A DNA stretch of 64,000 nucleotides from Acidobacteriota bacterium (lineage in GTDB: Bacteria; Acidobacteriota; Vicinamibacteria; Vicinamibacterales; CAVVIG01): NCBI GenBank assembly GCA_003222395.1, contig QHWB01000062.1, forward strand, positions 62,001 to 126,000, in the 5' to 3' direction. This document shows, in pieces, positions 1 through 64,000 of this stretch (the stretch's first letter is position 1; every line of letters begins with the position of its first letter). The notes under the pieces were generated by a model, which worked only from the letters and a program-made list of their open reading frames with translations, had not been told where the DNA came from and searched no databases. Made by a program: the position numbers and the translations under genes.

Positions 1-1589
1 TGAACCACTTCAGCGTGGGCCGTCAGAGCTACGGCGACGCCAACATGGTCAACCAGGCCCGATCGTACACATTCAGGAATCAAGTGCCGACGCAGGTCTC
101 GATCTATGCGACGCCGTTGGGCCCCTATAACACCGCGATCGAGAATGGCGTCTACGCTCAGGATCAGTTGACCATCCGGAGGCTGACATTGAACCTGGGC
201 TTGCGGTACGCCGTGTATGACGCGTTTATCCCGGCACAGCAGCTGCCGGCGGGCCCGTGGGTGCCCGCCCGCGATTTTCCGGCCGTGGAGCACTCGCCGC
301 GCTGGCAAAACCTCAGCCCTCGCGTGGGCGCGGCCTACGACCTGTTCGGCGGTGGCAAGACGGCACTCAAGGTGTCGCTGGGCCGGTATGCGGCGCGCAA
401 TACAGGCATCGGTGTCGACATACCCGTGCAGAACCAGGCTGTCAGCACCACGAGACCATGGAACGACACGACCTATCCCGTTGGTGATCCTCGCCGAGGA
501 AATTACGTTCCCGATTGCGATCTCATGAACCCCTCACCCAACGGCGAGTGTGGACAGTGGTCGGATCTCAGCTTCGGCCAAGTCAGCGGCGGCAATACGC
601 GCCGGGCGGCCGATGCGCTGAGCGGCTTCAATCGTCAGAATTACAACTGGCAGGGCTCGGTCTCGGTGCAGCATCAGCTGCGGCGGAATATCGGACTCAC
701 TGCCGCGTATTTCCGCACCTGGTACGGCGGATTTCTGGCCGTCGACAATCAGTCCGTGACGCCGGCAGACTACGATCCATTCTGTATTACGGCGCCGGTA
801 GATCCGCGATTGCCAACCAGCGTGAGTGGCCAGCAGTTCTGCGGGCTCTACGACGTCAAGCCGCAGAAGTTCGGCCAGATCGACAACCTCGTCACGCAAG
901 CGTCGCACTATGGGAGGCAGAGCGAGGTCTTCAACGGTCTCGATGTTCTCATCGACGCGCGGTTTGGGCACGGCGCGCAGATCCAGGGGGGCCTGGGCAC
1001 GGGGCGTACTGTCCTCGACAACTGCTTCTCTGTTGATTCGCCGTCCACGCTCGTTGCCGGTCAGCCCGTCGCCGTGGGCGGGGTCTTGGTGATCCCGACA
1101 CAGGACCCGCGACCGGGATTCTGCCGCATCAGCCAGCCGTGGGGAGCCGCGACCCAGGTCAAATTCTCGGCTGTCTACCCGCTGCCCTGGGAAACGCAGA
1201 TCAGTGCCACGTACCAAAACGCTCCCGGGTTCCCGATCGCGGCGAGCTACGTGGCCAGCAATGAAGAAATCAGGCGGTCGCTGGGCCGGAACCTCGCGGC
1301 ATGCCCGAGCCAGACGGTGGCTACATGCAACCAAACCGTTACCATCGATCTGATTCCACCCAACACACTCTTCGATGATCGAATCCAACAATTGGATCTT
1401 CGTTTCAGCCGGACCTTCTCGATGGGCCGAGCCAAGGTGCGGGGAAATTTCGACATGTATAACGTATTTAACGCGAGCACCATCCTCAACGAGCAAACAC
1501 GATACAGCACGCAGAATAACCAGTGGCTGAACGCGATACAAATAATGGGCGCGCGGCTTTTGAAATTCAGCGCTCAATTGACGTTCTAG
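1..1589 (+). CDS. TonB-dependent receptor, C-terminal part (5' end outside window)
   Basis: The reading frame is open from nt 3 and has no stop before 1587-1589, so the gene begins upstream of the window. The visible ~528 residues look like the outer-membrane beta-barrel of a carboxypeptidase-regulatory-like (Oar-type) TonB receptor. They show repeated barrel phrases such as YAQDQLTIRRLTLNLGLRYA, SPRVGAAYDLFGGGKTALK and a DMYNVFNAST motif near the end, and the chain ends in aromatic Phe (LKFSAQLTF), as outer-membrane barrels usually do. In this family the plug and N-terminal regulatory domain, here missing, bind TonB and import a large substrate, usually a glycan fragment or siderophore. The substrate cannot be told from the sequence. 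The next gene lies on the opposite strand and converges on this one. Confidence 0.9.
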   Translation, partial: NHFSVGRQSYGDANMVNQARSYTFRNQVPTQVSIYATPLGPYNTAIENGVYAQDQLTIRRLTLNLGLRYAVYDAFIPAQQLPAGPWVPARDFPAVEHSPRWQNLSPRVGAAYDLFGGGKTALKVSLGRYAARNTGIGVDIPVQNQAVSTTRPWNDTTYPVGDPRRGNYVPDCDLMNPSPNGECGQWSDLSFGQVSGGNTRRAADALSGFNRQNYNWQGSVSVQHQLRRNIGLTAAYFRTWYGGFLAVDNQSVTPADYDPFCITAPVDPRLPTSVSGQQFCGLYDVKPQKFGQIDNLVTQASHYGRQSEVFNGLDVLIDARFGHGAQIQGGLGTGRTVLDNCFSVDSPSTLVAGQPVAVGGVLVIPTQDPRPGFCRISQPWGAATQVKFSAVYPLPWETQISATYQNAPGFPIAASYVASNEEIRRSLGRNLAACPSQTVATCNQTVTIDLIPPNTLFDDRIQQLDLRFSRTFSMGRAKVRGNFDMYNVFNASTILNEQTRYSTQNNQWLNAIQIMGARLLKFSAQLTF

Positions 1590-1655
1590 AAACGGCGGCC
1601 GGGCGGCGCGGTGATTGGGCGAAGGAGGAGAAACCAAGCCCGCGCCCGCCGGTTT

Positions 1656-2852
1656 CTACGGCTTCGTAGCCGGATCCCAGTGCTCGTCCGCCTTGCCGTC
1701 TGCGAACCGCCACATGTCGAACCAGGTCGACGTGTACGTTTTCGACGGATCCTTGGAATCCTTGTACTCGCGCGCAATCACGACTGTAACCAAATCGCCA
1801 TCAGCCAATACGGCGACGACTGGAGTGGTCAGCTTGTCGCAGGTCGGCGTCTTCGGTCGGCTCCCGAAAAACTTCACGACGGCGTCTCGCCCCGAGGCGA
1901 CGTTTGGATTGTGCTGAATGTAGCGCGCGGTCAGCCACTTGTCGGCTTCGTCCCAATGGTTGCACTGCAGCAGCTCCTTCATGATGTGGAGCGCCGCCTG
2001 CTTGTTCGTGTTCAGCTTCGCGTTCTTGTCTGTAAAGAGCGCTTCGGGATTCGCGCCGCCTTTCACAGGTTCTTGAGAGATGCCTGACGCGGCTGGCTCC
2101 ATCCCTTTCGCCCTGATCACTGGGAGTGCATCTGGCGCCGTGAGGAACGCGATCAAGTCTCTGGCGGCGCTGCTTGCCTTCGCGCGCGCGTCGATTGCGG
2201 CGACCATGACGATGTAGCTTTGCGTGTCCGCAGGGAAGGTGCCGAGCAATTCGGCTCCGCGAATCGGCAGGATTTCACTCACCGGCAGCACGCCGAGCTC
2301 TGCCTCGCCGCGGACGACCGCCTCGCCGACTTCCTCTCCCGTTGCGGTCAGCTTGCTTTTGGCTTTGAGATCGTCGGCGATTCCGAGGCGTTGGATCAAC
2401 GCCGCGAACGCGACGCCGCTGGCGCCCTCCTTCGCGTACGCGATCGATTTCGCGCCAAGGAGTGAGCGCTTGAAAGCTTCGGACGTGGTGATGTCGGGCT
2501 TGTGGGCGCCCGCACGTATCACGATTCCCAGGCCGGACCGCGCCAGGATCGTGCGCGAATCGGCAGCGACTCTCCGCTCTTTGATCAGGTCGTCGATCGC
2601 GGCGGGCGTGAGAATGGCTAGATCGAAGATCTCGCCAGCCTCAATGTGCTGCTTGAGTACCGCGGCGAGACCGTATCGGACGGCGACCTTCTGCTGCGTC
2701 GCGCGCTCGAATTGTGGAGCGAGATCCTCCATCACGGTTTTGAAGCCGGTGGAGCACAGGACCTTGATGTCTCCCGTCTGCGCAGCGACAGGACAGGACA
2801 CCAGGATCGCGACGGCGAATCCCACCACAGAGGCCGACCGGTTGAATTTCAT
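1656..2852 (-). CDS. Secreted ModA-like substrate-binding protein fused to a SnoaL-like domain
   Basis: 398 aa. Start chosen at 2852: GGAGGA lies 3-8 nt upstream of the ATG and a signal peptide follows (MKFNRSASVVGFAVAILVS, cleavage near PVAAQ). Residues ~27-250 resemble periplasmic molybdate-type binding proteins (ModA/PBP type 2): an opening IKVLCSTGFKTVMEDLAPQF, DLAILTPAAIDDL, and a GEAELGVLPVSEI phrase typical of the second lobe. Residues ~275-398 resemble a SnoaL/NTF2-like fold (HWDEADKWLTARYIQHNP, VTVVIAREYKD, WFDMWRFADGKADEHWD). No ModB or ModC gene is nearby, so this is an orphan binding protein and probably not a molybdate importer. It lies 34 nt downstream of the DUF1080 gene on the same strand, probably one transcript. 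Role unknown; ligand binding or sensing is inference. Confidence 0.85.
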   Translation of the reverse strand: MKFNRSASVVGFAVAILVSCPVAAQTGDIKVLCSTGFKTVMEDLAPQFERATQQKVAVRYGLAAVLKQHIEAGEIFDLAILTPAAIDDLIKERRVAADSRTILARSGLGIVIRAGAHKPDITTSEAFKRSLLGAKSIAYAKEGASGVAFAALIQRLGIADDLKAKSKLTATGEEVGEAVVRGEAELGVLPVSEILPIRGAELLGTFPADTQSYIVMVAAIDARAKASSAARDLIAFLTAPDALPVIRAKGMEPAASGISQEPVKGGANPEALFTDKNAKLNTNKQAALHIMKELLQCNHWDEADKWLTARYIQHNPNVASGRDAVVKFFGSRPKTPTCDKLTTPVVAVLADGDLVTVVIAREYKDSKDPSKTYTSTWFDMWRFADGKADEHWDPATKP

Positions 2853-2886
2853 GCGTCCTCCGAAAACCCTGCGATTCCGTTCCTCG

Positions 2887-3774
2887 CTACTTCGCTGCAA
2901 ACTCCGGCGGGATCGCCGTAATCGATCGGATCGCGATGTCACGAAAGAAGACCTCGGCGCCTTCCGATTGGAGGATGATCTGGCCGGATGTCACGGGCGC
3001 CGGCACGTCGCCATCGATTCGCACCGGTCCGTGAAGACGCATGACCACCTTGCCGTTCACGATGTGAATCGCGTCCTCGCCGAATACAATCAACTCCACA
3101 ATGTTCCAGTCGCCGGTCCGCTTTTCGTTGTCAGGCTGTTTGATGCATCGACCGGACGCGCCCTGGCTTTGCGAAAAGAACGTCCACTCGCCGGCAGGAT
3201 CGTAGTCGTATAACGGCGGCTGCGTGCCGGCGCGCGCTTTCGCGCGAACAGCGATCGCCGACCCGATCGCGTAGAGATCGCCGACATCATGCTCCTGGAT
3301 TTGCAGCTCAATCGAGCGTGCCCACGTGCGTCCGCCGACTCCCGGCGGCGCGTGAACGTGGTACAGCAGCCCGCTGTCGCGCGGCGTTGCTGGTCCGTCG
3401 CGCGGCGGCCATTTCTTTTCGCCCCATTTGAACTGCAGTTTCAGGTGATAGTCCTTGAAGGCCTCTTTGCTCCTGAGCTCGCCGAATACCTCGCCCGAAA
3501 TCCGGATCGCGGGCCGCCCATCGACATCACGGAGAACGGTGAACACCTTGAGCGGGTCGCGGCCGGACCCGATTGGCTCGGTATAGTTCCCGTTCGCGTC
3601 CTTCTTCAGTCCCGGCACGTCGGAACCTGGCTCGGGTTGTCGCATCCACGTCGTCCAACCGTCGAGATCCCTGCCGTTCCAGAGCGGCGTCCAGCCGCTT
3701 TGGCCGTGAATGGCGACGGCGCCCAGCAAGACGCTCAGGAGGATTACGGCCGACGGCTGGCGAGAGGCTGCCAT
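2887..3774 (-). CDS. Secreted DUF1080 (3-keto-disaccharide hydrolase-like) protein
   Basis: 295 aa. An N-terminal signal peptide (MAASRQPSAVILLSVLLGAV, AIHGQ) is followed by a DUF1080 domain with the typical opening GWTPLWNGRDLDGWTTW. Further family features are KDYHLKLQFKWGEKKWPPRD, the DSGLLYHVHAP strand, IELQIQEHDVGDLY, and the closing GQIILQSEGAEVFFRDIAIR. The domain is a concanavalin-like jelly roll found in many secreted glycan-processing proteins of Acidobacteria, Planctomycetes and Bacteroidetes; some relatives hydrolyse 3-keto-glycosides. The start has no Shine-Dalgarno, but a TATAAT box lies 9 nt upstream, suggesting a nearly leaderless message. It is probably co-transcribed with the ModA-like/SnoaL gene downstream. 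Sugar substrate unknown. Confidence 0.9.
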   Translation of the reverse strand: MAASRQPSAVILLSVLLGAVAIHGQSGWTPLWNGRDLDGWTTWMRQPEPGSDVPGLKKDANGNYTEPIGSGRDPLKVFTVLRDVDGRPAIRISGEVFGELRSKEAFKDYHLKLQFKWGEKKWPPRDGPATPRDSGLLYHVHAPPGVGGRTWARSIELQIQEHDVGDLYAIGSAIAVRAKARAGTQPPLYDYDPAGEWTFFSQSQGASGRCIKQPDNEKRTGDWNIVELIVFGEDAIHIVNGKVVMRLHGPVRIDGDVPAPVTSGQIILQSEGAEVFFRDIAIRSITAIPPEFAAK

Positions 3775-3783
3775 GAGTGGCGA

Positions 3784-3814
3784 ATTATAGGTGTCAAGAC
3801 AGTGCTATCGTCAA
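3784..3814 (-). promoter_or_regulatory. Candidate sigma-70 promoter of the DUF1080 gene, nearly leaderless
   Basis: On the minus strand TATAAT (3784-3789) lies 9 nt before the ATG at 3774, with TTGACG (3809-3814) 19 nt further upstream. The -10 box matches consensus fully; the -35 spacing is long. Transcription would begin within about 3 nt of the start codon. No Shine-Dalgarno is visible, which agrees with leaderless initiation. Confidence 0.4.
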
Positions 3815-3836
3815 CGCGTACTCCGAGCGATCTCTT

Positions 3837-4113
3837 CGGTTGTCTGCTTCGCGCGACCGCATCTTCCTGACCGCTGCGCGTGACGGTCGCCTGATCACCA
3901 TCTGCCTTGATCGACACACAGGACGCATTCTCTGGGAGCGCGAGGCGCCGCGGCCGCGCGTGGAGAAACTCGACAGCCGGAACGGCCCTGCCGGGCCGAC
4001 GCCTGCCACTGATGGCGTCAACGTTCGCAAACCTCCCGAACGGCAACGCGCGTTCGTGGATCGACCTCGATTCGAACGGCGTCGTGTCCGCGAGCGAGTG
4101 GGCTATTTCTTGA
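3837..4113 (+). pseudogene. Relic of a PQQ-like beta-propeller protein
   Basis: A decayed fragment. The first frame encodes RIFLTAARDGRLITICLDRH followed by TGRILWEREAPRPRVEKLDS and NGPAGPTPATDG, which is the signature start of secreted PQQ-like beta-propeller proteins. Near 4025 the match moves to another frame that reads SWIDLDSNGVVSASEWAIS, resembling the EF-hand-like stretch found far downstream in such proteins. The propeller body is therefore deleted and a frameshift joins the ends. There is no start codon, signal peptide or ribosome site. The 3' end overlaps the terminal codons of the opposite-strand gene. The family assignment is from memory of motifs, not a search. Confidence 0.65.
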
Positions 4114-4897
4114 AATACCTGTTCCGTGGATCCTTGCCGACGATGTGAGGGAGGTCCTTGTTGTTCTCGTTGCAGATGTACTCCATCAGCTCGTCGCCGT
4201 GCTGATAGGTCGAGTGGCCGTACAGAGTAAACGGCCTTGTATAGGCTCCCGGATCCTCGACGGTAATCTCATAGTCCAGACGATCGACGTCCGGACGCCG
4301 ATAGCGCTCGATGATGTGCAGTTGTTCCGTGTGCGGGTGGCCTGCGAAATCGAACCAGAACCTGTCGTTGAATCCCACTGAATCCACAACCAGCGTGTCG
4401 CCTTCCCACCGGCCAATCGAGTGGCCGTACCAGGTCGGATTGGGATCCTCGGGATGCTTCCGGCCGTCGAGGAATATCTGGCGATAGCTGTGGATGTTGC
4501 CTTCGAACAGGAAGAACAGGTGCGTCGCTGTCTGGAGAATGCGCCACGGGTACGGGGCCTGCCGGGGAACACCGGCCGGAAGGCACTGAGCCTCCGGATC
4601 ATCTTTGGACATGCGCTCGCGCGCGATCTTTTCCGCCCACGGCTGGAGAGGAAGCTCCTCACCGTTCTTCAGCGCATCGTGGATGTCGAAGATGAAATTC
4701 CGATCCGCGCCCCAGATCCCGGAGAAGTCCACCTTGCCATCAGCCGCCCGCGGCGCGGGCGCGGCCTTGGCCTTCTCAGCGACTGCTGCTCGTGCACGAC
4801 TTTCTTCTTGCCGACCGGCGGTAGCGAGAAAGGTGATCAGCACGACGCCGGCGAGGGTGACCGCCGTGACGATTGGGCCTGGGAACCGCTTGATCAT
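4103..4897 (-). CDS. Secreted or membrane-anchored protein of unknown function
   Basis: 264 aa. The start is well supported: AGGAGG lies about 6 nt before the ATG. The N-terminus (MIKRFPGPIVTAVTLAGVVL) is a signal peptide or single anchor, then a charged Ala/Lys linker. The rest is a conserved acidobacterial-type domain with DGKVDFSGIWGADRNF, AQCLPAGVPRQAPYPWRI, a WYGHSIGRWEGDTLVVDSVG stretch and FNDRFWFD. Proteins with the phrases 'DxSGIW', 'CxPxGxPR' and 'SxGxWEGDTLVVDTxGF' are abundant in Acidobacteria beside TonB receptors and dehydrogenases, but I know no biochemical function. It stands alone, with the DUF5655 gene divergent from it. Histidine, aspartate and cysteine residues are conserved-looking, but a catalytic site cannot be named. 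Confidence 0.8.
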   Translation of the reverse strand: MIKRFPGPIVTAVTLAGVVLITFLATAGRQEESRARAAVAEKAKAAPAPRAADGKVDFSGIWGADRNFIFDIHDALKNGEELPLQPWAEKIARERMSKDDPEAQCLPAGVPRQAPYPWRILQTATHLFFLFEGNIHSYRQIFLDGRKHPEDPNPTWYGHSIGRWEGDTLVVDSVGFNDRFWFDFAGHPHTEQLHIIERYRRPDVDRLDYEITVEDPGAYTRPFTLYGHSTYQHGDELMEYICNENNKDLPHIVGKDPRNRYFKK

Positions 4898-5051
4898 CAG
4901 GGGCCTCCTTCGTCTGTCGTTGCGCTGCCGTCACGCGTGTGTTCGAGCGCGAATCCCTGGCGGTTGCCAATCGTCCGACGGGACCGTCGGGAGCGTGCGC
5001 GCGTGATGGCATCTTACCAGTCAGTCTGAACGCCGCCAAAACCATTCAAGA

Positions 5052-5564
5052 ATGTCTGAAAACTACAATGAGCGGATGGCCGGACGCGAGTGCCACCATT
5101 GCCACGAGTGGATCGAGGAAGGCGCAGCGCACGACTGTTGGACGACGACCGAGGCGGCGCTGACCGAGGACTTGTCCGATGACTTGCGCGACGCGTGGGA
5201 GCGGCTGCGCGACACTGCCGCCGCCTTCGGCGACCAGCGGATCTACGCGTCGGGCACTGCGATCATGTTCTCGCGCCAGTCCTGCTACTTCTTCGTGCGT
5301 CCGCGGAGGAGTCACCTGCAGGTGTGCGTGTTCCTCGACCGTGCCGTCCGCGCGCCACAGGTCCGCCGTGTCGAACGCAAGTCAGCGTCGAAGCTTGCGA
5401 ACATCATTCACGTCAGACATCGAGACGAGGTGGAGCCGCCGATTACGGACTGGCTGCGCGAAGCCTACGATCTCCCTGACAAACTGGCCGCGCGTGCCGA
5501 CAAACCAACAACGCGCAGGAAATCGAGGACGAAGGGCACGGGTCGTCGGGTAAGCAGGGGATGA
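5052..5564 (+). CDS. DUF5655 domain protein with N-terminal CxxC motif
   Basis: 170 aa from ATG 5052; an equally good start is the in-frame ATG at 5076 (MAGRECHHCHEW), preceded by GAGCGG. The N-terminus has a CHHCHEW zinc-finger-like CxxC and a later H-x-C (AHDCW). Residues ~45-145 match the DUF5655 pattern: RIYASGTAIMFSRQSCYFFV, RPRRSHLQVCVFLDR, RRVERKSASKLANIIHVRHR, and a closing TDWLREAYDLPD. The last ~20 residues are Arg/Lys-rich. The family is small and soluble, of unknown function, sometimes linked to DNA-related contexts. It is isolated between two opposite-strand genes, so context gives no role. Confidence 0.8.
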   Translation: MSENYNERMAGRECHHCHEWIEEGAAHDCWTTTEAALTEDLSDDLRDAWERLRDTAAAFGDQRIYASGTAIMFSRQSCYFFVRPRRSHLQVCVFLDRAVRAPQVRRVERKSASKLANIIHVRHRDEVEPPITDWLREAYDLPDKLAARADKPTTRRKSRTKGTGRRVSRG

Positions 5565-5598
5565 CGCTCATCGATCGCGGCGTCGACTCGACCACCGT

Positions 5599-8232
5599 TC
5601 ATTCCGATCGAAGCGCTTGCAACACATCGACGCGCGATGCACGCGCAGCCGGCATCAGCGACGCCACGGCCGCGGCGGCGGCGAGCAGGATCGCCGCGCC
5701 GATTACAGCCAGCGCGCCCGGCAGCTGCACCTGTCCGAAGAATTTCGCCGCGACCCACGCCAGCGCGTAACCGCCGACCGCTCCGGCCGCGATCCCGATC
5801 GCCGCGATCCGCACCCCTTCCGAGAGGACGCGCGCCAGGACGTGACGCGGCGCCGATCCAACCGCGAGGCGCACGCCGAACTCACGGATCCGCGCGCTGA
5901 CCGAGAAGGCGAGAACGCCGGCCACGCCGACAACGGCGATCAGCAGTGCGATGCCGGCGAACGTGGAGAAAACGAAGGCGTTCAGCCGCTCCGGCGACAA
6001 CACCTGCGCACGGACGTCCTCCAGCGTGGCGGCGCGCTCGACCGGCTGTTCGGACGAAATCTCCCGGATGACGCGCGTCACTGCCGGAACGAGCGCGTAC
6101 GGTTCGCCCGCGGCGCGGACGAACAGACGGCCGGCGAAGCCTATCTGCTGGACGGGCTGATACACCGTCGGCTCCGGCGTGCGGACGAAATTCTCGTCGT
6201 CCATGTCCGCGACCACTCCGACAATGCGGCACGGTTTCTGGAGCCCGAACAGTTTGGCGATCGGGTCGGTCCATGACAGCTGTCGGTTCACGGCGTCGCC
6301 GTTCGGAAACAGCCGTTGCGCGAAGCTTTGACTGACGACGACGACCGGTTCGCCGCCACGGCGATCATCATCGGTGAAGTCACGGCCGGCGAGGATCGGG
6401 AGGCCGAGCACGGCAAAGAAGCGAGGCCCGACAATGCGCATCCGCGCGTACGGATTTTCTTCGCCGTCCGCGCGTGTGTAGCCCTCGACTGTGAATTGCA
6501 TGCGAGGCATGCCGTGATCGCGCCATGGTACCGTGGCGCCGACGGACACAGCGTCGACTCCAGGCAGCGCGCCGACGCGACGCGTCGATTCCCGAAAGAA
6601 ATCGACCTCTTTCTGACCGAACACCCCGGTCGCTGACGGGGGGACATCGAACACCAGCACGTGCCGCATGTCGATGCCGGTATTCGCCGTCTGGAGCGTG
6701 ACGAGCGTCGTGACGAGCATGCCCGCGCCGGCGAGGAGCACGAAGGAGAATGCAATCTGCGCAGTCGCGAACGCGCGCAGGCGGCGATTGGTTCCCGGCG
6801 TAATCCGGACGCCGCCGGTCGCGAGACCGAGTCCGGCCGGCGCGTGCGGCGACGGCAGGCGGGGGACGTACGCCAGCAGGACGGCCGCCGCCATCGCCAG
6901 AGCGGCGCCCACCCACACGACGCTGTTGTCGACGGTCACGTCGAGCGCGCGGACCGAAAAGCGCGCGGCATACCGCGCGACGATCGCGACGAACGGCTGC
7001 GCGAGTATCACGCCCAGCACGGCGCCGGCGCCGCAGAGCACGAGACTTTCGGCCAGCAGCGTGCGTCGAAGCGCGCCGTGCCCGGCGCCGAGCGCCGCTC
7101 GCACGGCCAGCTCGCCTTCGCGGCGCACGGACCGCGCGAGGATCAGGTTCGCGACGTTCGAGCACGCGATGATGAACACGACGGCGGCCGCGGCGAGGAG
7201 CACGATGAGGATCGTCCGCGCGGGCGCCGCAATCTGATCGCGCAGCCGCTTGACGCTCAGTTGTACGTTTGCCTTCGCCGAGTACGCCTCCGGGTGCTCG
7301 CGCACGAGCGCGCCCTCCACCGTCGTCAGCTCCGCGCGCGCCGCTTCGATGGAAGCCCCGGGCGCGAGGCGGCCGAAGAGCTCGGTCATCCGGTGTGTGC
7401 GGTTGGTGACCATCGTCGCCCCGAGATGATGCGGGCTGGTGACGACGTTCGCGATGATCTCCGTGTCGGCGGGATAGGGCACCGACGGCTCGAGCACGCC
7501 GACCGCGGTTGCAGTGCGCGGCCCGAGACGGACGGTCTTCCCGATCACGCTCGGATCGCTGCTCAACGAATTGGTCCAGAACCGATGCGTGAGCACAACG
7601 GCTGGCATGGCGTCGGGACCATCGTCTTTCGCGTTCAGCAGCCGGCCGAGTACGGGACGAAGGCCCATCACCTCGAAGTACGTTCCGTTGACGACGCCGG
7701 CCTTAACGACGCGCGGCTCGCCGACGAGACCGATCATCGTGAAATCGACGGTGGAGAATTCACCCAGCGCGCTGACGGTCGTAACGCGCGCCCTGATGTC
7801 GTTGATTTCCGGGACGGAGAACGTCATGTTCGCGGCCCCGATCCCCCGTCCGCTCTGGCGGATGTAGATCAGGCGATCTTCGTCGCGGTTGACGAGCGGC
7901 CGGAGCAGGACGCCGCGGACGACGCTGAAAATGGCGGCGTTGGCGCCGATGCCGAGCGCGAGCGTCACGACGACCGTGGCGGCGAGGCCCTTGGCGCGCA
8001 GCAGCGAGCGGAGGGCGAACCGGAGATCCCGTCCAAGCGCCTCGGCCGCGTCGAACCAACGATGGCGCCAGACGCCTCGTATCGAATCGCGTGTGAGCGT
8101 GATGTTGCCGAATTCCTTCAGCGCGGCCAGTCGGGCGGACGTCGGATCCTCGCCGCGCTCGATGCGCTCCTTGATGCTGATAGCCAGATGGCCGCGAATC
8201 TCTTCGTCGAGCTCGTCGTCGTGAGGCCGCAT
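5599..8232 (-). CDS. ADOP-type ABC transporter permease (MacB/FtsX family)
   Basis: 877 aa from ATG 8232, which lies 2 nt after the padR stop; this start gives the usual ADOP N-terminus (MRPHDDELDEEIRGHLAIS) and excludes a long non-conserved extension. Residues ~1-70 form the short helical DxxxEELxxHL region with a REFGN-like KEFGNITLT stretch. Two MacB periplasmic-core plus FtsX modules follow, with four TM helices in each half: the first opens LATVVVTLALGIGANAAIF, and FtsX segments include AAAVVFIIACSNVANLILAR and the closing ASRVDVLQALRSE. This is the acidobacterial duplicated orphan permease architecture, normally without a linked ATPase. It is translationally coupled to padR and probably repressed by it. 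The substrate is unknown; family members act in efflux or envelope transport. Confidence 0.92.
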   Translation of the reverse strand: MRPHDDELDEEIRGHLAISIKERIERGEDPTSARLAALKEFGNITLTRDSIRGVWRHRWFDAAEALGRDLRFALRSLLRAKGLAATVVVTLALGIGANAAIFSVVRGVLLRPLVNRDEDRLIYIRQSGRGIGAANMTFSVPEINDIRARVTTVSALGEFSTVDFTMIGLVGEPRVVKAGVVNGTYFEVMGLRPVLGRLLNAKDDGPDAMPAVVLTHRFWTNSLSSDPSVIGKTVRLGPRTATAVGVLEPSVPYPADTEIIANVVTSPHHLGATMVTNRTHRMTELFGRLAPGASIEAARAELTTVEGALVREHPEAYSAKANVQLSVKRLRDQIAAPARTILIVLLAAAAVVFIIACSNVANLILARSVRREGELAVRAALGAGHGALRRTLLAESLVLCGAGAVLGVILAQPFVAIVARYAARFSVRALDVTVDNSVVWVGAALAMAAAVLLAYVPRLPSPHAPAGLGLATGGVRITPGTNRRLRAFATAQIAFSFVLLAGAGMLVTTLVTLQTANTGIDMRHVLVFDVPPSATGVFGQKEVDFFRESTRRVGALPGVDAVSVGATVPWRDHGMPRMQFTVEGYTRADGEENPYARMRIVGPRFFAVLGLPILAGRDFTDDDRRGGEPVVVVSQSFAQRLFPNGDAVNRQLSWTDPIAKLFGLQKPCRIVGVVADMDDENFVRTPEPTVYQPVQQIGFAGRLFVRAAGEPYALVPAVTRVIREISSEQPVERAATLEDVRAQVLSPERLNAFVFSTFAGIALLIAVVGVAGVLAFSVSARIREFGVRLAVGSAPRHVLARVLSEGVRIAAIGIAAGAVGGYALAWVAAKFFGQVQLPGALAVIGAAILLAAAAAVASLMPAARASRVDVLQALRSE

Positions 8233-8234
8233 GG

Positions 8235-8594
8235 CTACTCCTTGTTCGCGGGCGCCGGGTTCATGACGCGTCCGATTGCGTCCACGAGCTGCGACCACCG
8301 ATCCCGCTCGCGCGACAACTGAGCTTTGCCCGCCGCCGTCAGCCGGTAGTACTTCGCCCGCTGGTTGGCCTCGCTCACGTCCCACTCCCATTTCAGCCAT
8401 CCGCGCTTCACGAGCCGGTGCAGCGCGGGGTAGAGGGAGCCGGTTTCGACCTTGAGCAGGTCGTCGGACTGCGCGCGGATCGCCCGGCCGATGCCGTGGC
8501 CGTGCTGCGGTCCCCATTGCAGGGTCCGGAGGATAAGCATGTCGAGTGTGCCCTGGAGAAGCTCCAGGCGCTCTTCGTCTGGGTGTTTGGCCAT
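8235..8594 (-). CDS. PadR family transcriptional regulator
   Basis: 119 aa, the usual size of short PadR repressors linked to ADOP permeases. The winged helix is plain: LLQGTLDMLILRTLQWGPQH, GHGIGRAIRAQSDDLLKVET, GSLYPALHRLVKRGWLKWEW and YYRLTAAGKAQL, followed by a C-terminal dimerisation helix. It is the first gene of a two-gene operon; its stop is 2 nt from the permease start, so the permease ribosome site lies inside padR. Two copies of a perfect 15-bp palindrome lie immediately upstream of its ATG and are the likely autoregulatory operator. In the family, binding of a small hydrophobic ligand releases the DNA; here the ligand is unknown. Confidence 0.95.
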   Translation of the reverse strand: MAKHPDEERLELLQGTLDMLILRTLQWGPQHGHGIGRAIRAQSDDLLKVETGSLYPALHRLVKRGWLKWEWDVSEANQRAKYYRLTAAGKAQLSRERDRWSQLVDAIGRVMNPAPANKE

Positions 8595-8597
8595 AGT

Positions 8598-8635
8598 CGT
8601 AGACAGTCTACGGCTTTGGACGTAGACAGTCTACG
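8598..8635 (-). promoter_or_regulatory. Tandem palindromic operator of the padR-ADOP operon
   Basis: Two identical perfect palindromes, CGTAGAC-A-GTCTACG, at 8598-8612 and 8621-8635, with 23 bp between their centres (about two helical turns). The proximal copy ends 3 nt before the padR ATG. Their symmetry, identity and place suit a PadR dimer pair acting by autorepression. Binding is inferred. Confidence 0.75.
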
Positions 8636-8885
8636 GCTTGTTCCGTCTGCGAAGGCTTCATACATCCTTTGGTAGTGTCAGCCGTTGTCATCCCGGCCAG
8701 ATTCCGTCAGCCAAGAATTGTCATTACGACTTCCTGCGATGCACGGCTCATCACGTCTTTGCACGGTACGTCGTGACCCATCGTCGTCTTCAATCGCTGG
8801 ACGACTCGTTACGGCCCTCGGCATTGCGATTGCTGTGTCGCAGGCGAGACACACACCGGTTGCGGTATCACTAAGGAGACTTGGA

Positions 8886-9434
8886 ATGAAGATTCGTAAC
8901 GCGAAAGGTTTCACCCTCATCGAGCTGCTGATCGTCGTCGCGATCATCGGCATTATCGCGGCGATCGCGATTCCGGGTCTGCTGCGCGCCCGCATGTCGG
9001 GCAACGAAGCGTCGGCAATCGGATCGCTCCGCGCGATTAACAGCGGCGAGGCGGCGTTCTCGTCGAGCTGCGGCGGCGGCGGGTACGCGACGTCGCTGGC
9101 CCAGTTGGCGGCGCCGGCCACGGCGGGCGGCCAGGGCTTCATCAGCCCCGACCTCGCGGGCGCCGGTGCGACGATCGTCAAGAGCGGCTTCACGGTGACG
9201 TTGGCGGTCGGCACGAGCAACACGGTCGTGATGGCGAAGGCGTCGACCTGCAGCAACAACGCCGACGCGCTGGCCAGCTACTTCGGCAAGGGTGATCCGG
9301 TCACGTGGGGCGGCACGGGCAGCCGTCACTTCGGCACCGACGAGCGCGGAACGATTTTCCAGGACAGCAGCAACACCTCGTTTGCTGCGCCCGCGAATCT
9401 CGTGACGGGCGGCACCGTCGGACCCGTTCAGTAG
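8886..9434 (+). CDS. Type IV major pilin / GspG-like pseudopilin
   Basis: 182 aa from ATG 8886, preceded by AAGGAG at 8873-8878. The N-terminus is a type III (prepilin) signal: MKIRNAKG, then FTLIELLIVVAIIGIIAAIA, with cleavage after Gly8 by prepilin peptidase, methylation of Phe+1 and the canonical Glu+5. A short globular domain follows, rich in Gly, Ala, Ser and Thr, with conserved-looking phrases ASAIGSLRAINSGEAAFSS, the pair SSC/STC (a likely disulfide) and FGTDERGTIFQDSSN near the end. The size and the RARMSGNEASAIGSLRAIN region match PilA-like pilins of Acidobacteria and Deltaproteobacteria. No assembly genes are in the window. A strong terminator directly downstream indicates a monocistronic, probably highly expressed gene. 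Confidence 0.93.
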   Translation: MKIRNAKGFTLIELLIVVAIIGIIAAIAIPGLLRARMSGNEASAIGSLRAINSGEAAFSSSCGGGGYATSLAQLAAPATAGGQGFISPDLAGAGATIVKSGFTVTLAVGTSNTVVMAKASTCSNNADALASYFGKGDPVTWGGTGSRHFGTDERGTIFQDSSNTSFAAPANLVTGGTVGPVQ

Positions 9435-9455
9435 GCTCGGTCGTTCGATCTCGAC

Positions 9456-9494
9456 AAACTGGCTCCGGCCGCACTGCCGGAGCCAGTTTTTTTT
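9456..9494 (+). terminator. Rho-independent terminator of the pilin gene
   Basis: A perfect 12-bp stem (AACTGGCTCCGG at 9457-9468 with CCGGAGCCAGTT at 9477-9488), an 8-nt loop and an uninterrupted T run through 9494. It starts 22 nt after the pilin stop codon. The stem extends by one A-T pair at the base. Confidence 0.93.
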
Positions 9495-9642
9495 CATCCT
9501 TCCACCTTTGCTGGGTGCCACTCGAAGTTCCCTCTTGACAACTCGCTCAGTGCCGCGTTAAACCCGCACTCGCCTCGCCGCACGACGCCCGGATCGCACG
9601 TCGAGTTCCGCTCGTCCCACTTTTCTTTCGGGGAGGGCTGCC

Positions 9643-10092
9643 GTGAAGCTGACTGACTCGGTCGCGCGCATCCTCAACGGCAAGGGAATCCACGTCCACT
9701 CAGTCGGACCTGACGTGACGGTCTACGAAGCTCTGCTCAAGATGGCCGACGAGGACATCGGAGCGCTCCCTGTCATCGACGGCACCACGCTCGTCGGAAT
9801 GTTTTCCGAGCGCGACTATGCGCGCAAGGTGGTGCTGAAGGATCGATCGTCGCGGGAGATGAAGGTCTCCGAGATCATGTCGTCGCCCGTCGTGACGGTC
9901 ACGCCGCAGACCACGGTCGACGAGTGCATGCACTGCATGACGGCGAACCGCTGCCGTCACCTTCCGGTCGTGGACGCCAACACGGTCGTCGGACTGGTGT
10001 CGATCGGCGACCTGGTCCACTGGATCATCACGACCCAGGATGGCGTGATCCATCAGCTGGAGAGCTACATCTGCGGGAAATACCCCGGCTAA
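9643..10092 (+). CDS. CBS-pair domain protein
   Basis: 149 aa from a GTG start preceded by GGGGAGGG. Two CBS motifs fill the protein: residues ~8-70 (TVYEALLKMADEDIGALPVI, GMFSERDYARKVVLK) and ~75-140 (VSEIMSSPVVTVTPQTTVDE, ANRCRHLPVVDANTVVGLVS, GDLVHWIITTQ). Stand-alone CBS pairs bind adenine nucleotides or NAD-type ligands and modulate partner proteins. The DxxxWIxxxQ ending is typical of the soluble proteins often annotated as CBS domain or inosine-monophosphate-dehydrogenase-like. It lies 226 nt upstream of the complex I operon on the same strand. Whether it senses energy state for that operon is speculation. Confidence 0.92.
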   Translation: MKLTDSVARILNGKGIHVHSVGPDVTVYEALLKMADEDIGALPVIDGTTLVGMFSERDYARKVVLKDRSSREMKVSEIMSSPVVTVTPQTTVDECMHCMTANRCRHLPVVDANTVVGLVSIGDLVHWIITTQDGVIHQLESYICGKYPG

Positions 10093-10318
10093 TCGTGCTT
10101 CATCGGCCGCTACGAAGCAGGTTCTGAGCCGGTCGTTGTCAATTCGTCGCCACTCTGTTCTAGACACGCCCGAGCGCTACGGCGCGACGGCGTCAGCGCG
10201 TGGGGTGGGGCTCCACGCGGATGAAGAAATGTTCGCCGTCGCGAGGAGAGAGCGCAGGAAGAAAAGAGAAATAAAACCGAACGCAGCTTGGAATGTGGCA
10301 GTGCCGCGTCAAGGGTAT

Positions 10319-10837
10319 ATGCCGATCATTGCGGGACCAATTGCCTTCTACTACCTGGCGGCCGCCAGCATCGCCAGCGCGGTTCTGGCCGTCACTCGCC
10401 GAAATCCGATCCACAGCATGCTCTGGGTCCTCGCGCTGTTTCTGCACGTAGCAGGCATCTTCCTGCTCGCGGGCGCGGAATTCCTGGCAGCGGTCCAGGT
10501 GATCCTGTACGCGGGAGCCATCCTGGTCTTCTACCTGTTCTTCCTGATGCTCCTCGATCTGCCGGGCGAGACCGCCGAGGCGCGCTTCGGCGCCCATTGG
10601 CCGCTCTGCGCGGCGGCCGGCTTCGGCTTCGCGGCGCTCGCCTGGTTCGCGCGCGATCCCGGTCTGGTACCGACTGCGGAGCACGCGGCCGCGACCGATC
10701 CGTCGCCGGGCAGCCTCTCCGCGGTCGGACACGCGCTCTTTACCCAATTCACGCTGCCGTTCGAGATCGCCTCGCTGATCCTTCTGGCCGCCATCGTCGG
10801 CGCCGTCGTCGTGGCGAAGCGAAGGGCCGGCGCCTGA
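10319..10837 (+). CDS. nuoJ: NADH-quinone oxidoreductase subunit J
   Basis: 172 aa from ATG 10319 (MPIIAGPIAFYYLAAASIAS); the reading frame is open upstream, but that stretch is Arg-rich and unlike the family. Membrane subunit of complex I with five TM helices. It shows the conserved NPIHSMLWVLALFLHVAG segment and AEFLAAVQVILYAGAILVFY, whose TM3 contains the pi-bulge seen in the family. It works beside NuoK, NuoH and NuoA in coupling quinone reduction to proton movement. It is the first recognisable gene of the operon; its stop codon overlaps the nuoK start (TGATG). No strong promoter is seen in the 226 nt upstream. Confidence 0.93.
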   Translation: MPIIAGPIAFYYLAAASIASAVLAVTRRNPIHSMLWVLALFLHVAGIFLLAGAEFLAAVQVILYAGAILVFYLFFLMLLDLPGETAEARFGAHWPLCAAAGFGFAALAWFARDPGLVPTAEHAAATDPSPGSLSAVGHALFTQFTLPFEIASLILLAAIVGAVVVAKRRAGA

Positions 10838-11139
10838 TGGTACCGGTCGGCGCGTGCGTCGCACTTGGCGCCGTGCTCTTTGCGATCGGGCTCGTCGGCT
10901 TTCTCGGCCGGCGCAACATTATCCTCATGCTCGTGTCGATCGAGATCATGCTGAATGCGATCAACGTCACTCTGGCCGCGTTCAGTCAGCATCTGCACGA
11001 TTCGCGCGGTCAGATCGTCGCGCTCTTCGTCATCGCCGTCGCGGCCGCGGAGGCTGCGGTTGGTCTGGGTCTGCTGCTCGCTCTTGCCCGAACGCGGCCT
11101 GGAATGAAGGTCGAGCAGCTGACGGAGCTGAAGTGGTGA
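10837..11139 (+). CDS. nuoK: NADH-quinone oxidoreductase subunit K
   Basis: 100 aa, the standard NuoK/MrpC size, with three TM helices. Conserved features include LFAIGLVGFLGRRNIILMLV, the glutamate-bearing SIEIMLNAINVTLAAF (TM2) and AAAEAAVGLGLLLALAR (TM3), which carry the two membrane glutamates needed for proton transfer. The start overlaps the nuoJ stop by 1 nt, and its own stop overlaps the next gene by 4 nt, so translation is coupled through the membrane arm genes. Confidence 0.95.
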   Translation: MVPVGACVALGAVLFAIGLVGFLGRRNIILMLVSIEIMLNAINVTLAAFSQHLHDSRGQIVALFVIAVAAAEAAVGLGLLLALARTRPGMKVEQLTELKW

Positions 11140-12602
11140 CCTCCATTTGCCCGTTGTTCGCGGTTCTGGCTCCGGCGATCGGGGCCCTGCTCATTGCGAG
11201 CACGGGCGAGCGCCGCGCCAATCTGCGGGAGTTCTGGTCCGTCGCCGCCGGCGTGCTGCAGGCGGCGTTCGTGATCGCGATCATCCCGGATGTCCTGGCG
11301 GGCAGGACGCCGGAGTGCGTGCTCTTTCGAATCCTGCCTGGAATCGAGCTCGCATTCCGCGCCGATGGCTTCGGCGTTCTCTTCGGGTTGGGAGCCTCGC
11401 TTCTCTGGATCGCGACGTCGTTCTATTCGATCGGCTACATGCGCTCGCTTCGCGAGCACGCGCAGACCCGCTACTTCGCGTGCTTCGCGCTGGCGCTGTC
11501 GGCCACGATGGGCGTGGCGTTCTCCGCCAACCTGTTCACCTTGTTTCTTTTCTATGAAGCGCTGACGCTGGCCACGTTCCCGCTCGTCGGTCACAAGGAA
11601 ACGGCCGAAGCGGTGGCGGGCGCGCGGAAGTACATCGTCTATCTGCTCGGCGCCGCCAAGCTTTTTCTCGTGACCGCGCTGATCCTCACCTACAACGTCG
11701 CAGGAACCCTCGAGTTCCGAAAGGGCGGCATCTTTCCGTCATCGGCGCTCGCCAGCGAGCCGACGCTTCTGTACGTCGTCTTCGCGTTGTTCCTGTTCGG
11801 CTTCGCCAAGAGTGCGGTGATGCCGCTGCACAGTTGGCTGCCCGCGGCGATGGTGGCTCCGACTCCGGTCAGCGCGCTGCTGCATGCCGTTGCGGTGGTG
11901 AAGACCGGAGTCTTCTCCACGCTTCGAGTATTCCTGTTCGTGTTCGGTCCCGTCGCCATGCGATCGCTCGGCGCAGACAAGCTGGCGCTGGTCGTCGCCG
12001 CGGTGACGATTCTCGGGGGGTCGCTGCTGGCCCTCGGCCAGAACAACCTGAAGGCGCGGCTGGCATTTTCAACCGTCAGCCAGCTTTCTTACATCGTGCT
12101 GGGCGCCGCGCTGCTCACACCGAGCGGAATCCTGGGCGCCGTGGCGCACATCACCAATCACGCGGTCTCCAAGATCACGCTCTTCCTGTGCGCGGGCTCG
12201 ATCTACGTGTCGACGCACAAAACCGAGGTCAGCCAGATGCCGGGCCTGGCCAGGCGAATGCCGTGGACGATGGCGGCGTTCGCGACCGCGTCTGTGAGTC
12301 TCGTTGGGATTCCTCTCGCCTGCGGCTTCGTCTCGAAGTGGTACCTGGCCGTTGGATCGCTCGAGCGTGGCAACGTGTGGTTGCTCGGTGTGCTGCTGAT
12401 CAGCTCGCTCCTCAACGCCGCCTACCTCGGACCGATCGTGTTCCGGGCGTACTTCGAAGAGGAACCCGCCGGCTCGCGTTCCGACGCCGTCGTCGAAGTG
12501 CCATGGATGATCGTTCCGCTGGGGCTCACCGCGCTGGCCACGTTGATTCTCGGCGTCTATCCGAATCCTGTGCTGGCGCTCGCGGGAAGGGTATTGCCGT
12601 GA
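11136..12602 (+). CDS. MrpD/NuoM-like proton-antiporter subunit (first extra subunit)
   Basis: 488 aa from GTG 11136, overlapping nuoK by GTGA. It occupies the usual nuoL position but lacks the long NuoL lateral helix (NuoL is normally ~600 aa or more). It is a proton-conducting membrane subunit: FLFYEALTLATFPLVGH carries the TM5 glutamate, LFGFAKSAVMPLHSWLPAAM the TM7 lysine, and PTPVSALLHAVAVVKTGVFS with HITNHAVSKITLFLCAGSIY are more typical of MrpD and group-4 hydrogenase subunits than of NuoL. Fourteen TM helices are expected. The inferred role is an additional proton channel in a modified complex I. Symbol withheld because nuoL and mrpD are both imperfect. Confidence 0.85.
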   Translation: MTSICPLFAVLAPAIGALLIASTGERRANLREFWSVAAGVLQAAFVIAIIPDVLAGRTPECVLFRILPGIELAFRADGFGVLFGLGASLLWIATSFYSIGYMRSLREHAQTRYFACFALALSATMGVAFSANLFTLFLFYEALTLATFPLVGHKETAEAVAGARKYIVYLLGAAKLFLVTALILTYNVAGTLEFRKGGIFPSSALASEPTLLYVVFALFLFGFAKSAVMPLHSWLPAAMVAPTPVSALLHAVAVVKTGVFSTLRVFLFVFGPVAMRSLGADKLALVVAAVTILGGSLLALGQNNLKARLAFSTVSQLSYIVLGAALLTPSGILGAVAHITNHAVSKITLFLCAGSIYVSTHKTEVSQMPGLARRMPWTMAAFATASVSLVGIPLACGFVSKWYLAVGSLERGNVWLLGVLLISSLLNAAYLGPIVFRAYFEEEPAGSRSDAVVEVPWMIVPLGLTALATLILGVYPNPVLALAGRVLP

Positions 12603-12820
12603 CGCCGAAGCGCTGGCTCTATGCCGTCCTCGTCGTGTTCGCCGTCGGCGAAATCGCAGGACCGCATCTCTTCCCGGCGGACCACGCGCATTTCTGGTTC
12701 GAAGACATTCCGGCGTGGGGCTCCATCTACGGGCTGGTCTCCTGTCTCCTGATCATCATCGTCTCGAAGCTCCTGGGGAAACTGTGGCTCACGCGTCCGG
12801 AAAACTACTATGACTCCTGA
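12599..12820 (+). CDS. Small two-helix membrane protein between the antiporter-like subunits
   Basis: 73 aa from GTG 12599, overlapping the preceding gene by GTGA; its 3' end overlaps the next start by 11 nt. It has two hydrophobic segments: WLYAVLVVFAVGEIAGPHLF and GLVSCLLIIIVSKLLGKLWL. A polar connection with HAHFWFEDIPAWGSIYG joins them, and the C-terminus reads RPENYYDS. From memory, short proteins with HFxWExxPGFxxxYG and DYYD ends occur next to MrpD-like genes in Proteobacteria. I know no assigned function. Its tight embedding makes a structural or assembly role in the extended membrane arm likely (inference). Confidence 0.8.
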   Translation: MTPKRWLYAVLVVFAVGEIAGPHLFPADHAHFWFEDIPAWGSIYGLVSCLLIIIVSKLLGKLWLTRPENYYDS

Positions 12821-14573
12821 GTGGATCCATCCCGGACTCGTGCTGATCGCCGGCGCGTGGATCCTGCCGTTCTGCAGGGGACGCGCGAAGCGAGCGGTGA
12901 TGATCCTGCTGCCGGCGGCGGCGCTGGTCGACTGCTTCCTCATTCAACCGGGAACATATGGCGTCGTCCGCTTCCTCGGACAAGAGGTGGTATTCGGCCG
13001 CGCGGACAGGCTCAGTCTGGTTTTCTCGTACGTGTTCGCACTCGTTGCGCTGGTCGGAATGGTCTATTCGCTGCACGTGAACGACGATGCGCAGCACGTG
13101 GCCGCGCTGACGTACGCGGGTGCTGCGCTTGGAGCCGTCTTCGCCGGCGACTTTCTGTCGTTGTTCCTGTTCTGGGAGCTGATGGCACTGTCGGCCGCGC
13201 TCCTCGTGCTGCTGCGCCGGCGGCCTGCTGCGTCCGCCGCCGGATTCCGCTACGTGCTCGTTCACGTTTTCGCCGGACTGTGTTTGTTCGCAGGCATCGT
13301 GCTCCACTTTACGCAAACCGGGTCGCTGAGCTTCGGCAATCTCTCGCCGTATGCAGGAAGCGCGGCGTTCACGCTCATCCTGGTCGCTTTCCTCGTCAAC
13401 GCAGCGGTGCCGCCACTCGGCGCCTGGCTGCCAGATGCTTATCCGGAAGCCACAGCGACCAGCGCGGTGTTTCTCACCGCCTTTACCACGAAGTCCGCAG
13501 TCTACGCGTTGATTCGAGGGTTTGCCGGCGCCGAGATCCTCGTGTGGTGGGGCGCGGCGATGGCGGTGTACGGCGTCGTGTACGCCGTTCTCGAGAACGA
13601 CGCCAGAAGACTGCTCGCATATCACATCATCAGCCAGGTCGGTTACATGGTCTGCGGCGTGGGGCTCGGCACCGAGCTCGCGCTGAACGGCGCAACCGCC
13701 CACGCTTTCGCGCACATCCTCTACAAGGCGCTGCTCTTCATGGGAGCGGGAGCCGTGCTTCAGGTGACCGGCCTGCGAAAGCTGAGCGACATGGGCGGGT
13801 TGTACAAGACGATGCCCGTCACTCTGGCGCTCTACATGGTTGGTGCGTTCGCGATTTCCGCAGTGCCGCTCTTCAGCGGATTCGTCACCAAGTCGATGGT
13901 CGTTTCAGCGGCGGGTGAGTCGCACCGGCCGGCGATTTACCTGCTGCTCACGCTGGCCTCGTCAGGCACGTTCCTGCACACAGGGCTGAAGCTTCCGTAT
14001 TACATGTTCTTTGGAAAGGATCGCGGCCTCCGAGCGCAGGAGCCGCCGCGGAACATGCTGGTGGCGATGGGACTCGCCGCCGTGGCGTGCGTCGTGATTG
14101 GCGTGGCGCCGATGGTCTTGTATTCGCAGCTGCCGTTTCGTGTCGACTACATTCCGTACACCGTACGGCACGTCACGGCGACGCTCGGACTGCTTGGATT
14201 CACCGCGCTCGGCTTCTTCCTGTTGCTCGAACAGCTCGATCCCGAGCCGGTCGTGAGCCTCGATACCGATTGGTTCTACAGACGCGGCGGTGCTGCGATT
14301 CAGAAATTTACCCAGGGCGCGCTCGCGCGGCTCGAAGGATCGGTGAGCCGGGTCTCGGATGTCGTGATGCAGCGGTTCGTGCTGGATATCGGCGCGCAAC
14401 TGGGCAATATCGATTTGCGCGGCGTCGACGCGATCATGGAAGGCGTCGGCCGCGTGACCGAGGAGGTCAGTCGCGATCTGACGCTCACGTCGACTGGCCA
14501 CGTCCAGCGGTACGCACTCGTCATGGCGGCCGGCATCCTGGCGGGCGTCGCGCTCGCGGTGTTCGCGTGGTGA
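12810..14573 (+). CDS. MrpD/NuoL-like antiporter subunit with C-terminal tail (second extra subunit)
   Basis: 587 aa. A proton-antiporter domain (residues ~1-470) carries the TM5 glutamate in LSLFLFWELMALSAALLVLL, but the TM7 site usually read as K-S/A-x-x-P-L-H reads LVNAAVPPLGAWLPDAYPEA, so lysine is replaced by Asn. TM8 retains Lys in FLTAFTTKSAVYALIRGF. After ~residue 475 comes LDTDWFYRRGGAAIQKFTQG and a final TM (HVQRYALVMAAGILAGVALA), like the tail of NuoL that follows its lateral helix. Databases tend to call such proteins Na+/H+ antiporter subunit D. It may supply the distal end of the membrane arm. It overlaps the genes on both sides. Confidence 0.85.
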   Translation: MTPEWIHPGLVLIAGAWILPFCRGRAKRAVMILLPAAALVDCFLIQPGTYGVVRFLGQEVVFGRADRLSLVFSYVFALVALVGMVYSLHVNDDAQHVAALTYAGAALGAVFAGDFLSLFLFWELMALSAALLVLLRRRPAASAAGFRYVLVHVFAGLCLFAGIVLHFTQTGSLSFGNLSPYAGSAAFTLILVAFLVNAAVPPLGAWLPDAYPEATATSAVFLTAFTTKSAVYALIRGFAGAEILVWWGAAMAVYGVVYAVLENDARRLLAYHIISQVGYMVCGVGLGTELALNGATAHAFAHILYKALLFMGAGAVLQVTGLRKLSDMGGLYKTMPVTLALYMVGAFAISAVPLFSGFVTKSMVVSAAGESHRPAIYLLLTLASSGTFLHTGLKLPYYMFFGKDRGLRAQEPPRNMLVAMGLAAVACVVIGVAPMVLYSQLPFRVDYIPYTVRHVTATLGLLGFTALGFFLLLEQLDPEPVVSLDTDWFYRRGGAAIQKFTQGALARLEGSVSRVSDVVMQRFVLDIGAQLGNIDLRGVDAIMEGVGRVTEEVSRDLTLTSTGHVQRYALVMAAGILAGVALAVFAW

Positions 14574-16051
14574 CGACGTACCCGATTCTCAGCATGATTA
14601 CGTTCCTGCCGGTGCTGGCAGGAGCGGCGATCTTCGTGTGCAGCGAACGTGTCGCACGGTGGCTCGCGCTCGCCGGGTCGCTGGCAACTCTGGCCATCTC
14701 GGCGCCGCTGTACTCGCACTTCGACAAGGGCTCGACCGGCCTGCAGTTCGTCGAATCCGTGCCCTGGATTCCGTCCTGGAATGTCGTCTACAGCGTGGGC
14801 ATCGACGGCATCAGTCTGCCCTTCATCTTTCTCTCGACGGTCGTGAGCGTCCTGTGCGTCGGCGCGTCGTGGACCGCCGTCCAGATGCGCGTCCGCGAAT
14901 TCTACGCGTCGCTGCTCCTCGCAGAGACCGCGATGATCGGACTGTTCGCCGCCACGAATCTCTTTCTCTTCTACGTGTTCTGGGAGCTGATGATCGTTCC
15001 GATGTTCCTCCTCATCGGCGTGTGGGGAGGTCCGCGCCGCATCCACGCGGCGATCAAGTTCCTGCTGTTCACGCTCGCCGGCAGCGTGCTGATGCTCGTC
15101 GGACTGATCACTCTCCTGCGAGCGAGCGGCACGTTGGACTTCCAGGCGCTGGCGGCGACGAGGCCGAACGCAGCGCTGCAATCCTGGCTGTTCGTCGCCT
15201 TCACGGCTGCGTTTGCCGTCAAGGTGCCGATGTTTCCCGTGCACACCTGGCTGCCGGACGCTCACACCGAGGCGCCGACGGCCGGCAGCGTGATCCTCGC
15301 GGGAATTCTCCTCAAGATGGGCGGCTACGGACTGCTGCGCATTGCGCTGCCGATCCTTCCCGATGCCGTGCGGCTCTTCCGCGGGCCGATGCTGGCGCTG
15401 TCGGCGATCGCAATCGTGTACGGCGCGTACGTCACGCTCGCGCAGACGGATGTCAAGCGGCTGATTGCGTACTCGAGCATCAGCCACATGGGATTCGTGA
15501 CGCTCGGGATCTTTACGCTGAATCGAAACGGAATCGAGGGCGCAATCCTCCAGATGGTGAACCACGGGATCGTCACCGGCGCGCTGTTCCTGTGCGTCGG
15601 CATGATCTACGAGCGCACGCATACACGCGAGATCGCCGCATACGGCGGAGTGGCGAAGCTCGCGCCCATCTATTCGACGTTTCTGGCGCTCTTCTGTCTG
15701 GCGGCGGCCGGCCTCCCCGGTCTGAATTCGTTCGTCGGAGAATTTCTCATCATCAGCGGCGCCTTCGACACCCGGCCGTGGTACGGCGTGATGGCCGTGT
15801 GGGGCGTCGCGCTTGGGACGACTTACATCCTGTGGCTCTACTACCGCGTCGCGCTTGGCGAGGTGAAGCCGGGATTGCGAGCGCTGCGGCTCGATCTCGA
15901 CCTTCGCGAGGTGGCGACGCTCGCGCCGATGGCCGCTCTCGTGCTGACGATCGGTCTTTACCCGGAATCGGTCCTGGGTTTTCTGAGAACGTCCGTGGCG
16001 CAGCTCGTCGTCGCGTCGGCGGCGTCCGCCGCGGTCGTGGGGGGCATGTGA
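14570..16051 (+). CDS. nuoM: NADH-quinone oxidoreductase subunit M
   Basis: 493 aa from GTG 14570 (overlap GTGA with the preceding gene). A canonical NuoM: YSVGIDGISLPFIFLSTVVS near the N-terminus, LFLFYVFWELMIVPMFLLIG with the TM5 glutamate, AVKVPMFPVHTWLPDAHTEA with the TM7 lysine, AGILLKMGGYGLLRIALPI, and IAYSSISHMGFVTLGIF. It is one of the antiporter-like proton channels in the membrane arm of complex I. The start region TTYPILSMITFLPVLAGAAI matches the expected first TM. The nuoN start overlaps its stop. Confidence 0.95.
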   Translation: MTTYPILSMITFLPVLAGAAIFVCSERVARWLALAGSLATLAISAPLYSHFDKGSTGLQFVESVPWIPSWNVVYSVGIDGISLPFIFLSTVVSVLCVGASWTAVQMRVREFYASLLLAETAMIGLFAATNLFLFYVFWELMIVPMFLLIGVWGGPRRIHAAIKFLLFTLAGSVLMLVGLITLLRASGTLDFQALAATRPNAALQSWLFVAFTAAFAVKVPMFPVHTWLPDAHTEAPTAGSVILAGILLKMGGYGLLRIALPILPDAVRLFRGPMLALSAIAIVYGAYVTLAQTDVKRLIAYSSISHMGFVTLGIFTLNRNGIEGAILQMVNHGIVTGALFLCVGMIYERTHTREIAAYGGVAKLAPIYSTFLALFCLAAAGLPGLNSFVGEFLIISGAFDTRPWYGVMAVWGVALGTTYILWLYYRVALGEVKPGLRALRLDLDLREVATLAPMAALVLTIGLYPESVLGFLRTSVAQLVVASAASAAVVGGM

Positions 16052-17445
16052 TCGCCGTTCTCCCGGAGCTGATCCTGAGCGGCACAGCCGTGGTGCTCAT
16101 CCTCGTCGCACGCCGTGTCCGGCGCGCGCGGTCTGCCGCTCCCTGGGTCGTCGCCGCGGCCGTCGCCGCCGCCATCTCGCTCTGGGCGTTCCCGCCCGCC
16201 TCGTCGACGACCGCGTTCGGCGGGACAATCGCCGGCGATCGATACGCGCGATTCTTCGGCCTCTTGTTTTCAGGAAACCTCGCGCTGGCCTCGCTCCTCT
16301 CGGTGAGGCACCTCGACTCGGAGCGCGTTCCGCCGGCCGAATACTTCGCGCTGCTGCTCCTCGCATCGACCGGGATGATGCTCGCGGTTTCCTCGGTCGA
16401 TCTCTTGATCCTGTACCTCGGGCTCGAGCTCATGACGTTGTGCTCGTACGTGCTGGTGGGAATTGCGCGGGACCGGCCGGCGGCCAACGAAGCATCGATC
16501 AAATACTTTCTCCTCGGCTCGTTTGCGTCGGCGCTGCTTCTGTACGGCATTGCTCTTACATACGGCGTGACGGGCGCGACCGACTTCGCCGCGATTGCTT
16601 CGACGGTGTCGCGAAACGGTGTGACGCGGCATCCGCTGCTGCTCGCCGGCGTGGGACTGGTGGCCGGCGGCCTCGCGTTCAAGATCGCCGCGGTGCCATT
16701 CCACGCCTGGGCTCCGGATGTCTACCAGGGCGCCATGGCGCCGATCGCCGCGTTCCTGTCCGCCGGATCGAAAGCGGCAGGTCTCGCAGCGCTCGTTCGC
16801 GTGTGCCTCGTGGCCTTCGCGCCGGAGCAGCGCATCTGGTCCGTGATCGTGGTGGCGCTCGCGGCGCTGTCGGTGATGACCGGAAGCCTGCTCGCCATCT
16901 CGCAGTCGCGCATGAAGCGGATGCTGGCGTATTCGTCCATCGCGCACGCCGGCTACGCGCTGCTCGGCCTGGTTCCTGGAACTCCGGAGGGCGCTTCAGC
17001 GACCATGCTGTATGCGTTCGTGTATGCGTTCATGACCCTTGGAGCCTTCGGCGTCGTGATCGCGCTCGGGCCTCACGGCGAGAATCTGAGCGGCTATCGG
17101 GGCCTTGCAACAAGGGCGCCCGGGATGGCCGCGGTGATGTTTCTCTTCCTGTTGTCGCTGACGGGAATCCCACCGACGGCGGGGTTCACGGCAAAATTTG
17201 CGGTCATCCTCAGCGCCGTGCGCGCGGGCTACACCGGCCTGGCGGTGCTGGCGGTGTTGTGCAGTGTCGTGTCCGCGTTCTTCTATCTGCGAGTCGCAGT
17301 GCTGATGTACATGACCGAGCCGGAAGAGGCGGAACCGGCGCGCCTTCCTATTCCGGTTTATGCAGCCCTGGCGATCGCTGCGGCGGTGACGATCGTCGGC
17401 GGAATCTTTCCAAGCACCCTGGCGGTCTGGGCAGTGCCGCCGTAG
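16048..17445 (+). CDS. nuoN: NADH-quinone oxidoreductase subunit N
   Basis: 465 aa from GTG 16048, overlapping nuoM by GTGA. NuoN features include IAVLPELILSGTAVVLILVA at the start, LLILYLGLELMTLCSYVLVG with the TM5 glutamate, GGLAFKIAAVPFHAWAPDVY with the TM7 lysine, GAMAPIAAFLSAGSKAAGLA and MLAYSSIAHAGYALLGLV. It is the antiporter-like subunit that contacts NuoK. The C-terminal ~20 residues are hydrophobic. A 135-nt gap carrying a palindromic repeat separates it from nuoA, the largest gap inside the operon. Confidence 0.95.
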   Translation: MIAVLPELILSGTAVVLILVARRVRRARSAAPWVVAAAVAAAISLWAFPPASSTTAFGGTIAGDRYARFFGLLFSGNLALASLLSVRHLDSERVPPAEYFALLLLASTGMMLAVSSVDLLILYLGLELMTLCSYVLVGIARDRPAANEASIKYFLLGSFASALLLYGIALTYGVTGATDFAAIASTVSRNGVTRHPLLLAGVGLVAGGLAFKIAAVPFHAWAPDVYQGAMAPIAAFLSAGSKAAGLAALVRVCLVAFAPEQRIWSVIVVALAALSVMTGSLLAISQSRMKRMLAYSSIAHAGYALLGLVPGTPEGASATMLYAFVYAFMTLGAFGVVIALGPHGENLSGYRGLATRAPGMAAVMFLFLLSLTGIPPTAGFTAKFAVILSAVRAGYTGLAVLAVLCSVVSAFFYLRVAVLMYMTEPEEAEPARLPIPVYAALAIAAAVTIVGGIFPSTLAVWAVPP

Positions 17446-17520
17446 TTGCGACGAAGGCGGGACGGGCAGGAAAGGCGGGATGGTTGCGAGGCGCGAACGC
17501 GCCGAGCAACAGCGGCGGGG

Positions 17521-17558
17521 GTGGGGCCCCGGCGCAAGTTAGCAACGTGGGGCCCCAC
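17521..17558. repeat. GTGGGGCCCC inverted repeat in the nuoN-nuoA gap
   Basis: GTGGGGCCCC (17521-17530) is matched by GGGGCCCCAC (17549-17558), an 18-nt loop apart. The right arm is itself part of a 12-bp self-complementary block (17547-17558). There is no T run, so it is more likely a REP-like palindromic unit or an mRNA-processing hairpin than a terminator. It lies inside what appears to be a single operon. Confidence 0.6.
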
Positions 17559-17580
17559 GCGAGAGTGAGAGAAGTCAGTG

Positions 17581-17934
17581 ATGCATGAGTACCTCGGGAT
17601 AGTGGTCGCGTTCGTCCTCGCCGGAGGATTTGTTGCGGCAAACATCATCCTTGCATCGACGCTCGGCCCCAAAAAGCCGTCGGCCGTGAAATCGGAGCCG
17701 TTCGAGTGCGGGCAGGTTCCGTTCGCGCTGCCGATCGGCCATCTGTCGGTCAAGTTCTACCTGACCGCCATTCTCTTCATCCTGTTCGACGTCGAGCTCG
17801 TCTTCCTCTATCCGTGGGCCGTCGTGTATCGCACGCTGGGCGGATCGGGTCTCTTGGAGATGGTCATCTTCCTCGCGGTTCTGATGGTGGGCTTCTTCTA
17901 CGCCTGGGACAACGGCGCATTGGAGTGGCACTGA
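17581..17934 (+). CDS. nuoA: NADH-quinone oxidoreductase subunit A
   Basis: 117 aa from ATG 17581; a GTG directly before it (17578) would add one residue. Three TM helices. Family marks are [20 protein letters not shown] (the conserved EPYECG-type loop with cysteine, which in relatives sits beside the quinone site), [20 protein letters not shown] with the conserved Asp and Glu, and [20 protein letters not shown]. It ends one base before the nuoB start. It begins the peripheral-arm section of the operon after the antiporter genes, the reverse of the E. coli order. Confidence 0.95.
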
Positions 17935-17935
17935 C

Positions 17936-18457
17936 ATGTCTGGCGACGCGGGATTCGTAACCAGTCGGCTCGACGAAGCCGTCGGCTGGGCTCGCAAGTA
18001 CTCCATCTTTCAGTACCCGTTCGTGACGGCGTGCTGTGGCATGGAGTACATGGCGACGGCGTGCTCTCACTACGACATCGACCGCTTCGGCGCCGGCCTG
18101 CCGCGATTCTCGCCGCGACAGGCGGACGTGCTGTTCGTCGTCGGCACGATCAGTCAGAAGATGGCGCCGGTGCTGAAGCGGATCTACGACCAGATGGCCG
18201 AGCCGAAATGGGTCGTCTCGTTCGGCGTGTGCACCTGCACCGGCGGCTTCTACGACAACTACGCGACGCTCATGGGGATCGACACGATCATTCCAGTCGA
18301 CATCTACATTCCAGGTTGTCCTCCGCGGCCGGAATACGTGCTCGACGGATTGCTCAAGCTGCAGGCGAAGATCCAGGCGCAGCACGAGAGCGGGACGCGG
18401 CCGGCCCCCGAGCCGAGACCGGAGCTGGAGCTCGAGCCATGGATGCCGCAGCGCTGA
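17936..18457 (+). CDS. nuoB: NADH-quinone oxidoreductase subunit B
   Basis: 173 aa. It carries the N2 [4Fe-4S] cluster next to the quinone site; the ligands are the tandem Cys33-Cys34 ([12 protein letters not shown]), Cys99 ([12 protein letters not shown]) and Cys128 ([10 protein letters not shown]). The spacing of 65 and 29 residues matches that of E. coli NuoB. One oddity is the GVCTCTGG loop, with an extra cysteine where many homologues have Ala-Ser. The C-terminus adds a Pro/Glu-rich tail of about 25 residues. Its last 19 nt overlap the nuoC start. Confidence 0.96.
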
Positions 18458-19077
18458 TTCAGGCGCTCACCGAGCGCTTCCCGGACGCCGTGAGAAGCTC
18501 ACATGCATACCGGGGCGACGCGACGATCGTCGTCTCGCGTGAGGCGCTGCTCGATCTCGCGCGGGCTCTCAAAGGCGATGCCGCCTTTCAGATGAATTTT
18601 CTGATGGATCTCACGGCGGTCGACTTCTCCACCTTCGGGAAGAAGCCGTCGTCGGCGTTCTTTGCTTCGTCGGGCGTCGCGGTAAGACCTTCGGCAGAAC
18701 TTCCCGACGAACATCCGTGGCCGGGACCGCCTCGGGTCCCCAACGCGGCAGCCGCGTTGGGGGCGCCGCCTGGCCCCGCGCGCTTCGTCGTCGTCTATCA
18801 CTTTTTCTCGCTGCCGCTGAAACATCGACTGCGTGTCGAGGTTCCTCTGGAGGAGAACGACGCGGAGGTCGATTCGGTGACGTCTCTCTGGGCGGGCGCG
18901 GACTGGCTCGAGCGCGAAGTGTGGGACATGTTCGGCATCCGATTCCGAGGACACGCGAACCTGAAGCGCATTCTGACTTACGAGCAGTTCGTCGGTCATC
19001 CGCTGCGAAAAGACTATCCGGTCAACAAACGGCAGCCATTGATCGGACCAGACGGCCATGCCTCGGACCATTCCTGA
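18439..19077 (+). CDS. nuoC: NADH-quinone oxidoreductase subunit C (30 kDa)
   Basis: 212 aa from ATG 18439, overlapping nuoB by 19 nt. The family signature is complete in the second half: [70 protein letters not shown]. The first half has [16 protein letters not shown]. Between them lies an enlarged loop ([34 protein letters not shown]). Part of that loop, PNAAAALG, is encoded by a perfect 25-nt palindrome, so a small mobile repeat appears to have inserted in frame. Core residues are intact, so the subunit should function. It overlaps nuoD by 20 nt. Confidence 0.94.
18738..18762. repeat. Perfect 25-nt palindrome inside nuoC
   Basis: CCCCAACGCGGC (18738-18749), a single A, then GCCGCGTTGGGG (18751-18762): a 12-bp stem with a 1-nt centre. 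It encodes a low-complexity Asn-Ala-Leu-Gly run in the variable NuoC loop. It resembles REP/BIME-type units but is within coding sequence. Confidence 0.8.
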
Positions 19078-20433
19078 TAATTCGGTTCCCGCAGCGGCGG
19101 CCGCTTCGGACGCGCTGGAAACGCGCGACATGCTGCTCAACGTCGGGCCGGCGCACCCGGCGATGCACGGGATCATCCGCATCGTCGCCCGGCTGGATGG
19201 AGAGCAAATCGTCGATGCCGACGTCGACATCGGCTATCTCCATCGCGGGTTCGAGAAGATGTCCGAGACGGTGGACTACAACGGGGTGATCCCGTACACC
19301 GATCGCCTGAATTACGTGTCGCCGCTCATCAACAACGTCGGCTACTGCATGGCGGTGGAGAAACTGCTCGGCATCTCGGTTCCGGAACGCTGTCACTACA
19401 TCCGCGTGATCGTTTCGGAGATCTCGCGCCTCACCGACCATCTCACGTGCGTCGGCGCCAGCGCCATGGAGCTGGGAGCCTTCACCGTCTTTCTCTACAT
19501 GATCAAGGCACGCGAGTACCTGTGGGAGCTCGTCGAGAGCGTGACGGGCGCGCGCCTGACCGTGTCGTATTGCCGCGTGGGCGGAGTGAAGGCCGACCTG
19601 CCGGAAGGCTTCGCAGAACAATGCGCGAAGGCGTTCGAGGAGACGCGCAGAGTGCTCGCCGAATCGGATGCGCTGCTGACTCGCAATCGTATCTTCGTCG
19701 ACCGGATGTCGGGCACGGGCAAAATCTCGGCGGAGGACGCCGTCTCTTACGGCATTACGGGCCCCTTCCTGCGCGCCAGCGGCGTGCCGTACGACGTCCG
19801 TAAAGATTGTCCGTACGCATCGTACGACCGGCTCGAGTTCGACGTGCCGGTGGGAACGAGAGGCGACAACTTCGATCGCTATCTCGTCCGGATGGAGGAG
19901 ATGCAGCAGTCGATGCGGATTGTGGAGCAGGCGCTCCGCGATATGCCTCCGGGTCCGTTCCAGGCGAGCCCGCAGACAGGACGTTCGCTGCCCGCTTCCG
20001 AGATGGTCGATCAGGGGAAGGTCGGAAACATTCCAGCAATCCGGGACGCATGCGCCGTGACCGATCCGACGCTCGACGGCTCGGCCAAGCCTCTGCACGT
20101 GAGCATCGCGACCGCCGAAAAGCGCGTGTTCCTTCCGCCGAAGGAAGACACGTACGGAAACATCGAGGGCTTGATGCAGCACTTCAAGCTCGTGATGTAC
20201 GGGCACGGCGCGCGGCCGCCGAAGGGCGAAGTGTATTTCGCGGTGGAAGGCGCCAACGGCGAGCTCGGATTCTATGTCGTGAGCGACGGAGGCAACACGC
20301 CTTATCGTGTGCGCGTCCGTCCACCGTGCTTTGCCATCATGTCGGCTCTCCCGAAGCTCGTCGTCGGCGACATGATGGCGGATCTCACGCCGACATTCGG
20401 ATCGATCAACATGATCGGCGGAGAGCTGGACCG

Positions 20434-20437
<4 letters not shown>
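19058..20437 (+). CDS. nuoD: NADH-quinone oxidoreductase subunit D (49 kDa)
   Basis: 459 aa. It forms the quinone cavity with NuoB. Clear family marks are LNVGPAHPAMHGIIRIVARL (GPxHPxxHG, here with Ala and Met variants), DVDIGYLHRGFEKMSETVDY, PYTDRLNYVSPLINNVGYCM and the C-terminal MADLTPTFGSINMIGGELDR, whose end (DxxFGSIDxVxGExDR) is diagnostic. The N-terminal ~20 residues are variable. The start overlaps nuoC by 20 nt and the stop overlaps nuoEF by 4 nt (GTGA), so C, D and EF are translationally coupled. Confidence 0.96.
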
Positions 20438-22238
<1,801 letters not shown>

Positions 22239-22251
<13 letters not shown>

Positions 22252-23867
22252 CGATCGACGGCCGCCAGATCGACAGCCCGGACGGCAGCACGGTGATTCA
22301 GGCTGCCGAGAAGCTCGGGATCTTCATCCCGCGCTACTGCTATCACCCCGGGCTGTCCATTGCCGGGAACTGCCGCATCTGCCTCATCGAAGTCGAGAAA
22401 AATCCCAAGCTGCAGATTGCGTGCAATACGACCGTCGCCGACGGGATGGTCGTGCACACGAGCAGCGCGAAAGCCGAAGAGGGTCGGCGCGCCGTGCTCG
22501 AATTCCTTCTGGCGAATCACCCGCTCGACTGTCCCGTCTGCGATCAGTCGGGAGAGTGCGACCTCCAGAACTTCTACATGAATTTCGGCCTCTACGATCC
22601 CAGGTTCAGAGAACAGAAGATCAAGAAGAAGAAGGCCGTCGCCGTCGGACCGCACGTGATGCTCGATCAGGAGCGCTGCATCCTGTGCTCGCGCTGCGTT
22701 CGTTTCACCGACGAGATCTCGAAGACCGGCGAGTTCGGCATCTTCAATCGCGGCGACCAGGCCGAGGTCGCGCTCTATCCTGGTCAGAATCTCGACAATC
22801 CGTACTCGGGCAACGTGGTCGACATCTGTCCGGTTGGCGCCCTGACCGATCGCGAATTTCGATTCAAGGCAAGGGTCTGGTATCTCTCGAGCGCCCCGAC
22901 CGTCTGCAACGGCTGCGCGCAGGGCTGCAATGTGGACGTCCATTACGTGCTCGACAGACCTCACCTCAACGACGGCGCGCGCATTCTGCGCGTGAAGCCG
23001 CGGTACAACCCAGACGTCAATCAGTGGTGGATGTGCGACGAGGGACGGTACGGCTTCGGCTGGGTCGACAACGGACGGCTGACGAAGGTTCGCCGTCACG
23101 GTGCCGACGCGACGTGGGAGCAAGCCGTCGCGGGGATTACGGAGGAACTCAAGAGAATCGGCGAGGATCACGAACGGGGAACCGGCTCGCGTCTCGGTGT
23201 GATCGCCTCATCGCAGCTGACGAACGAGGAACTGTTCCTGATTAGGGAGATCTTCCAGCGAGCTCTCGATGCGCGCGTGACGGCATCTTTTCCGATGGCC
23301 GCCGGCTACAGCGACAAATTCCTGATCAAGGCTGATAAGACCCCGAACACGCGCGGTGCGATGGCGATCGCCCTGGCGGGTCCCACCGCGCCAGGTGCGG
23401 CGACGATCGTCGCTGACGCAGTCGAAGGACGGCTGGATGCATTGTGGGTTTTCGGTCACGACCTGACGTCCCTCGTCGCCGACGCAGACCTGCAGCAGTT
23501 GTCGCGCAGCCTCCGTCTGTTCGTGTTCTCGGGGACGAACGAGAATGCCACGGCCGCCCGGTCGCATTGGACGTTGCCAACCGCGGCGTATCTGGAGAAG
23601 GACGGGACGTTCGTGAACGTACACGGGCGAGTCCAGCGTGTCGGCTGCGCCTTCTCGCCGCTGTCCGATTCGCGGGCAGACTGGAATGTGCTCCTCGAGA
23701 TCGCCGGCCGGCTGAATCTCGGGTTCGCGTGGCGCAGTCCACAAGAAGTTTTCCAGGCGTTGGCCGCAAGCGTCGCGCCTTTCGCCGGGTTGACGTACGA
23801 ACGGATTGGTCTGCAAGGAGCGTCGCTCACGACCGACGCGTCGATTGCGGAGGCAGTCGCCACATGA
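22239..23867 (+). CDS. nuoG: NADH-quinone oxidoreductase subunit G
   Basis: 542 aa, short relative to E. coli NuoG (about 900), with a reduced molybdopterin-like domain. Cluster ligands are visible: N1b Cys34, 45, 48 and 62; N5 His94, Cys98, 101 and 107 (HPLDCPVCDQSGEC); N4 Cys147, 150, 153 and 197 (CILCSRC, DICPVGAL). A further CNGCAQGC (Cys223, 226, 230) with Cys266 (WWMCDEGR) forms an N7-type site that many lineages have lost. The C-terminal half keeps only the first molybdopterin-oxidoreductase-like lobe. The start overlaps nuoEF by 13 nt, and the stop overlaps nuoH by ATGA. It passes electrons from NuoF towards NuoI. Confidence 0.94.
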
Positions 23868-24976
23868 TCGACCTGGCGGTCAAGCTGGTGCTCGCGCTGT
23901 TCGTGTTCTTCGGCGTGTTGAACCTCGCCGCGCTGCATACGTGGCTGGAGCGGAAGCAGTCGGCCCTCATGCAGGACCGCATAGGAGCCAATCGCGCGAG
24001 CATTCTGGGATGGCGATTGATGGGGCTGTTCCACCCGCTGGCGGACTCCATCAAGATGTTCACGAAGGAAGATATCGTCCCGGCCGGCGCGGACAGAATC
24101 CTCCACACGCTCGCGCCCGTCTTTTCGGTGTTCTTCGCGCTGGTCACCTTTGCCGCAATCCCGTTCGGCGATCGCTTTCTCCTCGGCGGCCGCGTCATCG
24201 AGCTCCAGGTCGCCAAGATCAACGTGGCGCTCCTCTACATCTTCGCGATGCTCTCGCTGGGGGTCTACGGCGTGATCCTTGCCGGGTTTGCCTCGCGCAA
24301 CAACTACGCGCTGCTCGGCGGACTGCGTGCGACCGCCCAGATGATCTCGTACGAGATTGCGCTCGGCATCGCGATCGTCGGCGTCATCATGATCTACGGG
24401 ACGATGGACCTGCAGGAGCTGGTGCGCGCTCAGGGCCGGACGCTCGCCGGCTGGATTCCGCTCTGGGGCATCGTCGTGCAGCCGGTCGCGTTCGTCGTGT
24501 TCCTCACGGCGGCTCTGGCAGAAACCAAGAGGATTCCGTTCGACCTGCCCGAGGGCGAATCCGAGATCATCGGGTATTTCGTCGAGTACAGCGGCATGAA
24601 ATTCGGGATGTTCTTTCTCGCCGATTTTCTCGAGACGATCCTGGTCGCCTGTCTCGCCACCACGTTGTTCTTCGGCGGGTGGCAGGTGCCGTATCTGACG
24701 TCCAGCGGGTTTCAGTTTCCCTGGGGCGCAACGCTTCCGCTCTCGCAGCCTGTTTATGTACTGCTGGGCGTAGCGAGCTTTTCAATCAAGGTCGTGATCT
24801 TCTGCCTGCTGTTCATGCAGCTTCGCTGGACGCTGCCGCGGTTCCGGTACGACCAACTCATGCGGCTCGGATGGCTGGGGCTGTTTCCGATCGCCGTGGT
24901 CAACGTGCTGGTGACCGCTTCGGTGCTCGCCTTACTCAAGGTCCGGGAGGTCGGGTGGCTCGCGTGGGTCGGATAG
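23864..24976 (+). CDS. nuoH: NADH-quinone oxidoreductase subunit H
   Basis: 370 aa from ATG 23864, overlapping nuoG by 4 nt. A membrane subunit with eight TM helices that forms the quinone-chamber entrance. Family marks are AALHTWLERKQSALMQDRIG (the ERK-x-RxGPxR loop; here QDRIGANRAS, without the usual Pro), HPLADSIKMFTKEDIVPAGA, LRATAQMISYEIALGIAIVG, and AALAETKRIPFDLPEGESEI, IGYFVEYSGMKFGMFFLADF with the conserved acidic loop. Length is normal. The next gene, nuoI, follows after 28 nt. Confidence 0.95.
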   Translation: MIDLAVKLVLALFVFFGVLNLAALHTWLERKQSALMQDRIGANRASILGWRLMGLFHPLADSIKMFTKEDIVPAGADRILHTLAPVFSVFFALVTFAAIPFGDRFLLGGRVIELQVAKINVALLYIFAMLSLGVYGVILAGFASRNNYALLGGLRATAQMISYEIALGIAIVGVIMIYGTMDLQELVRAQGRTLAGWIPLWGIVVQPVAFVVFLTAALAETKRIPFDLPEGESEIIGYFVEYSGMKFGMFFLADFLETILVACLATTLFFGGWQVPYLTSSGFQFPWGATLPLSQPVYVLLGVASFSIKVVIFCLLFMQLRWTLPRFRYDQLMRLGWLGLFPIAVVNVLVTASVLALLKVREVGWLAWVG

Positions 24977-25004
24977 GTCACGTAGATCGATCGGTACAAA
25001 TGTG

Positions 25005-25592
25005 ATGGCGGTCAAAGTACTTCGCAGGCGCGAACTGACGGTTTGGGAAAAGCTCTACATTCCACAGATCGTCAGCGGCCTTAAAGTGACGACGGCCCAC
25101 CTGCTGCGGAACCTGTATCTCCACTCGGCGCATCGCCTGGGATTGCTGCAGAACCGGCGCGCCGCGGTTACCTTCCAGTATCCGGAAGAGCCCAGGCCGC
25201 TCGCGGCACGATTCCGGAGCCGCCATCGCCTCACCGTTCGCGACGATGGGACACCGCGCTGCGTCGGCTGCATGCTGTGCGAGACCGTCTGCCCGGCGCA
25301 CTGCATCACGATTGTGGCGGCAGAGCATCCCGATCCGAATATCGAGAAGTATCCCGTTCGCTTCGATATCGACCTGGGCGTGTGCGTCTATTGCGGGTAC
25401 TGCGTCGAGGTCTGTCCGGAAGACGCGATCCGGATGGACACGGGCATCCTGGATGTGGCCGCCTATTCACGCGACGCGATGAAGCTCGACATCCATGAAC
25501 TGATGAACCCGTCGCTGCGGAAGCCCTTGCTCGAGTGCACGCTCAAATTTCCGCACAAGTGCCGTCTCGCGGGCGGCGAGGCGAGCCGCTAA
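25005..25592 (+). CDS. nuoI: NADH-quinone oxidoreductase subunit I
   Basis: 195 aa from ATG 25005 (a GTG at 25002 is directly before it). A ferredoxin-type subunit with two [4Fe-4S] sets: Cys86, 89, 92 and 96 (CVGCMLCETVCP) and Cys127, 130, 133 and 137 (CVYCGYCVEVCPEDAIRMDT), corresponding to clusters N6a and N6b. The N-terminus TVWEKLYIPQIVSGLKVTTA and the FQYPEEPRPLAARFRSRHRL stretch fit NuoI; the C-terminal tail with HELMNPSLRKPLLECT is an extension. It is the last gene of the complex I operon. No convincing hairpin terminator follows. Confidence 0.95.
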   Translation: MAVKVLRRRELTVWEKLYIPQIVSGLKVTTAHLLRNLYLHSAHRLGLLQNRRAAVTFQYPEEPRPLAARFRSRHRLTVRDDGTPRCVGCMLCETVCPAHCITIVAAEHPDPNIEKYPVRFDIDLGVCVYCGYCVEVCPEDAIRMDTGILDVAAYSRDAMKLDIHELMNPSLRKPLLECTLKFPHKCRLAGGEASR

Positions 25593-25862
25593 GCAGTTCT
25601 GCAGACAACTTCGCGCAAACGCGTCCGGGAATTCGGCCGCGCCGGGCGTTGACACCAACGCGCTGGATCGGCGTCGATCTGCGAATTTCCGGGTCAGATC
25701 GTGGTTGACTTGCCCTACAGCGGGGCGTAGCCTTCGGCTCGTTTCCGCTGCCGCCCGTGCGCGCAGCGGACTTCCGTTTATACCGTTCGCGCAGGCTTCA
25801 TTGTTCGTTCGCCGGCGGTTCCCTTGGTCGCGACGCCCTGTTCTCGAAAGGAGCCTCTTCTT

Positions 25863-28800
25863 ATGCGCCGGATTCTGTTCGTGGGCTTCACCTGGTTGCT
25901 GCTGGGCACGCCAGGTTTCGCGCAAACGCTGGGCACCATCACCGGAGAAGTGAAGGATTCCACCGGCGCCGTCGTTCCCGGCGCCACGGTGACCGTGATC
26001 AACAAGGCGACCAACGCCACCCGTACGACCTCGAGCAACGAAGTCGGCCTATACGACTTTCCGGCGCTGCCGCCCGGGCCGTACACCGTGAAGAGTGAGC
26101 TAGACGGTTTCAAAACCGCGACGAGCGACGTTGAATTGCAGGTGAACCAGACGGCGCGCGTCAACTTCACGCTCGAGTTGGGCACAATCTCCGAACAGAC
26201 GCTGGTGACAGGGGTCTCGCCGCTGGTCGAAACGTCGAACGCAACCGTCGGCACTGTCATCGAGAACAGACGCATCGTCGAACTGCCGCTCAACGGGAGA
26301 AATTATCTCCAGCTCGTCGCCCTGAGCCCGAACGTCAGCGCCGAGTTCGCCGGCCCCGGCCAGGCGGGCGACCGCCAGGGCGGCACGCGCGCCAACCAGC
26401 AGCTGTCTATTTCGGGGCAGCGCCGCGAGTTCAACTACTACACGCTGGACGGCGTCGACAACACCGACGTCAACTTCAATACGTACATTTTCCTCCCCTC
26501 GGTCGACGCGCTCGAAGAGTTCAAGGTGCAGACCGGGGTCTACTCCGCCGAATTCGGGCGCGAGGCGAGTCAGGTGAACGTGGTCACGAAGTCGGGGACG
26601 AACAGTCTGCACGGAACGGTATTCGAATTCCACCGCGACGATGCGCTGGACGCGAGACCGTACTCCTTCACCGCGTCGCAGGCAGCCGCCCAGAAGGCGC
26701 CGTTCAAATGGGATCAGTACGGCTACACCGCCGGCGGTCCCGTGTGGAAGAACCATCTGTTCTACATGTCGAATTTCGAGGGGTACAGGGACCGGAAACA
26801 GTTCCAGACTCTCTACAGCGTGCCGTCGGCGGCGATGCGGAGCGGCGACTTCTCGGAGCTCCTGGCGAACCTCGGGGCCGTCAACCCACAGACGGGACAA
26901 CGAGCGGGCATCATCGTCAACCCGACACAGTGTGCGGTCGTCGGCACGACGCGGACGTGCGCGCCGTTTGCCGGCAACCTCATTCCCTCGACCCAGTTGA
27001 ATTCCATCTCCAAGAAGCTGCTGGAGTTCTATCCGGAGCCCAATAACGGCACCGCCGGGCTCACCAACAACTATCTATCTCTCCAGAACCGCGTCATCGA
27101 CAAGTACCAGTACACGCAGCGGATGGATCTGGTCCAGAGCTCCGCGTCCGCCTGGATGGGCCGCTACAGCTACGCCAAGGAGAACGAGGTGACGCCGGCG
27201 TTGAAGTTGAACGGCACGAAGCTCGACACGCGCGTGCATCAGGTCGCGCTCGGAAACACGTGGACGCTGTCGTCGACGCTCGTCAACGAATTCCGGTTCG
27301 GCTACAACTACTTCTTCAACACGTTCGGACGCGAGCTGGCGTTCGAGCGCGACGTCATCAAGGAGCTGAACATCCCGGGCATCTCGCTGAATCCAGCCGA
27401 GGCCTGGGGGATTCCGTCGATCGGCATCACAGGGTTCAGCGGCTTTGGCGACAGCACCGAAGGGCCGTACACGAACCGGAACCGCGCGCTCGAGTTCAGC
27501 GACAACGTGTCGTGGATTCGCGGACGGCATGCGTTCAAGGCCGGCGGCACGCTCCGGTACGACATGTACAACCAGGTGGGCAACCAGTTTGCGCGCGGCA
27601 ATTTCCAGTTTCAGCCCATTGCCACGGGCTACGCGTTCGCCGACTTCCTGCTCGGTTATACGCAGCAGGACGAATCAGCGGTCGCGCTCGCGGTGACGAA
27701 GTTCCGCGCGCTCAGCCATGCCTATTACTTCACCGACACATGGAAGGTCCGCTCGAACATGACGTTCGATCTCGGCCTGCGGTACGAATACACGCCGCCA
27801 TGGCTCGATGAGAACGGCACGTTGATGAACGCGTCGCTCCCGTGCCACGACACGACGCCGAACGTGCAGAATCTCGCCTGTCATCCGGTGATGGTGCGCA
27901 TCGGCAGCGGCGACGTCTACGAGAACACCGTTCTTCGCTTTGCGCCGAACATTCAGGTGGCTCGCGACGGTCGCCTTGGCGACCGCCTGATTTTCGACGA
28001 CAAGAAGAACTTCGCGCCGCGGGTTGGCTGGGCGTGGACCCCGAGCGACAAGTGGTCGTACCGCGCGGGCACGGGCATCTTCTACATGCAGGACACCGGC
28101 AACCCGCGGTTCGACATGGCGCGCAACCTGTCGGGACGCCGTCGCGACAACACACTGCTGCTGACCCCGGACCTGACGCTCGACGCGCCGTTCAGGGGGG
28201 TGGGGACCGCGAACGATTGCGGTGTGGCGCCGCCGCTCGTGTGCCTCACGAACATTTACGTGCTGGGCAACATGCCCGATCGCAAGACGCCGTACATGTG
28301 GCAGTACCTGTTCAACGTCCAGCGTGAGCTCGGCTCGTCCACGGCGCTCGAAGTCGGCTACCTCGGCTCGCACAGCTTCCGGCTGGAGCGGATGTTCGAC
28401 TGGAACGAAACCATCCCCAGCACCATCGGATCGGTGCAGAGCCGGAAGCCGTATCCGGAATACACGAAGGTCCAGGAGATCGGGAACGTCGCGGAGGCCA
28501 AGTACAATTCGCTGGCGATCAAGCTCACGCGGCGGCTGCACCAGGGACTGTCGGTGCTCGGTGGCTATACGTTATCCAAGTCAACGGACAACGGAAGCGG
28601 CATCCGCGTCCTCAATGGCGACACGCTCTTCCCGCAGAACAGTTTCTGCCTCGAGTGCGAGTGGGGACCGTCGGTGTTCGACGTGCGCCATCGGTTCGTC
28701 GCGTCGATCCTCTACGAGCTGCCGTTCGGCGACGGGAAGCCCTTCATGCAATCGGGTCTCGGCAGCGCGATCCTCGGCGGATGGCAGATCAGCACGATCA

Positions 28801-29219
28801 TTTCGAAATCGAGCGGATTCCCGAGAACGGCGTACGTTGGAACCGACCGGTCCAACACCGGCGGCGGACAGGACCGTCCGAACGTCACCGGACAGGATCC
28901 GATTCTGCCGGGCGATCAGCAGACGATCCAGCGGTGGTTCAACACCGATGCGTACGTTCTGCAGCCGCTGGGTTCGTTCGGGAACGCCGGCCGCAACACG
29001 TTCTTCGGCCCGGGCATCACCAACGTCGACGCGTCGATCATCCGGAACTTCCGCATCAGCGCCAGGACGCTACAATTCCGGCTCGAAGGGTTCAACGTTC
29101 TGAACAATCCGATCTGGAACGATCCGAACACGACGTTGACCAACCCGCTCTACGGCCAGATCAACAGCACCAGAAAACCGATGCGCGAAGTCCAGCTCGG
29201 GCTGAAGTTCGTGTTCTGA
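25863..29219 (+). CDS. TonB-dependent receptor with carboxypeptidase-regulatory-like domain
   Basis: 1118 aa. ATG 25863 is preceded by AAAGGAG and begins a signal peptide (MRRILFVGFTWLLLGTPGFA, QT). Residues ~22-110 form the carboxypeptidase-regulatory-like fold (GTITGEVKDSTGAVVPGATV, LPPGPYTVKSELDGFKTATS). A plug follows (ENRRIVELPLNGRNYLQLVA, LDGVDNTDVNFNTYIFLP, GREASQVNVVTKSGTNSLHG), then a long barrel ending LQLGLKFVF-like (EVQLGLKFVF) in Phe. This is the Oar-like architecture expanded in Acidobacteria. The RRIVELPLNGRN motif is a hallmark of the group. The substrate is unknown. A stem-loop follows, then a metallo-beta-lactamase-fold gene on the same strand. Confidence 0.95.
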   Translation: MRRILFVGFTWLLLGTPGFAQTLGTITGEVKDSTGAVVPGATVTVINKATNATRTTSSNEVGLYDFPALPPGPYTVKSELDGFKTATSDVELQVNQTARVNFTLELGTISEQTLVTGVSPLVETSNATVGTVIENRRIVELPLNGRNYLQLVALSPNVSAEFAGPGQAGDRQGGTRANQQLSISGQRREFNYYTLDGVDNTDVNFNTYIFLPSVDALEEFKVQTGVYSAEFGREASQVNVVTKSGTNSLHGTVFEFHRDDALDARPYSFTASQAAAQKAPFKWDQYGYTAGGPVWKNHLFYMSNFEGYRDRKQFQTLYSVPSAAMRSGDFSELLANLGAVNPQTGQRAGIIVNPTQCAVVGTTRTCAPFAGNLIPSTQLNSISKKLLEFYPEPNNGTAGLTNNYLSLQNRVIDKYQYTQRMDLVQSSASAWMGRYSYAKENEVTPALKLNGTKLDTRVHQVALGNTWTLSSTLVNEFRFGYNYFFNTFGRELAFERDVIKELNIPGISLNPAEAWGIPSIGITGFSGFGDSTEGPYTNRNRALEFSDNVSWIRGRHAFKAGGTLRYDMYNQVGNQFARGNFQFQPIATGYAFADFLLGYTQQDESAVALAVTKFRALSHAYYFTDTWKVRSNMTFDLGLRYEYTPPWLDENGTLMNASLPCHDTTPNVQNLACHPVMVRIGSGDVYENTVLRFAPNIQVARDGRLGDRLIFDDKKNFAPRVGWAWTPSDKWSYRAGTGIFYMQDTGNPRFDMARNLSGRRRDNTLLLTPDLTLDAPFRGVGTANDCGVAPPLVCLTNIYVLGNMPDRKTPYMWQYLFNVQRELGSSTALEVGYLGSHSFRLERMFDWNETIPSTIGSVQSRKPYPEYTKVQEIGNVAEAKYNSLAIKLTRRLHQGLSVLGGYTLSKSTDNGSGIRVLNGDTLFPQNSFCLECEWGPSVFDVRHRFVASILYELPFGDGKPFMQSGLGSAILGGWQISTIISKSSGFPRTAYVGTDRSNTGGGQDRPNVTGQDPILPGDQQTIQRWFNTDAYVLQPLGSFGNAGRNTFFGPGITNVDASIIRNFRISARTLQFRLEGFNVLNNPIWNDPNTTLTNPLYGQINSTRKPMREVQLGLKFVF

Positions 29220-29236
29220 TTGCTCGTCGACAAGGC

Positions 29237-29282
29237 AGGCCGACGGTGCGTCGCCCATCCACGCGACTCCGACCGTCGGCCT
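29237..29282 (+). terminator. Stem-loop after the TonB receptor gene
   Basis: AGGCCGACGGT (29237-29247) pairs exactly with ACCGTCGGCCT (29272-29282), an 11-bp stem with a 24-nt loop starting 18 nt after the stop codon. The following TTCCGTCTATGG has few T residues, so termination may be partial or Rho-assisted. Confidence 0.55.
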
Positions 29283-29376
29283 TCCGTCTATGGCCGGCAT
29301 TCCCTTTCTGCGCGCCGACCAGACTCAGTCCCTGCGAACAAGTTCCCGATCGAAGAGAAAGCTGAGGTGAACCGTC

Positions 29377-30855
29377 ATGCGCACATGGACATTCGTGGCT
29401 TTCGGTTTCGCCGCGGCGGCCGCGTCGGCGGCATGCGGCCAGCAGGCGGGCACGCTGCAAGCGGCTGCCAACAGCCTCAAGGCAGCGGACATGAAGACGA
29501 TCGAGTACTCCGGCACGGGCAAGTGGTACCAGTTCGGCCAGGCGCCGAGCCCCACGCTGCCGTGGCCGCCGTTCGACGTCAGCGCGTACACGGCGTCGAT
29601 CAACTACGACACGCCGGCAGCACGGATTCAGATGACCCGGAAACAGGTCGTCGAACCGGATCGCGTCCGTCCGGCGCCGGTCGAACAGAAGGTAGACCAG
29701 TACGTCAGCGGCGCGGCGGCGTGGAACATGGCAGCCCCCGCCGGCGCGGCGCCAGGCGCGGCGCCGGCCCCGCAACCGCAGTCCGCGGCCGTCGAAGAAC
29801 GGACGATGGAGATCTGGTCGACGCCGCAGGGATTCCTGAAGGCGGCGCTGGCGAACAATGCGACGTCGCAGCCGGCTGGAGCCGGTTCTGAGATCACGTT
29901 CACGGCCGGCAAGAACAAGTACGTCGGCACGCTCAACGCTCAGAACCAGGTCGAGAAGATCCGAACCTGGATTGACAACCCGGTGCTCGGCGACACGCTC
30001 GTCGAAACGACGTTCGCGGACTACCGCGACTTCGACGGCGTGCCGTTCCCGGGGCACATCGTCCGCACGCAGGGCGGATATCCGGTGCTCGACCTGATGA
30101 CGTCGTCAGTGCGGTCCAACGCAGCGGTTGACCTGCAGGTGCCCGACGTTGCTCGGAACGCGACGGTGCCGCCCCCGCAGGCGACGGCTGAGAAGCTGGC
30201 GGAGGGCGTCTGGTACATCAAGGGCGGCACGCACCACAGCGTGGCGATCGAACAACGCGACCACATTGTCGTCGTGGAGGCGCCGTTGAACGAAGCGCGC
30301 TCGCTCGCCGTCATCGCCAAGGTCAAGGAAACGATCCCGAACAAGCCGATCAAGTATCTCGTGAACACGCACGCCCACTTCGATCACTCGGGTGGTCTGC
30401 GGACGTACGTGGACGAGGGAGCGACGATCGTGACCCACGAGATGAACCGGTCCTACTACGAGCAGGCGTGGCGGGCGCCGCACTCGCTGAATCCCGATCG
30501 ACTCGAGCAGTCGAAGAAGCCGGTGTCCTTCGAGACGTTTTCGGACAAGCACACGCTGACCGACGGCCACCGGACAATCGAGATTGATCCGATTCAAGGC
30601 AGCGGCCACAACGACGCGTTCGCGATGGTGTATCTGCCGGCCGAAAAAATCCTGGTCGAAGCCGACGCGTACACGCCGGCGCCCGCCGATGCTCCGCCGC
30701 CCGCGATGCCGAATCCGTTCTCTGTGAACCTGTACCAGAACATCGAGCGGCTGAAGCTCGACGTGCGTCAGATCGCTGCCCTTCATGGACCGCGCCTCGT
30801 CACGCTGGCCGATCTACGGAGCTCGATCGGGCAAGGCGCGAGACCGACGAACTGA
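29377..30855 (+). CDS. Secreted metallo-beta-lactamase-fold hydrolase
   Basis: 492 aa. GAGGTGA lies 7 nt before the ATG. The N-terminus is a signal peptide; AAAAASAACGQQ could also be a lipobox with acylation at Cys20. Residues ~30-260 form a lipoprotein-like beta domain with a Pro/Ala-rich spacer (APAGAAPGAAPAPQPQ). Residues ~275-470 are an MBL fold with metal ligands in NTHAHFDHSGG (HxHxDH), the histidine of IVTHEMN or QGSGHNDAF, the aspartate in LVEADAYTP and the histidine in IAALHGPR. GVWYIKGGTHHSVAIEQRDH is the typical entry strand. The substrate is unknown; relatives are annotated as MBL fold metallo-hydrolases in Acidobacteria. It follows a TonB receptor, with RidA and LysE genes downstream. 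Confidence 0.9.
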   Translation: MRTWTFVAFGFAAAAASAACGQQAGTLQAAANSLKAADMKTIEYSGTGKWYQFGQAPSPTLPWPPFDVSAYTASINYDTPAARIQMTRKQVVEPDRVRPAPVEQKVDQYVSGAAAWNMAAPAGAAPGAAPAPQPQSAAVEERTMEIWSTPQGFLKAALANNATSQPAGAGSEITFTAGKNKYVGTLNAQNQVEKIRTWIDNPVLGDTLVETTFADYRDFDGVPFPGHIVRTQGGYPVLDLMTSSVRSNAAVDLQVPDVARNATVPPPQATAEKLAEGVWYIKGGTHHSVAIEQRDHIVVVEAPLNEARSLAVIAKVKETIPNKPIKYLVNTHAHFDHSGGLRTYVDEGATIVTHEMNRSYYEQAWRAPHSLNPDRLEQSKKPVSFETFSDKHTLTDGHRTIEIDPIQGSGHNDAFAMVYLPAEKILVEADAYTPAPADAPPPAMPNPFSVNLYQNIERLKLDVRQIAALHGPRLVTLADLRSSIGQGARPTN

Positions 30856-30929
30856 CGGCTGCTGAACAGCGGGCCTTGGTCTACCGGCATGTGCTTGCCG
30901 CAGCGGAACCTCATCTCGCCGCCACGAAA

Positions 30930-30980
30930 ATCACGAAATTCACGAAAAATTCATTCAAGGTTTTTCGTGGATTTCGTGAT
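30930..30980. repeat. Hairpin repeat of the ATCACGAAATTCACGAA family
   Basis: Left arm 30930-30949 and right arm 30961-30980 are inverted copies with one mismatch in 20 bp, separated by an 11-nt loop containing ATTCAAGG. The left arm begins ATCACGAAATTCACGAAAAA. It lies between the hydrolase stop and the ridA start. A decayed relative with the same CATTCAAG loop occurs at 38428-38477. Confidence 0.8.
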
Positions 30981-31009
30981 CGAGAGGGGCCCTGTGACCG
31001 GAGGATCGG

Positions 31010-31507
31010 ATGACATCACATCATGTTCGTGTCGCCACGGCGCTCGCCGGCCTTGCCGGCCTGATCTTCGGCATCGTGGCGGCGTCCGCGTTGCAGCGCG
31101 ACGCGTCCGCGCAGCCGGCGCGCGGCGCACGTCGAATCATTCGTCCCGAGAAGGCGCCGAACACCGGGCTTCCGTTCAGCCCGGGCGTGCTCGCCGGCGA
31201 TACGTTGTATGTATCGGGCCACCTGGGACGCGACCCGGTCACGAACGCGCTGGTCGGCGGCGGCATCGAGGCCGAGACGCGTCAGTCGCTCGCCAACATT
31301 CGCGAGGTGCTCAGAGCAGCGGGGATGGACTTCAAGGACGTCACGACCGTGACCGCGTACATCACGAGCTTCAACGACTTCCCGAAGTTCAACGCCGTCT
31401 ATCGCGAGATCTTTCCGAACGATCAACCGGCGCGGGCGACCGTACAGGTCGCCGCGCTGAATGACGGCGCTCACGTCGAGCTGCAGATGATTGCCGTCAA
31501 GCGGTAA
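31010..31507 (+). CDS. RidA family protein with N-terminal signal or anchor
   Basis: 165 aa, about 35 longer than cytosolic RidA (~130). The N-terminus VATALAGLAGLIFGIVAASA is a signal peptide or anchor, so the protein probably works in the periplasm. The RidA domain covers residues ~40-165: PFSPGVLAGDTLYVSGHLGR, EAETRQSLANIREVLRAAGM, VTTVTAYITSFNDFPKFNAV, and the closing PARATVQVAALNDGAHVELQ with the conserved Arg (of PARATV) and Glu (VEL). RidA enzymes hydrolyse reactive imines or enamines, but many YjgF homologues lack that activity. Such secreted RidA proteins often lie near amidohydrolases or TonB receptors in Acidobacteria (general impression). GAGGATCGG upstream may serve as ribosome site. 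Confidence 0.92.
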   Translation: MTSHHVRVATALAGLAGLIFGIVAASALQRDASAQPARGARRIIRPEKAPNTGLPFSPGVLAGDTLYVSGHLGRDPVTNALVGGGIEAETRQSLANIREVLRAAGMDFKDVTTVTAYITSFNDFPKFNAVYREIFPNDQPARATVQVAALNDGAHVELQMIAVKR

Positions 31508-31598
31508 TAACGGCACGTACGAAGGCGCATCTGCTCGAACGCGGAGGTACCGCGCACTCCGATTGAGCGAAAGGCCGGGCCCGTACGATACTGTCGGT

Positions 31599-32234
31599 GT
31601 GCCAGACGTTTCTCACATCGGAGTGTTCGTCGGTGCCGCGATCGCTCTGCTTCTCACGCCCGGCCCAGCGGTCCTGTACATCGTCACACGCAGCGTTGAG
31701 CAGGGCCGTGCCGCCGGCCTCGTATCGGTCGTGGGCATCTGCAGCGGCACGCTCGTTCACGTTGTCGCTGCCACGCTTGGTCTTTCGGCGCTTCTCGTTT
31801 CCTCGGCCCGCGCGTTCACGACCGTCAGATATGCCGGTGCGGCGTATCTGATCGTTCTCGGCATTCAGACGCTGGCCAGGCGACCGCCGCCTGTGGCCGA
31901 CATCGCCATCGAGCGTGCGGCTCTCCGCAGCGTGTTCACCCAGGGCGTCATCGTCAATGTGCTGAATCCGCACACGGCGCTGTTCTTTTTCGCGTTCCTG
32001 CCGCAGTTCGTCAATCCCTCCCGCGGACACGTGCCCGCGCAGATGCTTGCGCTTGGCCTGCTGTTCGTTGGCTTGTCCGCGACGACCGACTCGGGCTGGG
32101 CGATTGCAGCCGGGACGGCGGGTGATTGGATCAGGCGGCATCCGCGCTTCACGGCTGGCCAGCGTTACGTGACCGGCGGCGCGCTGATTGGATTGGGTGC
32201 GGCCGCGGCGTTCGCGGGGAACGGACGGAAGTAA
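31599..32234 (+). CDS. LysE/RhtB family amino-acid exporter
   Basis: 211 aa from GTG 31599, which gives the usual family N-terminus (VPDVSHIGVFVGAAIALLLT, PGPAVLYIVTRSVEQG). Six TM helices are expected. Family marks are TPGPAVLYI, GRAAGLVSVVGICSGTLVHV, YAGAAYLIVLGIQTL and GVIVNVLNPHTALFFFAFLP (N-x-x-NPK/H region). The family exports threonine, homoserine, lysine or other small amines. The exact substrate cannot be read from sequence. The ribosome site is weak. It converges on the NHL gene, whose stop is 20 nt away on the other strand. Confidence 0.92.
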   Translation: MPDVSHIGVFVGAAIALLLTPGPAVLYIVTRSVEQGRAAGLVSVVGICSGTLVHVVAATLGLSALLVSSARAFTTVRYAGAAYLIVLGIQTLARRPPPVADIAIERAALRSVFTQGVIVNVLNPHTALFFFAFLPQFVNPSRGHVPAQMLALGLLFVGLSATTDSGWAIAAGTAGDWIRRHPRFTAGQRYVTGGALIGLGAAAAFAGNGRK

Positions 32235-32254
32235 GGTCGATCGGTCCGTCGCTG

Positions 32255-33316
32255 CTACGGCCTCACCCTGACGTACTTCTGCAATCTCTTGGGACGGGGC
32301 TCGCCTCCATAGATGTTGCCGTCCCGATCGATCGCCACGAACTCCGCTCCGTTGCCGGCAGTATCCCGTGGATCGCCCCACGGATACAGGATGAACGCGT
32401 TGATCCATCCGGTCTTCGCGTCGCCGATCCGGATCCCCTCCTCCCAGCCGGGGTTCTGCACATCGTCGGACTCCGAGTCCGCCACGTAGATCTGATCCTT
32501 GCTGTCGAACGCAATTCCGCTCGGCTTTCCGAATTGCGTCCACGGAGTCGTCAGCGACTTCCCCTCCTGATCGAAGATCTGGATCCGGTTGTTCCCGCGG
32601 TCGCCGACGAAAATTCGTCCCCTCGAGTCGATAGCGATGGCGTGGAGAGCATGGAACTCGCCCGGCGCCCAACCGGGTTTGCCCCACGCCTTGATGAACT
32701 TTCCGTCCTTCGAAAACTTCACGACGCGGTTGTTGCCGTTGTCGTTGTGCCCGTCGGCGACGAAGACGTCGCCGTTCGGCGCCACCGCGACGTCGCTTGG
32801 CGAACTGAAGTGATCGGGCCCGCTGCCGGATTGTCCGGGTGCGCCCAGCGTCATCAGCACCTTGCCATCCGGGCTGAACTTGACGACCTGCTGCCCGCGT
32901 TTGTCGCCCTTGGGCGTCCGGTTCTCGGCGACTGCGTCCGTCACCCAGACATTGCCGTCGCGATCCACGTCGAGCCCATGCGGCCAGATGAACATTCCGC
33001 CGCCGAAGCTCTTCACGACCTTGCCGTCGGGACCGAACTTGATGATGGGATCCGTCCGGGAGTCGCGGCATTCGTCGCCGAACCGCGCTGGATCCTCCAG
33101 CCGATCGCATCGCACGATCGCCCAGACGTGTCGACCGTCGGGATCGATCACGACCTTGCCGACGGCGCCCATCGGCCGGCTGTTCGGGAGCTGCGGCCAG
33201 CCTTCGACGAGGCGATAAGGATTCGGAAGGACTTGCGCGGAGACCGTCGGTCGGCTACCCAGCGGAGCGACGAGAACGAACGCGACCACCAACCCGAGTC
33301 GCTGCGTGCTTCGCAT
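32255..33316 (-). CDS. Secreted NHL-repeat beta-propeller (peptidyl-amidating-lyase-like)
   Basis: 353 aa from ATG 33316, with GAGGT upstream and a signal peptide (MRSTQRLGLVVAFVLVAPLG, cleavage after VSA). The rest is a six-bladed NHL propeller with repeated phrases: IIKFGPDGKVVKSFGGGMFI, WPHGLDVDRDGNVWVTDA, PSDVAVAPNGDVFVADGHND, LHAIAIDSRGRIFVGDRGNN and GIAFDSKDQIYVADSESDD. Proteins with this arrangement are commonly annotated as peptidyl-alpha-hydroxyglycine alpha-amidating-lyase family, but catalytic activity in bacteria is not established to my knowledge. Upstream, on the opposite strand, lies a small ORF. It may instead bind ligands or act as a scaffold. Confidence 0.88.
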   Translation of the reverse strand: MRSTQRLGLVVAFVLVAPLGSRPTVSAQVLPNPYRLVEGWPQLPNSRPMGAVGKVVIDPDGRHVWAIVRCDRLEDPARFGDECRDSRTDPIIKFGPDGKVVKSFGGGMFIWPHGLDVDRDGNVWVTDAVAENRTPKGDKRGQQVVKFSPDGKVLMTLGAPGQSGSGPDHFSSPSDVAVAPNGDVFVADGHNDNGNNRVVKFSKDGKFIKAWGKPGWAPGEFHALHAIAIDSRGRIFVGDRGNNRIQIFDQEGKSLTTPWTQFGKPSGIAFDSKDQIYVADSESDDVQNPGWEEGIRIGDAKTGWINAFILYPWGDPRDTAGNGAEFVAIDRDGNIYGGEPRPKRLQKYVRVRP

Positions 33317-33355
33317 ACCGCACCTCGCGGTCGGGATTATACGCAAACTCGACGG

Positions 33356-33532
33356 ACGCCATTCAAGAGCCAGGCGCAGCGTCGAAAGTTCGCTCAGTTG
33401 CTCGTCGAAGGCAAAATTTCGGCTGACACGTTCGAGGAATGGAATCGCGAGACCGGTGCGAAGAAGCTGCCCCAACACGTGAGAGGGAAGCGACGGACCG
33501 CGTCACGCGCGCGCAAGACGAAGTCTCGCTGA
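33356..33532 (+). CDS. Small basic PFKSQAQRR-type protein, apparent ACG start
   Basis: The frame encodes about 58 residues: TPFKSQAQRRKFAQLLVEGK, then ISADTFEEWNRETG and KKLPQHVR, with a Lys/Arg-rich tail to TGA 33532. From memory this matches a widespread small-protein type that begins MPFKSQAQRR and contains a TFEEWNRETG motif. The codon in the Met position is ACG at 33356 and no in-frame ATG, GTG or TTG precedes it nearby. It could be translated from ACG, be a sequencing error, or be a silenced gene with a point mutation. Function unknown; a nucleic-acid-associated role is suggested only by charge. Confidence 0.5.
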   Translation, partial: TPFKSQAQRRKFAQLLVEGKISADTFEEWNRETGAKKLPQHVRGKRRTASRARKTKSR

Positions 33533-33567
33533 CGTCGTGGACGCCGTCATAGTTCGCCGAGAGTCGC

Positions 33568-33750
33568 TCAGTTGTCGGTGGCTTCGAAGCGGTCCTCGAT
33601 CTCCGCGTCGGTACTGACTTTCTCTGCGGCGCTGTCGGGCCCATTCGCCTTGGGGAGCGGGTGAGCTGGATCGGCGCTCTTCTGATCCTTCACGAGGTCA
33701 TCAGTCGGAACGTTGCCATCAGGACGATCGGTAGTCGGTTCTTTTTCCAT
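33568..33750 (-). CDS. Small acidic hydrophilic protein
   Basis: 60 aa. GAGGAG lies 7 nt upstream of the ATG, a good ribosome site. The sequence (MEKEPTTDRPDGNVPTDDLV, then KDQKSADPAHPLPKANGPDS) has no hydrophobic core, is rich in Asp, Glu, Pro and Lys, and should be disordered. No family recognised. It sits between the small PFKSQAQRR ORF (convergent, 35 nt apart) and the DsrE gene (divergent). Real translation is likely because of the ribosome site, but the function is unknown. Confidence 0.55.
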   Translation of the reverse strand: MEKEPTTDRPDGNVPTDDLVKDQKSADPAHPLPKANGPDSAAEKVSTDAEIEDRFEATDN

Positions 33751-33835
33751 TTCGAGCTCCTCGAGTGATCCGAGAGGCGTGCATCAACTGTACCGCTACG
33801 CGTTGTAGAATCATCGCCTGCGGGAGACTCATTTT

Positions 33836-34387
33836 ATGAAGACAGCGGCGATCGGGTTGACCACGGTCTTGATTCTCGCATCCGGATCATTTGGACCGGC
33901 GAACGCGGACTCGGCCACGCCGCTGCTGGTGCCTGGCTACGAGGCCGCTCGCGATCTGCCGGGGGCGCGCGAGTTGCCCGATCCGAAGACGGATTACAAG
34001 GTAGTGTTCGCTGACGGCCAGGATGCAAAGAATCCTGGCGACGTGAATCCGATGCTGCCGACCATCGCAACGTATGTCAACACGCTGGGGAAGCACGGCG
34101 TTCCTGCGGAACATCGCCACATCGTCATCATGTTCCACCAGCGAACCCCCGACATCGACATCGTCATGACCAACGACGCGTACAAAGAGCGCTATGACCG
34201 AGACAACCCGAACATCGCTCTCATTCACGCGTTGAAGCAGGCGGGCGTCGATCTCCGCGTCTGCGGTCAGGGACTGCTCGGCAGGAAAATCGATCCGAAG
34301 CAGGTCAATCCCGACATCCAGATCGATCTCTGGGCCATGACAACGCTGGTGAATCTGCAACTGAAGGGATACGTGCGCGTCGGCTGA
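33836..34387 (+). CDS. Secreted DsrE/DsrF-like family protein
   Basis: 183 aa with a signal peptide (MKTAAIGLTTVLILASGSFG, PANAD). The mature part has a DsrE-like fold: PDPKTDYKVVFADGQDAKNP, LPTIATYVNTLGKHGVPAEH, RHIVIMFHQRTPDIDIVM, NPNIALIHALKQAGVDLRVC, GQGLLGRKIDPKQVNPDIQI. A single conserved-type Cys lies in DLRVCGQ, corresponding to the active or structural cysteine of periplasmic DsrE homologues. The sulfur-relay role known for cytosolic DsrEFH is not proven for the secreted type. A possible TAGAAT -10 box lies about 25 nt upstream of the ATG. An ADOP relic follows on the same strand. Confidence 0.88.
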   Translation: MKTAAIGLTTVLILASGSFGPANADSATPLLVPGYEAARDLPGARELPDPKTDYKVVFADGQDAKNPGDVNPMLPTIATYVNTLGKHGVPAEHRHIVIMFHQRTPDIDIVMTNDAYKERYDRDNPNIALIHALKQAGVDLRVCGQGLLGRKIDPKQVNPDIQIDLWAMTTLVNLQLKGYVRVG

Positions 34388-34392
34388 GGCGC

Positions 34393-34723
34393 ATGCAGGA
34401 TCTTCGTCTCGCGCTTCGTTCTCTGGCCGCCGCACCGATCGTCTCCGGTGTCGCCATCATCTCGCTCGTGGCTGACGATCATCGGACGACTTCAGTCGGG
34501 CCAGACGGTTGAGAGTGCCGGCGCAGGACTGAAGGCCGTGGAGCCGCAGATTCGTCAGGCGACGATTCCGCCAAATTTTCCCAAACAATTTGCTGACCGA
34601 TATTTGGCGGGCCGTGAAGGTTTCATCGCCGTTCCGGCCGCGACCGGCAAGTCGGCAGAGATCAGCGGTGACTTCACAAAGGCGGAAGCCGAGCGGATTG
34701 CGAACGGCATGAGCATCCGATGA
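34393..34723 (+). pseudogene. Relic of an ADOP permease (N-terminus joined to an internal segment)
   Basis: ATG 34393 opens MQDLRLALRSLAAAPIVSGV then AIISL, the standard N-terminus of an ADOP permease. Within 80 nt the match moves to another frame that reads SWLTIIGRLQSGQTVESAGA followed by LKAVEPQIRQATIPPNF, which in these permeases belongs to the MacB core about 200 residues further on. The first frame stops at 34512. The last ~20 codons (SAEISGDFTKAEAERIANGM) look like yet another protein, perhaps a SecD-type segment. It is a deletion product with chimeric debris and should not be functional. Confidence 0.75.
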
Positions 34724-34754
34724 CCGGATGGTTCACGAGCGCGATTCCGCCCCT

Positions 34755-35612
34755 TCATTCCTTGACCCACCGCATGAAGAGAAAGTATGGGATCCGCGTG
34801 AGCTTTCTGAACCGGTGTGAAAGGCGCAGCTCTTCGTCCGTCACGCTTGGTTCGTGGAATTCACCGAGTCGCAGCCCGCACTCGAGCGGCGCCGCCATGT
34901 AGTCTTCGAGAGGACGGTGGCGACGAAGGACCTGCGAATGAAACGCCGCCGTGATCTTCTGGGGCCACGCGATGCGCTCGAAATAGCGATCGACGGCGAA
35001 CACCCGCAGCGAGCCGTCGGCGTCACGAATCCACTCGGAGAGAGGCGCCGAAAAGCATGGATGCGTAATGCTCATCACCAGCTCTCCGCCGCGACGAAGC
35101 ACCCGCTGTACCTCGCGGATCGATCCGCGGTAGTCCTCGACGTCCATCAGACTCATCGGCGCCACGACGACGTCGAACCGGTCTGATGCCGCTTCGGGCA
35201 GCGCATTCGCGTTGGCGTGCACGAACCGGACGTCGACTCCTTCGGCGCGCGCACGCTGACGCGCGACCTCGATGAGTCGCGCGCTGCCATCCACCCCGGT
35301 GACACGAGCGCCGCGCCGCGCGAGCTCGCGCGCGTAGCCGCCCTCGCCGCATCCGAGATCGAGCACCGCCTTGTCGGCGACCTCCCCGAGCATGGCCAGC
35401 ATGCGAGGCAGCAGATAGTGATTTCGGTAGTCGTTTGCGTCGGCGTGCAGCACCCACTCGTCGGCTATGCCGTCCCACGAACGAGTTGACGTGTCGTCAG
35501 CCAGCTCAATCCGTCCTTTGCCGTCCTGAATATTGCGAGAGCATCCACCATCCTTTGAGGGAGTGGCCGCTTGCCGCCTCGTGCTCCTCACGTTTCCGAT
35601 TCGCTTCGGCAA
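34755..35612 (-). CDS. Class I SAM-dependent methyltransferase
   Basis: Up to 285 aa. The methyltransferase domain starts near residue 45 (WDGIADEWVLHADANDYRNH) and contains motif I (KAVLDLGCGEGGYARELARR), motif II (VTGVDGSARLIEVARQRARA), VRFVHANANALPEAASDRFD and VVVAPMSLMDVEDYRGSIRE with VQRVLRRGGELVMSITHPCF. The C-terminal third (EWIRDADGSLRVFAVDRYFE) is typical of UbiE/COQ5-like enzymes of unassigned substrate. The only upstream ATG (35612) would overlap the next gene by 107 nt. A later non-ATG start around codons 30-40 is plausible, so the N-terminus is uncertain. Confidence 0.88.
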   Translation of the reverse strand: MPKRIGNVRSTRRQAATPSKDGGCSRNIQDGKGRIELADDTSTRSWDGIADEWVLHADANDYRNHYLLPRMLAMLGEVADKAVLDLGCGEGGYARELARRGARVTGVDGSARLIEVARQRARAEGVDVRFVHANANALPEAASDRFDVVVAPMSLMDVEDYRGSIREVQRVLRRGGELVMSITHPCFSAPLSEWIRDADGSLRVFAVDRYFERIAWPQKITAAFHSQVLRRHRPLEDYMAAPLECGLRLGEFHEPSVTDEELRLSHRFRKLTRIPYFLFMRWVKE

Positions 35613-35841
35613 GTTTCGGATAGTGCGAATGGAGCAAGACCTTCATTTCGTCTTCCGGCATCGCGGTTATCGAAAACACCCAGCCGATTCCGAACTGGAC
35701 GAAGTCGCGGCCTGAGGACGCCGCCACGCTCCGCAGTCTCGTGCGCAACGCCTGATTGTCGGCGCGCCGCGCGGCCTCGAGCATCCGGACCAGCCGCAGA
35801 CACTCAGCGCATTTAAATTCTGCTGGCATCGGCATGTGCAT
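35506..35841 (-). CDS. Small CxxC-containing hypothetical protein
   Basis: 111 aa; alternative Met codons lie at positions 3 and 5 (MHMPMPAEF). An N-terminal CAEC (FKCAECLRLVRMLEAARRAD) could bind zinc or be redox-active. The middle is helical, and FVQFGIGWVFSITAMPEDEM is the only apolar stretch. The C-terminus has YPKLAEANRKREEHEAASGH and a final WWMLSQYSGRQ. No family recognised. Codon use resembles real genes, and the 3' end overlaps the nominal start of the methyltransferase gene on the same strand. It lies 22 nt downstream of the end of the ADOP gene's territory, also on the minus strand. Confidence 0.6.
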   Translation of the reverse strand: MHMPMPAEFKCAECLRLVRMLEAARRADNQALRTRLRSVAASSGRDFVQFGIGWVFSITAMPEDEMKVLLHSHYPKLAEANRKREEHEAASGHSLKGWWMLSQYSGRQRTD

Positions 35842-35863
35842 CGGTCAGGTCATTCTCAGAATT

Positions 35864-38311
35864 TCAATCACATCTCAGGACGACCATCGGATCGACATCG
35901 GCCGCGCGGCGTGCGGGCACCCAACACGCGAACATGGCGACGATCCCGAACAGCAACGATACCGCCACGAACGTCGTCAGGTCGACCGGAGTAACGCCGA
36001 ATAACATCGCCTGAAGATAGCGCGTGAGCGCTACCGCCGTCGAAAGCCCCAGCGCGAGCCCGACGCCGACCACAACGGCGCTCTGCCCGAGCACGAGCGC
36101 CATCACATCGGTACGGGCGGCGCCGAGCGCCATGCGAATACCGATCTCGCGCGTGCGCTGCGCGACGGAACATGCGATGACGCCATAGATACCAATCGCG
36201 GCCAATACGCCGGCAACTCCCGCGAAGACGCTGAGCAGCACGGCGTACAGACGAGGCCGGGAAATCGAATTCGACACGACCTGTTCCATCGTCGCGACGC
36301 TGTCGACCACCGCACTCGGATCGAGCTGGCGGACGATGCCTCGAACACTCGGGACGAGCGCGATCGGATTCCGGTCTACGCGGACGGCGAAATACGGATT
36401 GGGATTGCCGGTCGGGAGCTGTCGAATGTCGAAGAACGCTTGCGGATCGGGTTCCTGATCCAACCCGTACTGATGCACGTCGTCGACGATCCCGACAACC
36501 TCCCACGGAAAGGGCCCGGCAAAAACTCTAGTGCCGATCGGATTCGGGCCGAGGAAGCCGCTGCGGGCCAGCGTGCGATTAATCAGCATCACTCTCGGCT
36601 GCCCGGCGCGGTCATTTTCATTGAACCCGCGTCCTTCGATGACGCGCACCCCCATTGCACGCAGAAAATCACGGCTGACGGTGCGCGAGTCGATTGGACC
36701 CGGAGGCGTGTTTTCTGGCGATGACGATTGCGCCGGTCTTATCGGAATGCCAGTCCTGAAACGGACCATCGGCATCAATTCGGCGTAGCCGACCGAGCGG
36801 ACACCATACAACGATCGCAATCGCTCGACGAGATCTTCGTTGAACGGCGAAGCGGCTCTGCCTGCAGATGGAACGTTGAACGTGAGGAGGTTGACCGGAT
36901 CATATCCAGGGTTCACGGTCGACACCTTGATGAAGCTATGTATCAGCAGGCCGCCGCCGACAAGCAGCAGCATCGCCGTCGCGATTTCGACGACGACCAG
37001 AACACCCTGCGTCCGCTGATGCCGAAGCAGGTTAAAACCCGGGCTCGCGGACGAGAATCCCTCGCGCAGAAAATCGGAGTGCCGGCAATTCGACTGACGA
37101 AGGGCCGCCGCCATGCCGAACAGCATGCCGGTCGACACGGCCAGGACGAGCGTGAAGGCGAGCGCGGACATATCGATCCGGATCTCGTCGAGCCTCGGAA
37201 TGCTGACGCCTGGCGTGAGGTCAGTCCGCGACAGGCTCGCGCCGAGGGCGTGCAGAAGCTGAAGACTGCCAATCGCGATCAACGTTCCCGCCGCGCCGCC
37301 GGCGACAGCCAGCAACGCGCTCTCGGTGAGCAACTGGCGCGCGATCCGTCCGCGGCGGGCGCCTAACGCCAGACGGACCGCAATCTCCCGCCGTCGCGCA
37401 GCACTGCGTGCCAGCAGCAGATTTGCAACGTTTGCGCACGCGATGAGCAGGACGGCGGCGACCGCCGCCGCCAGTGCGAGCAACGCCGGTCTGACCGGAG
37501 CCACCAGCTGTTCCTGCACGCGTTCAATCCCGAACTCAGGAGGATTAGCCGTCTGCGGCGCGCTGCTTGTCCGGAGATTATGGAGAATGCCGCTGACTTG
37601 CGCCGATGCCGCTTCGAACGACACACCATCGGCCAATCGCGCGATCGGCTGTAGTCTCGCCCGCGTCGTACCCAAGGCGTACGGAGTCCAGACTTGCGTT
37701 TGGGGATCGGGGTATTGAAAACCGTTCGGCATCACGCCGATGACCGCGAAACTTCGCCCGTCGAGGACGAGGCTCTGGCCCAGGACATCGGTCCTTCCAC
37801 CGAAGTACTGTTGCCACACTGCGTGACTCAGCATGACGGCCGCATCGGTCCCGGGCGTCTCTTCTCGCAGTTCGAACGTCCGACCGATTCGAGGGCGAAC
37901 ACCGAGCATCGCCAAGATGGAGGGCGATAGCCGCGTCGCTTGCAGCCGGATGGGCTCGCCATGGCCGGTCCACATCATCGCCGTCCCGACATACACGCCC
38001 ACGTGCGAAAGCGTCGTCGCTTCCGCACGAAAGGCGGGCAGGTCCGTCGTCTGTACGCTCGCGAGCTGTTGCGGATAGCCGATTGCATTGCGGGCATCCG
38101 GGGGACGATGCTCGATGAATCGGACGAGACGATCCGAGTTCGGGTACGGCAGCGGACGGAGCAGGACGGCGTTGATGACGCTGAACATGGCCGTCGTGGC
38201 GCCGATTCCAAGCGCGAGCGTCAGCACCGCAACGGTCGTAAAGCCCGGCGAGCGTCTCAGCGTCCGGATTGCGTAACGTAGGTCCTGGTCAATGTCTCGG
38301 AACCAACCCAT
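35864..38311 (-). CDS. ADOP-type ABC transporter permease (second copy)
   Basis: 815 aa. It opens MGWFRDIDQDLRYAIRTLRR then SPGFTTVAVLTLALGIGATT, the standard first TM. The ADOP layout follows: MacB core, FtsX TM block (VLLIACANVANLLLARSAAR, REIAVRLALGARRGRIARQL), second core (YPNSDRLV and PWEVVGIVDDVHQYGLDQEP regions) and a final FtsX block (SVAQRTREIGIRMALGAART, DVMALVLGQSAVVVGVGLAL, PARRAADVDPMVVLRCD). It lacks the extra N-terminal helical region of the 5599-8232 permease. No padR gene or CGTAGAC palindrome is next to it, so regulation must differ. No ATPase is linked. Role in efflux or envelope transport is inferred from the family. Confidence 0.92.
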   Translation of the reverse strand: MGWFRDIDQDLRYAIRTLRRSPGFTTVAVLTLALGIGATTAMFSVINAVLLRPLPYPNSDRLVRFIEHRPPDARNAIGYPQQLASVQTTDLPAFRAEATTLSHVGVYVGTAMMWTGHGEPIRLQATRLSPSILAMLGVRPRIGRTFELREETPGTDAAVMLSHAVWQQYFGGRTDVLGQSLVLDGRSFAVIGVMPNGFQYPDPQTQVWTPYALGTTRARLQPIARLADGVSFEAASAQVSGILHNLRTSSAPQTANPPEFGIERVQEQLVAPVRPALLALAAAVAAVLLIACANVANLLLARSAARRREIAVRLALGARRGRIARQLLTESALLAVAGGAAGTLIAIGSLQLLHALGASLSRTDLTPGVSIPRLDEIRIDMSALAFTLVLAVSTGMLFGMAAALRQSNCRHSDFLREGFSSASPGFNLLRHQRTQGVLVVVEIATAMLLLVGGGLLIHSFIKVSTVNPGYDPVNLLTFNVPSAGRAASPFNEDLVERLRSLYGVRSVGYAELMPMVRFRTGIPIRPAQSSSPENTPPGPIDSRTVSRDFLRAMGVRVIEGRGFNENDRAGQPRVMLINRTLARSGFLGPNPIGTRVFAGPFPWEVVGIVDDVHQYGLDQEPDPQAFFDIRQLPTGNPNPYFAVRVDRNPIALVPSVRGIVRQLDPSAVVDSVATMEQVVSNSISRPRLYAVLLSVFAGVAGVLAAIGIYGVIACSVAQRTREIGIRMALGAARTDVMALVLGQSAVVVGVGLALGLSTAVALTRYLQAMLFGVTPVDLTTFVAVSLLFGIVAMFACWVPARRAADVDPMVVLRCD

Positions 38312-38427
38312 CGCGTTGTCTCATGCGAGCCAAAAGGTCCCGATTCGCCCGGCTGGAAAATGTGAAGGCGATCTCCGGTTTCGAATTATCGATTTCCGTA
38401 ATAAACTTGTCGAGGGCGCCTGGCGCG

Positions 38428-38477
38428 ACGAAAATCACGAGGCACGAAATCACGAGATACATTCAAGCGCTTTCGTG
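38428..38477. repeat. Decayed copy of the CACGAAA/ATTCAAG hairpin repeat
   Basis: It contains GACGAAAATCACGAGGCACG, then a CATTCAAG loop block and TTTCGTG. CACGAAA (38443-38449) can pair with TTTCGTG (38471-38477). The arrangement parallels the intact hairpin at 30930-30980 and sits just after the DUF3291 stop codon. Confidence 0.5.
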
Positions 38478-38484
38478 TCTGCGG

Positions 38485-38964
38485 TCACATCGACGCTGCG
38501 AGCGCCTTCAACCCCGCCTCGGGCGGAAACGGCTGCTGGAACGTGAACGCAAACGGCGTCGGACCGTCCCGTTCGAGCCGGGCGAGACGTTCCTTCGCCT
38601 CGTCGACTGACGGGATGTGACCCGCCGGGATCCACCAGAGCGCCGCGTACGGCCGCTCGAATTTCTCGAACCACTCTTCTCGCGCGCGCAGCAGCTCGAC
38701 GTGCCGGCTGCGATACACGAACTCGCGCAGCTCCTCCATCGTTCGCCATACCGACAGGTTGACGAGAATCCGGTCGTCGTCGTACGGCCGCAGCGCGGTC
38801 GCATTGCCCTCGTCGGTCTGCAGCCGCCAGACGAATCCTGGCGTCGTCTCGGCCAGCGCGTTGATGTCATCCAGTCGCGACACGAAGCCGGCCATGATCG
38901 GGTCGTCGAGCGGCGCCTTGATCCGACCGATGTTCACCTGGGCGAGATGCATCGCTGACGTCAC
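38485..38964 (-). CDS. DUF3291 domain protein
   Basis: 159 aa from GTG 38964, with AAGGAG 11 nt upstream; ATG 38952 is a less well placed alternative. The family pattern is clear: MHLAQVNIGRIKAPLDDPIM at the start, AGFVSRLDDINALAETTPGF, VWRLQTDEGNATALRPYDDD, LVNLSVWRTMEELREFVYRS and YAALWWIPAGHIPSVDEAKE. DUF3291 proteins have a dimeric alpha+beta-barrel (monooxygenase-like) fold of unknown role. It lies alone between the ADOP permease and a PQQ relic. The longer upstream open frame is Arg-rich and not conserved. Confidence 0.9.
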   Translation of the reverse strand: MTSAMHLAQVNIGRIKAPLDDPIMAGFVSRLDDINALAETTPGFVWRLQTDEGNATALRPYDDDRILVNLSVWRTMEELREFVYRSRHVELLRAREEWFEKFERPYAALWWIPAGHIPSVDEAKERLARLERDGPTPFAFTFQQPFPPEAGLKALAASM

Positions 38965-39163
38965 GCGGGGTTTCTCTCCTTGGTCCGCATTGCTCTCGTC
39001 CCGCCGACGCTCATGATCGTATGTGTTGGCCGTTCGCCGCAAGAGTCGGGCGTGCGCTCGCAGCACGATCATTTGCTTGAGCCGACGAGCGATTCGATTC
39101 AAGATCCGGAGCGTAAGCGACGGCAGCGCGGGGTGGCCCCCACTGCGACGTTCTGTTCTAGAT

Positions 39164-39549
39164 ACACGCGACCGCTTCTGGAATTTCGACATGTCGTCCG
39201 CGCCGCTCCTCGCGGACATCCATGTGAACGGACGTCCGATCAAGGCGGTCGCAGTCCCGGCCAAACAAGCGTTCCTGTTCATGTTCGACCGAATGACCGG
39301 TCAGCCGGTCTGGCCGATCGAGAGGAGCGGCCGGTGCCGCAGTCCGACGTGCCGGGCGAGAAGACGAGCCCGACGCAGTCGTTTCCTACCAGGCCTCCGG
39401 CATATGCGCGGAACTACGACAAGACAACTGGCAGGGAAGTGGGAGCGGTGTTGATGGCGGCGCCTCAAAGCGGATCGCCGATGACCTACTCGATCGGTGG
39501 AAAGCAGTACATCATGGTTGCCATCAGCGGCGGCAAACTACTTCGGCGA
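39164..39549 (+). pseudogene. Relic of a PQQ-dependent dehydrogenase
   Basis: Fragments in two frames match a quinoprotein glucose/alcohol dehydrogenase. The first frame reads FDMSSAPLLADIHVNGRPIK then AFLFMFDRMTGQPVWPIE. The next frame continues REERPVPQSDVPGEKTSPTQ and SFPTRPPAYARNYDK, after which a large deletion joins TGREVGAVLMAAPQSGSPMT and YSIGGKQYIMVAISGGKL, the normal C-terminal blade. No start codon, signal peptide or heme/PQQ catalytic region survives. Together with the relic at 3837-4113 it suggests loss of PQQ enzymes in this lineage. Confidence 0.75.
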
Positions 39550-39609
39550 GTAGTTGTCGTTCAGTCTGCCGGGCCGGTGATTTCAGCGTTTCGGCTTCCG
39601 TTTGCTGCA

Positions 39610-39954
39610 CTACAAGCCAAGCAGCACACGCAGACGCTCGCGTACATCGGTAACGATGTCCGCGGGAGCCTTCGCGACGAACACGGCTCGCCGAGTCTGC
39701 CAATCGAGATTCTTCACGTGATCCGCGAGAACGACCCCGGAGATCCTGCCGCCGGGCGGCAGCGACACTTCGAACGGGTATCCCTTCACGTGACTGGTAA
39801 TCGGGCAGGCAATGACGAGCCGAGCTTTCGCATTGTAGGCGCGCGGCGAGAGGATCAGAGCGGGACGCCTCCCGCGCTGCTCGTGACCAGCCTGAGGATC
39901 GAACGTCAGCCAGATCAGATCGCCGGCGTCCGGCACGTACGCGCGAGCTACCAC
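39610..39954 (-). CDS. mazF: MazF family endoribonuclease toxin
   Basis: 114 aa, the normal MazF/PemK length. Family features are VPDAGDLIWLTFDPQAGHEQ (start of the SH3-like barrel), GRRPALILSPRAYNAKARLV with the conserved Arg-Pro, IACPITSHVKGYPFEVSLPP with the conserved Thr-Ser, and GVVLADHVKNLDWQTRRAVF. In the family the toxin cuts single-stranded mRNA at short motifs. The start overlaps the mazE stop by 7 nt, so the pair is translationally coupled with the antitoxin first, as is standard. Confidence 0.95.
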   Translation of the reverse strand: MVARAYVPDAGDLIWLTFDPQAGHEQRGRRPALILSPRAYNAKARLVIACPITSHVKGYPFEVSLPPGGRISGVVLADHVKNLDWQTRRAVFVAKAPADIVTDVRERLRVLLGL

Positions 39955-40193
39955 ACCTCGTCGCCGACCGGTTTGCCCCAGTCGCTCTCATCGTGGCGAT
40001 TCCGAGGCGTGATCTTGGCGACGAGTTGTTTGAGAGAGTAGGCCGGACGACTTGGTCGGATCACGATCGCGCCGTTCTTGACCAACACGTCGACGGAGTC
40101 ACCCTCGTCGACCTGGGCCTCGAGGGCCACCGACTTGGGAAGCCGAAGACCCAGACTGTTGCCCCACTTTGCAATCTGCGTTGTCGCCGCCAT
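39948..40193 (-). CDS. mazE: MazE/AbrB-type antitoxin
   Basis: 81 aa from ATG 40193 (MAATTQIAKWGNSLGLRLPK); the longer open frame upstream is not needed. The SpoVT/AbrB fold is clear: IAKWGNSLGLRLPKSVALEA, then VDEGDSVDVLVKNGAIVIRP. The acidic, Trp-containing C-terminus (HDESDWGKPVGDEVW) is the segment that wraps around and inhibits MazF in known complexes. It is preceded by a full sigma-70 promoter whose -10 box is inside an imperfect palindrome, the probable autorepression site. Confidence 0.95.
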   Translation of the reverse strand: MAATTQIAKWGNSLGLRLPKSVALEAQVDEGDSVDVLVKNGAIVIRPSRPAYSLKQLVAKITPRNRHDESDWGKPVGDEVW

Positions 40194-40235
40194 GTATCTA
40201 CATTGAATATACGCCTGACCGGCCGGTGGTGTCAA
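40194..40235 (-). promoter_or_regulatory. mazEF promoter with overlapping palindromic operator
   Basis: On the minus strand TTGACA (40230-40235) is followed after 18 nt by TATATT (40206-40211), 12 nt before the ATG. An imperfect 19-bp palindrome, GTATATTCAATGTAGATAC (plus coordinates 40194-40212), covers the -10 box with GTAT/ATAC ends. The position suits repression by MazE or the MazEF complex. No ribosome site is visible in the very short leader. Confidence 0.7.
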
Positions 40236-40277
40236 AGGGCATCGTCGAACGATGTCAGCGCGGACCATTGGCGGGAA

Positions 40278-40500
40278 TCAGGCCTCGCCGCGGGTGGCGA
40301 AATACTGGTAGCTCACCCAGTCGTCGCCGCAGCTGCGATCGTCCTCGACCGCGACGTGCGGACGCCGCAGTCCGCGAGCACGTCGAGGACCGTCTCCCGC
40401 GCGAGACCGTACATCGGAAAAGGCTCGACGGCCGTCAAGCCTGCGACGGGCAATCCGTCGTCGATTGACGCAAGCACGTGAGTGATCTCGCCGCCATTGT
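40278..40500 (-). pseudogene. Frameshifted coding relic, possibly a methyltransferase C-terminus
   Basis: On the minus strand one frame reads GGEITHVLASIDDGLPVAGL followed by TAVEPFPMYGLARETVLDVL and ADCG. After a one-base shift near 40365 the match continues as PHVAVEDDRSCGDDWVSYQY then FATRGEA and a stop. The pieces resemble the C-terminal end of class I SAM methyltransferases, but that identification is weak. Codon use supports a former gene. No intact start is present and flanking sequence to about 40620 is also degraded. Confidence 0.4.
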
Positions 40501-40707
40501 CCGAGGAGCGTATGGCGACGACGCCATGCGCGGCTCACGATGAAGTCGAACCGCTCCGATCCGAGCACGCAAGCGGCGGCTGGACTCGAGCGCCTCGCTC
40601 ACCGTGGCCATGAGGGATCGGGGTGCGGCGGACGCCGACGATCTCGATCTACGATGACGACGTGTGGACCGCGATCAAGCGCCAGGGCACTCTATGAAGA
40701 CTGAGGG

Positions 40708-41388
40708 TCACAGAGACGACGATCGGGCGGACCTGCTGCGCCGGCGCGCGGCGATGACGAGGCCGGTGCCGACGAGCAGGAGTGTTGCCGGTTCAGGCGT
40801 TGGACTCGGCCCCTGCGGCTGAAATGCGAACGAATAGACATCGGACCCAAGACCACCGTTGAAAGCAAACAGCCGGATGCTCGCCTCACCCTGACCGGTA
40901 AGTGGCTGTGAAAAAAGTTGTGGACCGCGCTGCGGACCGGTTCCGCTGTTCTGAATGAGCTCGAATCCCTCCAACGTGCCGTTGAACCGAAACGGAAGAG
41001 TCAAGAAAACGGGCTCTCGAGGCTGCGAAGGTGCCGTCACCGATGGCGTGACGAAGGCGAAATTCGACGCATGAAGGAATAGCTGTGGATACACGATGCC
41101 ATTCACCGTCGCCGTCGCCGCAGTGCAGCACGTAGCGATGGAGAAGAACGTATCGAACGTGTGCGTCAGCGAAAAAGGGACTCCTGTCTCAATCGGAGTC
41201 CGAAGCCACGAGAAGTCCGATCGCGCTCTCCCGTCTGTTGACAATCCGGCTCCGCTGATGCGAAGCAAGGTTCCATCGTCACCTGAAACAAGCGCGCCTC
41301 CGGTGACAACGATCGGATCCGCGCTCGCAGTCGCGGCAACCGTCACGAGAACGACGACAATACTGACGAGCAGCCTCCGACATCCCAT
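40708..41388 (-). CDS. PEP-CTERM sorting-domain protein
   Basis: 226 aa from ATG 41388; GGAAGGAG lies 9 nt upstream. A signal peptide (MGCRRLLVSIVVVLVTVAAT, ASAD) is followed by a beta-rich mature domain (VVTGGALVSGDDGTLLRISG, PFSLTHTFDTFFSIATCCTA, FRFNGTLEGFELIQNSGTGP). The C-terminus is a PEP-CTERM tripartite signal: PTPEPATLLLVGTGLVIAAR with a basic RRRSRSARSSSL end. Such proteins are cleaved by an exosortase and linked to the outer surface or extracellular matrix; no exosortase gene is in the window. The CC pair may form a disulfide. Function of the mature part unknown. Confidence 0.93.
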   Translation of the reverse strand: MGCRRLLVSIVVVLVTVAATASADPIVVTGGALVSGDDGTLLRISGAGLSTDGRARSDFSWLRTPIETGVPFSLTHTFDTFFSIATCCTAATATVNGIVYPQLFLHASNFAFVTPSVTAPSQPREPVFLTLPFRFNGTLEGFELIQNSGTGPQRGPQLFSQPLTGQGEASIRLFAFNGGLGSDVYSFAFQPQGPSPTPEPATLLLVGTGLVIAARRRSRSARSSSL

Positions 41389-41724
41389 AGGGGCCAACTC
41401 CTTCCGATACCTGGCAAACACGTGAAAAAAGTTACCGATCGTGGGCATCGTGGCGTATTCGTGGTCGGTTATGCGCGAGACGCGTCCCGAACTGCAAGTG
41501 ACGTTCCTCGCGAGGCTGTGAATGGAAACGCGAGCCATTTACGCGCCGTCTTGCGCGCGTCCCATCGAGGCATTCCGTGAGCCTTCCAGATGGGACGACA
41601 TTGGCGGCGATGAATCAGATAGGAGTCGCGGCAGGTAGAAGGGCGGCGTCGCCACGATCGTCGGCCCGGCGTCACCCCGGCCGACGATCGCCCGAACATC
41701 CTCGCGTCCGCACGTCGCGGACGT
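41389..41724. other. Intergenic region between TonB receptor and PEP-CTERM gene
   Basis: 336 nt without a credible gene. It holds the TonB receptor's stem-loop (41655-41690) and, near 41390, the ribosome site of the PEP-CTERM gene. The open frame extending upstream of the PEP-CTERM start is not family-like. I see no clear promoter hexamers. Confidence 0.6.
41655..41690 (-). terminator. Stem-loop downstream of the TonB receptor gene
   Basis: CGATCGTCGGCC (41655-41666) pairs perfectly with GGCCGACGATCG (41679-41690), a 12-bp stem with a 12-nt loop, 34 nt past the receptor stop on its strand. No T run follows, so it may be a Rho-linked or processing hairpin. Confidence 0.6.
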
Positions 41725-44700
41725 TCAGAAATTAATCAGCACCGCCAGCCGCATCAGGCGTCCCTGCAGCACGTTCTGCGGCTGACCGAGGCTCGACCCG
41801 AACGACTGAACCTCCTGCAGCACGGTGTTCGCGTTCAGCACGTTGAACACCGCGAGCTGACCCTGAACCTCTTTGCGCGAGAATCGGAACGTCCGCTTCA
41901 CGCTCAGATCGAGCTGGTTCCACCGCGGTTCGAATTTGGTGTTCGGCGCGACGAGATTGAAGCCGGGGGCCTGCGTCTGCCCGCCGGCCGCCAGGAGAAT
42001 CGGCGCCGACACGACCGCACGCGTGCGCTGACCGTTCGGAAACGCTGACGCCGGCACGGTCCAGTACACGCCGAGCGACGGATCCTGCGCGGTGTAGCTG
42101 TTGCCCTTCCCCGCGAAGCTGATGAACACACCGCTGATGTCGACGTCCCACGGCAGCGGATAGTTCGCCGACAGCTTGAAGTCGTTCCGGAACGGCGGCG
42201 TGCTCGTCGCGCCGAACTGCTGGAACGTTTCGCCGGTCTGATCGCAGAACCGCAGCTTGTTGGGATCGTACTGATCGCAGGAGATCGTGATCAGCCGATC
42301 GTTGCTCCATCCGCCGAACACGTGGGCGCCGCGCGGCAGCCGCGCGTTGAAGCTCACCTCGAAACCATCGTAAATCGTCCGATTGATGCTCGAGTTGATG
42401 TCGACGAGCTGTTTCGAATAGAGCCCCGCCTTCGCGGCGCTCAGGTTGAACAGCGTCATCGTCTCGCCGTTGCCGATCGGATTGACGACCTGGAATGGAT
42501 TCCAGTCGCTCAGCGTCAGCAGCGGATTCTGCTGCGCCTCCTGGTTGTAGAAATGACGATGGTAGTAGCCGCCGAACACCGACGCACCGCGCGGCAGCCG
42601 CGCGTTGAAGCTCACCTCGAAACCATCGTAAATCGTCCGATTGATGCTCGAGTTGATGTCGACGAGCTGTTTCGAATAGAGCCCCGCCTTCGCGGCGCTC
42701 AGGTTGAACAGCGTCATCGTCTCGCCGTTGCCGATCGGATTGACGACCTGGAATGGATTCCAGTCGCTCAGCGTCAGCAGCGGATTCTGCTGCGCCTCCT
42801 GGTTGTAGAAATGACGATGGTAGTAGCCGCCGAACACCGACAGTCGCGGCAGCAGCTGGTGCTGGACGCCAACCGTCGTCTCGACGTTGTACTCGCGCGA
42901 GAGTCCCGACGCCGGCGCGCGGCCGGTCGAGACGCCGAAATTCGCGTTGCCGCTCGGGCCGATCTCGTTGTCCTCGGCGATGTTGTCGCGGTTGAGATCG
43001 CTCCAGTTGCGCGTTTCGTTGACGGTCGTGAACGGGTCGTACCGTTTCGCCCAGCCCCCGGCCCACGGCAGCATGTACTTGCTCACGCTCCCTTTGACGG
43101 CCGTCTTCGAATCGCCGAACAGATCGTACACGGCGCTGAACCGCGGCGACACGTTGTTCCAGTTCGGCATGTCCGGAATTCTGTCCCGGCAGAACGCGCC
43201 GACGAATCGGCCGGCCGCGCGGCATCCCGCCTGGATCTCCGCGTTGAAATGATCGAACCGGAAGCCCGGACTGAGCGTGAGCCGCTTCATCGTCCAGACA
43301 TCCTGCGCATAGACGCCCACGTCGCCGTTCACGTACTCGAAGTACCGCGTCGGCGTGTTGTAGACGGTGACGGAGTTGGCGACCTCGACGCCTGCGGCGT
43401 TCAGGATGTAGTTCTGAATGATGTCGCCCGTTCTGATCTGCGAGTTGCCGTCCACGCCGAACGACCACTGCGCGCCGGTCTTGAACGCGTGAGAGCCGGT
43501 GACGTACGACACCGCCGTCGACAACACTTTGCGGTCCGGATACGTGCCCGTCGACCCGCCCGGCGCCGCACCGTCGACGTTGGTCGTCGTCTGGTTGTTA
43601 TGCGTCACCTGCGAAAACCATTCGGGCGTGAACGGGTGCTGCGCGATTTCCTCGATCGCCGGCTGATAGCGCTGGCTGAGCCGCTCGAGGTTCGTCGAGT
43701 AACCCGCTTCATACAGGATTCTGTTCGTCAGCGTCGAGGTGAACTTGATCTGTCCGACGTAATAGAGAGCATGCCTCCAGTCGCGAATGTCGGACGCCGT
43801 CACCGGGTCGACGTTCGGCGCCAGCTCGGGATCTTTGTGCTTCCAGATCCGTTCCATGTACGCGCTGAGCTTTGCCTTCGGTGTCACCTGATACGTGAGG
43901 CGCGCGAGCACATCGCGTACGAACTGACCCTGAATCGCGGGATCGCCCACCTTGAACGTCTCGTACGGCACTTTGTAGTACGTGTTGGCGACGCCTTCGT
44001 CGACCGACACGTGACGCGCCGTGCCGAAGAACCAGAGCTTGTCGCGGACGATCGGTCCGCCCATGTTGAAGTTGAAGTCCTGCACGTGTTGAACGAAGTT
44101 GCGATACAGGAATCCTCTCGCCCTGAGCGCATCGTCGTTGTTGTCGCTCTGCCATCCGTGCGCCGTGCCGCCGAAGAAGCCGCCGCCCTTGAAGGTGTTG
44201 CCGCCGTCCTTCGGGATCATGTTGACGCGCACGCCTCCGGCCGCGACTTCGGCCGGCAGCGCGCTGGTCTGGAACACGACCTGCTGCGCGAGGGCATCGT
44301 CGTTGTACGCCTGGATGTTGCCGTCGCCCATCGAGCTGTTGACGATCATGCCGTCGACCTGCATGCTCGTGTGCCGATCGTCAGCGCCGTGCGTCCGCAT
44401 GTACGCCTGTTCCATGCCTTGGGAGCCGCCGACGTCGGGACGACTCAGCTTGACACCGGGAATCGGCGCGCCCACCGTCTGCATGTTGCGCGTCGTCGGC
44501 AGCGCGTCGAGCACGGAGCGCTCGAGCACGTGCGTGCGCTGCGCGTTCTGCACGTCGACGAGCGGCGACTCGCCTGAAACGGTGACGCTCTCTTCGATCG
44601 ATCCGACCTTCAGATCCACGTTGATCGGAACCGTGGTGTTGCCCGGCAACTCGATGCCGTCGCGCACGACGGTGGCGAAACCGGTCAGTGCAAACGCCAT

Positions 44701-44940
44701 CCGATACGTTCCGGGGCGCAGATCGACGATCGTGTAGCGTCCTTCGGCGTCGGTCACCACCGAGCGGGTCTTCTCGATGAGAACCGGGCTGGACGCTTCG
44801 ACCGTGACGCCTGGCAGCACGCCGCCGCTCGTGTCGCGGACGACGCCGGAGAATGCGCTCTGTGCGGATGCGGCGAGCGGCAGGAACAGGAACGACGCGA
44901 CGGCAACGACGAGTACGACCCGCAACCTTCCGGACATCAT
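41725..44940 (-). CDS. TonB-dependent receptor with internal 86-residue duplication
   Basis: 1071 aa from ATG 44940, preceded by GGGAGG; the ORF's earlier Met lies inside this ribosome site. A signal peptide (MMSGRLRVVLVVAVASFLFL, ASAQ) precedes the carboxypeptidase-regulatory-like domain (SGVVRDTSGGVLPGVTVEAS, DLRPGTYRMAFALTGFATVV), a plug (ALPTTRNMQTVGAPIPGVKL, QVVFQTSALPAEVAAGGVRV, NMIPKDGGNTFKGGGFFGG) and the barrel, ending AVLINF. In the barrel a segment from VFGGYYHRHFYNQEAQQNPL to NARLPRGAS occurs twice in tandem, 86 residues each, identical in protein, adding strands and loops to the barrel. Either a recent duplication or an assembly error. The substrate is unknown. Stem-loop terminator downstream. 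Confidence 0.93.
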   Translation of the reverse strand: MMSGRLRVVLVVAVASFLFLPLAASAQSAFSGVVRDTSGGVLPGVTVEASSPVLIEKTRSVVTDAEGRYTIVDLRPGTYRMAFALTGFATVVRDGIELPGNTTVPINVDLKVGSIEESVTVSGESPLVDVQNAQRTHVLERSVLDALPTTRNMQTVGAPIPGVKLSRPDVGGSQGMEQAYMRTHGADDRHTSMQVDGMIVNSSMGDGNIQAYNDDALAQQVVFQTSALPAEVAAGGVRVNMIPKDGGNTFKGGGFFGGTAHGWQSDNNDDALRARGFLYRNFVQHVQDFNFNMGGPIVRDKLWFFGTARHVSVDEGVANTYYKVPYETFKVGDPAIQGQFVRDVLARLTYQVTPKAKLSAYMERIWKHKDPELAPNVDPVTASDIRDWRHALYYVGQIKFTSTLTNRILYEAGYSTNLERLSQRYQPAIEEIAQHPFTPEWFSQVTHNNQTTTNVDGAAPGGSTGTYPDRKVLSTAVSYVTGSHAFKTGAQWSFGVDGNSQIRTGDIIQNYILNAAGVEVANSVTVYNTPTRYFEYVNGDVGVYAQDVWTMKRLTLSPGFRFDHFNAEIQAGCRAAGRFVGAFCRDRIPDMPNWNNVSPRFSAVYDLFGDSKTAVKGSVSKYMLPWAGGWAKRYDPFTTVNETRNWSDLNRDNIAEDNEIGPSGNANFGVSTGRAPASGLSREYNVETTVGVQHQLLPRLSVFGGYYHRHFYNQEAQQNPLLTLSDWNPFQVVNPIGNGETMTLFNLSAAKAGLYSKQLVDINSSINRTIYDGFEVSFNARLPRGASVFGGYYHRHFYNQEAQQNPLLTLSDWNPFQVVNPIGNGETMTLFNLSAAKAGLYSKQLVDINSSINRTIYDGFEVSFNARLPRGAHVFGGWSNDRLITISCDQYDPNKLRFCDQTGETFQQFGATSTPPFRNDFKLSANYPLPWDVDISGVFISFAGKGNSYTAQDPSLGVYWTVPASAFPNGQRTRAVVSAPILLAAGGQTQAPGFNLVAPNTKFEPRWNQLDLSVKRTFRFSRKEVQGQLAVFNVLNANTVLQEVQSFGSSLGQPQNVLQGRLMRLAVLINF
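42329..42841. repeat. Exact 258-nt tandem duplication within the TonB receptor gene
   Basis: Copy A 42329-42583 and copy B 42587-42841 are identical over 255 nt at an offset of 258 nt, keeping the frame (86 codons). Identity ends sharply at 42584 (G) versus 42842 (A). Short similarity at the outer edges (GCCGCCGAACAC) would allow unequal recombination or slipped synthesis. Confidence 0.95.
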
Positions 44941-45318
44941 GACTACCTCCCGCGACACGTAGTCACCCGTGGACGCAGACGCTCGACCGACGCTGAATGG
45001 AACGATCCGCCTCTGTTTTTCGCGGCCCCATCATGCCCAACGCATGGGCCGTTCGCAAGACAAGATGCTGCGTGGCGCTGATTCAGGTCAGAAAAGACCG
45101 CGCAAGATCCAAAGTTGGCGAGTCAGTCATCGAGGACTGCCAGCTAGAGCTGGCGCAGGCGCGCGGGATCGCCGATCGCGTCGGCACGACGCAATCGTGT
45201 CGGCGACGTTCGGGCAACATGAGGGGACCGAAGAAATTCTGGCCGCACTCGGTTTACCTGGGGTATAACTGCGCCCATCCAAGTGGCCAAACGGAATCCC
45301 GGATAATCAGCGACTCGG
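44941..45318. other. Divergent intergenic region, no gene seen
   Basis: 378 nt between the divergent TonB receptor and DUF1326 genes. The frames open here have no recognisable motifs, poor codon character and no ribosome sites. It must contain both promoters, but no confident -10/-35 pair is visible. Confidence 0.5.
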
Positions 45319-45951
45319 ATGGGAAACATGGCGACGCCTGCCTGGAACGTGAGCGGCCAATACTACGAAACTTGCAATTGCGACTTCGTCTGCCTCTGCG
45401 TCCCTGGCCAGCTGGCCGTGCGACCCACAAAAGGCGACTGCCAGTTCGCGATGGCGTTTCAGATCGAACGCGGGTCCTACGGCGCCGTCTCGCTTGACGG
45501 CCTCGGCTTCATAATCCTCGGTCTGTCGCCGGAGGAGATGGGCAAAGGCAACTGGTCGGTCGGCCTCGTCACGGACGCGCGCGCCACCGCCGAGCAGCGC
45601 GACGCGATGACGGCTATCGCCAGCGGCGCGGCCGGCGGCCCGATGGCTGCCCTGTCGGGCCTCATCGGGAAGTTCCTTGGCGTCGAATCGGCGCCGATCG
45701 TCTTCGATCGCCAGGGCGCGAAATGGTCCGTCAAGGCGTCGAATTTCGTCGACATGGCCGCCACGGGCGCCAAGGGCTTGAACCCCGATGCCGCCGAGTT
45801 GCGCCTCGAGAACACCGGGCATCCCGCCAATAATACGTTCACGCTCGCGCACGCATCCAAGAGTCACGTCCACGCGCTCGGCCTCGGTTGGGACGACGTA
45901 AGCGGGAAGAACAACGGTCAGTACGCACCCTTTTCCTGGAAGAGCGCTTAG
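45319..45951 (+). CDS. DUF1326 domain protein
   Basis: 210 aa (ATG 45319, or 45328 three codons later). The DUF1326 pattern is clear: WNVSGQYYETCNCDFVCLCV with its cysteine cluster (CNCDFVCLC), FAMAFQIERGSYGAVSLDGL, WSVGLVTDARATAEQRDAMT, SGAAGGPMAALSGLIGKFLG and a C-terminal ALGLGWDDVSGKNNGQYAPF. The family has no known enzyme activity; the N-terminal Cys group suggests metal or redox binding. It is followed 22 nt later by a DUF2182 membrane protein, a pairing seen widely, so the two probably form one functional unit. Confidence 0.93.
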   Translation: MGNMATPAWNVSGQYYETCNCDFVCLCVPGQLAVRPTKGDCQFAMAFQIERGSYGAVSLDGLGFIILGLSPEEMGKGNWSVGLVTDARATAEQRDAMTAIASGAAGGPMAALSGLIGKFLGVESAPIVFDRQGAKWSVKASNFVDMAATGAKGLNPDAAELRLENTGHPANNTFTLAHASKSHVHALGLGWDDVSGKNNGQYAPFSWKSA

Positions 45952-45973
45952 CGTCTCGACCGCGGCGTCCTTC

Positions 45974-46774
45974 GTGGCCTTCGTGAGTCCATCCCAAACC
46001 GCGGCCCTCTCCCGTCGCGATCGCGTCATCATCTCGAGCTGCCTCGTCCTCCTGACCGCGCTCGCGTGGATGTATCTGTTCCACCTCGATCACCAGATGT
46101 CGGCCGCGATGGAGCACGACCGGATGATGGCGGACATGGGCATGACGATGGACATGCAGTGGAACACGGCCGACATATTTTTCACGTTCGCGATGTGGGC
46201 GGTGATGATGGTTGGAATGATGATGGCATCGGCGGCACCAGTGATGCTCCTCTTCGCGGGGATGCAACGGGCGCGCGGCGCACGACGCACGCCGCCTGTT
46301 GTGTTCGCCTTCAGCGCGGGCTACCTGCTCGTCTGGACCGCGTTCAGCGCGTGCGCAGCGCTGGCGCAATGGGCGCTGCATCAGGCGGCGATGCTGTCAC
46401 CGGCGATGACGACGTCGAGCGCACGGCTCAGCAGCGCCATTCTGATTGCTTCCGGTGTCTATCAACTCACTCCGTTCAAGGGCGCGTGCCTGACGCACTG
46501 CCGAAGCCCGCTCGGATTCCTCATGTCCCGCTGGCGGGATGGAACGGGCGGCGCCATGCGCATGGGGATCGAGCACGGCACGTACTGCCTGGGCTGCTGC
46601 TGGGCGTTGATGTGCGTCCTCTTCGTCGTGGGCGTGATGAACCTCGTATGGGTGGCGGCGATGGCGATCTTCGTACTCGTGGAAAAAATCGGACCAGCAG
46701 GCGCGTTCGTCGCGCGAGTCGCGGGCGTCGCGATGATCGCGGTCGGTGCTCTCGTCTGGAGCGCACATCTCTAG
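45974..46774 (+). CDS. DUF2182 predicted metal-binding integral membrane protein
   Basis: 266 aa from GTG 45974; GTG 45983 is an alternative. At least six TM helices. The region after TM1 is rich in Met, His and Asp (HLDHQMSAAMEHDRMMADMG, MTMDMQWNTADIF), suited to copper or other soft-metal binding. AMWAVMMVGMMMASAAPVML is the diagnostic DUF2182 helix. Later marks are TPFKGACLTHCRSPLGFLMS with two Cys, GIEHGTYCLGCCWALMCVLF with a CxxCC, and MNLVWVAAMAIFVLVEKIGP. It lies 22 nt after the DUF1326 gene. I infer a metal-handling or redox pair; no experimental role is known to me. Confidence 0.92.
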   Translation: MAFVSPSQTAALSRRDRVIISSCLVLLTALAWMYLFHLDHQMSAAMEHDRMMADMGMTMDMQWNTADIFFTFAMWAVMMVGMMMASAAPVMLLFAGMQRARGARRTPPVVFAFSAGYLLVWTAFSACAALAQWALHQAAMLSPAMTTSSARLSSAILIASGVYQLTPFKGACLTHCRSPLGFLMSRWRDGTGGAMRMGIEHGTYCLGCCWALMCVLFVVGVMNLVWVAAMAIFVLVEKIGPAGAFVARVAGVAMIAVGALVWSAHL

Positions 46775-46857
46775 GTCGGGCTCCTGCAGTTTGGTGACCA
46801 GAGAAATGTTGAAGCGCAACTCACCATAACGTGCTCGTCTCTGAAAGGATCTGCCTC

Positions 46858-47424
46858 GTGAGAAGCACCATCGTTTTCGTCGCGGCACTCGCGGCAGGCG
46901 CCACGGCACAGACGCCACCAGCCAACACGCTGACAAACGGCGCCCGCATGCACTACGGGATGATTAAGGGCTACGTGACGCGCGCCGCTGCGAAGATGCC
47001 GGAGGAGCACTACGGGTTCCGGCCGACGCCGGAAGTTCGTACCTTTGCACAATTGATCGGCCACCTTGCCGATGCGAACTACAGGCTCTGCTCCGTGCTG
47101 GCCGGCCAGGATCCCGCTACGGACGCCGGTATCGAAAAGAACAAGCAGGCGAAGCCCGATCTGATCAATGCGCTCGGGGATTCGTTCGCGTATTGCGATC
47201 AGCAGTACGCCGCGATGACCGACGCGGCGGGCACGCCGATCGTCAAGTTCGACGCAGGCGGCGAAGGGTCGCGCGTGCCGATTCAAATGCCACGATTGAC
47301 GGTTCTCGCGTTTCACACGGGACATGCGTTCGAGCACTACGGAAACATCGTGACCTACATGCGGCTGAAGGGCGTGGTGCCTCCGTCATCCGAGCCGCCG
47401 TTCGGGACGTACAAGCCGAAATGA
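46858..47424 (+). CDS. Secreted DinB-like four-helix-bundle protein
   Basis: 188 aa from GTG 46858, with AAAGGA about 9 nt upstream. This start gives a signal peptide (RSTIVFVAALAAGATA, QTPP). The DinB fold is supported by MHYGMIKGYVTRAAAKMPEE, FRPTPEVRTFAQLIGHLADA, LINALGDSFAYCDQQYAAMT and TVLAFHTGHAFEHYGNIVTY MRLKG. Three histidines placed as the metal triad are visible (GHLAD, FHTGHAFEHYG). Cytosolic DinB/YfiT relatives are thiol-dependent transferases or hydrolases; the secreted acidobacterial type is uncharacterised. Nothing near it suggests a substrate. Confidence 0.9.
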   Translation: MRSTIVFVAALAAGATAQTPPANTLTNGARMHYGMIKGYVTRAAAKMPEEHYGFRPTPEVRTFAQLIGHLADANYRLCSVLAGQDPATDAGIEKNKQAKPDLINALGDSFAYCDQQYAAMTDAAGTPIVKFDAGGEGSRVPIQMPRLTVLAFHTGHAFEHYGNIVTYMRLKGVVPPSSEPPFGTYKPK

Positions 47425-47572
47425 GCTGTGTTCACGGTCCGAGTTGCGCCGGCTCGTTGCGGCCGCCCACTGACGGCAACGCGTCCGACGCTTGCGAACG
47501 GCAGGATCCATTTCATCGAGATGCCTGCGACCGAACATCGGCAAGAAATCCTGAATGGATAGGGGCCGCGCG

Positions 47573-47962
47573 ATGCCACCGATCAGCTTCAAGACCGTCG
47601 AATCGATCGGCCGCGCCTTGCCGGACGTCGATGTGACCACCGCCTGGGGTCAGCCCGCGCTCAAAGTACGCGGGAAGATGTTTGCCTGCATCGCGTCGCA
47701 CAGGTCCGCCGAGCCGAACACGCTGGTGGTGATGATCGATTTTGGCGACCGCGATGCGCTCCTGGAGGATGATCCTGGCACTTATTACCTGAAAGAACAC
47801 TACTTGAACTACCCATGTGTCCTCGTGCGACTGTCACGCGTTCGCGCCGACGCGCTGCGGGACCTGATCACCGGTGCGTACCGCTTCGTGAGCGCCAAGG
47901 GGCGCAGGAAGTCGGTCGGACGCAGTCGTCGTGGAGTCGCTCGGCAATCACGTAGCCGCTGA
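47573..47962 (+). CDS. MmcQ/YjbR family protein
   Basis: 129 aa from ATG 47573 (AGGGG 5 nt upstream); ATG 47555 would add six residues. The family pattern is present: FKTVESIGRALPDVDVTTAW, GQPALKVRGKMFACIASHRS, NTLVVMIDFGDRDALLEDDP, TYYLKEHYLNYPCVLVRLSR and LRDLITGAYRFVSAKGRRKS. This is the CyaY-like fold of YjbR, described as DNA-binding in annotation but of uncertain function. The very basic tail (RRKSVGRSRRGVARQSRSR) could contact nucleic acid. It converges on the GlcG gene with a 6-nt gap. Confidence 0.9.
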   Translation: MPPISFKTVESIGRALPDVDVTTAWGQPALKVRGKMFACIASHRSAEPNTLVVMIDFGDRDALLEDDPGTYYLKEHYLNYPCVLVRLSRVRADALRDLITGAYRFVSAKGRRKSVGRSRRGVARQSRSR

Positions 47963-47968
47963 CGTTCG

Positions 47969-48382
47969 TTACTTGAGTGCGTTCGCGCCGGCCTGACCGC
48001 ATTGGCCATCCTGCTGGCTGGTTCCGCCCGACACGCCGATCGCGCCGACAAGCTTGTCGTCGATGACGAGTGGGACACCGCCTTCGACCGGCACCGCATT
48101 CTTCAGCCCGAGAATCCGGAGGCCGTCTCCACCGGCGGCGAGCGTGTCCTGAAACGCTTTGGTCGGCCGCCTGAAGAGCGCCGCGGACCGCGCCTTCGCG
48201 ATTGCCACCGTCACGCTGCCGTTCTGCGTCCCATCCATCTTTTCAAAGTACACGAGATGGCCGGCCGAATCGACGACGGCGACCGCCATCATCCAATTGT
48301 TCTTGCGCGCTTCGGCGAGCGCAGGGCCGGCCGCCTTTTTCGCGCTGTCCAGGGTGATGACGCCGTACGGATTTGTCAGCAT
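47969..48382 (-). CDS. GlcG/HbpS family heme-binding-like protein
   Basis: 137 aa, full length for the family. It opens VITLDSAKKAAGPALAEARK, continues WMMAVAVVDSAGHLVYFEKM, DGTQNGSVTVAIAKARSAAL, FRRPTKAFQDTLAAGGDGLR and ends VPVEGGVPLVIDDKLVGAIG, VSGGTSQQDGQCGQAGANAL. The conserved GGxP and GAIGVSGG motifs define GlcG/HbpS proteins, some of which bind heme or corrinoid-like ligands, others linked to glycolate or diol metabolism. No signal peptide, so cytosolic. The neighbours give no pathway. Confidence 0.93.
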   Translation of the reverse strand: MLTNPYGVITLDSAKKAAGPALAEARKNNWMMAVAVVDSAGHLVYFEKMDGTQNGSVTVAIAKARSAALFRRPTKAFQDTLAAGGDGLRILGLKNAVPVEGGVPLVIDDKLVGAIGVSGGTSQQDGQCGQAGANALK

Positions 48383-48444
48383 TTATTCTCCATCTCCGAA
48401 CAGAACGCCGCCGCGCCGCGACGGATCGTGCTCGTATCGCTCAA

Positions 48445-49113
48445 CTACTTGACCCTCCGACGAATTCGCTTTGTCTCAGGAACCTTGTCGGTGGCCCACA
48501 GGCGAACCGTCAGATCGACGGCGCCCACTTTGATCACGTCGCCGTCGGTCAGCGCGACTTCCGCGTGCACCGGAGCGCGCCGGAGAAACGTGCCGTTGGT
48601 ACTTCCCAAATCCGCGAGTGTGACACGCCGACTCGCGCTGTCGACTCGAATGCTCGCGTGGCGGCGCGAGACGCCGGGCGCATCCAGCCACACACTGCAT
48701 CGCGGATCTCGTCCGATGACGTTGTCGCCTTCCGAGAGCTGGCACGTCTTCGAGCCCCAGGCAACCCAGCAGAACAGCGGCTCAACTGCGGCACGCGCCG
48801 ACTGGACGTCGACCGCAGTGCCGCAGAACGCATATCCAACGCCATGGACGGTTCGGATGAAGATCGGCTCTTGCGCGCTGTCACCGATCGCCCGCCGGAT
48901 TTCGCCGATCAGGATATTGAGATTCGCGTCCACCACGTAGGTGTCGGGCCAGATTCGTGCGTGCAGGTCAGCCTTTTCCACCACCTTCGGCCGGCTCTCG
49001 ATCAGCGTGCACAGCAGATCGAACGCCTTCGGCGACAAGTGGATTTCGCTCCCGCCCCGAACGAGCTGCCGTGTGTCCGAATCGATGGTGAACTGGCCGA
49101 ATCGCACTCTCAC
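48445..49113 (-). CDS. Winged-helix (ToxR/OmpR-type) DNA-binding protein with FHA domain
   Basis: 222 aa from GTG 49113 (GAGGGG upstream). Residues ~1-95 are a Trans_reg_C winged helix: VRFGQFTIDSDTRQLVRGGS, EIHLSPKAFDLLCTLIESRP, ANLNILIGEIRRAIGDSAQE, IFIRTVHGVGYAFCG. Residues ~115-200 are an FHA phosphothreonine-binding domain: SEGDNVIGRDPRCSVWLDAP, GVSRRHASIRVDSASRRVTL, ADLGSTNGTFLRRAPV, with the conserved GR, SxxH and NG residues. A DNA-binding domain joined directly to an FHA domain suggests a transcription factor controlled by threonine phosphorylation. It is divergent from, and 195 nt from, the FHA/PP2C/kinase operon, the obvious partner and target. Confidence 0.92.
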   Translation of the reverse strand: MRVRFGQFTIDSDTRQLVRGGSEIHLSPKAFDLLCTLIESRPKVVEKADLHARIWPDTYVVDANLNILIGEIRRAIGDSAQEPIFIRTVHGVGYAFCGTAVDVQSARAAVEPLFCWVAWGSKTCQLSEGDNVIGRDPRCSVWLDAPGVSRRHASIRVDSASRRVTLADLGSTNGTFLRRAPVHAEVALTDGDVIKVGAVDLTVRLWATDKVPETKRIRRRVK

Positions 49114-49308
49114 GGTGCCCCTCGCCGCGACGACCCTGCAGAATCCTTCGAGTTTCCTTAAGACTTGACGGCCTGCGCCAGGCGATAGTGGTCGGCGTCG
49201 AAAGCAGCGAGCCGGGCGGAACCGGCCGGTGCGACCATCCGTCAACAAATCTTACCCGGAGCGGTTCAGATCTTGGGTACCCATCTCCCACTGTCGCCAG
49301 GTCCCGCC

Positions 49309-50181
49309 ATGGTCTCGCACAAAACTGAGTCCGCTGCGGCGCCGTCGCGACGCCACGCCCGCGACATCATCGACGCGGTCGTCGCGAATATGCGGAAGAA
49401 TCTCGAGCGTCTCAAGTACTCGACGCTCGCACCCAGCCGCTACACCGTGTATCTTCATCCCTCCGAGTTCGAGCGGCTGGAACCGATCATCCCGATTCTT
49501 CAGGAACAGACGATCCGCGCGCTCGACGAAGAGCTCCGCCATCTCAACGCGGCGTCGCCAGTCCATCGATGGATGCGCCGGGTCGTGGGTGAATCAGAAC
49601 CGGAGATTCGCAATGCCGCCGCCGACTGGTACGTCGGATTCGTGGCGGATCCCGATGGTGAGCTGAGTGAAGGGGATCTTCTCGTCGACTCCGAGCTGGT
49701 CATGCCGGCGAGACCGGATCTCGGTCTCGGTGAGCAGACCCGCAAAATTACGACCGTTCAATCCGGCCAACGCGCGACAACGCTGGAACACACCATCAGC
49801 CGCGCAACGTCTTCATCGACGCCGAGAGTTCTGGGCCGTATCGAATATGACGACGGGTCCGGTCATCATTTCTACGACGTGACCAAGGACTCGTTCACAA
49901 TCGGACGGGGTGGCATCGCCTATCCCGTCGACATCCGCATCGCCTCGTCCGCCGACGTCTCTCGTGAGCATGCCCGCATCCGCAGGGATCCGGCGACCGA
50001 TCGGTTCTTCCTGATCGATCTGAGCTCGCTTGGAACCACGTTGAACGGCCGCCACGTTCCCAAGGGGTACGACGAGGTGGACGGTACCAAGCGAGAGAAC
50101 GGATCCGAGACGCTGCTGCCGGACATCGCGAAGATAGGACTCGCCGACACGGTGTTTCTCGACTTCCGGAAGCGCCGATGA
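49309..50181 (+). CDS. FhaA-like FHA-domain protein (first)
   Basis: 290 aa from ATG 49309. Residues ~15-130 resemble the DUF3662/FhaA N-terminal domain: DAVVANMRKNLERLKYSTLA, PSRYTVYLHPSEFERLEPII, PILQEQTIRALDEELRHL. A Ser/Thr-rich linker follows, with possible kinase target threonines (GEQTRKITTVQSGQRATTLE). Residues ~190-288 are an FHA domain: DSFTIGRGGIAYPVDIRIAS, SADVSREHARIRRDPATDRF, FLIDLSSLGTTLNGRHVPKG. GR, SREH and the N-G pair are present. In mycobacteria FhaA links kinase signals to the cell-wall machinery. It is the first gene of the operon and overlaps the next small ORF by ATGA. Confidence 0.9.
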   Translation: MVSHKTESAAAPSRRHARDIIDAVVANMRKNLERLKYSTLAPSRYTVYLHPSEFERLEPIIPILQEQTIRALDEELRHLNAASPVHRWMRRVVGESEPEIRNAAADWYVGFVADPDGELSEGDLLVDSELVMPARPDLGLGEQTRKITTVQSGQRATTLEHTISRATSSSTPRVLGRIEYDDGSGHHFYDVTKDSFTIGRGGIAYPVDIRIASSADVSREHARIRRDPATDRFFLIDLSSLGTTLNGRHVPKGYDEVDGTKRENGSETLLPDIAKIGLADTVFLDFRKRR

Positions 50182-50282
50182 TCGCCCTGCTGCTGTCGGT
50201 TCGGCTCCTCTTTCTCATGGCGTGCGGCGTTCTCGTGGCGCTGTACCTGTGGATCGGTTACCGTTCACGCAAGGCGGAGTGA
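50178..50282 (+). CDS. 34-residue single-TM peptide in the FHA/PP2C/kinase operon
   Basis: A short ORF whose ATG overlaps the FHA-gene stop (ATGA) and whose TGA overlaps a GTG of the next frame. It encodes MIALLLSVRLLFLMACGVLV, ALYLWIGYRSRKAE: one hydrophobic helix of about 24 residues with a basic C-terminal end, expected inside the cytoplasm. The double overlap at both ends matches the operon's usual coupling, the main argument that it is real. No family is recognised. It may be a small subunit or adaptor of the kinase or SEDS-PBP complex (inference). Confidence 0.6.
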   Translation: MIALLLSVRLLFLMACGVLVALYLWIGYRSRKAE

Positions 50283-50290
50283 ATCAGTCG

Positions 50291-51979
50291 ATGCGGATAG
50301 CGAGCGCGCTCAGAGCCGCGGCCGACACCAACCCGGGCCTGCAGCGGGACGTCAACGAAGATCGCGTCCACGTCGACGTGTCGAGAGGCCTGTTCGTGGT
50401 CATCGACGGCGTCGGCGGCCACGCGGCCGGCGGAAAGGCCGCCGACATCGCGCTGACAATGGTGCGGGCGCGGCTGGAACGGGAGACGGGGTCGGTGGTC
50501 GATCGGGTGCGGGAAGCCATCGCGATCGCGAACAACGAGATCCATCGCGCTGCCGGGCTGCGGCCGGAGTGGAATGGCATGGCGTGCGTCCTCACGGTCG
50601 TGGTCGTGGACGAGACGCGCGCGGTTGTCGGCCACGTCGGCGACACGCGGCTGTACAAGCTGCGGGACGATCGCATCGACAAAATCACCCGCGATCACTC
50701 GCCGGTTGGCGAGCGCGAAGATTCCAACGAGCTCTCCGAGCTCGAGGCGATGCACCACCCGCGGCGCAACGAGGTGTATCGCGACGTCGGTTCGGACCCC
50801 CACCAGCCGGACGATGCGGACTTCATCGACGTGCGCGAGATTCCGTTCGAGCCGGATGCCGCGTTGCTTCTCTGCAGCGACGGCCTCACCGACCTGATCG
50901 ACTCGTCTGCGGTGCACGACGTCATCGACCGCTTTGCGGGCCAGCCCGATCAGGTGGTGAAGGAATTGATCGATGCCGCGAATGCCGCCGGCGGTAAAGA
51001 CAACATCAGCGTCGTGTACGTGGAAGGGGAGCGATTTGCCTCCGGCGATGGCAGGCCGGATCGTGCGGCGGCGGAAATCACGCGACGGCTCGGCACGAAT
51101 TCCGCCGCCGACCGTCCCGCGGTTGTCGAGACGCGGCAACCGGAAAAAGCTGCGCGAGGGCAGCGGACGAGAGCACGACGGGCCGTCACGCTTGCGGCGA
51201 TCGCGTTACTTGCGGCTGTGATCGCAACGGCGATCGTTCGTCTCTGGCCGAACGGCGCGCTGTTCCAGCGACGAGCGAGCGCGCCGCCCGCGGCGCATGC
51301 GGGAACCATCACCGTCGGGCCTACGGAATCGATTACCGCGGCAGTGCAGCGCGCCGGTCAGGGATCGGTCGTGCTCGTCGAGCCAGGCGAATACCGCGAG
51401 ACGCTGACTCTGAAAGACAACGTCCGGGTTGTCAGCCGCGTTCCAAGAGCAGCGACCATTAGGCTTTCCGGCACCGCGTCGGAAGCCGACGCCGCGGTCG
51501 TTGCCGCTGGAGTCACAGGCGCGGAGCTCGCCGGCTTCCGGATCGTCGGCGACGCGGCGACGCCGCTGGGCACGGGTGTCCTCGTCAGAGGCTCCGACGT
51601 GTCCATCGTGGACATCGAGGTCACCGGCGCCGTGAACGCCGCGTTCGCCATCGACGGGCTGTCGCTCGCCACGATCCTCGCGAGCGACATCCACGACAAC
51701 CCCGGCGCCGCGCTGGCCATCCGTTCGGCGTCGGCGAGAATTGCGCACAATGTCTTCGTGCGGAATGGCATGTCGGAGCGCGTCCGCCGATCTTTCATCA
51801 TCGACGAAGGGGCCGACCCGCGCTTCTCCGGAAACATCTTCCATGGAGTCGGCCACGACGCGTTCGGCGATCTGAGCGACGGCTCGCGCGCCGCGTTGGG
51901 CCGCGACAACTGGTTCGCCGAGGCTCAGGATTCCCGATCCACATCGTCAACCACGCCGCGCGTCCGCCGGGGGCGATGA
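50291..51979 (+). CDS. PP2C-type phosphatase fused via one TM to a beta-helix domain
   Basis: 562 aa from ATG 50291 (AAGGCGGAG about 12 nt upstream); GTG 50279 is an alternative. Residues ~1-245 are a PPM/PP2C phosphatase with the metal-binding acids in DVNEDR and VVIDGVGGHAAGGKAAD, plus VVGHVGDTRLYKLRDDRIDK, LLLCSDGLTDLI and AAGGKDNISVVYV, all needed for activity. A cytosolic linker leads to one TM (299-318). Outside, residues ~340-550 form a right-handed parallel beta-helix (SVVLVEPGEYRETLTLKDNV, GVLVRGSDVSIVDIEVTGAV, ASDIHDNPGAALAIRSASAR), like NosD/pectin-lyase folds that bind glycans. It would reverse the kinase's phosphorylation; the outer part may sense wall polymer. It overlaps the kinase start by ATGA. 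Confidence 0.93.
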   Translation: MRIASALRAAADTNPGLQRDVNEDRVHVDVSRGLFVVIDGVGGHAAGGKAADIALTMVRARLERETGSVVDRVREAIAIANNEIHRAAGLRPEWNGMACVLTVVVVDETRAVVGHVGDTRLYKLRDDRIDKITRDHSPVGEREDSNELSELEAMHHPRRNEVYRDVGSDPHQPDDADFIDVREIPFEPDAALLLCSDGLTDLIDSSAVHDVIDRFAGQPDQVVKELIDAANAAGGKDNISVVYVEGERFASGDGRPDRAAAEITRRLGTNSAADRPAVVETRQPEKAARGQRTRARRAVTLAAIALLAAVIATAIVRLWPNGALFQRRASAPPAAHAGTITVGPTESITAAVQRAGQGSVVLVEPGEYRETLTLKDNVRVVSRVPRAATIRLSGTASEADAAVVAAGVTGAELAGFRIVGDAATPLGTGVLVRGSDVSIVDIEVTGAVNAAFAIDGLSLATILASDIHDNPGAALAIRSASARIAHNVFVRNGMSERVRRSFIIDEGADPRFSGNIFHGVGHDAFGDLSDGSRAALGRDNWFAEAQDSRSTSSTTPRVRRGR

Positions 51980-54033
51980 TGACCACGGTTTTTCAGCGCG
52001 TTCGCGTGGGGCCGTACGAGATCGTCCACGAGATCGGGCGCGGCGGCATGGCTGTCGTGTTTTTCGCGACCGACAGTCGGGACGGCCGCCGCGTGGCGCT
52101 CAAGCTGGTGCCGACCGGAACGGACCGCGACGCGCAGGAAGTCCTCGAGGCGGAGCGTTGGGGGGCGAAGCTTCAGGAGCAGTTCTGTCGCATCAGCCAG
52201 AACGTGCCCGTCGTGTACGAGCACGGCACCGAGGGCGGATATTTCTACATCGCGATGGAGTACCTCGACGGGCGAAATCTCTCGGAGATCGTCGCCGGTG
52301 GCCCTCTGGCGCCCGACCGTGCGGTCGGCATCGCGATTCAGCTGTGTCATTTCCTCGAAGCGGCACACGGCTTCGAAGCGACGGTCGACGGCCGCAAGCT
52401 TCGCTCGCTACTGCACGGCGATTTGAAGCCGCGGAACATCCGCGTGCTGTGGGCCGACAAGATCAAGATCCTCGACTTTGGAATCGCCAAGGCGCTTTCG
52501 CTGAGCCGGAAGGTCACGCGCAACGACTTCGGCAGCATCACGTACTTGTCGCCCGAGCGGCTCGAGTCGGGCGAGATCGATACCTACTCGGACTTCTGGG
52601 CCGTCGGAGTGCTCTTGTACGAAATGGTCGGCGGCGTTCAGCCATTTCGGGCGCCGGACACGCGCCGACTCGAGCAGCGGATCAGATCGCTGCAACCTCC
52701 CGATCCCTTGGGGCCGCCATGTCCTCCGGCGTTGCAGGCCATCGTGGCCAAGCTCCTCGCGGGGCATCCCGCCGATCGATACGGCGATGCCCGCGCGATT
52801 CGCGAGGATCTCGAATGCCTCATGTCCGGACGCGTCACTCAGGCCGAACGTGAAGGATGGCCGGCCGGTGGAATGCAGCACGACGAGCCTCCGACGAGGC
52901 GCACGCAGCCGTCGGCGCAGATGGATGAGGAAGCGACGCGCCGAACATCCCGAGTCGAGACGGAATCGCAAACGACGGCGCCTTCGTCGGCGAACGTCAT
53001 CTTTCGGCCTCCCGAACCGCAGGCGACGAGGACGCAGAGCCGCGCAGGCCGCCGATATCTGCGAGCGGCGCTCCTTCTGCTCGCTCTGTCCATCATCGGA
53101 AACGAGCTGAGGGTTGCGTCGCGCGCGGAGCGACTCAAGGCGGAAGTGCCGACGGTCGAGCTCGACGGCATCGGTCGGCTCTGGGACGGATACCACGCGC
53201 TCACCGCGCGAAGCCTCAGAGTCGGCAGCGCGGGCCTGGAGCGTGCGCTGACGAATCAGACCGCCATGCTGGCGGACCGCATCATCGGAAACTATCGAAC
53301 GCCGGTCCCCAGCGTGCGGGAGACTCAGTGGAAGATGGCCCGCGAGGCGCTCGCGCAGGCGCTGGCGGTCAATCCGAACGACCGTCAGCTGAAGGGCGCC
53401 TTGCGATACTGCGACGGTCACCTTCACCGGATCAACGGCGAGGCACGGAAGACGCACAAGCAGAACGCGGAGGCGCAGCACGAATTCACCGACGCGGTCT
53501 CCGCATTCCGCGAGGCAGCCGAGCTCCGTCCTGACTGGCCCGATCCGTTTCTCGGCCTCATGCGAACGTTCATCTACGGCCTCGAAGACGTCGACCGCGG
53601 CGCCGATGCGTTGAAGCAGGCGCAGCGCCTCGGGTACACGGCAGGGGATCGCGAGACCGTGCAGCTGGCCGACGGATATCGTTCCCGTGCAACGGCCTTC
53701 GCGCGCACGGCGCGGACGCTGAGTGGCATGGCGGTGGAACAGGAATACCTCACGCGGGCGACGGAAGCGTATCGGCAGGCCATCGATCTGTATTCGAAGG
53801 TGCTCGGGTACGCGGACGCTCCGCGCAGCCTGCGGGCCGCGCAGCGCGGGCTCGAACAAGTGGAGCAGCGGAGGGTCGAGTTGTCGGGCGCCTCGGTTCG
53901 ACCACCGTCACCGCAGGCGGTTCGACCGGCGTCACCGCAGGCGGTTCAACCAATCTCACCGCAGGCGCGAAGCTCCTCGCCTTTTCAATCGCCGGTTGGA
54001 GTGTCGCCGCGTTTCCACGGGCTGGCGCCATGA
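51976..54033 (+). CDS. Transmembrane Ser/Thr protein kinase with extracytoplasmic repeat domain
   Basis: 685 aa. Kinase domain residues ~10-285: Gly loop GRGGMAVVF (21-29), catalytic Lys43, HGDLKPRN (147-154; the usual HRD Arg is Gly, so a non-RD kinase), DFG 167-169, then a GSITYLSPE activation-segment end. A Thr-rich juxtamembrane part follows (PPTRRTQPS, EEATRRTSRVETESQTT), then one TM (about 361-377). The outer region (~390-640) is helical with TPR-like segments (AREALAQALAVNPNDRQLKG, AVSAFREAAELRPDWPDPFL, LTRATEAYRQAIDLYSKVLG) and ends in three SPQAV repeats. It overlaps the phosphatase and SEDS-PBP genes by 4 nt each. It likely phosphorylates FHA-binding threonines in the operon's proteins. 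Confidence 0.94.
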   Translation: MMTTVFQRVRVGPYEIVHEIGRGGMAVVFFATDSRDGRRVALKLVPTGTDRDAQEVLEAERWGAKLQEQFCRISQNVPVVYEHGTEGGYFYIAMEYLDGRNLSEIVAGGPLAPDRAVGIAIQLCHFLEAAHGFEATVDGRKLRSLLHGDLKPRNIRVLWADKIKILDFGIAKALSLSRKVTRNDFGSITYLSPERLESGEIDTYSDFWAVGVLLYEMVGGVQPFRAPDTRRLEQRIRSLQPPDPLGPPCPPALQAIVAKLLAGHPADRYGDARAIREDLECLMSGRVTQAEREGWPAGGMQHDEPPTRRTQPSAQMDEEATRRTSRVETESQTTAPSSANVIFRPPEPQATRTQSRAGRRYLRAALLLLALSIIGNELRVASRAERLKAEVPTVELDGIGRLWDGYHALTARSLRVGSAGLERALTNQTAMLADRIIGNYRTPVPSVRETQWKMAREALAQALAVNPNDRQLKGALRYCDGHLHRINGEARKTHKQNAEAQHEFTDAVSAFREAAELRPDWPDPFLGLMRTFIYGLEDVDRGADALKQAQRLGYTAGDRETVQLADGYRSRATAFARTARTLSGMAVEQEYLTRATEAYRQAIDLYSKVLGYADAPRSLRAAQRGLEQVEQRRVELSGASVRPPSPQAVRPASPQAVQPISPQARSSSPFQSPVGVSPRFHGLAP
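53896..53967 (+). repeat. Three 24-nt tandem repeats near the kinase 3' end
   Basis: Units at 53896-53919, 53920-53943 and 53944-53967 share a CACCGCAGGCGGTT core and encode the Pro-rich series RPPSPQAV, RPASPQAV, QPISPQA in the periplasmic tail of the kinase. Similar Pro-rich tails contact peptidoglycan or span the wall. Confidence 0.85.
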
Positions 54034-57000
54034 CCGTGACCTACACGGCCGCCACCGAACGGGACGGGCGACGAACGCAGCACTGGACGGATCGATTCGA
54101 TCTCTCAGCGATCTCGATGGCGGCAACGTCGTGCGTCGCGATCCTGGCGATTGCGCTGGCCTATGCGGGACGCACGAGCGTCTTCGACAGCTCGGAGCGC
54201 GCGGCCGCCGCCGTTCGGCCGATCAACTTGAACACGGTGGCCGACGCCGCACCGCTCGAAGCTGCGATGGAGACGGTCTTTTCCGACGTGAACGATCGGC
54301 GTCTGGCGGCGCAGCAGCTGTTTCGATTCCTCGTCGACGAACGACAGCAGAAGCGCCCGCTGCCGAATGTGGGCGCGATCGCGCCGCTGTTCGGTACAGC
54401 GGTCCTTGCGAAACTGAAACCGTTTCTCAGCGTTCGAACGCGCGGAGAGTTCCGGCGCCAGGTGTTGCTGTTCACGTGTATCTACATTCTGGCCTTTCAT
54501 GTCGCGATGCTCGTGTGGCGGCTGCGCGGCATCCGAACCGATCCGCTGCTGGTCGCGGTCGCGCATCTGCTGACGGCGATCGGTTTTGCCGTCCTCCTCA
54601 GTCGCGCCGATCCGTTGCGCGACAGCCTGACGTTCGTCCGCTTCGCGGAAGGCGCGGTCATCGGTCTCGTGGTGATGACGGCCGTGTCGCTCGTCGACTT
54701 CGGCGCCGCGGGGTTCGTGAAGCTGAGTTACTTGCCGCTCATCGTCGCGTTGTCTCTGTCGGCGCTGCTGATCCTTTTCGGTTCCGGTCCGGGAACGAGC
54801 AGCGCGAAGGTCAATCTGGGCCCGGTGCAGCCGATTGAAGCGATCCGTTTGCTGCTCGCGCTGTTTCTCGCAGGCCTCTTCGCCCGCCGATGGGAATTGC
54901 TCAGGGAGCTCCACAGCTCGGCGCTCCGGAATTCGCGATGGACGCGATGGGTCAACTTGCCGCGCGGTGAGTACGTCTTGCCGGTCCTGGCCGGCGTGGG
55001 CCTGGCGCTCGTCTTCTTCTTTCTTCAGAAAGATCTGGGTCCGGCCCTGTTTCTCTGCTGCGTCTTTCTCGCCACGTACGTCGTCGCGCGCGGCCGCGTG
55101 GGGATGGCGATCGCCGGCCTGGCGCTGTTGATTCTCGGTTTCTATGCCGGGTATCACCTGCACATCTCGCAGACGCTCGCAGAGCGCGTCCGCATGTGGC
55201 AGTCGCCGTGGGACAACGCAGTTCTCGGCGGCGATCAGGTGACGCACGCCGTCTGGGGCCTGGCGACGGGCGGATCGTTTGGAACCGGTCTCGGTCTCGG
55301 TGATACCCGCTATCTACCGGCCGGCCACACGGATCTCATCCTCGCTGCGATAGGAGAGGAGCTTGGCGCCGCAGGGCTGATGCTCGTTGCCGTCTTGTAC
55401 GCGATTCTCGCGTGGCGCGGCATTCGCATCGGACGGCTGGCGCGGAACGACTACGGCTTTTTCCTCGCCACGGCTCTCACGCTGTTCCTGATCGTACCCG
55501 CGTTGATCATGGCGTCGGGCATCCTTGGGGTGACGCCGCTCACGGGCGTCGTGACGCCGTTTCTGAGCTACGGCGGGTCGGCGATGGTCGCGAACTTCTG
55601 CGCGCTGGGAATGCTGGCGGCGATCCACGCCGACCGCCACCCTTCGGGCGATTTCGAGCCGTTCCGCATCCCGATCGCGTGGGTCGGGGCCTCGCTCGGT
55701 CTCGTTGCGCTGGTTCTTCTTGCCGTGGCGATCGACATACAGATCGTCCATGCCGACGACTACGTCATCAGGCCTCATCTCGGCACTCAAGCCGACGGAG
55801 GACGACGGTTCGAATACAACCCGCGCGTGCTGGACCTCGTCCGGCTCATGCCGCGCGGAACCATCTACGATCGCCAGGGTGTGCCGTTGGCCACTGACGA
55901 TCCAAAGGTGATCGCAGTCGCGCGACAGGCGTACGCGAAGCTCGGCGTGTCGCTGACCGAAGCATGTCCGATCTCCGGCGAACGATGCTATCCGCTCGGC
56001 GGCGCGGCGTTCCATCTGCTCGGAGACGCGCGAACGCGCATGAACTGGAGCGCGCCCAACTCGTCGTACATCGAGCGCGATGCTGAAAATCAGCTGCGTG
56101 GCTTCGACGACCATGCGGAAGCCATTCAGACGACGGATTCGGCCGGCAGACCGATGCTGACGATTCGGCGCGATTACCGCGACGTCATCCCTGCGCTGCG
56201 ACATCGCCACGATCAGACCAACGCGGCGTTCGCTCGATTCCGGAGCCCGCACGATGTGCGCCTGACGATCGACGCGAACCTGCAGCTTCGCGTTGCCGCC
56301 ATCGTCGCAGCGTACGCGCAGAAGATGGCAGGCAAAGCGGCTGCGGTCGTGCTCGATCCGGATACGGGCGAACTGCTGGCCAGCGCCAGCTATCCGTGGC
56401 CGGCGTCGTCAGCGGCATTCCGACCGGAAGGCGGGACCGACGTGCTGTTGGACCGCGCGCGCTACGGATTGTACCCGCCGGGATCCACGTTCAAGCTGGT
56501 GACGGCCTCGGCGGCGCTCCGTCAGCATGTCGATCCGCGCAGAACGACGTTCACGTGCGCGCGGCTGCCCGATGGGCGGGTCGGCGCGAAAATCAACGGC
56601 TGGAATCGACCGATCCGCGACGACGTGTTGGACGCGCACCCGCACGGGACGATCGACGTGCACGACGGCTTCGTGCATTCCTGCAACGCATTCTTCGCGC
56701 AGCTCGCGGTCAAGGTCGGATCGCAGCCGCTTCTCGACGCCGCCAATCGACTGGGGATTTCGCTGACGCCGGCGCCGGACGTCGTTGCGCGTGTGCGCCA
56801 GACGCTTCCACAGATCGGTTATGGGCAGGGGGATGTGGTCGCGACGCCGCTGAGGATGGCTCGTGTGGCTGCAGCCGTCGCGTCGAACGGGGTCCTGCGC
56901 GAGACGCGCTGCGATCAGGAGGAAGCTGCGGGCGGAGCAACCGAGCGGTTCCTGAACGGCAACGACGCACGCGTGCTCGCCGGCTACATGCGCGATGTGG

Positions 57001-57245
57001 TCCTCAGCGGCACAGGCCGCGTACTACGGAACCATCCCGGACGAATTGCGGGCAAAACCGGAACGGCGCAACTCGATGGCCGACCTTCTCACGGCTGGTT
57101 CGTCGGCTTCGCGCCCTTCGGTCCCGCAACCCGCCGGATTGCCTTTGCCGTGCTCATCGAGAACGCCGGATACGGAGGAGGCAGCGCGGCTCCCGCTGCC
57201 GGAGAGATCGTCAGCGCTGCCGCCCTCGCCGGGCTGATGAAATGA
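54030..57245 (+). CDS. SEDS (RodA/FtsW) glycosyltransferase fused to a class B penicillin-binding protein
   Basis: 1071 aa; overlaps the kinase stop by ATGA. One TM near 30-47, then residues ~145-535 are a SEDS polymerase: SAKVNLGPVQPIEAIRLLLA, FLQKDLGPALFL with the key Asp335, AGHTDLILAAIGEELGAAGL and LTGVVTPFLSYGGSAMVANF. One further TM (~550-570) leads to an outer part. Residues ~590-730 form a reduced pedestal (MPRGTIYDRQGVPLATDD), and ~740-1070 a transpeptidase with all three motifs: SxxK at 819-822 (PPGSTFKL), SxN at 884-886 (HSCNAFF) and KTG at 1009-1011 (GKTGTAQ). It should polymerise lipid II and cross-link strands in one chain. Normally RodA/PBP2 or FtsW/FtsI are separate proteins. 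Confidence 0.94.
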   Translation: MTVTYTAATERDGRRTQHWTDRFDLSAISMAATSCVAILAIALAYAGRTSVFDSSERAAAAVRPINLNTVADAAPLEAAMETVFSDVNDRRLAAQQLFRFLVDERQQKRPLPNVGAIAPLFGTAVLAKLKPFLSVRTRGEFRRQVLLFTCIYILAFHVAMLVWRLRGIRTDPLLVAVAHLLTAIGFAVLLSRADPLRDSLTFVRFAEGAVIGLVVMTAVSLVDFGAAGFVKLSYLPLIVALSLSALLILFGSGPGTSSAKVNLGPVQPIEAIRLLLALFLAGLFARRWELLRELHSSALRNSRWTRWVNLPRGEYVLPVLAGVGLALVFFFLQKDLGPALFLCCVFLATYVVARGRVGMAIAGLALLILGFYAGYHLHISQTLAERVRMWQSPWDNAVLGGDQVTHAVWGLATGGSFGTGLGLGDTRYLPAGHTDLILAAIGEELGAAGLMLVAVLYAILAWRGIRIGRLARNDYGFFLATALTLFLIVPALIMASGILGVTPLTGVVTPFLSYGGSAMVANFCALGMLAAIHADRHPSGDFEPFRIPIAWVGASLGLVALVLLAVAIDIQIVHADDYVIRPHLGTQADGGRRFEYNPRVLDLVRLMPRGTIYDRQGVPLATDDPKVIAVARQAYAKLGVSLTEACPISGERCYPLGGAAFHLLGDARTRMNWSAPNSSYIERDAENQLRGFDDHAEAIQTTDSAGRPMLTIRRDYRDVIPALRHRHDQTNAAFARFRSPHDVRLTIDANLQLRVAAIVAAYAQKMAGKAAAVVLDPDTGELLASASYPWPASSAAFRPEGGTDVLLDRARYGLYPPGSTFKLVTASAALRQHVDPRRTTFTCARLPDGRVGAKINGWNRPIRDDVLDAHPHGTIDVHDGFVHSCNAFFAQLAVKVGSQPLLDAANRLGISLTPAPDVVARVRQTLPQIGYGQGDVVATPLRMARVAAAVASNGVLRETRCDQEEAAGGATERFLNGNDARVLAGYMRDVVLSGTGRVLRNHPGRIAGKTGTAQLDGRPSHGWFVGFAPFGPATRRIAFAVLIENAGYGGGSAAPAAGEIVSAAALAGLMK

Positions 57246-57251
57246 ACTGAC

Positions 57252-58076
57252 ATGGATCTTCTGGGAAAAGCTCGAAGGCTCGAATCGACGATCGCCGCAA
57301 GGCTCGACGAGGCCGCGAGGGGGCTCGTCCGATCGCGCCCGCGTGAGCCGCTCGAGATCGTTCATGCGATTCTCGATGCACTCGACCAGGAGATCGAGCC
57401 AACCGGCCGCGGGACGCGCGTGTTTCCGTTCAACCGAATCGAGATCTCGGTTGTGGCGCCATCGCCCGAGGCACGCGGGCGGCTCGAAGCCGTGTTCGAA
57501 GGCGACACGCCTCTGCGGACGAGGATCGTCGAGCGGCTGCAGTCGGCCGGATGCTCGCCGACGGAGGTCGCCGTCGCGATCCATTACGTCGATCGCGCAG
57601 AGGCGAACTGGCGCGCGCCGGAATTCGATCTGCAGTTCGCGCGCGTCGCGGAGCCGGACGTCGAGAATCCGGAGCACGACTCGAAACCGGCCCGGATCGA
57701 AATCACAGCGCTGCGCGGCGTGACCGAACGGTGGACGTATTCACTCGCCGCCGCGCGCATCGATCTGGGCCGGTGCACGGAAGTGCGGGACAGCCGTAAC
57801 AGACTCATCAGAACCAATCACGTCGTCTTCACCGAAGGGTCGGCCGACGTCAACCAGACCGTTTCCAGACAGCATGCGCATATTACGTACGAGCCGAGCA
57901 CCGGCCACTTCCGATTGCACGACGACGGCAGCGGACACGGGACGGAGATCGTGCGCGAGGGCAGAACCATTTCGGTGCCACGAGGGTCGCGCGGCGTCCG
58001 TCTTCAATCGGCAGATGAGATTGTTCTCGGTGAGGCGCGATTGCGAATCAAATTTCCGAGAGATGGAGATCGGTAG
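57252..58076 (+). CDS. FhaA-like FHA-domain protein (second)
   Basis: 274 aa, 6 nt after the SEDS-PBP gene. Residues ~1-125 resemble the DUF3662/FhaA N-terminal domain (LVRSRPREPLEIVHAILDAL, TRVFPFNRIEISVVAPSPEA). The C-terminal ~120 residues are an FHA domain: AARIDLGRCTEVRDSRNRLI, VNQTVSRQHAHITYEPSTGH, FRLHDDGSGHGTEIVREGRT. The SRQH core is present, but the usual N-G after the strand reads GSGHGTEI, so phosphothreonine binding may differ. It closes the operon; the desaturase gene converges on it 86 nt on. Two FhaA-like proteins flanking the set suggests scaffolding at both ends (inference). Confidence 0.9.
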   Translation: MDLLGKARRLESTIAARLDEAARGLVRSRPREPLEIVHAILDALDQEIEPTGRGTRVFPFNRIEISVVAPSPEARGRLEAVFEGDTPLRTRIVERLQSAGCSPTEVAVAIHYVDRAEANWRAPEFDLQFARVAEPDVENPEHDSKPARIEITALRGVTERWTYSLAAARIDLGRCTEVRDSRNRLIRTNHVVFTEGSADVNQTVSRQHAHITYEPSTGHFRLHDDGSGHGTEIVREGRTISVPRGSRGVRLQSADEIVLGEARLRIKFPRDGDR

Positions 58077-58162
58077 ATCGTATTTCATGAACGCGTAGCG
58101 CGAGCCTTTCAGGCGGGCGTCGGTCGCGCGGCAAAGTCGGCCACTCGGCTGAAAGCCTCACG

Positions 58163-59221
58163 CTACAGCCTGCTCCGGCGGGAGCGGCGGACGAGGTCGC
58201 GCAGGAGCGGCGAGAACCCGCGCTCGACGGTCGCCCGGTACGGCGCGTCGCCGCCGAGCGTGGCCACCAGCCGGCGGTGGGCACGGCCGAGATTGTGGTA
58301 CGGCAGCGACGGAATCCAGTGGTGGAGCGCGTGGAAGCGCAATCCGAGCGGCGCCACCAGCGTGTGGCCGATGATGAGCATCCTCCGTCCCCTGCCGCCG
58401 TCGATCGTGCACGAGTCAACCAGCTGATCGATCATTCTCAACTCGCCCTCGTCGCGGTCGTATCGATGTGCCGCGAGCGTTCGCACGGCGTTCACGCCTG
58501 ACGCAACGGCGACCGTTGCAGCCCAGCATGCGAAGGCCGACGTCGGCAGATGGCCGTTCCACCACAACGACACCCCCATCCATACCACGGCGCACGCAGC
58601 GGCTTCTTCAACGCGGCCTGCGGCGGAGATTGGCGCGCGCCTCACGAAGCGGGGGTTGATGGCGAGCGCAGAGGCTCGCTCGCGAACCATGCGTCCGAGC
58701 GGCGGCACGATCCACGAAACCGGTGCAAGCACGCCAAACCGCACGGCCAGCGCGAGCGGCGCCAGCAGCGAGGCGCCGAGCGAGATGAGGATGAGGATAG
58801 GGCGGCGGCGTCCGTACGGAAAGTACTCGGGGTCCGCTTCAGTGCCGTAAGAGCGTTGCCGATGATGCTCGGTGTGCACGCCTTCGTAGAGGAATGCCGG
58901 AATCAGCAGCGGCACGCCGACGAGCGCACTGCACGCAAGCCTGAACCACGGCACGTCGCGTCGAGCCAGGTGCGTGAGCTCGTGGATGAACAGGACAGCG
59001 CGGTACAACGCGAGCATCGCGACCGCGAGGAACGCCGCGCGGTCCAGCGCGGATCGCGCGGCAACGGCCCATGCAAACGCCGCCCAGCCGATCGTCGCCG
59101 CGGCCAGCAGATCGGTCCAATAGATGGCGCGCGACGGCCGGAACCACTCGATCGGCAGCGCGTGGATCGCCTCGTCGATCGCGGAGATACGCCTCGACCC
59201 GGTTGCAAGGGACGACGACAC
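58163..59221 (-). CDS. Membrane fatty acid desaturase
   Basis: 352 aa from GTG 59221; the N-terminus is uncertain. A di-iron desaturase/hydroxylase with three His boxes: HELTH (RAVLFIHELTHLARRDVPWF), HTEHH (YEGVHTEHHRQRSYGTEADP) and HALHH (LGLRFHALHHWIPSLPYHNL), plus an extra AAHRYDRDE site. Six TM helices are visible (for example TDLLAAATIGWAAFAWAVAA, SLGASLLAPLALAVRFGVLA). The EADPEYFPYG stretch after box 2 is common in acyl-lipid or sphingolipid-type desaturases of soil bacteria. It would introduce a double bond or hydroxyl into membrane lipids with an external electron donor. The substrate is unknown. It stands alone. Confidence 0.92.
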   Translation of the reverse strand: MSSSLATGSRRISAIDEAIHALPIEWFRPSRAIYWTDLLAAATIGWAAFAWAVAARSALDRAAFLAVAMLALYRAVLFIHELTHLARRDVPWFRLACSALVGVPLLIPAFLYEGVHTEHHRQRSYGTEADPEYFPYGRRRPILILISLGASLLAPLALAVRFGVLAPVSWIVPPLGRMVRERASALAINPRFVRRAPISAAGRVEEAAACAVVWMGVSLWWNGHLPTSAFACWAATVAVASGVNAVRTLAAHRYDRDEGELRMIDQLVDSCTIDGGRGRRMLIIGHTLVAPLGLRFHALHHWIPSLPYHNLGRAHRRLVATLGGDAPYRATVERGFSPLLRDLVRRSRRSRL

Positions 59222-59812
59222 GGCGGCGCGTCATGCTATCACCGCTCCGCATGGCGTCGATCCTCGCCGCGCCAGCGTCGGTGTCGCGCTGGTAAGCAAT
59301 TCTTTATTTCGAGACGTGGCTAGCCTGCCGTCCGCGAAGAAACAGAAGTAAGCGGCGCGCGGCCCTGTCGTACTCGTCTACAAGGATCATCCTGGCGTGT
59401 GCGGAAGGGGTGGACAACAAAGTTGTCACGAAGCGGTTGCGGATGTCGGCAACGCGCCTTCTTCGCCCGCTGAGCTTGCCCGGCCGACGTCCTCGCGATC
59501 TTTGAGCTTCGGCAGCGGATCATCATCCGCAATGTGAGCCCAAGGCTTAGCGCGTCGCCGTAAACGCGCGCGGCATGGTCGCGGCAGACGAGTTCGTTGC
59601 CGCGAGAGTTGGTCCTTGGAACCGGGAGGGAAGGCGGCCGGCATGTGACGTGCTTCTTTGTTCGACTGGTCCCTGAGGATGAAGAACCAGGGCGATTACA
59701 GGCAAACTGTTCGCTATTTCTGCTGTGCGCGGGCCCATTCTGTCGCATAAGGCCCGATGATTTACTCCACGTGCTTCCTGGCTGATCAAGCTGCAAACAG
59801 GAGAAACAGCTC
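59222..59812. other. Divergent intergenic region, no convincing gene
   Basis: 591 nt between the divergent desaturase and PEP-CTERM genes. Open frames here have no recognisable motifs or ribosome sites and disagree between strands. The last 15 nt hold the AGGAG site of the PEP-CTERM gene (59799-59803). No repeats or strong hairpins seen. Confidence 0.5.
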
Positions 59813-60466
59813 ATGGGATCACTGACAAGAACCGGTTGCATAGTGGTTGGGGGTCTGCTGGGTGTGTCCGCAATAGTGCAGGCGGATCCGGTTGTTCTGA
59901 GGCCAGTGTCATTCCTCGAGATTGTCGATGAGGCGCCGATTGATGGCAGATTTCTTCGGGACGCGGTCGCCCAGAATGTAGCGCTTGGACCCAGCGCGGA
60001 GACACGCGTGTTCTACCAGTTCGCGCTGCCGGCCCTGCGCTCGGCTTTGCCGACGACGTTGTTCTTTTCTGTGAAGAGGGGCAGCGATGTGTTCAGTGAA
60101 TGCGCGTCGCTGAGCCCGTGTCCGGATTTGACGCGCGTCAACATCTTCGGTTACGCAGGCACTGGATCGATCACTCTCGCCGACTACAACGCCGGCTCAC
60201 TCCTAGGGTCGGTCACCAGGATTCCTGAGCGGGGTGGAACCATCAGCCTGGACGTGACAAATTTCATTTCCGGCCTGTTGTCGGCAAACAGCGACTTTGG
60301 CGGCGTCGTGCTGCGGCCCGGTTCGCTTGGTGCTTTGGAGTTCACCGATGCGCAAATCGCAGCCACTCCGGAACCGGGTTCGCTGACCCTTCTGACGCTC
60401 GCCGGCTTCGCGGCCGCGGCACGAAAGCGGGCGAGGCGTGCCGGCGCCAGGTCAGTACTGCACTGA
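59813..60466 (+). CDS. PEP-CTERM sorting-domain protein with DNRLRE-like mature domain
   Basis: 217 aa, ATG preceded by AGGAG. A signal peptide (MGSLTRTGCIVVGGLLGVSA, IVQAD) precedes a beta-rich domain (VFYQFALPALRSALPTTLFF, TLADYNAGSLLGSVTRIP, TISLDVTNFISGLLSANSDF, GGVVLRPGSLGALEFTDAQI), with a layout like the DNRLRE or jelly-roll domains found in exosortase substrates. The C-terminus is the sorting signal: ATPEPGSLTLLTLAGFAAAA then a basic RKRARRAGARS. One Cys pair (ECASLSPCPD) may form a disulfide. It should be exported and processed by an exosortase encoded elsewhere. Function of the mature protein unknown. Confidence 0.93.
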   Translation: MGSLTRTGCIVVGGLLGVSAIVQADPVVLRPVSFLEIVDEAPIDGRFLRDAVAQNVALGPSAETRVFYQFALPALRSALPTTLFFSVKRGSDVFSECASLSPCPDLTRVNIFGYAGTGSITLADYNAGSLLGSVTRIPERGGTISLDVTNFISGLLSANSDFGGVVLRPGSLGALEFTDAQIAATPEPGSLTLLTLAGFAAAARKRARRAGARSVLH

Positions 60467-60544
60467 TTCGCCGGCAAGTCCACGTGAGAGGACGGTCCCC
60501 GTATCGTTCTACTGTCGACCATCCTTGGCGGTCTCTTCGGCGAC

Positions 60545-63283
60545 TCAGAAGCTCATGTTGATTCCCGCGTCAATTTTTCGCATGCCGCCGACCGTTGTCG
60601 GTCTGCCAAAGAATGGCGACGTCATCGTGCCGCTGTAGCCGAGATAATTCCTTTCGTTCGTGAGATTCTGCGCCTGCACGAAGAGCTGCAAGCGATACCG
60701 CGCCGTACCTTGATCGACGGTGCGCACCTGCGCTGCGCCGCCGCTCCCGAAGACGCCGATGCCGGGCGGCAACCCGGTCGTGTGGCCGAACGCGAAGACG
60801 TAACCCACCATCGCATTGATCGTCGTTTGCCCGCTCGCGCGCAGCGTGTTACGTCCCACGCCCGTCGGCCGGTCGTTGAAAATCCCATCGCCGTTGTCAT
60901 CGCGTCCCGTCAGGAGCGTGTAGGGAGGGGCGGTGCTGCTGTTGAGATTGATCGCGACGAGGACGTTCCGAATCACCTGGTTGTTCACGGCAAGATTCAG
61001 GCGGCTCCGGATGTCCGTGGCGACGACGCCGCCGCCGAACACGAAGACGCCTGGCACTCCGATTCCCGGTCCGCCCGAGACGCCGCCGGCGGCGGGCCCC
61101 CACTCGGTCGCGAGCCGTCCGGTCGGCGCAATGCTGAACGGACCGTCGGTGTTGTTCAGTAGAGACGCCAGCGTGTAGTTGGCGAACACGGTGATGCGCT
61201 TGAAGCTCACTCGAGGACCCTTGGACAGCGGCAGCAGCGCGCCGGGATTGATGCTGGCGTCGAGCTGCAGCTGGTGCTGCCGCGACGCTGCGTCGGACAC
61301 GACCTCGATGATGGACGCGAACGCCGGATCCGGCCTGGCGCCGTCGATCGGCGCGTTCAGATTCACGCCGCGAGCCAGACGCGATCCGCGCAGGTAGCTG
61401 TACGTCAGCGCGACACGCGTCACTTTCCAGACCCCCTGATCGACGCCGCCACTGATCCGCGTGATCCGCGGGGCGCTGTATGCGCCGCCGAGCACGTACC
61501 GATTGATCGGGACGATCACGCCGCTGGTCCCGGGATCCGGAAACGATGGATCGACGATGTTGATTTCCTGCTGGTGAAAGCCATCGACGCGCAACGCCTG
61601 ATCGTAGGCGCTGGTGGGCAGCCAATCGTAGAAGATGCCGGCGCTGCCGCGTAACGTGGTCTGGCCGCCCGCCAACGGCGCCCACGTCGCGCCGAACCGC
61701 GGGCCGATATTCGCGTAGTTCCCGACGTGCGTCTGAAGCTCGTAGCGGACGCCTGGCGTGAGCGTGAGGTTCTTGCGCACGCGAATGTCGTCCTGAACGT
61801 AGATCCCGCCCTGCACGTTGTCGTAGGCGATGGCCGGATCGCCGATGCGCCGCGTGTAGTTGCTCGGCTGATCCGTCTCGTACGCCTGAAGGTTGGTGAA
61901 CGTGAAGGTGCCGAGGTAATTCGCTCTCGTGTCCGACCGATACCAGGTGCTGTCGAACACGAAGCCGGTGCGGATCGAATGACGGCCACGCACGTAATCG
62001 AGGTCGGACGCGATGTCCAGCGTCCTGGCGTGATCGCCGCCCGCCCGCTGCGCGCCGCCGCTGTTGAACGCGTCGAGCACGCGAATCGTCGGCATCTCGT
62101 TCGCCGACTGCGCGTCGGCGTCCGACCACAACAGCTGCACGCGCGAACGCGAGAACGCGCGGCGTCCGACCGGACCGAAGTGCTGGGCGCGCACGGTATG
62201 AACCACGTTCCCGGTCGCGTACGCGCGCTCGGGTTCGTCGTACCCGCCGACGCCGAGATTGTCGTTCGACACACGGGTGAGGTTGTAGCCGAACCGGACC
62301 GTCTGATCGAGTGTGAGCGCGTAATCGAGTTGACCGTTCACGAAGATGTTGTCGCGTGGCGCTTTCAGGCTCAGCGCGTGTGAGAGCGTTCCACCGGGGA
62401 CGGCGGCATTCAAGTTCGGCGTCTCGTACGAGCTCGTGCCGAAGACGACCATGCCGAACGAGCTCTTGTCCTTGACCAGGGCGCCGTTCATGCCGAAGCC
62501 GTAGTTGACGTTCTGTTCCGGCCCTTTGACCGGCACGAACGGGCTCCGTCCGCTCAACGACCCGTCCCGGACGAGCACGGTCGAAAAATAGCGAATCGGC
62601 CCGACGCCGGGCTGCGTGATGATCTCGATCGCGACGCCGCCGGCGCTGTGGTATTCGGCGGCGAACTGATCGCGCGCGATGCGAATCGATCGAATCATCG
62701 CTTTGGCCGGCAACGCTCCGCCTTCGAAACCGTCGATGCGGATCACCGCACCGGGACCCGCCATGTCCTGGAGCTGCTGCTGCAGGATCGACGGGTCGTC
62801 CGAGAGCGCCTCGATCTGCTCGCGCGTCAGGGTCGTACCAAACGACGGGCCGTTCCGGTCGGCGGCCGCCTGCTGTTTGTCCTGTTCCACGGTGACCGCC
62901 GTCTGGACGCGCTCGATCGTCAGCACGGCGACCTGCCTGTTCTCGCCGTTCCGCACGCGGACATCAGTCAGCAACCGTTTTTCGAATCCGGGAAACTCGA
63001 CTTGAACGGTATATCGGCCCGGTGTGAGCGCCGCGACGATTGCCACACCCGTGTCCGACGTGCGCACCGGCGCGATCGCCGCGGTTTTCGTCGCTTCATC
63101 TGCCGCCGCGACGGTGACGGTCGCGCCGACGATGACCGCGCCGGTCTGATCCACGACGGTAACGCGCAGCGATCCGCCGGAAGCGGGCTGGGCGAAGAGG
63201 TTCGCGCCGGAGAGATTCAGCGTCGCTCCAGCGATCAGAATCACGAGCAGCTTGCGCAAGGCCGCAAACACGTCGTCGCTCAT
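60545..63283 (-). CDS. TonB-dependent receptor with carboxypeptidase-regulatory-like domain
   Basis: 912 aa. An unusual start: MSDDVFAALRKLLVILIAGA, TLNLSGANLFAQP, a long signal peptide with an acidic N-terminus. Residues ~37-125 are the regulatory-like domain (GSLRVTVVDQTGAVIVGATV, LTPGRYTVQVEFPGFEKRLL). A short plug follows (FGTTLTREQIEALSDDPSIL, QQQLQDMAGPGAVIRIDGFE, IRIARDQFAAEYHSAGGVAI) and then a barrel ending KIDAGINMSF. The plug contains the 'ALSDDPxxLQQQLQxMAGP' phrase, a subgroup feature I recall from Acidobacteria. Its ATG overlaps the stop of the upstream gene, so the two are translationally coupled. The substrate is unknown. Confidence 0.93.
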   Translation of the reverse strand: MSDDVFAALRKLLVILIAGATLNLSGANLFAQPASGGSLRVTVVDQTGAVIVGATVTVAAADEATKTAAIAPVRTSDTGVAIVAALTPGRYTVQVEFPGFEKRLLTDVRVRNGENRQVAVLTIERVQTAVTVEQDKQQAAADRNGPSFGTTLTREQIEALSDDPSILQQQLQDMAGPGAVIRIDGFEGGALPAKAMIRSIRIARDQFAAEYHSAGGVAIEIITQPGVGPIRYFSTVLVRDGSLSGRSPFVPVKGPEQNVNYGFGMNGALVKDKSSFGMVVFGTSSYETPNLNAAVPGGTLSHALSLKAPRDNIFVNGQLDYALTLDQTVRFGYNLTRVSNDNLGVGGYDEPERAYATGNVVHTVRAQHFGPVGRRAFSRSRVQLLWSDADAQSANEMPTIRVLDAFNSGGAQRAGGDHARTLDIASDLDYVRGRHSIRTGFVFDSTWYRSDTRANYLGTFTFTNLQAYETDQPSNYTRRIGDPAIAYDNVQGGIYVQDDIRVRKNLTLTPGVRYELQTHVGNYANIGPRFGATWAPLAGGQTTLRGSAGIFYDWLPTSAYDQALRVDGFHQQEINIVDPSFPDPGTSGVIVPINRYVLGGAYSAPRITRISGGVDQGVWKVTRVALTYSYLRGSRLARGVNLNAPIDGARPDPAFASIIEVVSDAASRQHQLQLDASINPGALLPLSKGPRVSFKRITVFANYTLASLLNNTDGPFSIAPTGRLATEWGPAAGGVSGGPGIGVPGVFVFGGGVVATDIRSRLNLAVNNQVIRNVLVAINLNSSTAPPYTLLTGRDDNGDGIFNDRPTGVGRNTLRASGQTTINAMVGYVFAFGHTTGLPPGIGVFGSGGAAQVRTVDQGTARYRLQLFVQAQNLTNERNYLGYSGTMTSPFFGRPTTVGGMRKIDAGINMSF

Positions 63284-64000
63284 TTCGGTGCCTCGAACTT
63301 CCGCGGATCGATCTTCACGTTGACGCTGACTCGATCAAATGTCGTTTCCTCGATCGTGTCGCCGGCGACGGCGCGCCGGATGCGGAACGGCCACTTGATG
63401 CCGTTCACGGTTCGGTACTCCGCGTAATACATCCGGTAGTCGGTCGGCTTCGCCTGCGCTGTCCCCGGAGTCGCCGGCTGCTGCCACATCAGCATGACGG
63501 GAAGATGCGTATCGCGTTGGACGACGAAACGGACCGCAAAGTTGGCCGGACCAGCGACGTCGAGGATGTCCGCCTTGCCTTCGGGCGCTTCGCCTTCCGC
63601 GGCATATTTGAACGTGAGCGGATACGGCGAAAACGACGCCGCGAACACGCCGAGCATCAGTCGGGCGAAGTCCTGCTTGACGGTGGTCAGCCGCTGCTGC
63701 GCAGGATTCGGCGGTGGACCGCTGCGACCGGCAGGAGGTCCAGGCGGTCCACCCGCACGACCGGGTGGCGGGGGCGGAAACTGAATCAACTCCTCGCCGC
63801 GGAATCCGACTACCGTAACATCGCTGTCCTGCGCCGGAATCTCATCCTTGCGGACGAACTTATCGGGCAGTTCGCAGCTGATCTCGAACTCGATTGGTAC
63901 TAAGTTGTTTCCGCGAATTTGACGGGTCCTGCCGGTGGCGACGAACGTCTTGACCGAGGCGAACGCCTTCTCGCCTCCGAGCGCCTCACGTGTCGAGGCG
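63280..64000 (-). CDS. Partial gene coupled to the TonB receptor, LolA-like C-terminal domain
   Basis: The frame is open from the window end down to TGA 63280-63282, so the 5' end lies outside. About 239 residues are visible: ALGGEKAFASVKTFVATGRT, then IEFEISCELPDKFVRKDEIP, a Pro/Gly-rich hinge (FPPPPPGRAGGPPGPPAGRS), and KQDFARLMLGVFAASFSPYP. The C-terminal part (PANFAVRFVVQRDTHLPVML, YYAEYRTVNGIKWPFRIRRA, ETTFDRVSVNVKIDPRKFEA) reads like the outer-membrane lipoprotein-sorting (LolA-like) half-barrel proteins found next to TonB receptors. No enzymatic motif is seen. It is co-translated with the receptor downstream, so a shared role in envelope uptake is likely. Confidence 0.8.
   Translation of the reverse strand, partial: ASTREALGGEKAFASVKTFVATGRTRQIRGNNLVPIEFEISCELPDKFVRKDEIPAQDSDVTVVGFRGEELIQFPPPPPGRAGGPPGPPAGRSGPPPNPAQQRLTTVKQDFARLMLGVFAASFSPYPLTFKYAAEGEAPEGKADILDVAGPANFAVRFVVQRDTHLPVMLMWQQPATPGTAQAKPTDYRMYYAEYRTVNGIKWPFRIRRAVAGDTIEETTFDRVSVNVKIDPRKFEAPK

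Follow-up and report, generated by a model that had tools for sequence, protein, structure and literature searches.

An accessory phospho-signalling and peptidoglycan synthase module in Acidobacteriota related to the fhaA-pstP-rodA-pbpA-pknB locus

In the present study, we analyzed a 64,000-nucleotide stretch of Acidobacteriota DNA (contig QHWB01000062.1; hereafter, the window), in which positions 48445-58076 carry six genes and a 34-aa peptide. Open reading frame (ORF) calls and Pfam searches recovered the complete gene set listed in an earlier note on this DNA: a divergent winged-helix/FHA regulator (Trans_reg_C and FHA), fhaA1 (FhaA_N and FHA), the 34-aa membrane peptide, a PP2C phosphatase with a transmembrane (TM) segment and a beta-helix (PP2C and a weak beta-helix match), a kinase with a TM segment and a TPR-like domain (Pkinase and a weak TPR match), a SEDS-PBP fusion (FTSW_RODA_SPOVE and Transpeptidase), and fhaA2 (FHA). 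The same note described nearly all of these genes as coupled by 4-nt overlaps, which holds for three of the five junctions, where ATGA overlaps were present (50178/50181, 51976/51979, and 54030/54033). The other two are gaps, one of 8 nt between the peptide and the PP2C gene, if the latter starts at ATG 50291 as its relatives indicate, and one of 6 nt between the fusion and fhaA2. Based on the gene layout, the divergent intergenic region (49114..49308) is presumed to be a shared regulatory region; a promoter and terminator scan gave nothing above chance, including any sigma-70-like promoter in this region.

The regulator is encoded on the reverse strand (48445..49113) and combines an OmpR-type winged helix with an FHA domain (Pfam Trans_reg_C, 2e-17; FHA, 3.7e-19). 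Its start is probably GTG 49113 because relatives begin with MRVRFG or VKVRFA at the same position, while TTG 49248, which was adopted earlier, is possible. The architecture of EmbR consists of an OmpR-type winged helix, a BTAD domain, and an FHA domain, and the window regulator shares the first and last of these, whereas no BTAD domain was found in it by Pfam. Within the window's order, the regulator adjoins the module in several families; it was not found at the Bryobacterales/Solibacteraceae loci of the module. All of the other genes are on the forward strand.

Both FHA proteins had been called FhaA-like, and an FhaA N-terminal domain was identified in each. fhaA1 (49309..50181) encodes FhaA_N, a linker, and FHA, and spans 302 aa when read from TTG 49273, with ATG 49309 as the likely start. 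The FhaA_N score of the window protein was 26 bits, close to the Pfam cut-off of 25; however, FhaA_N and FHA were each detected in 17/17 homologues, and the N-terminal domain matched that of canonical FhaA in hhalign (P 97.8%, E 1e-12). The only invariant column of the linker (residues 141-208) across the 17 homologues is Thr156 (numbered from TTG 49273; codon 49738..49740), a proposed phospho-acceptor in a context that is mostly T-[RKQ]-[RI] and resembles that of Thr307 in the kinase linker. A conserved Thr motif, such as EATIVRPR, also directly precedes the FHA domain in Terriglobia FhaA. A similar arrangement, in which a conserved Thr N-terminal to FHA is the candidate kinase site, characterizes the GarA/OdhI phospho-switch; FhaA1 differs in having the additional FhaA_N domain. 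fhaA2 (57252..58076) encodes a second FhaA-like protein, the N-terminal domain of which matched canonical FhaA with P 96% and E 3.5e-9 (controls, <1%). Its FHA domain, present in 22/22 homologues, is divergent, and some of the canonical pThr contacts are missing in many members.

The phosphatase (50291..51979; 562 aa) is a PstP-like PP2C followed by a predicted TM segment (51158-51244) and a predicted right-handed beta-helix (51305-51844). The PstP-type metal ligands and the TM segment were present in the alignment and AF2 model, which had a pLDDT of 83, with most of the beta-helix exceeding 90. The best PDB match was M. tuberculosis PstP (1txo), and PppA of the Type VI secretion system (T6SS) was among the top PP2C fold matches. 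Among homologues, Pfam detected PP2C in 19/19, DUF1565 in 13/19, and Beta_helix in 11/19. The single predicted TM segment places the beta-helix outside the membrane in this prediction.

Between fhaA1 and the phosphatase gene, in the slot that fhaB occupies in the canonical locus, lies the 34-aa single-TM microprotein (50178..50282). A TM ORF of 29-45 aa recurred in this slot in 22 of approximately 27 loci, and a 4-nt overlap with the fhaA1 stop was present in nearly all of them; no FHA domain was found in these microproteins. As a group, they matched the FhaB membrane anchor with P 28% and E 6e-4 in hhalign, and none of 28 control TM groups exceeded 0.85%. They also scored above controls on the FhaB-anchor HMM (p 5e-8), with individual scores below 8 bits and that of the window's own microprotein at the control level. 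These sequence matches are suggestive of an FhaB membrane anchor stripped of its FHA domain.

The kinase (51976..54033; 685 aa) comprises a non-RD Ser/Thr kinase domain, a Thr-rich juxtamembrane linker, a TM segment, and an alpha-solenoid/TPR-like domain, as indicated by the alignment and AF2 model (pLDDT 81). Its catalytic residues are invariant, with HGD, HAD, or HND in 20/20 sequences. The best structural alignment was to M. tuberculosis PknB (Z 30), and this and the other structural matches cover the kinase domain only, with none to the TPR-like domain, which is predicted from the single TM segment to lie outside the membrane. The earlier description of a PASTA-free kinase paired with a beta-helix phosphatase was supported because no PASTA repeats were present among the Pfam families of the 20 kinases, and a beta-helix-like external part was also found in the PP2C proteins of relatives. 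In the linker, Thr307 (codon 52894..52896) within DEPPTRRT, conserved as Thr in 18/20, is a proposed autophosphorylation and FHA-docking site, and a second motif, DEEATRRT, follows it. The TRRT motif is altered in some lineages (L049-L054, L074, and L076). Window-type kinases formed one clade, except for that of L074, the placement of which, with a long-branch row, is unsure.

The fused synthase (54030..57245; 1071 aa) joins a SEDS polymerase (about 54549-55634; FTSW_RODA_SPOVE, 4e-49) to a class B PBP (transpeptidase part, about 56340-57212; 3e-35) in one chain. Its catalytic motifs are intact in the window: HTD of SEDS (HTDLILA), SxxK (STFK), SCN (SCNA), and KTG (KTGTAQ). The cytoplasmic N-tail begins with MTVTYT in the window (54030..54047) and with MxVTR[ST] in relatives, a motif that was present in 14 loci of distant lineages; the f4/f15 family clade has another sequence in its place. 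The linker between SEDS and PBP is short and lacks Thr, and is therefore a poorer candidate for phosphorylation than Thr156 of FhaA1, the juxtamembrane TRRT motifs of the kinase, and the N-tail motif of the synthase. In both the SEDS and transpeptidase trees, the fusion formed one clade that was separate from the FtsW/FtsI and RodA/PBP2 of the same genome; these trees thus rule out that it arose as a recent copy of the resident mrd or dcw synthase.

The same gene order on one strand was found at approximately 25 Acidobacteriota loci, which represent several families, classes, and named MAG groups and have protein identities of approximately 30-70%. This synteny rules out chance clustering, and the scattered, non-conserved neighbours that would have spoken against a module were not found. 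The fusion was present in 28/162 genomes of the window's order and in 10/396 genomes of the phylum, with two more carrying a related type. Most Acidobacteriota lack the module, and it is thus dispensable at the phylum level. Every carrier genome checked also encodes the housekeeping pairs FtsW/FtsI and RodA/PBP2; therefore, the fused synthase is a third, accessory synthase of its carrier.

We consider it fairly probable that the module is an accessory phospho-regulated peptidoglycan synthase that works like the actinobacterial and clostridial FhaA-PstP-RodA-PbpA-PknB system, and phospho-control of the synthase is plausible. The external TPR-like domain of the kinase and the external beta-helix of the phosphatase, which probably binds glycan, would sense envelope status. 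The kinase may phosphorylate Thr156 in the FhaA1 linker as well as the TRRT motifs of its own linker, and possibly also the synthase N-tail, while FHA domains would bind these phospho-sites and recruit FhaA1 and FhaA2 to the fused synthase or release them, thereby switching it on or off; PP2C would reset the switch. The microprotein may serve as an FHA-less FhaB anchor, and the winged-helix/FHA regulator may add phospho-dependent transcriptional control where it is present. Points against this reading are the canonical pThr contacts missing from many FhaA2 proteins, the changes to the kinase TRRT and synthase N-tail motifs in some lineages, and the small share of genomes in the phylum that carry the module. 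In a bolder form that we hold only tentatively, sensing has moved from kinase PASTA repeats to a glycan-reading phosphatase beta-helix and the kinase TPR-like domain, a GarA-like FhaA1 switch (Thr156) acts on a one-chain SEDS-PBP, FhaB has been stripped to an anchor microprotein, and the whole is a third dedicated wall machine.

A somewhat doubtful, although the strongest, alternative is a stage-specific wall synthase for a cyst, septum, or stress programme, similar to SpoVE-SpoVD, with phospho-regulation acting locally, in which the kinase and FHA proteins mainly time expression or localization rather than controlling activity. The accessory distribution, larger genomes of carriers (median 6.5 vs 4.3 Mb, p 0.005, 40 relatives), coexisting housekeeping synthases, and dedicated regulator in the window's order are consistent with this role; however, a scan of its flanks found no developmental genes next to the module. 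Pleiotropy is common among bacterial Ser/Thr kinases, and the signalling proteins may act on other cell targets and merely be co-transcribed with the synthase. We regard this as unlikely because several phyla show the same association, as do several rearranged gene orders, and also because one orphan lineage of the fusion (L066/L237), which lacks any kinase, PP2C, or FHA gene in the approximately 8 kb upstream, has lost the transpeptidase residues that are retained at full loci from the same family. T6SS loci also pair a kinase, PP2C, and FHA protein, and PppA resembles the phosphatase in fold, but a T6SS threonine-phosphorylation pathway of the PpkA-PppA-Fha type that acquired a peptidoglycan synthase is highly improbable given that no T6SS family occurred among the ten flanking ORFs scanned, FhaA_N domains are present, and every intact locus has SEDS-PBP next to its signalling genes.

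The regulation of wall synthesis by FhaA, PstP, and a kinase, known mainly from mycobacteria, is now placed in a diderm phylum, and the module suggests that its sensors are exchangeable. A natural one-chain SEDS-PBP represents a ready tool for studies on crosstalk between the two enzymes of a wall synthase. With the single invariant linker Thr of FhaA1 and the T-R-R motifs, what FhaA reads and does becomes directly testable using purified proteins of a non-pathogenic bacterium, and the FHA-less microprotein suggests that the membrane anchor of FhaB may have an independent function.

Mycobacterial wall growth is under the control of FhaA, PstP, and the fhaA-fhaB-pstP-rodA-pbpA-pknB locus (PMC11898655, PMC6554272). 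The conserved synteny and FhaA_N domains bear out the proposal of a self-contained phospho-signalling and peptidoglycan operon resembling this locus. On the other hand, the parallel is not specifically actinobacterial, as had been assumed, because the canonical locus also occurs in Clostridia and Negativicutes, and Chloroflexota and Armatimonadota carry shorter versions of it. Moreover, Actinobacteria do not lack a fused synthase: three Actinomycetota loci (L086, L090, and L109 of Thermoleophilia) carry a single-chain SEDS-PBP inside the canonical locus, beside fhaA, fhaB, PP2C, and a kinase. These loci retain an FhaB with FHA, and their fusion is placed elsewhere in the SEDS tree, and, thus, probably arose independently of that in Acidobacteriota. 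A split variant of Terriglobia, represented by L179-L182, L184, and a number of partial loci, clusters FhaA, PP2C, SEDS, and PBP, mostly with a kinase, as does a fused variant (L059/L060/L105). The former differs in its split genes, order, and HRD kinases, while the latter has a fused synthase in a gene order other than the window's; neither variant matched the window-type beta-helix or TPR-like profiles. Our literature search found no paper describing the Acidobacteriota module, and to this extent the claim of an undescribed system stands; nevertheless, the module belongs to a known kind of locus, and fused synthases already exist in Actinomycetota.

The canonical locus (PMC6554272, PMC11898655) and the module have in common FhaA with its N-terminal domain and C-terminal FHA, a TM-bearing PstP-type PP2C, a TM Ser/Thr kinase, SEDS and class B PBP enzymes, a TM protein in the fhaB slot, and a tight operon. 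RodA and PbpA are encoded by separate neighbouring genes in the former, whereas the module has one 1071-aa chain; a non-RD kinase that has an external TPR-like domain and no PASTA repeats stands in place of the PASTA kinase PknB, and a TM microprotein without FHA in place of FhaB, a TM anchor with FHA. The order pstP-rodA-pbpA-pknB also contrasts with PP2C-kinase-SEDS-PBP-fhaA2, in which the kinase precedes the synthase, and the module is an accessory element of a diderm phylum with its own RodA/PBP2. Collectively, the non-RD PASTA-free kinase with its external TPR, the beta-helix phosphatase, the second FhaA at the end, and the FHA-less FhaB-like microproteins are what is new, and the Acidobacteriota module is a Gram-negative relative of the tuberculosis wall-growth locus in which the sensors have been swapped and the two synthase enzymes fused.

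The module, an operon of two FhaA-like genes (fhaA1 and fhaA2) bracketing a 34-aa transmembrane microprotein, a PP2C phosphatase, a kinase and a 1071-aa SEDS-PBP fusion, together with a divergent winged-helix/FHA regulator, lies in C117:62001-126000 of a 7.7-Mb genome, and ORF and Pfam analyses of the window recovered every part named in the earlier note. Its statement that nearly all genes are coupled by 4-nt overlaps held for three of the five junctions (ATGA); at the remaining two, 8 and 6 nt separate the genes when PP2C starts at ATG 50291. Flanking genes encode a DinB-family protein (46831-47424, +), a fatty-acid desaturase (58163-59221, -), a PEP-CTERM-like protein just under the cut-off (59813-60466, +) and an outer-membrane beta-barrel with a carboxypeptidase-regulatory domain (60545-63283, -).

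A search with the fusion as query identified it in 7/40 relatives and 28/162 genomes of the same order. Across the phylum, 396 genomes yielded 12 carriers, two of which are of a related type; MAGs labelled Bryobacterales, Solibacteraceae, Terriglobia and Thermoanaerobaculum are among the named carriers. Within the 40 relatives, carriers had larger genomes (median 6.5 Mb) than the others (4.3 Mb), with p 0.005 without correction for kinship. Domain maps of the fetched loci placed fhaA1-PP2C(+beta-helix)-kinase(+TPR-like)-SEDS-PBP-fhaA2 on a single strand in approximately 25 loci, most of the remaining window-type loci being interrupted by contig ends. The survey thus did not yield the scattered neighbours that would have spoken against a module. 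In locus L058, the order is altered, fhaA1 leads straight to PP2C and the adjoining kinases are of a different type; two kinases fused to FGE-sulfatase domains (5510-7342 and 16370-18034) lie on either side of the module. L066 (the same locus as L237) holds an orphan fusion with no FHA, kinase or PP2C gene in approximately 8 kb upstream, and L050 lacks fhaA2 downstream of its fusion, its upstream side lying beyond the contig end. The L066 (9416-13279; L237:8374-12237) and L050 (2-3223) fusions keep the SEDS HTD motif and have lost transpeptidase residues, with SSFG and neither SCN nor KTG in the former and AGFD/VTG in the latter; L230, L231 and L233, of the same family as L066, retain the full module and the transpeptidase active site. 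The SEDS N-terminal extension (window 54030-54540), which contains an extra TM segment and a predicted external stretch, varies in length among relatives.

Window-type fusions formed one clade in the SEDS (100/99) and transpeptidase (100/100) trees, apart from the housekeeping Acidobacteriota proteins FtsW/FtsI and RodA/PBP2, including those of the window's genome. Their closest neighbours in the SEDS tree were a Chthonomonas fusion and those of a third, fused Acidobacteriota arrangement (L059, L060 and L105); the transpeptidase tree was compatible with this placement, though not strongly (88/88). Since branching within the clade mostly mirrors taxonomy, these sequences suggest old descent with many losses. 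The exception is genome G009 of family f1, whose kinase (L052) grouped with f15-type rows in the kinase tree, so its module is attributed to transfer or mis-binning.

The PP2C, for which PstP was the top structural match, has conserved metal ligands and a predicted external part confidently modeled as a beta-helix, with 13 of 19 relatives matching DUF1565. The kinase (top solved match PknB, Z 30, 29% identity) retains Lys43, Glu60, His147, Asp149, Lys151 and DFG in all 20 sequences. Its juxtamembrane Thr307 is Thr in 18/20, mostly within a TRRT motif that tends to appear twice, while Thr156 (numbered from TTG 49273) is the sole invariant residue of the FhaA1 linker (17/17); Terriglobia FhaA proteins carry a similar Thr motif (e.g. 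EATIVRPR) ahead of the FHA domain. The fusion's cytoplasmic N-tail begins MxVTR[ST] in many lineages, and the SEDS-PBP linker (about HADRHPSGDFEPFRIP) contains no Thr. The pThr pocket retains Arg, Ser and His in FhaA1; FhaA2 keeps Arg and His but frequently has Gly or Ala in place of Ser and lacks the Asn contact. The kinase may phosphorylate Thr156, Thr307/TRRT and the N-tail as candidate sites, which FHA domains would recognize and PP2C would clear, and FhaA binding may gate the synthase. Mycobacterial FhaA is a binding partner of MviN and influences wall synthesis at the poles (PMC11898655).

The module described in the earlier note is real and conserved, and is a variant of an already known FhaA-PP2C-SEDS-PBP-kinase locus type. 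Clustered fhaA-fhaB-PP2C-SEDS-PBP-kinase relatives occur in Clostridia, Actinomycetota and Ca. Oleimmundimicrobium, in Negativicutes with fhaB not detected, and in shorter versions in Chloroflexota, Armatimonadota and Poribacteria; a pknB-fhaA link in a subset of Firmicutes has been published (PMC6554272). The label "undescribed system" is unproven, since the literature covered was that of the open PMC library. Matches to FhaA_N (38/297 genomes) led to a second, split-gene Acidobacteriota arrangement (FHA-PBP-SEDS-PP2C-kinase-FHA); loci L179-L187, L191-L193 and L196 combine FHA, PBP, SEDS, PP2C and HRD kinase genes with FhaA, and show the Thr motif (e.g. EATIVRPR) ahead of FHA. The SEDS-PBP fusion per se is not new and, contrary to the earlier note, is not lacking in Actinobacteria, since three canonical fhaA-fhaB-PP2C-kinase loci of Actinomycetota carry their own (L086:9812-12553, L090:9866-12634 and L109:9890-12667). 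Both FhaA N-domains match canonical FhaA. The microprotein occupies the fhaB slot, filling the space up to PP2C. Of the 22 loci that have it, nearly all show a 4-nt overlap with the fhaA1 stop; it was absent from L047, L063, L074 and L232. Its pattern L-x-x-R-x-x-F-L, taken as a group, resembles FhaB anchors. Canonical-locus kinases are mostly HRD, with some HCD, HQD or HLD, whereas window-type kinases place Gly, Ala or Asn, never Arg, between His and Asp (n=20).
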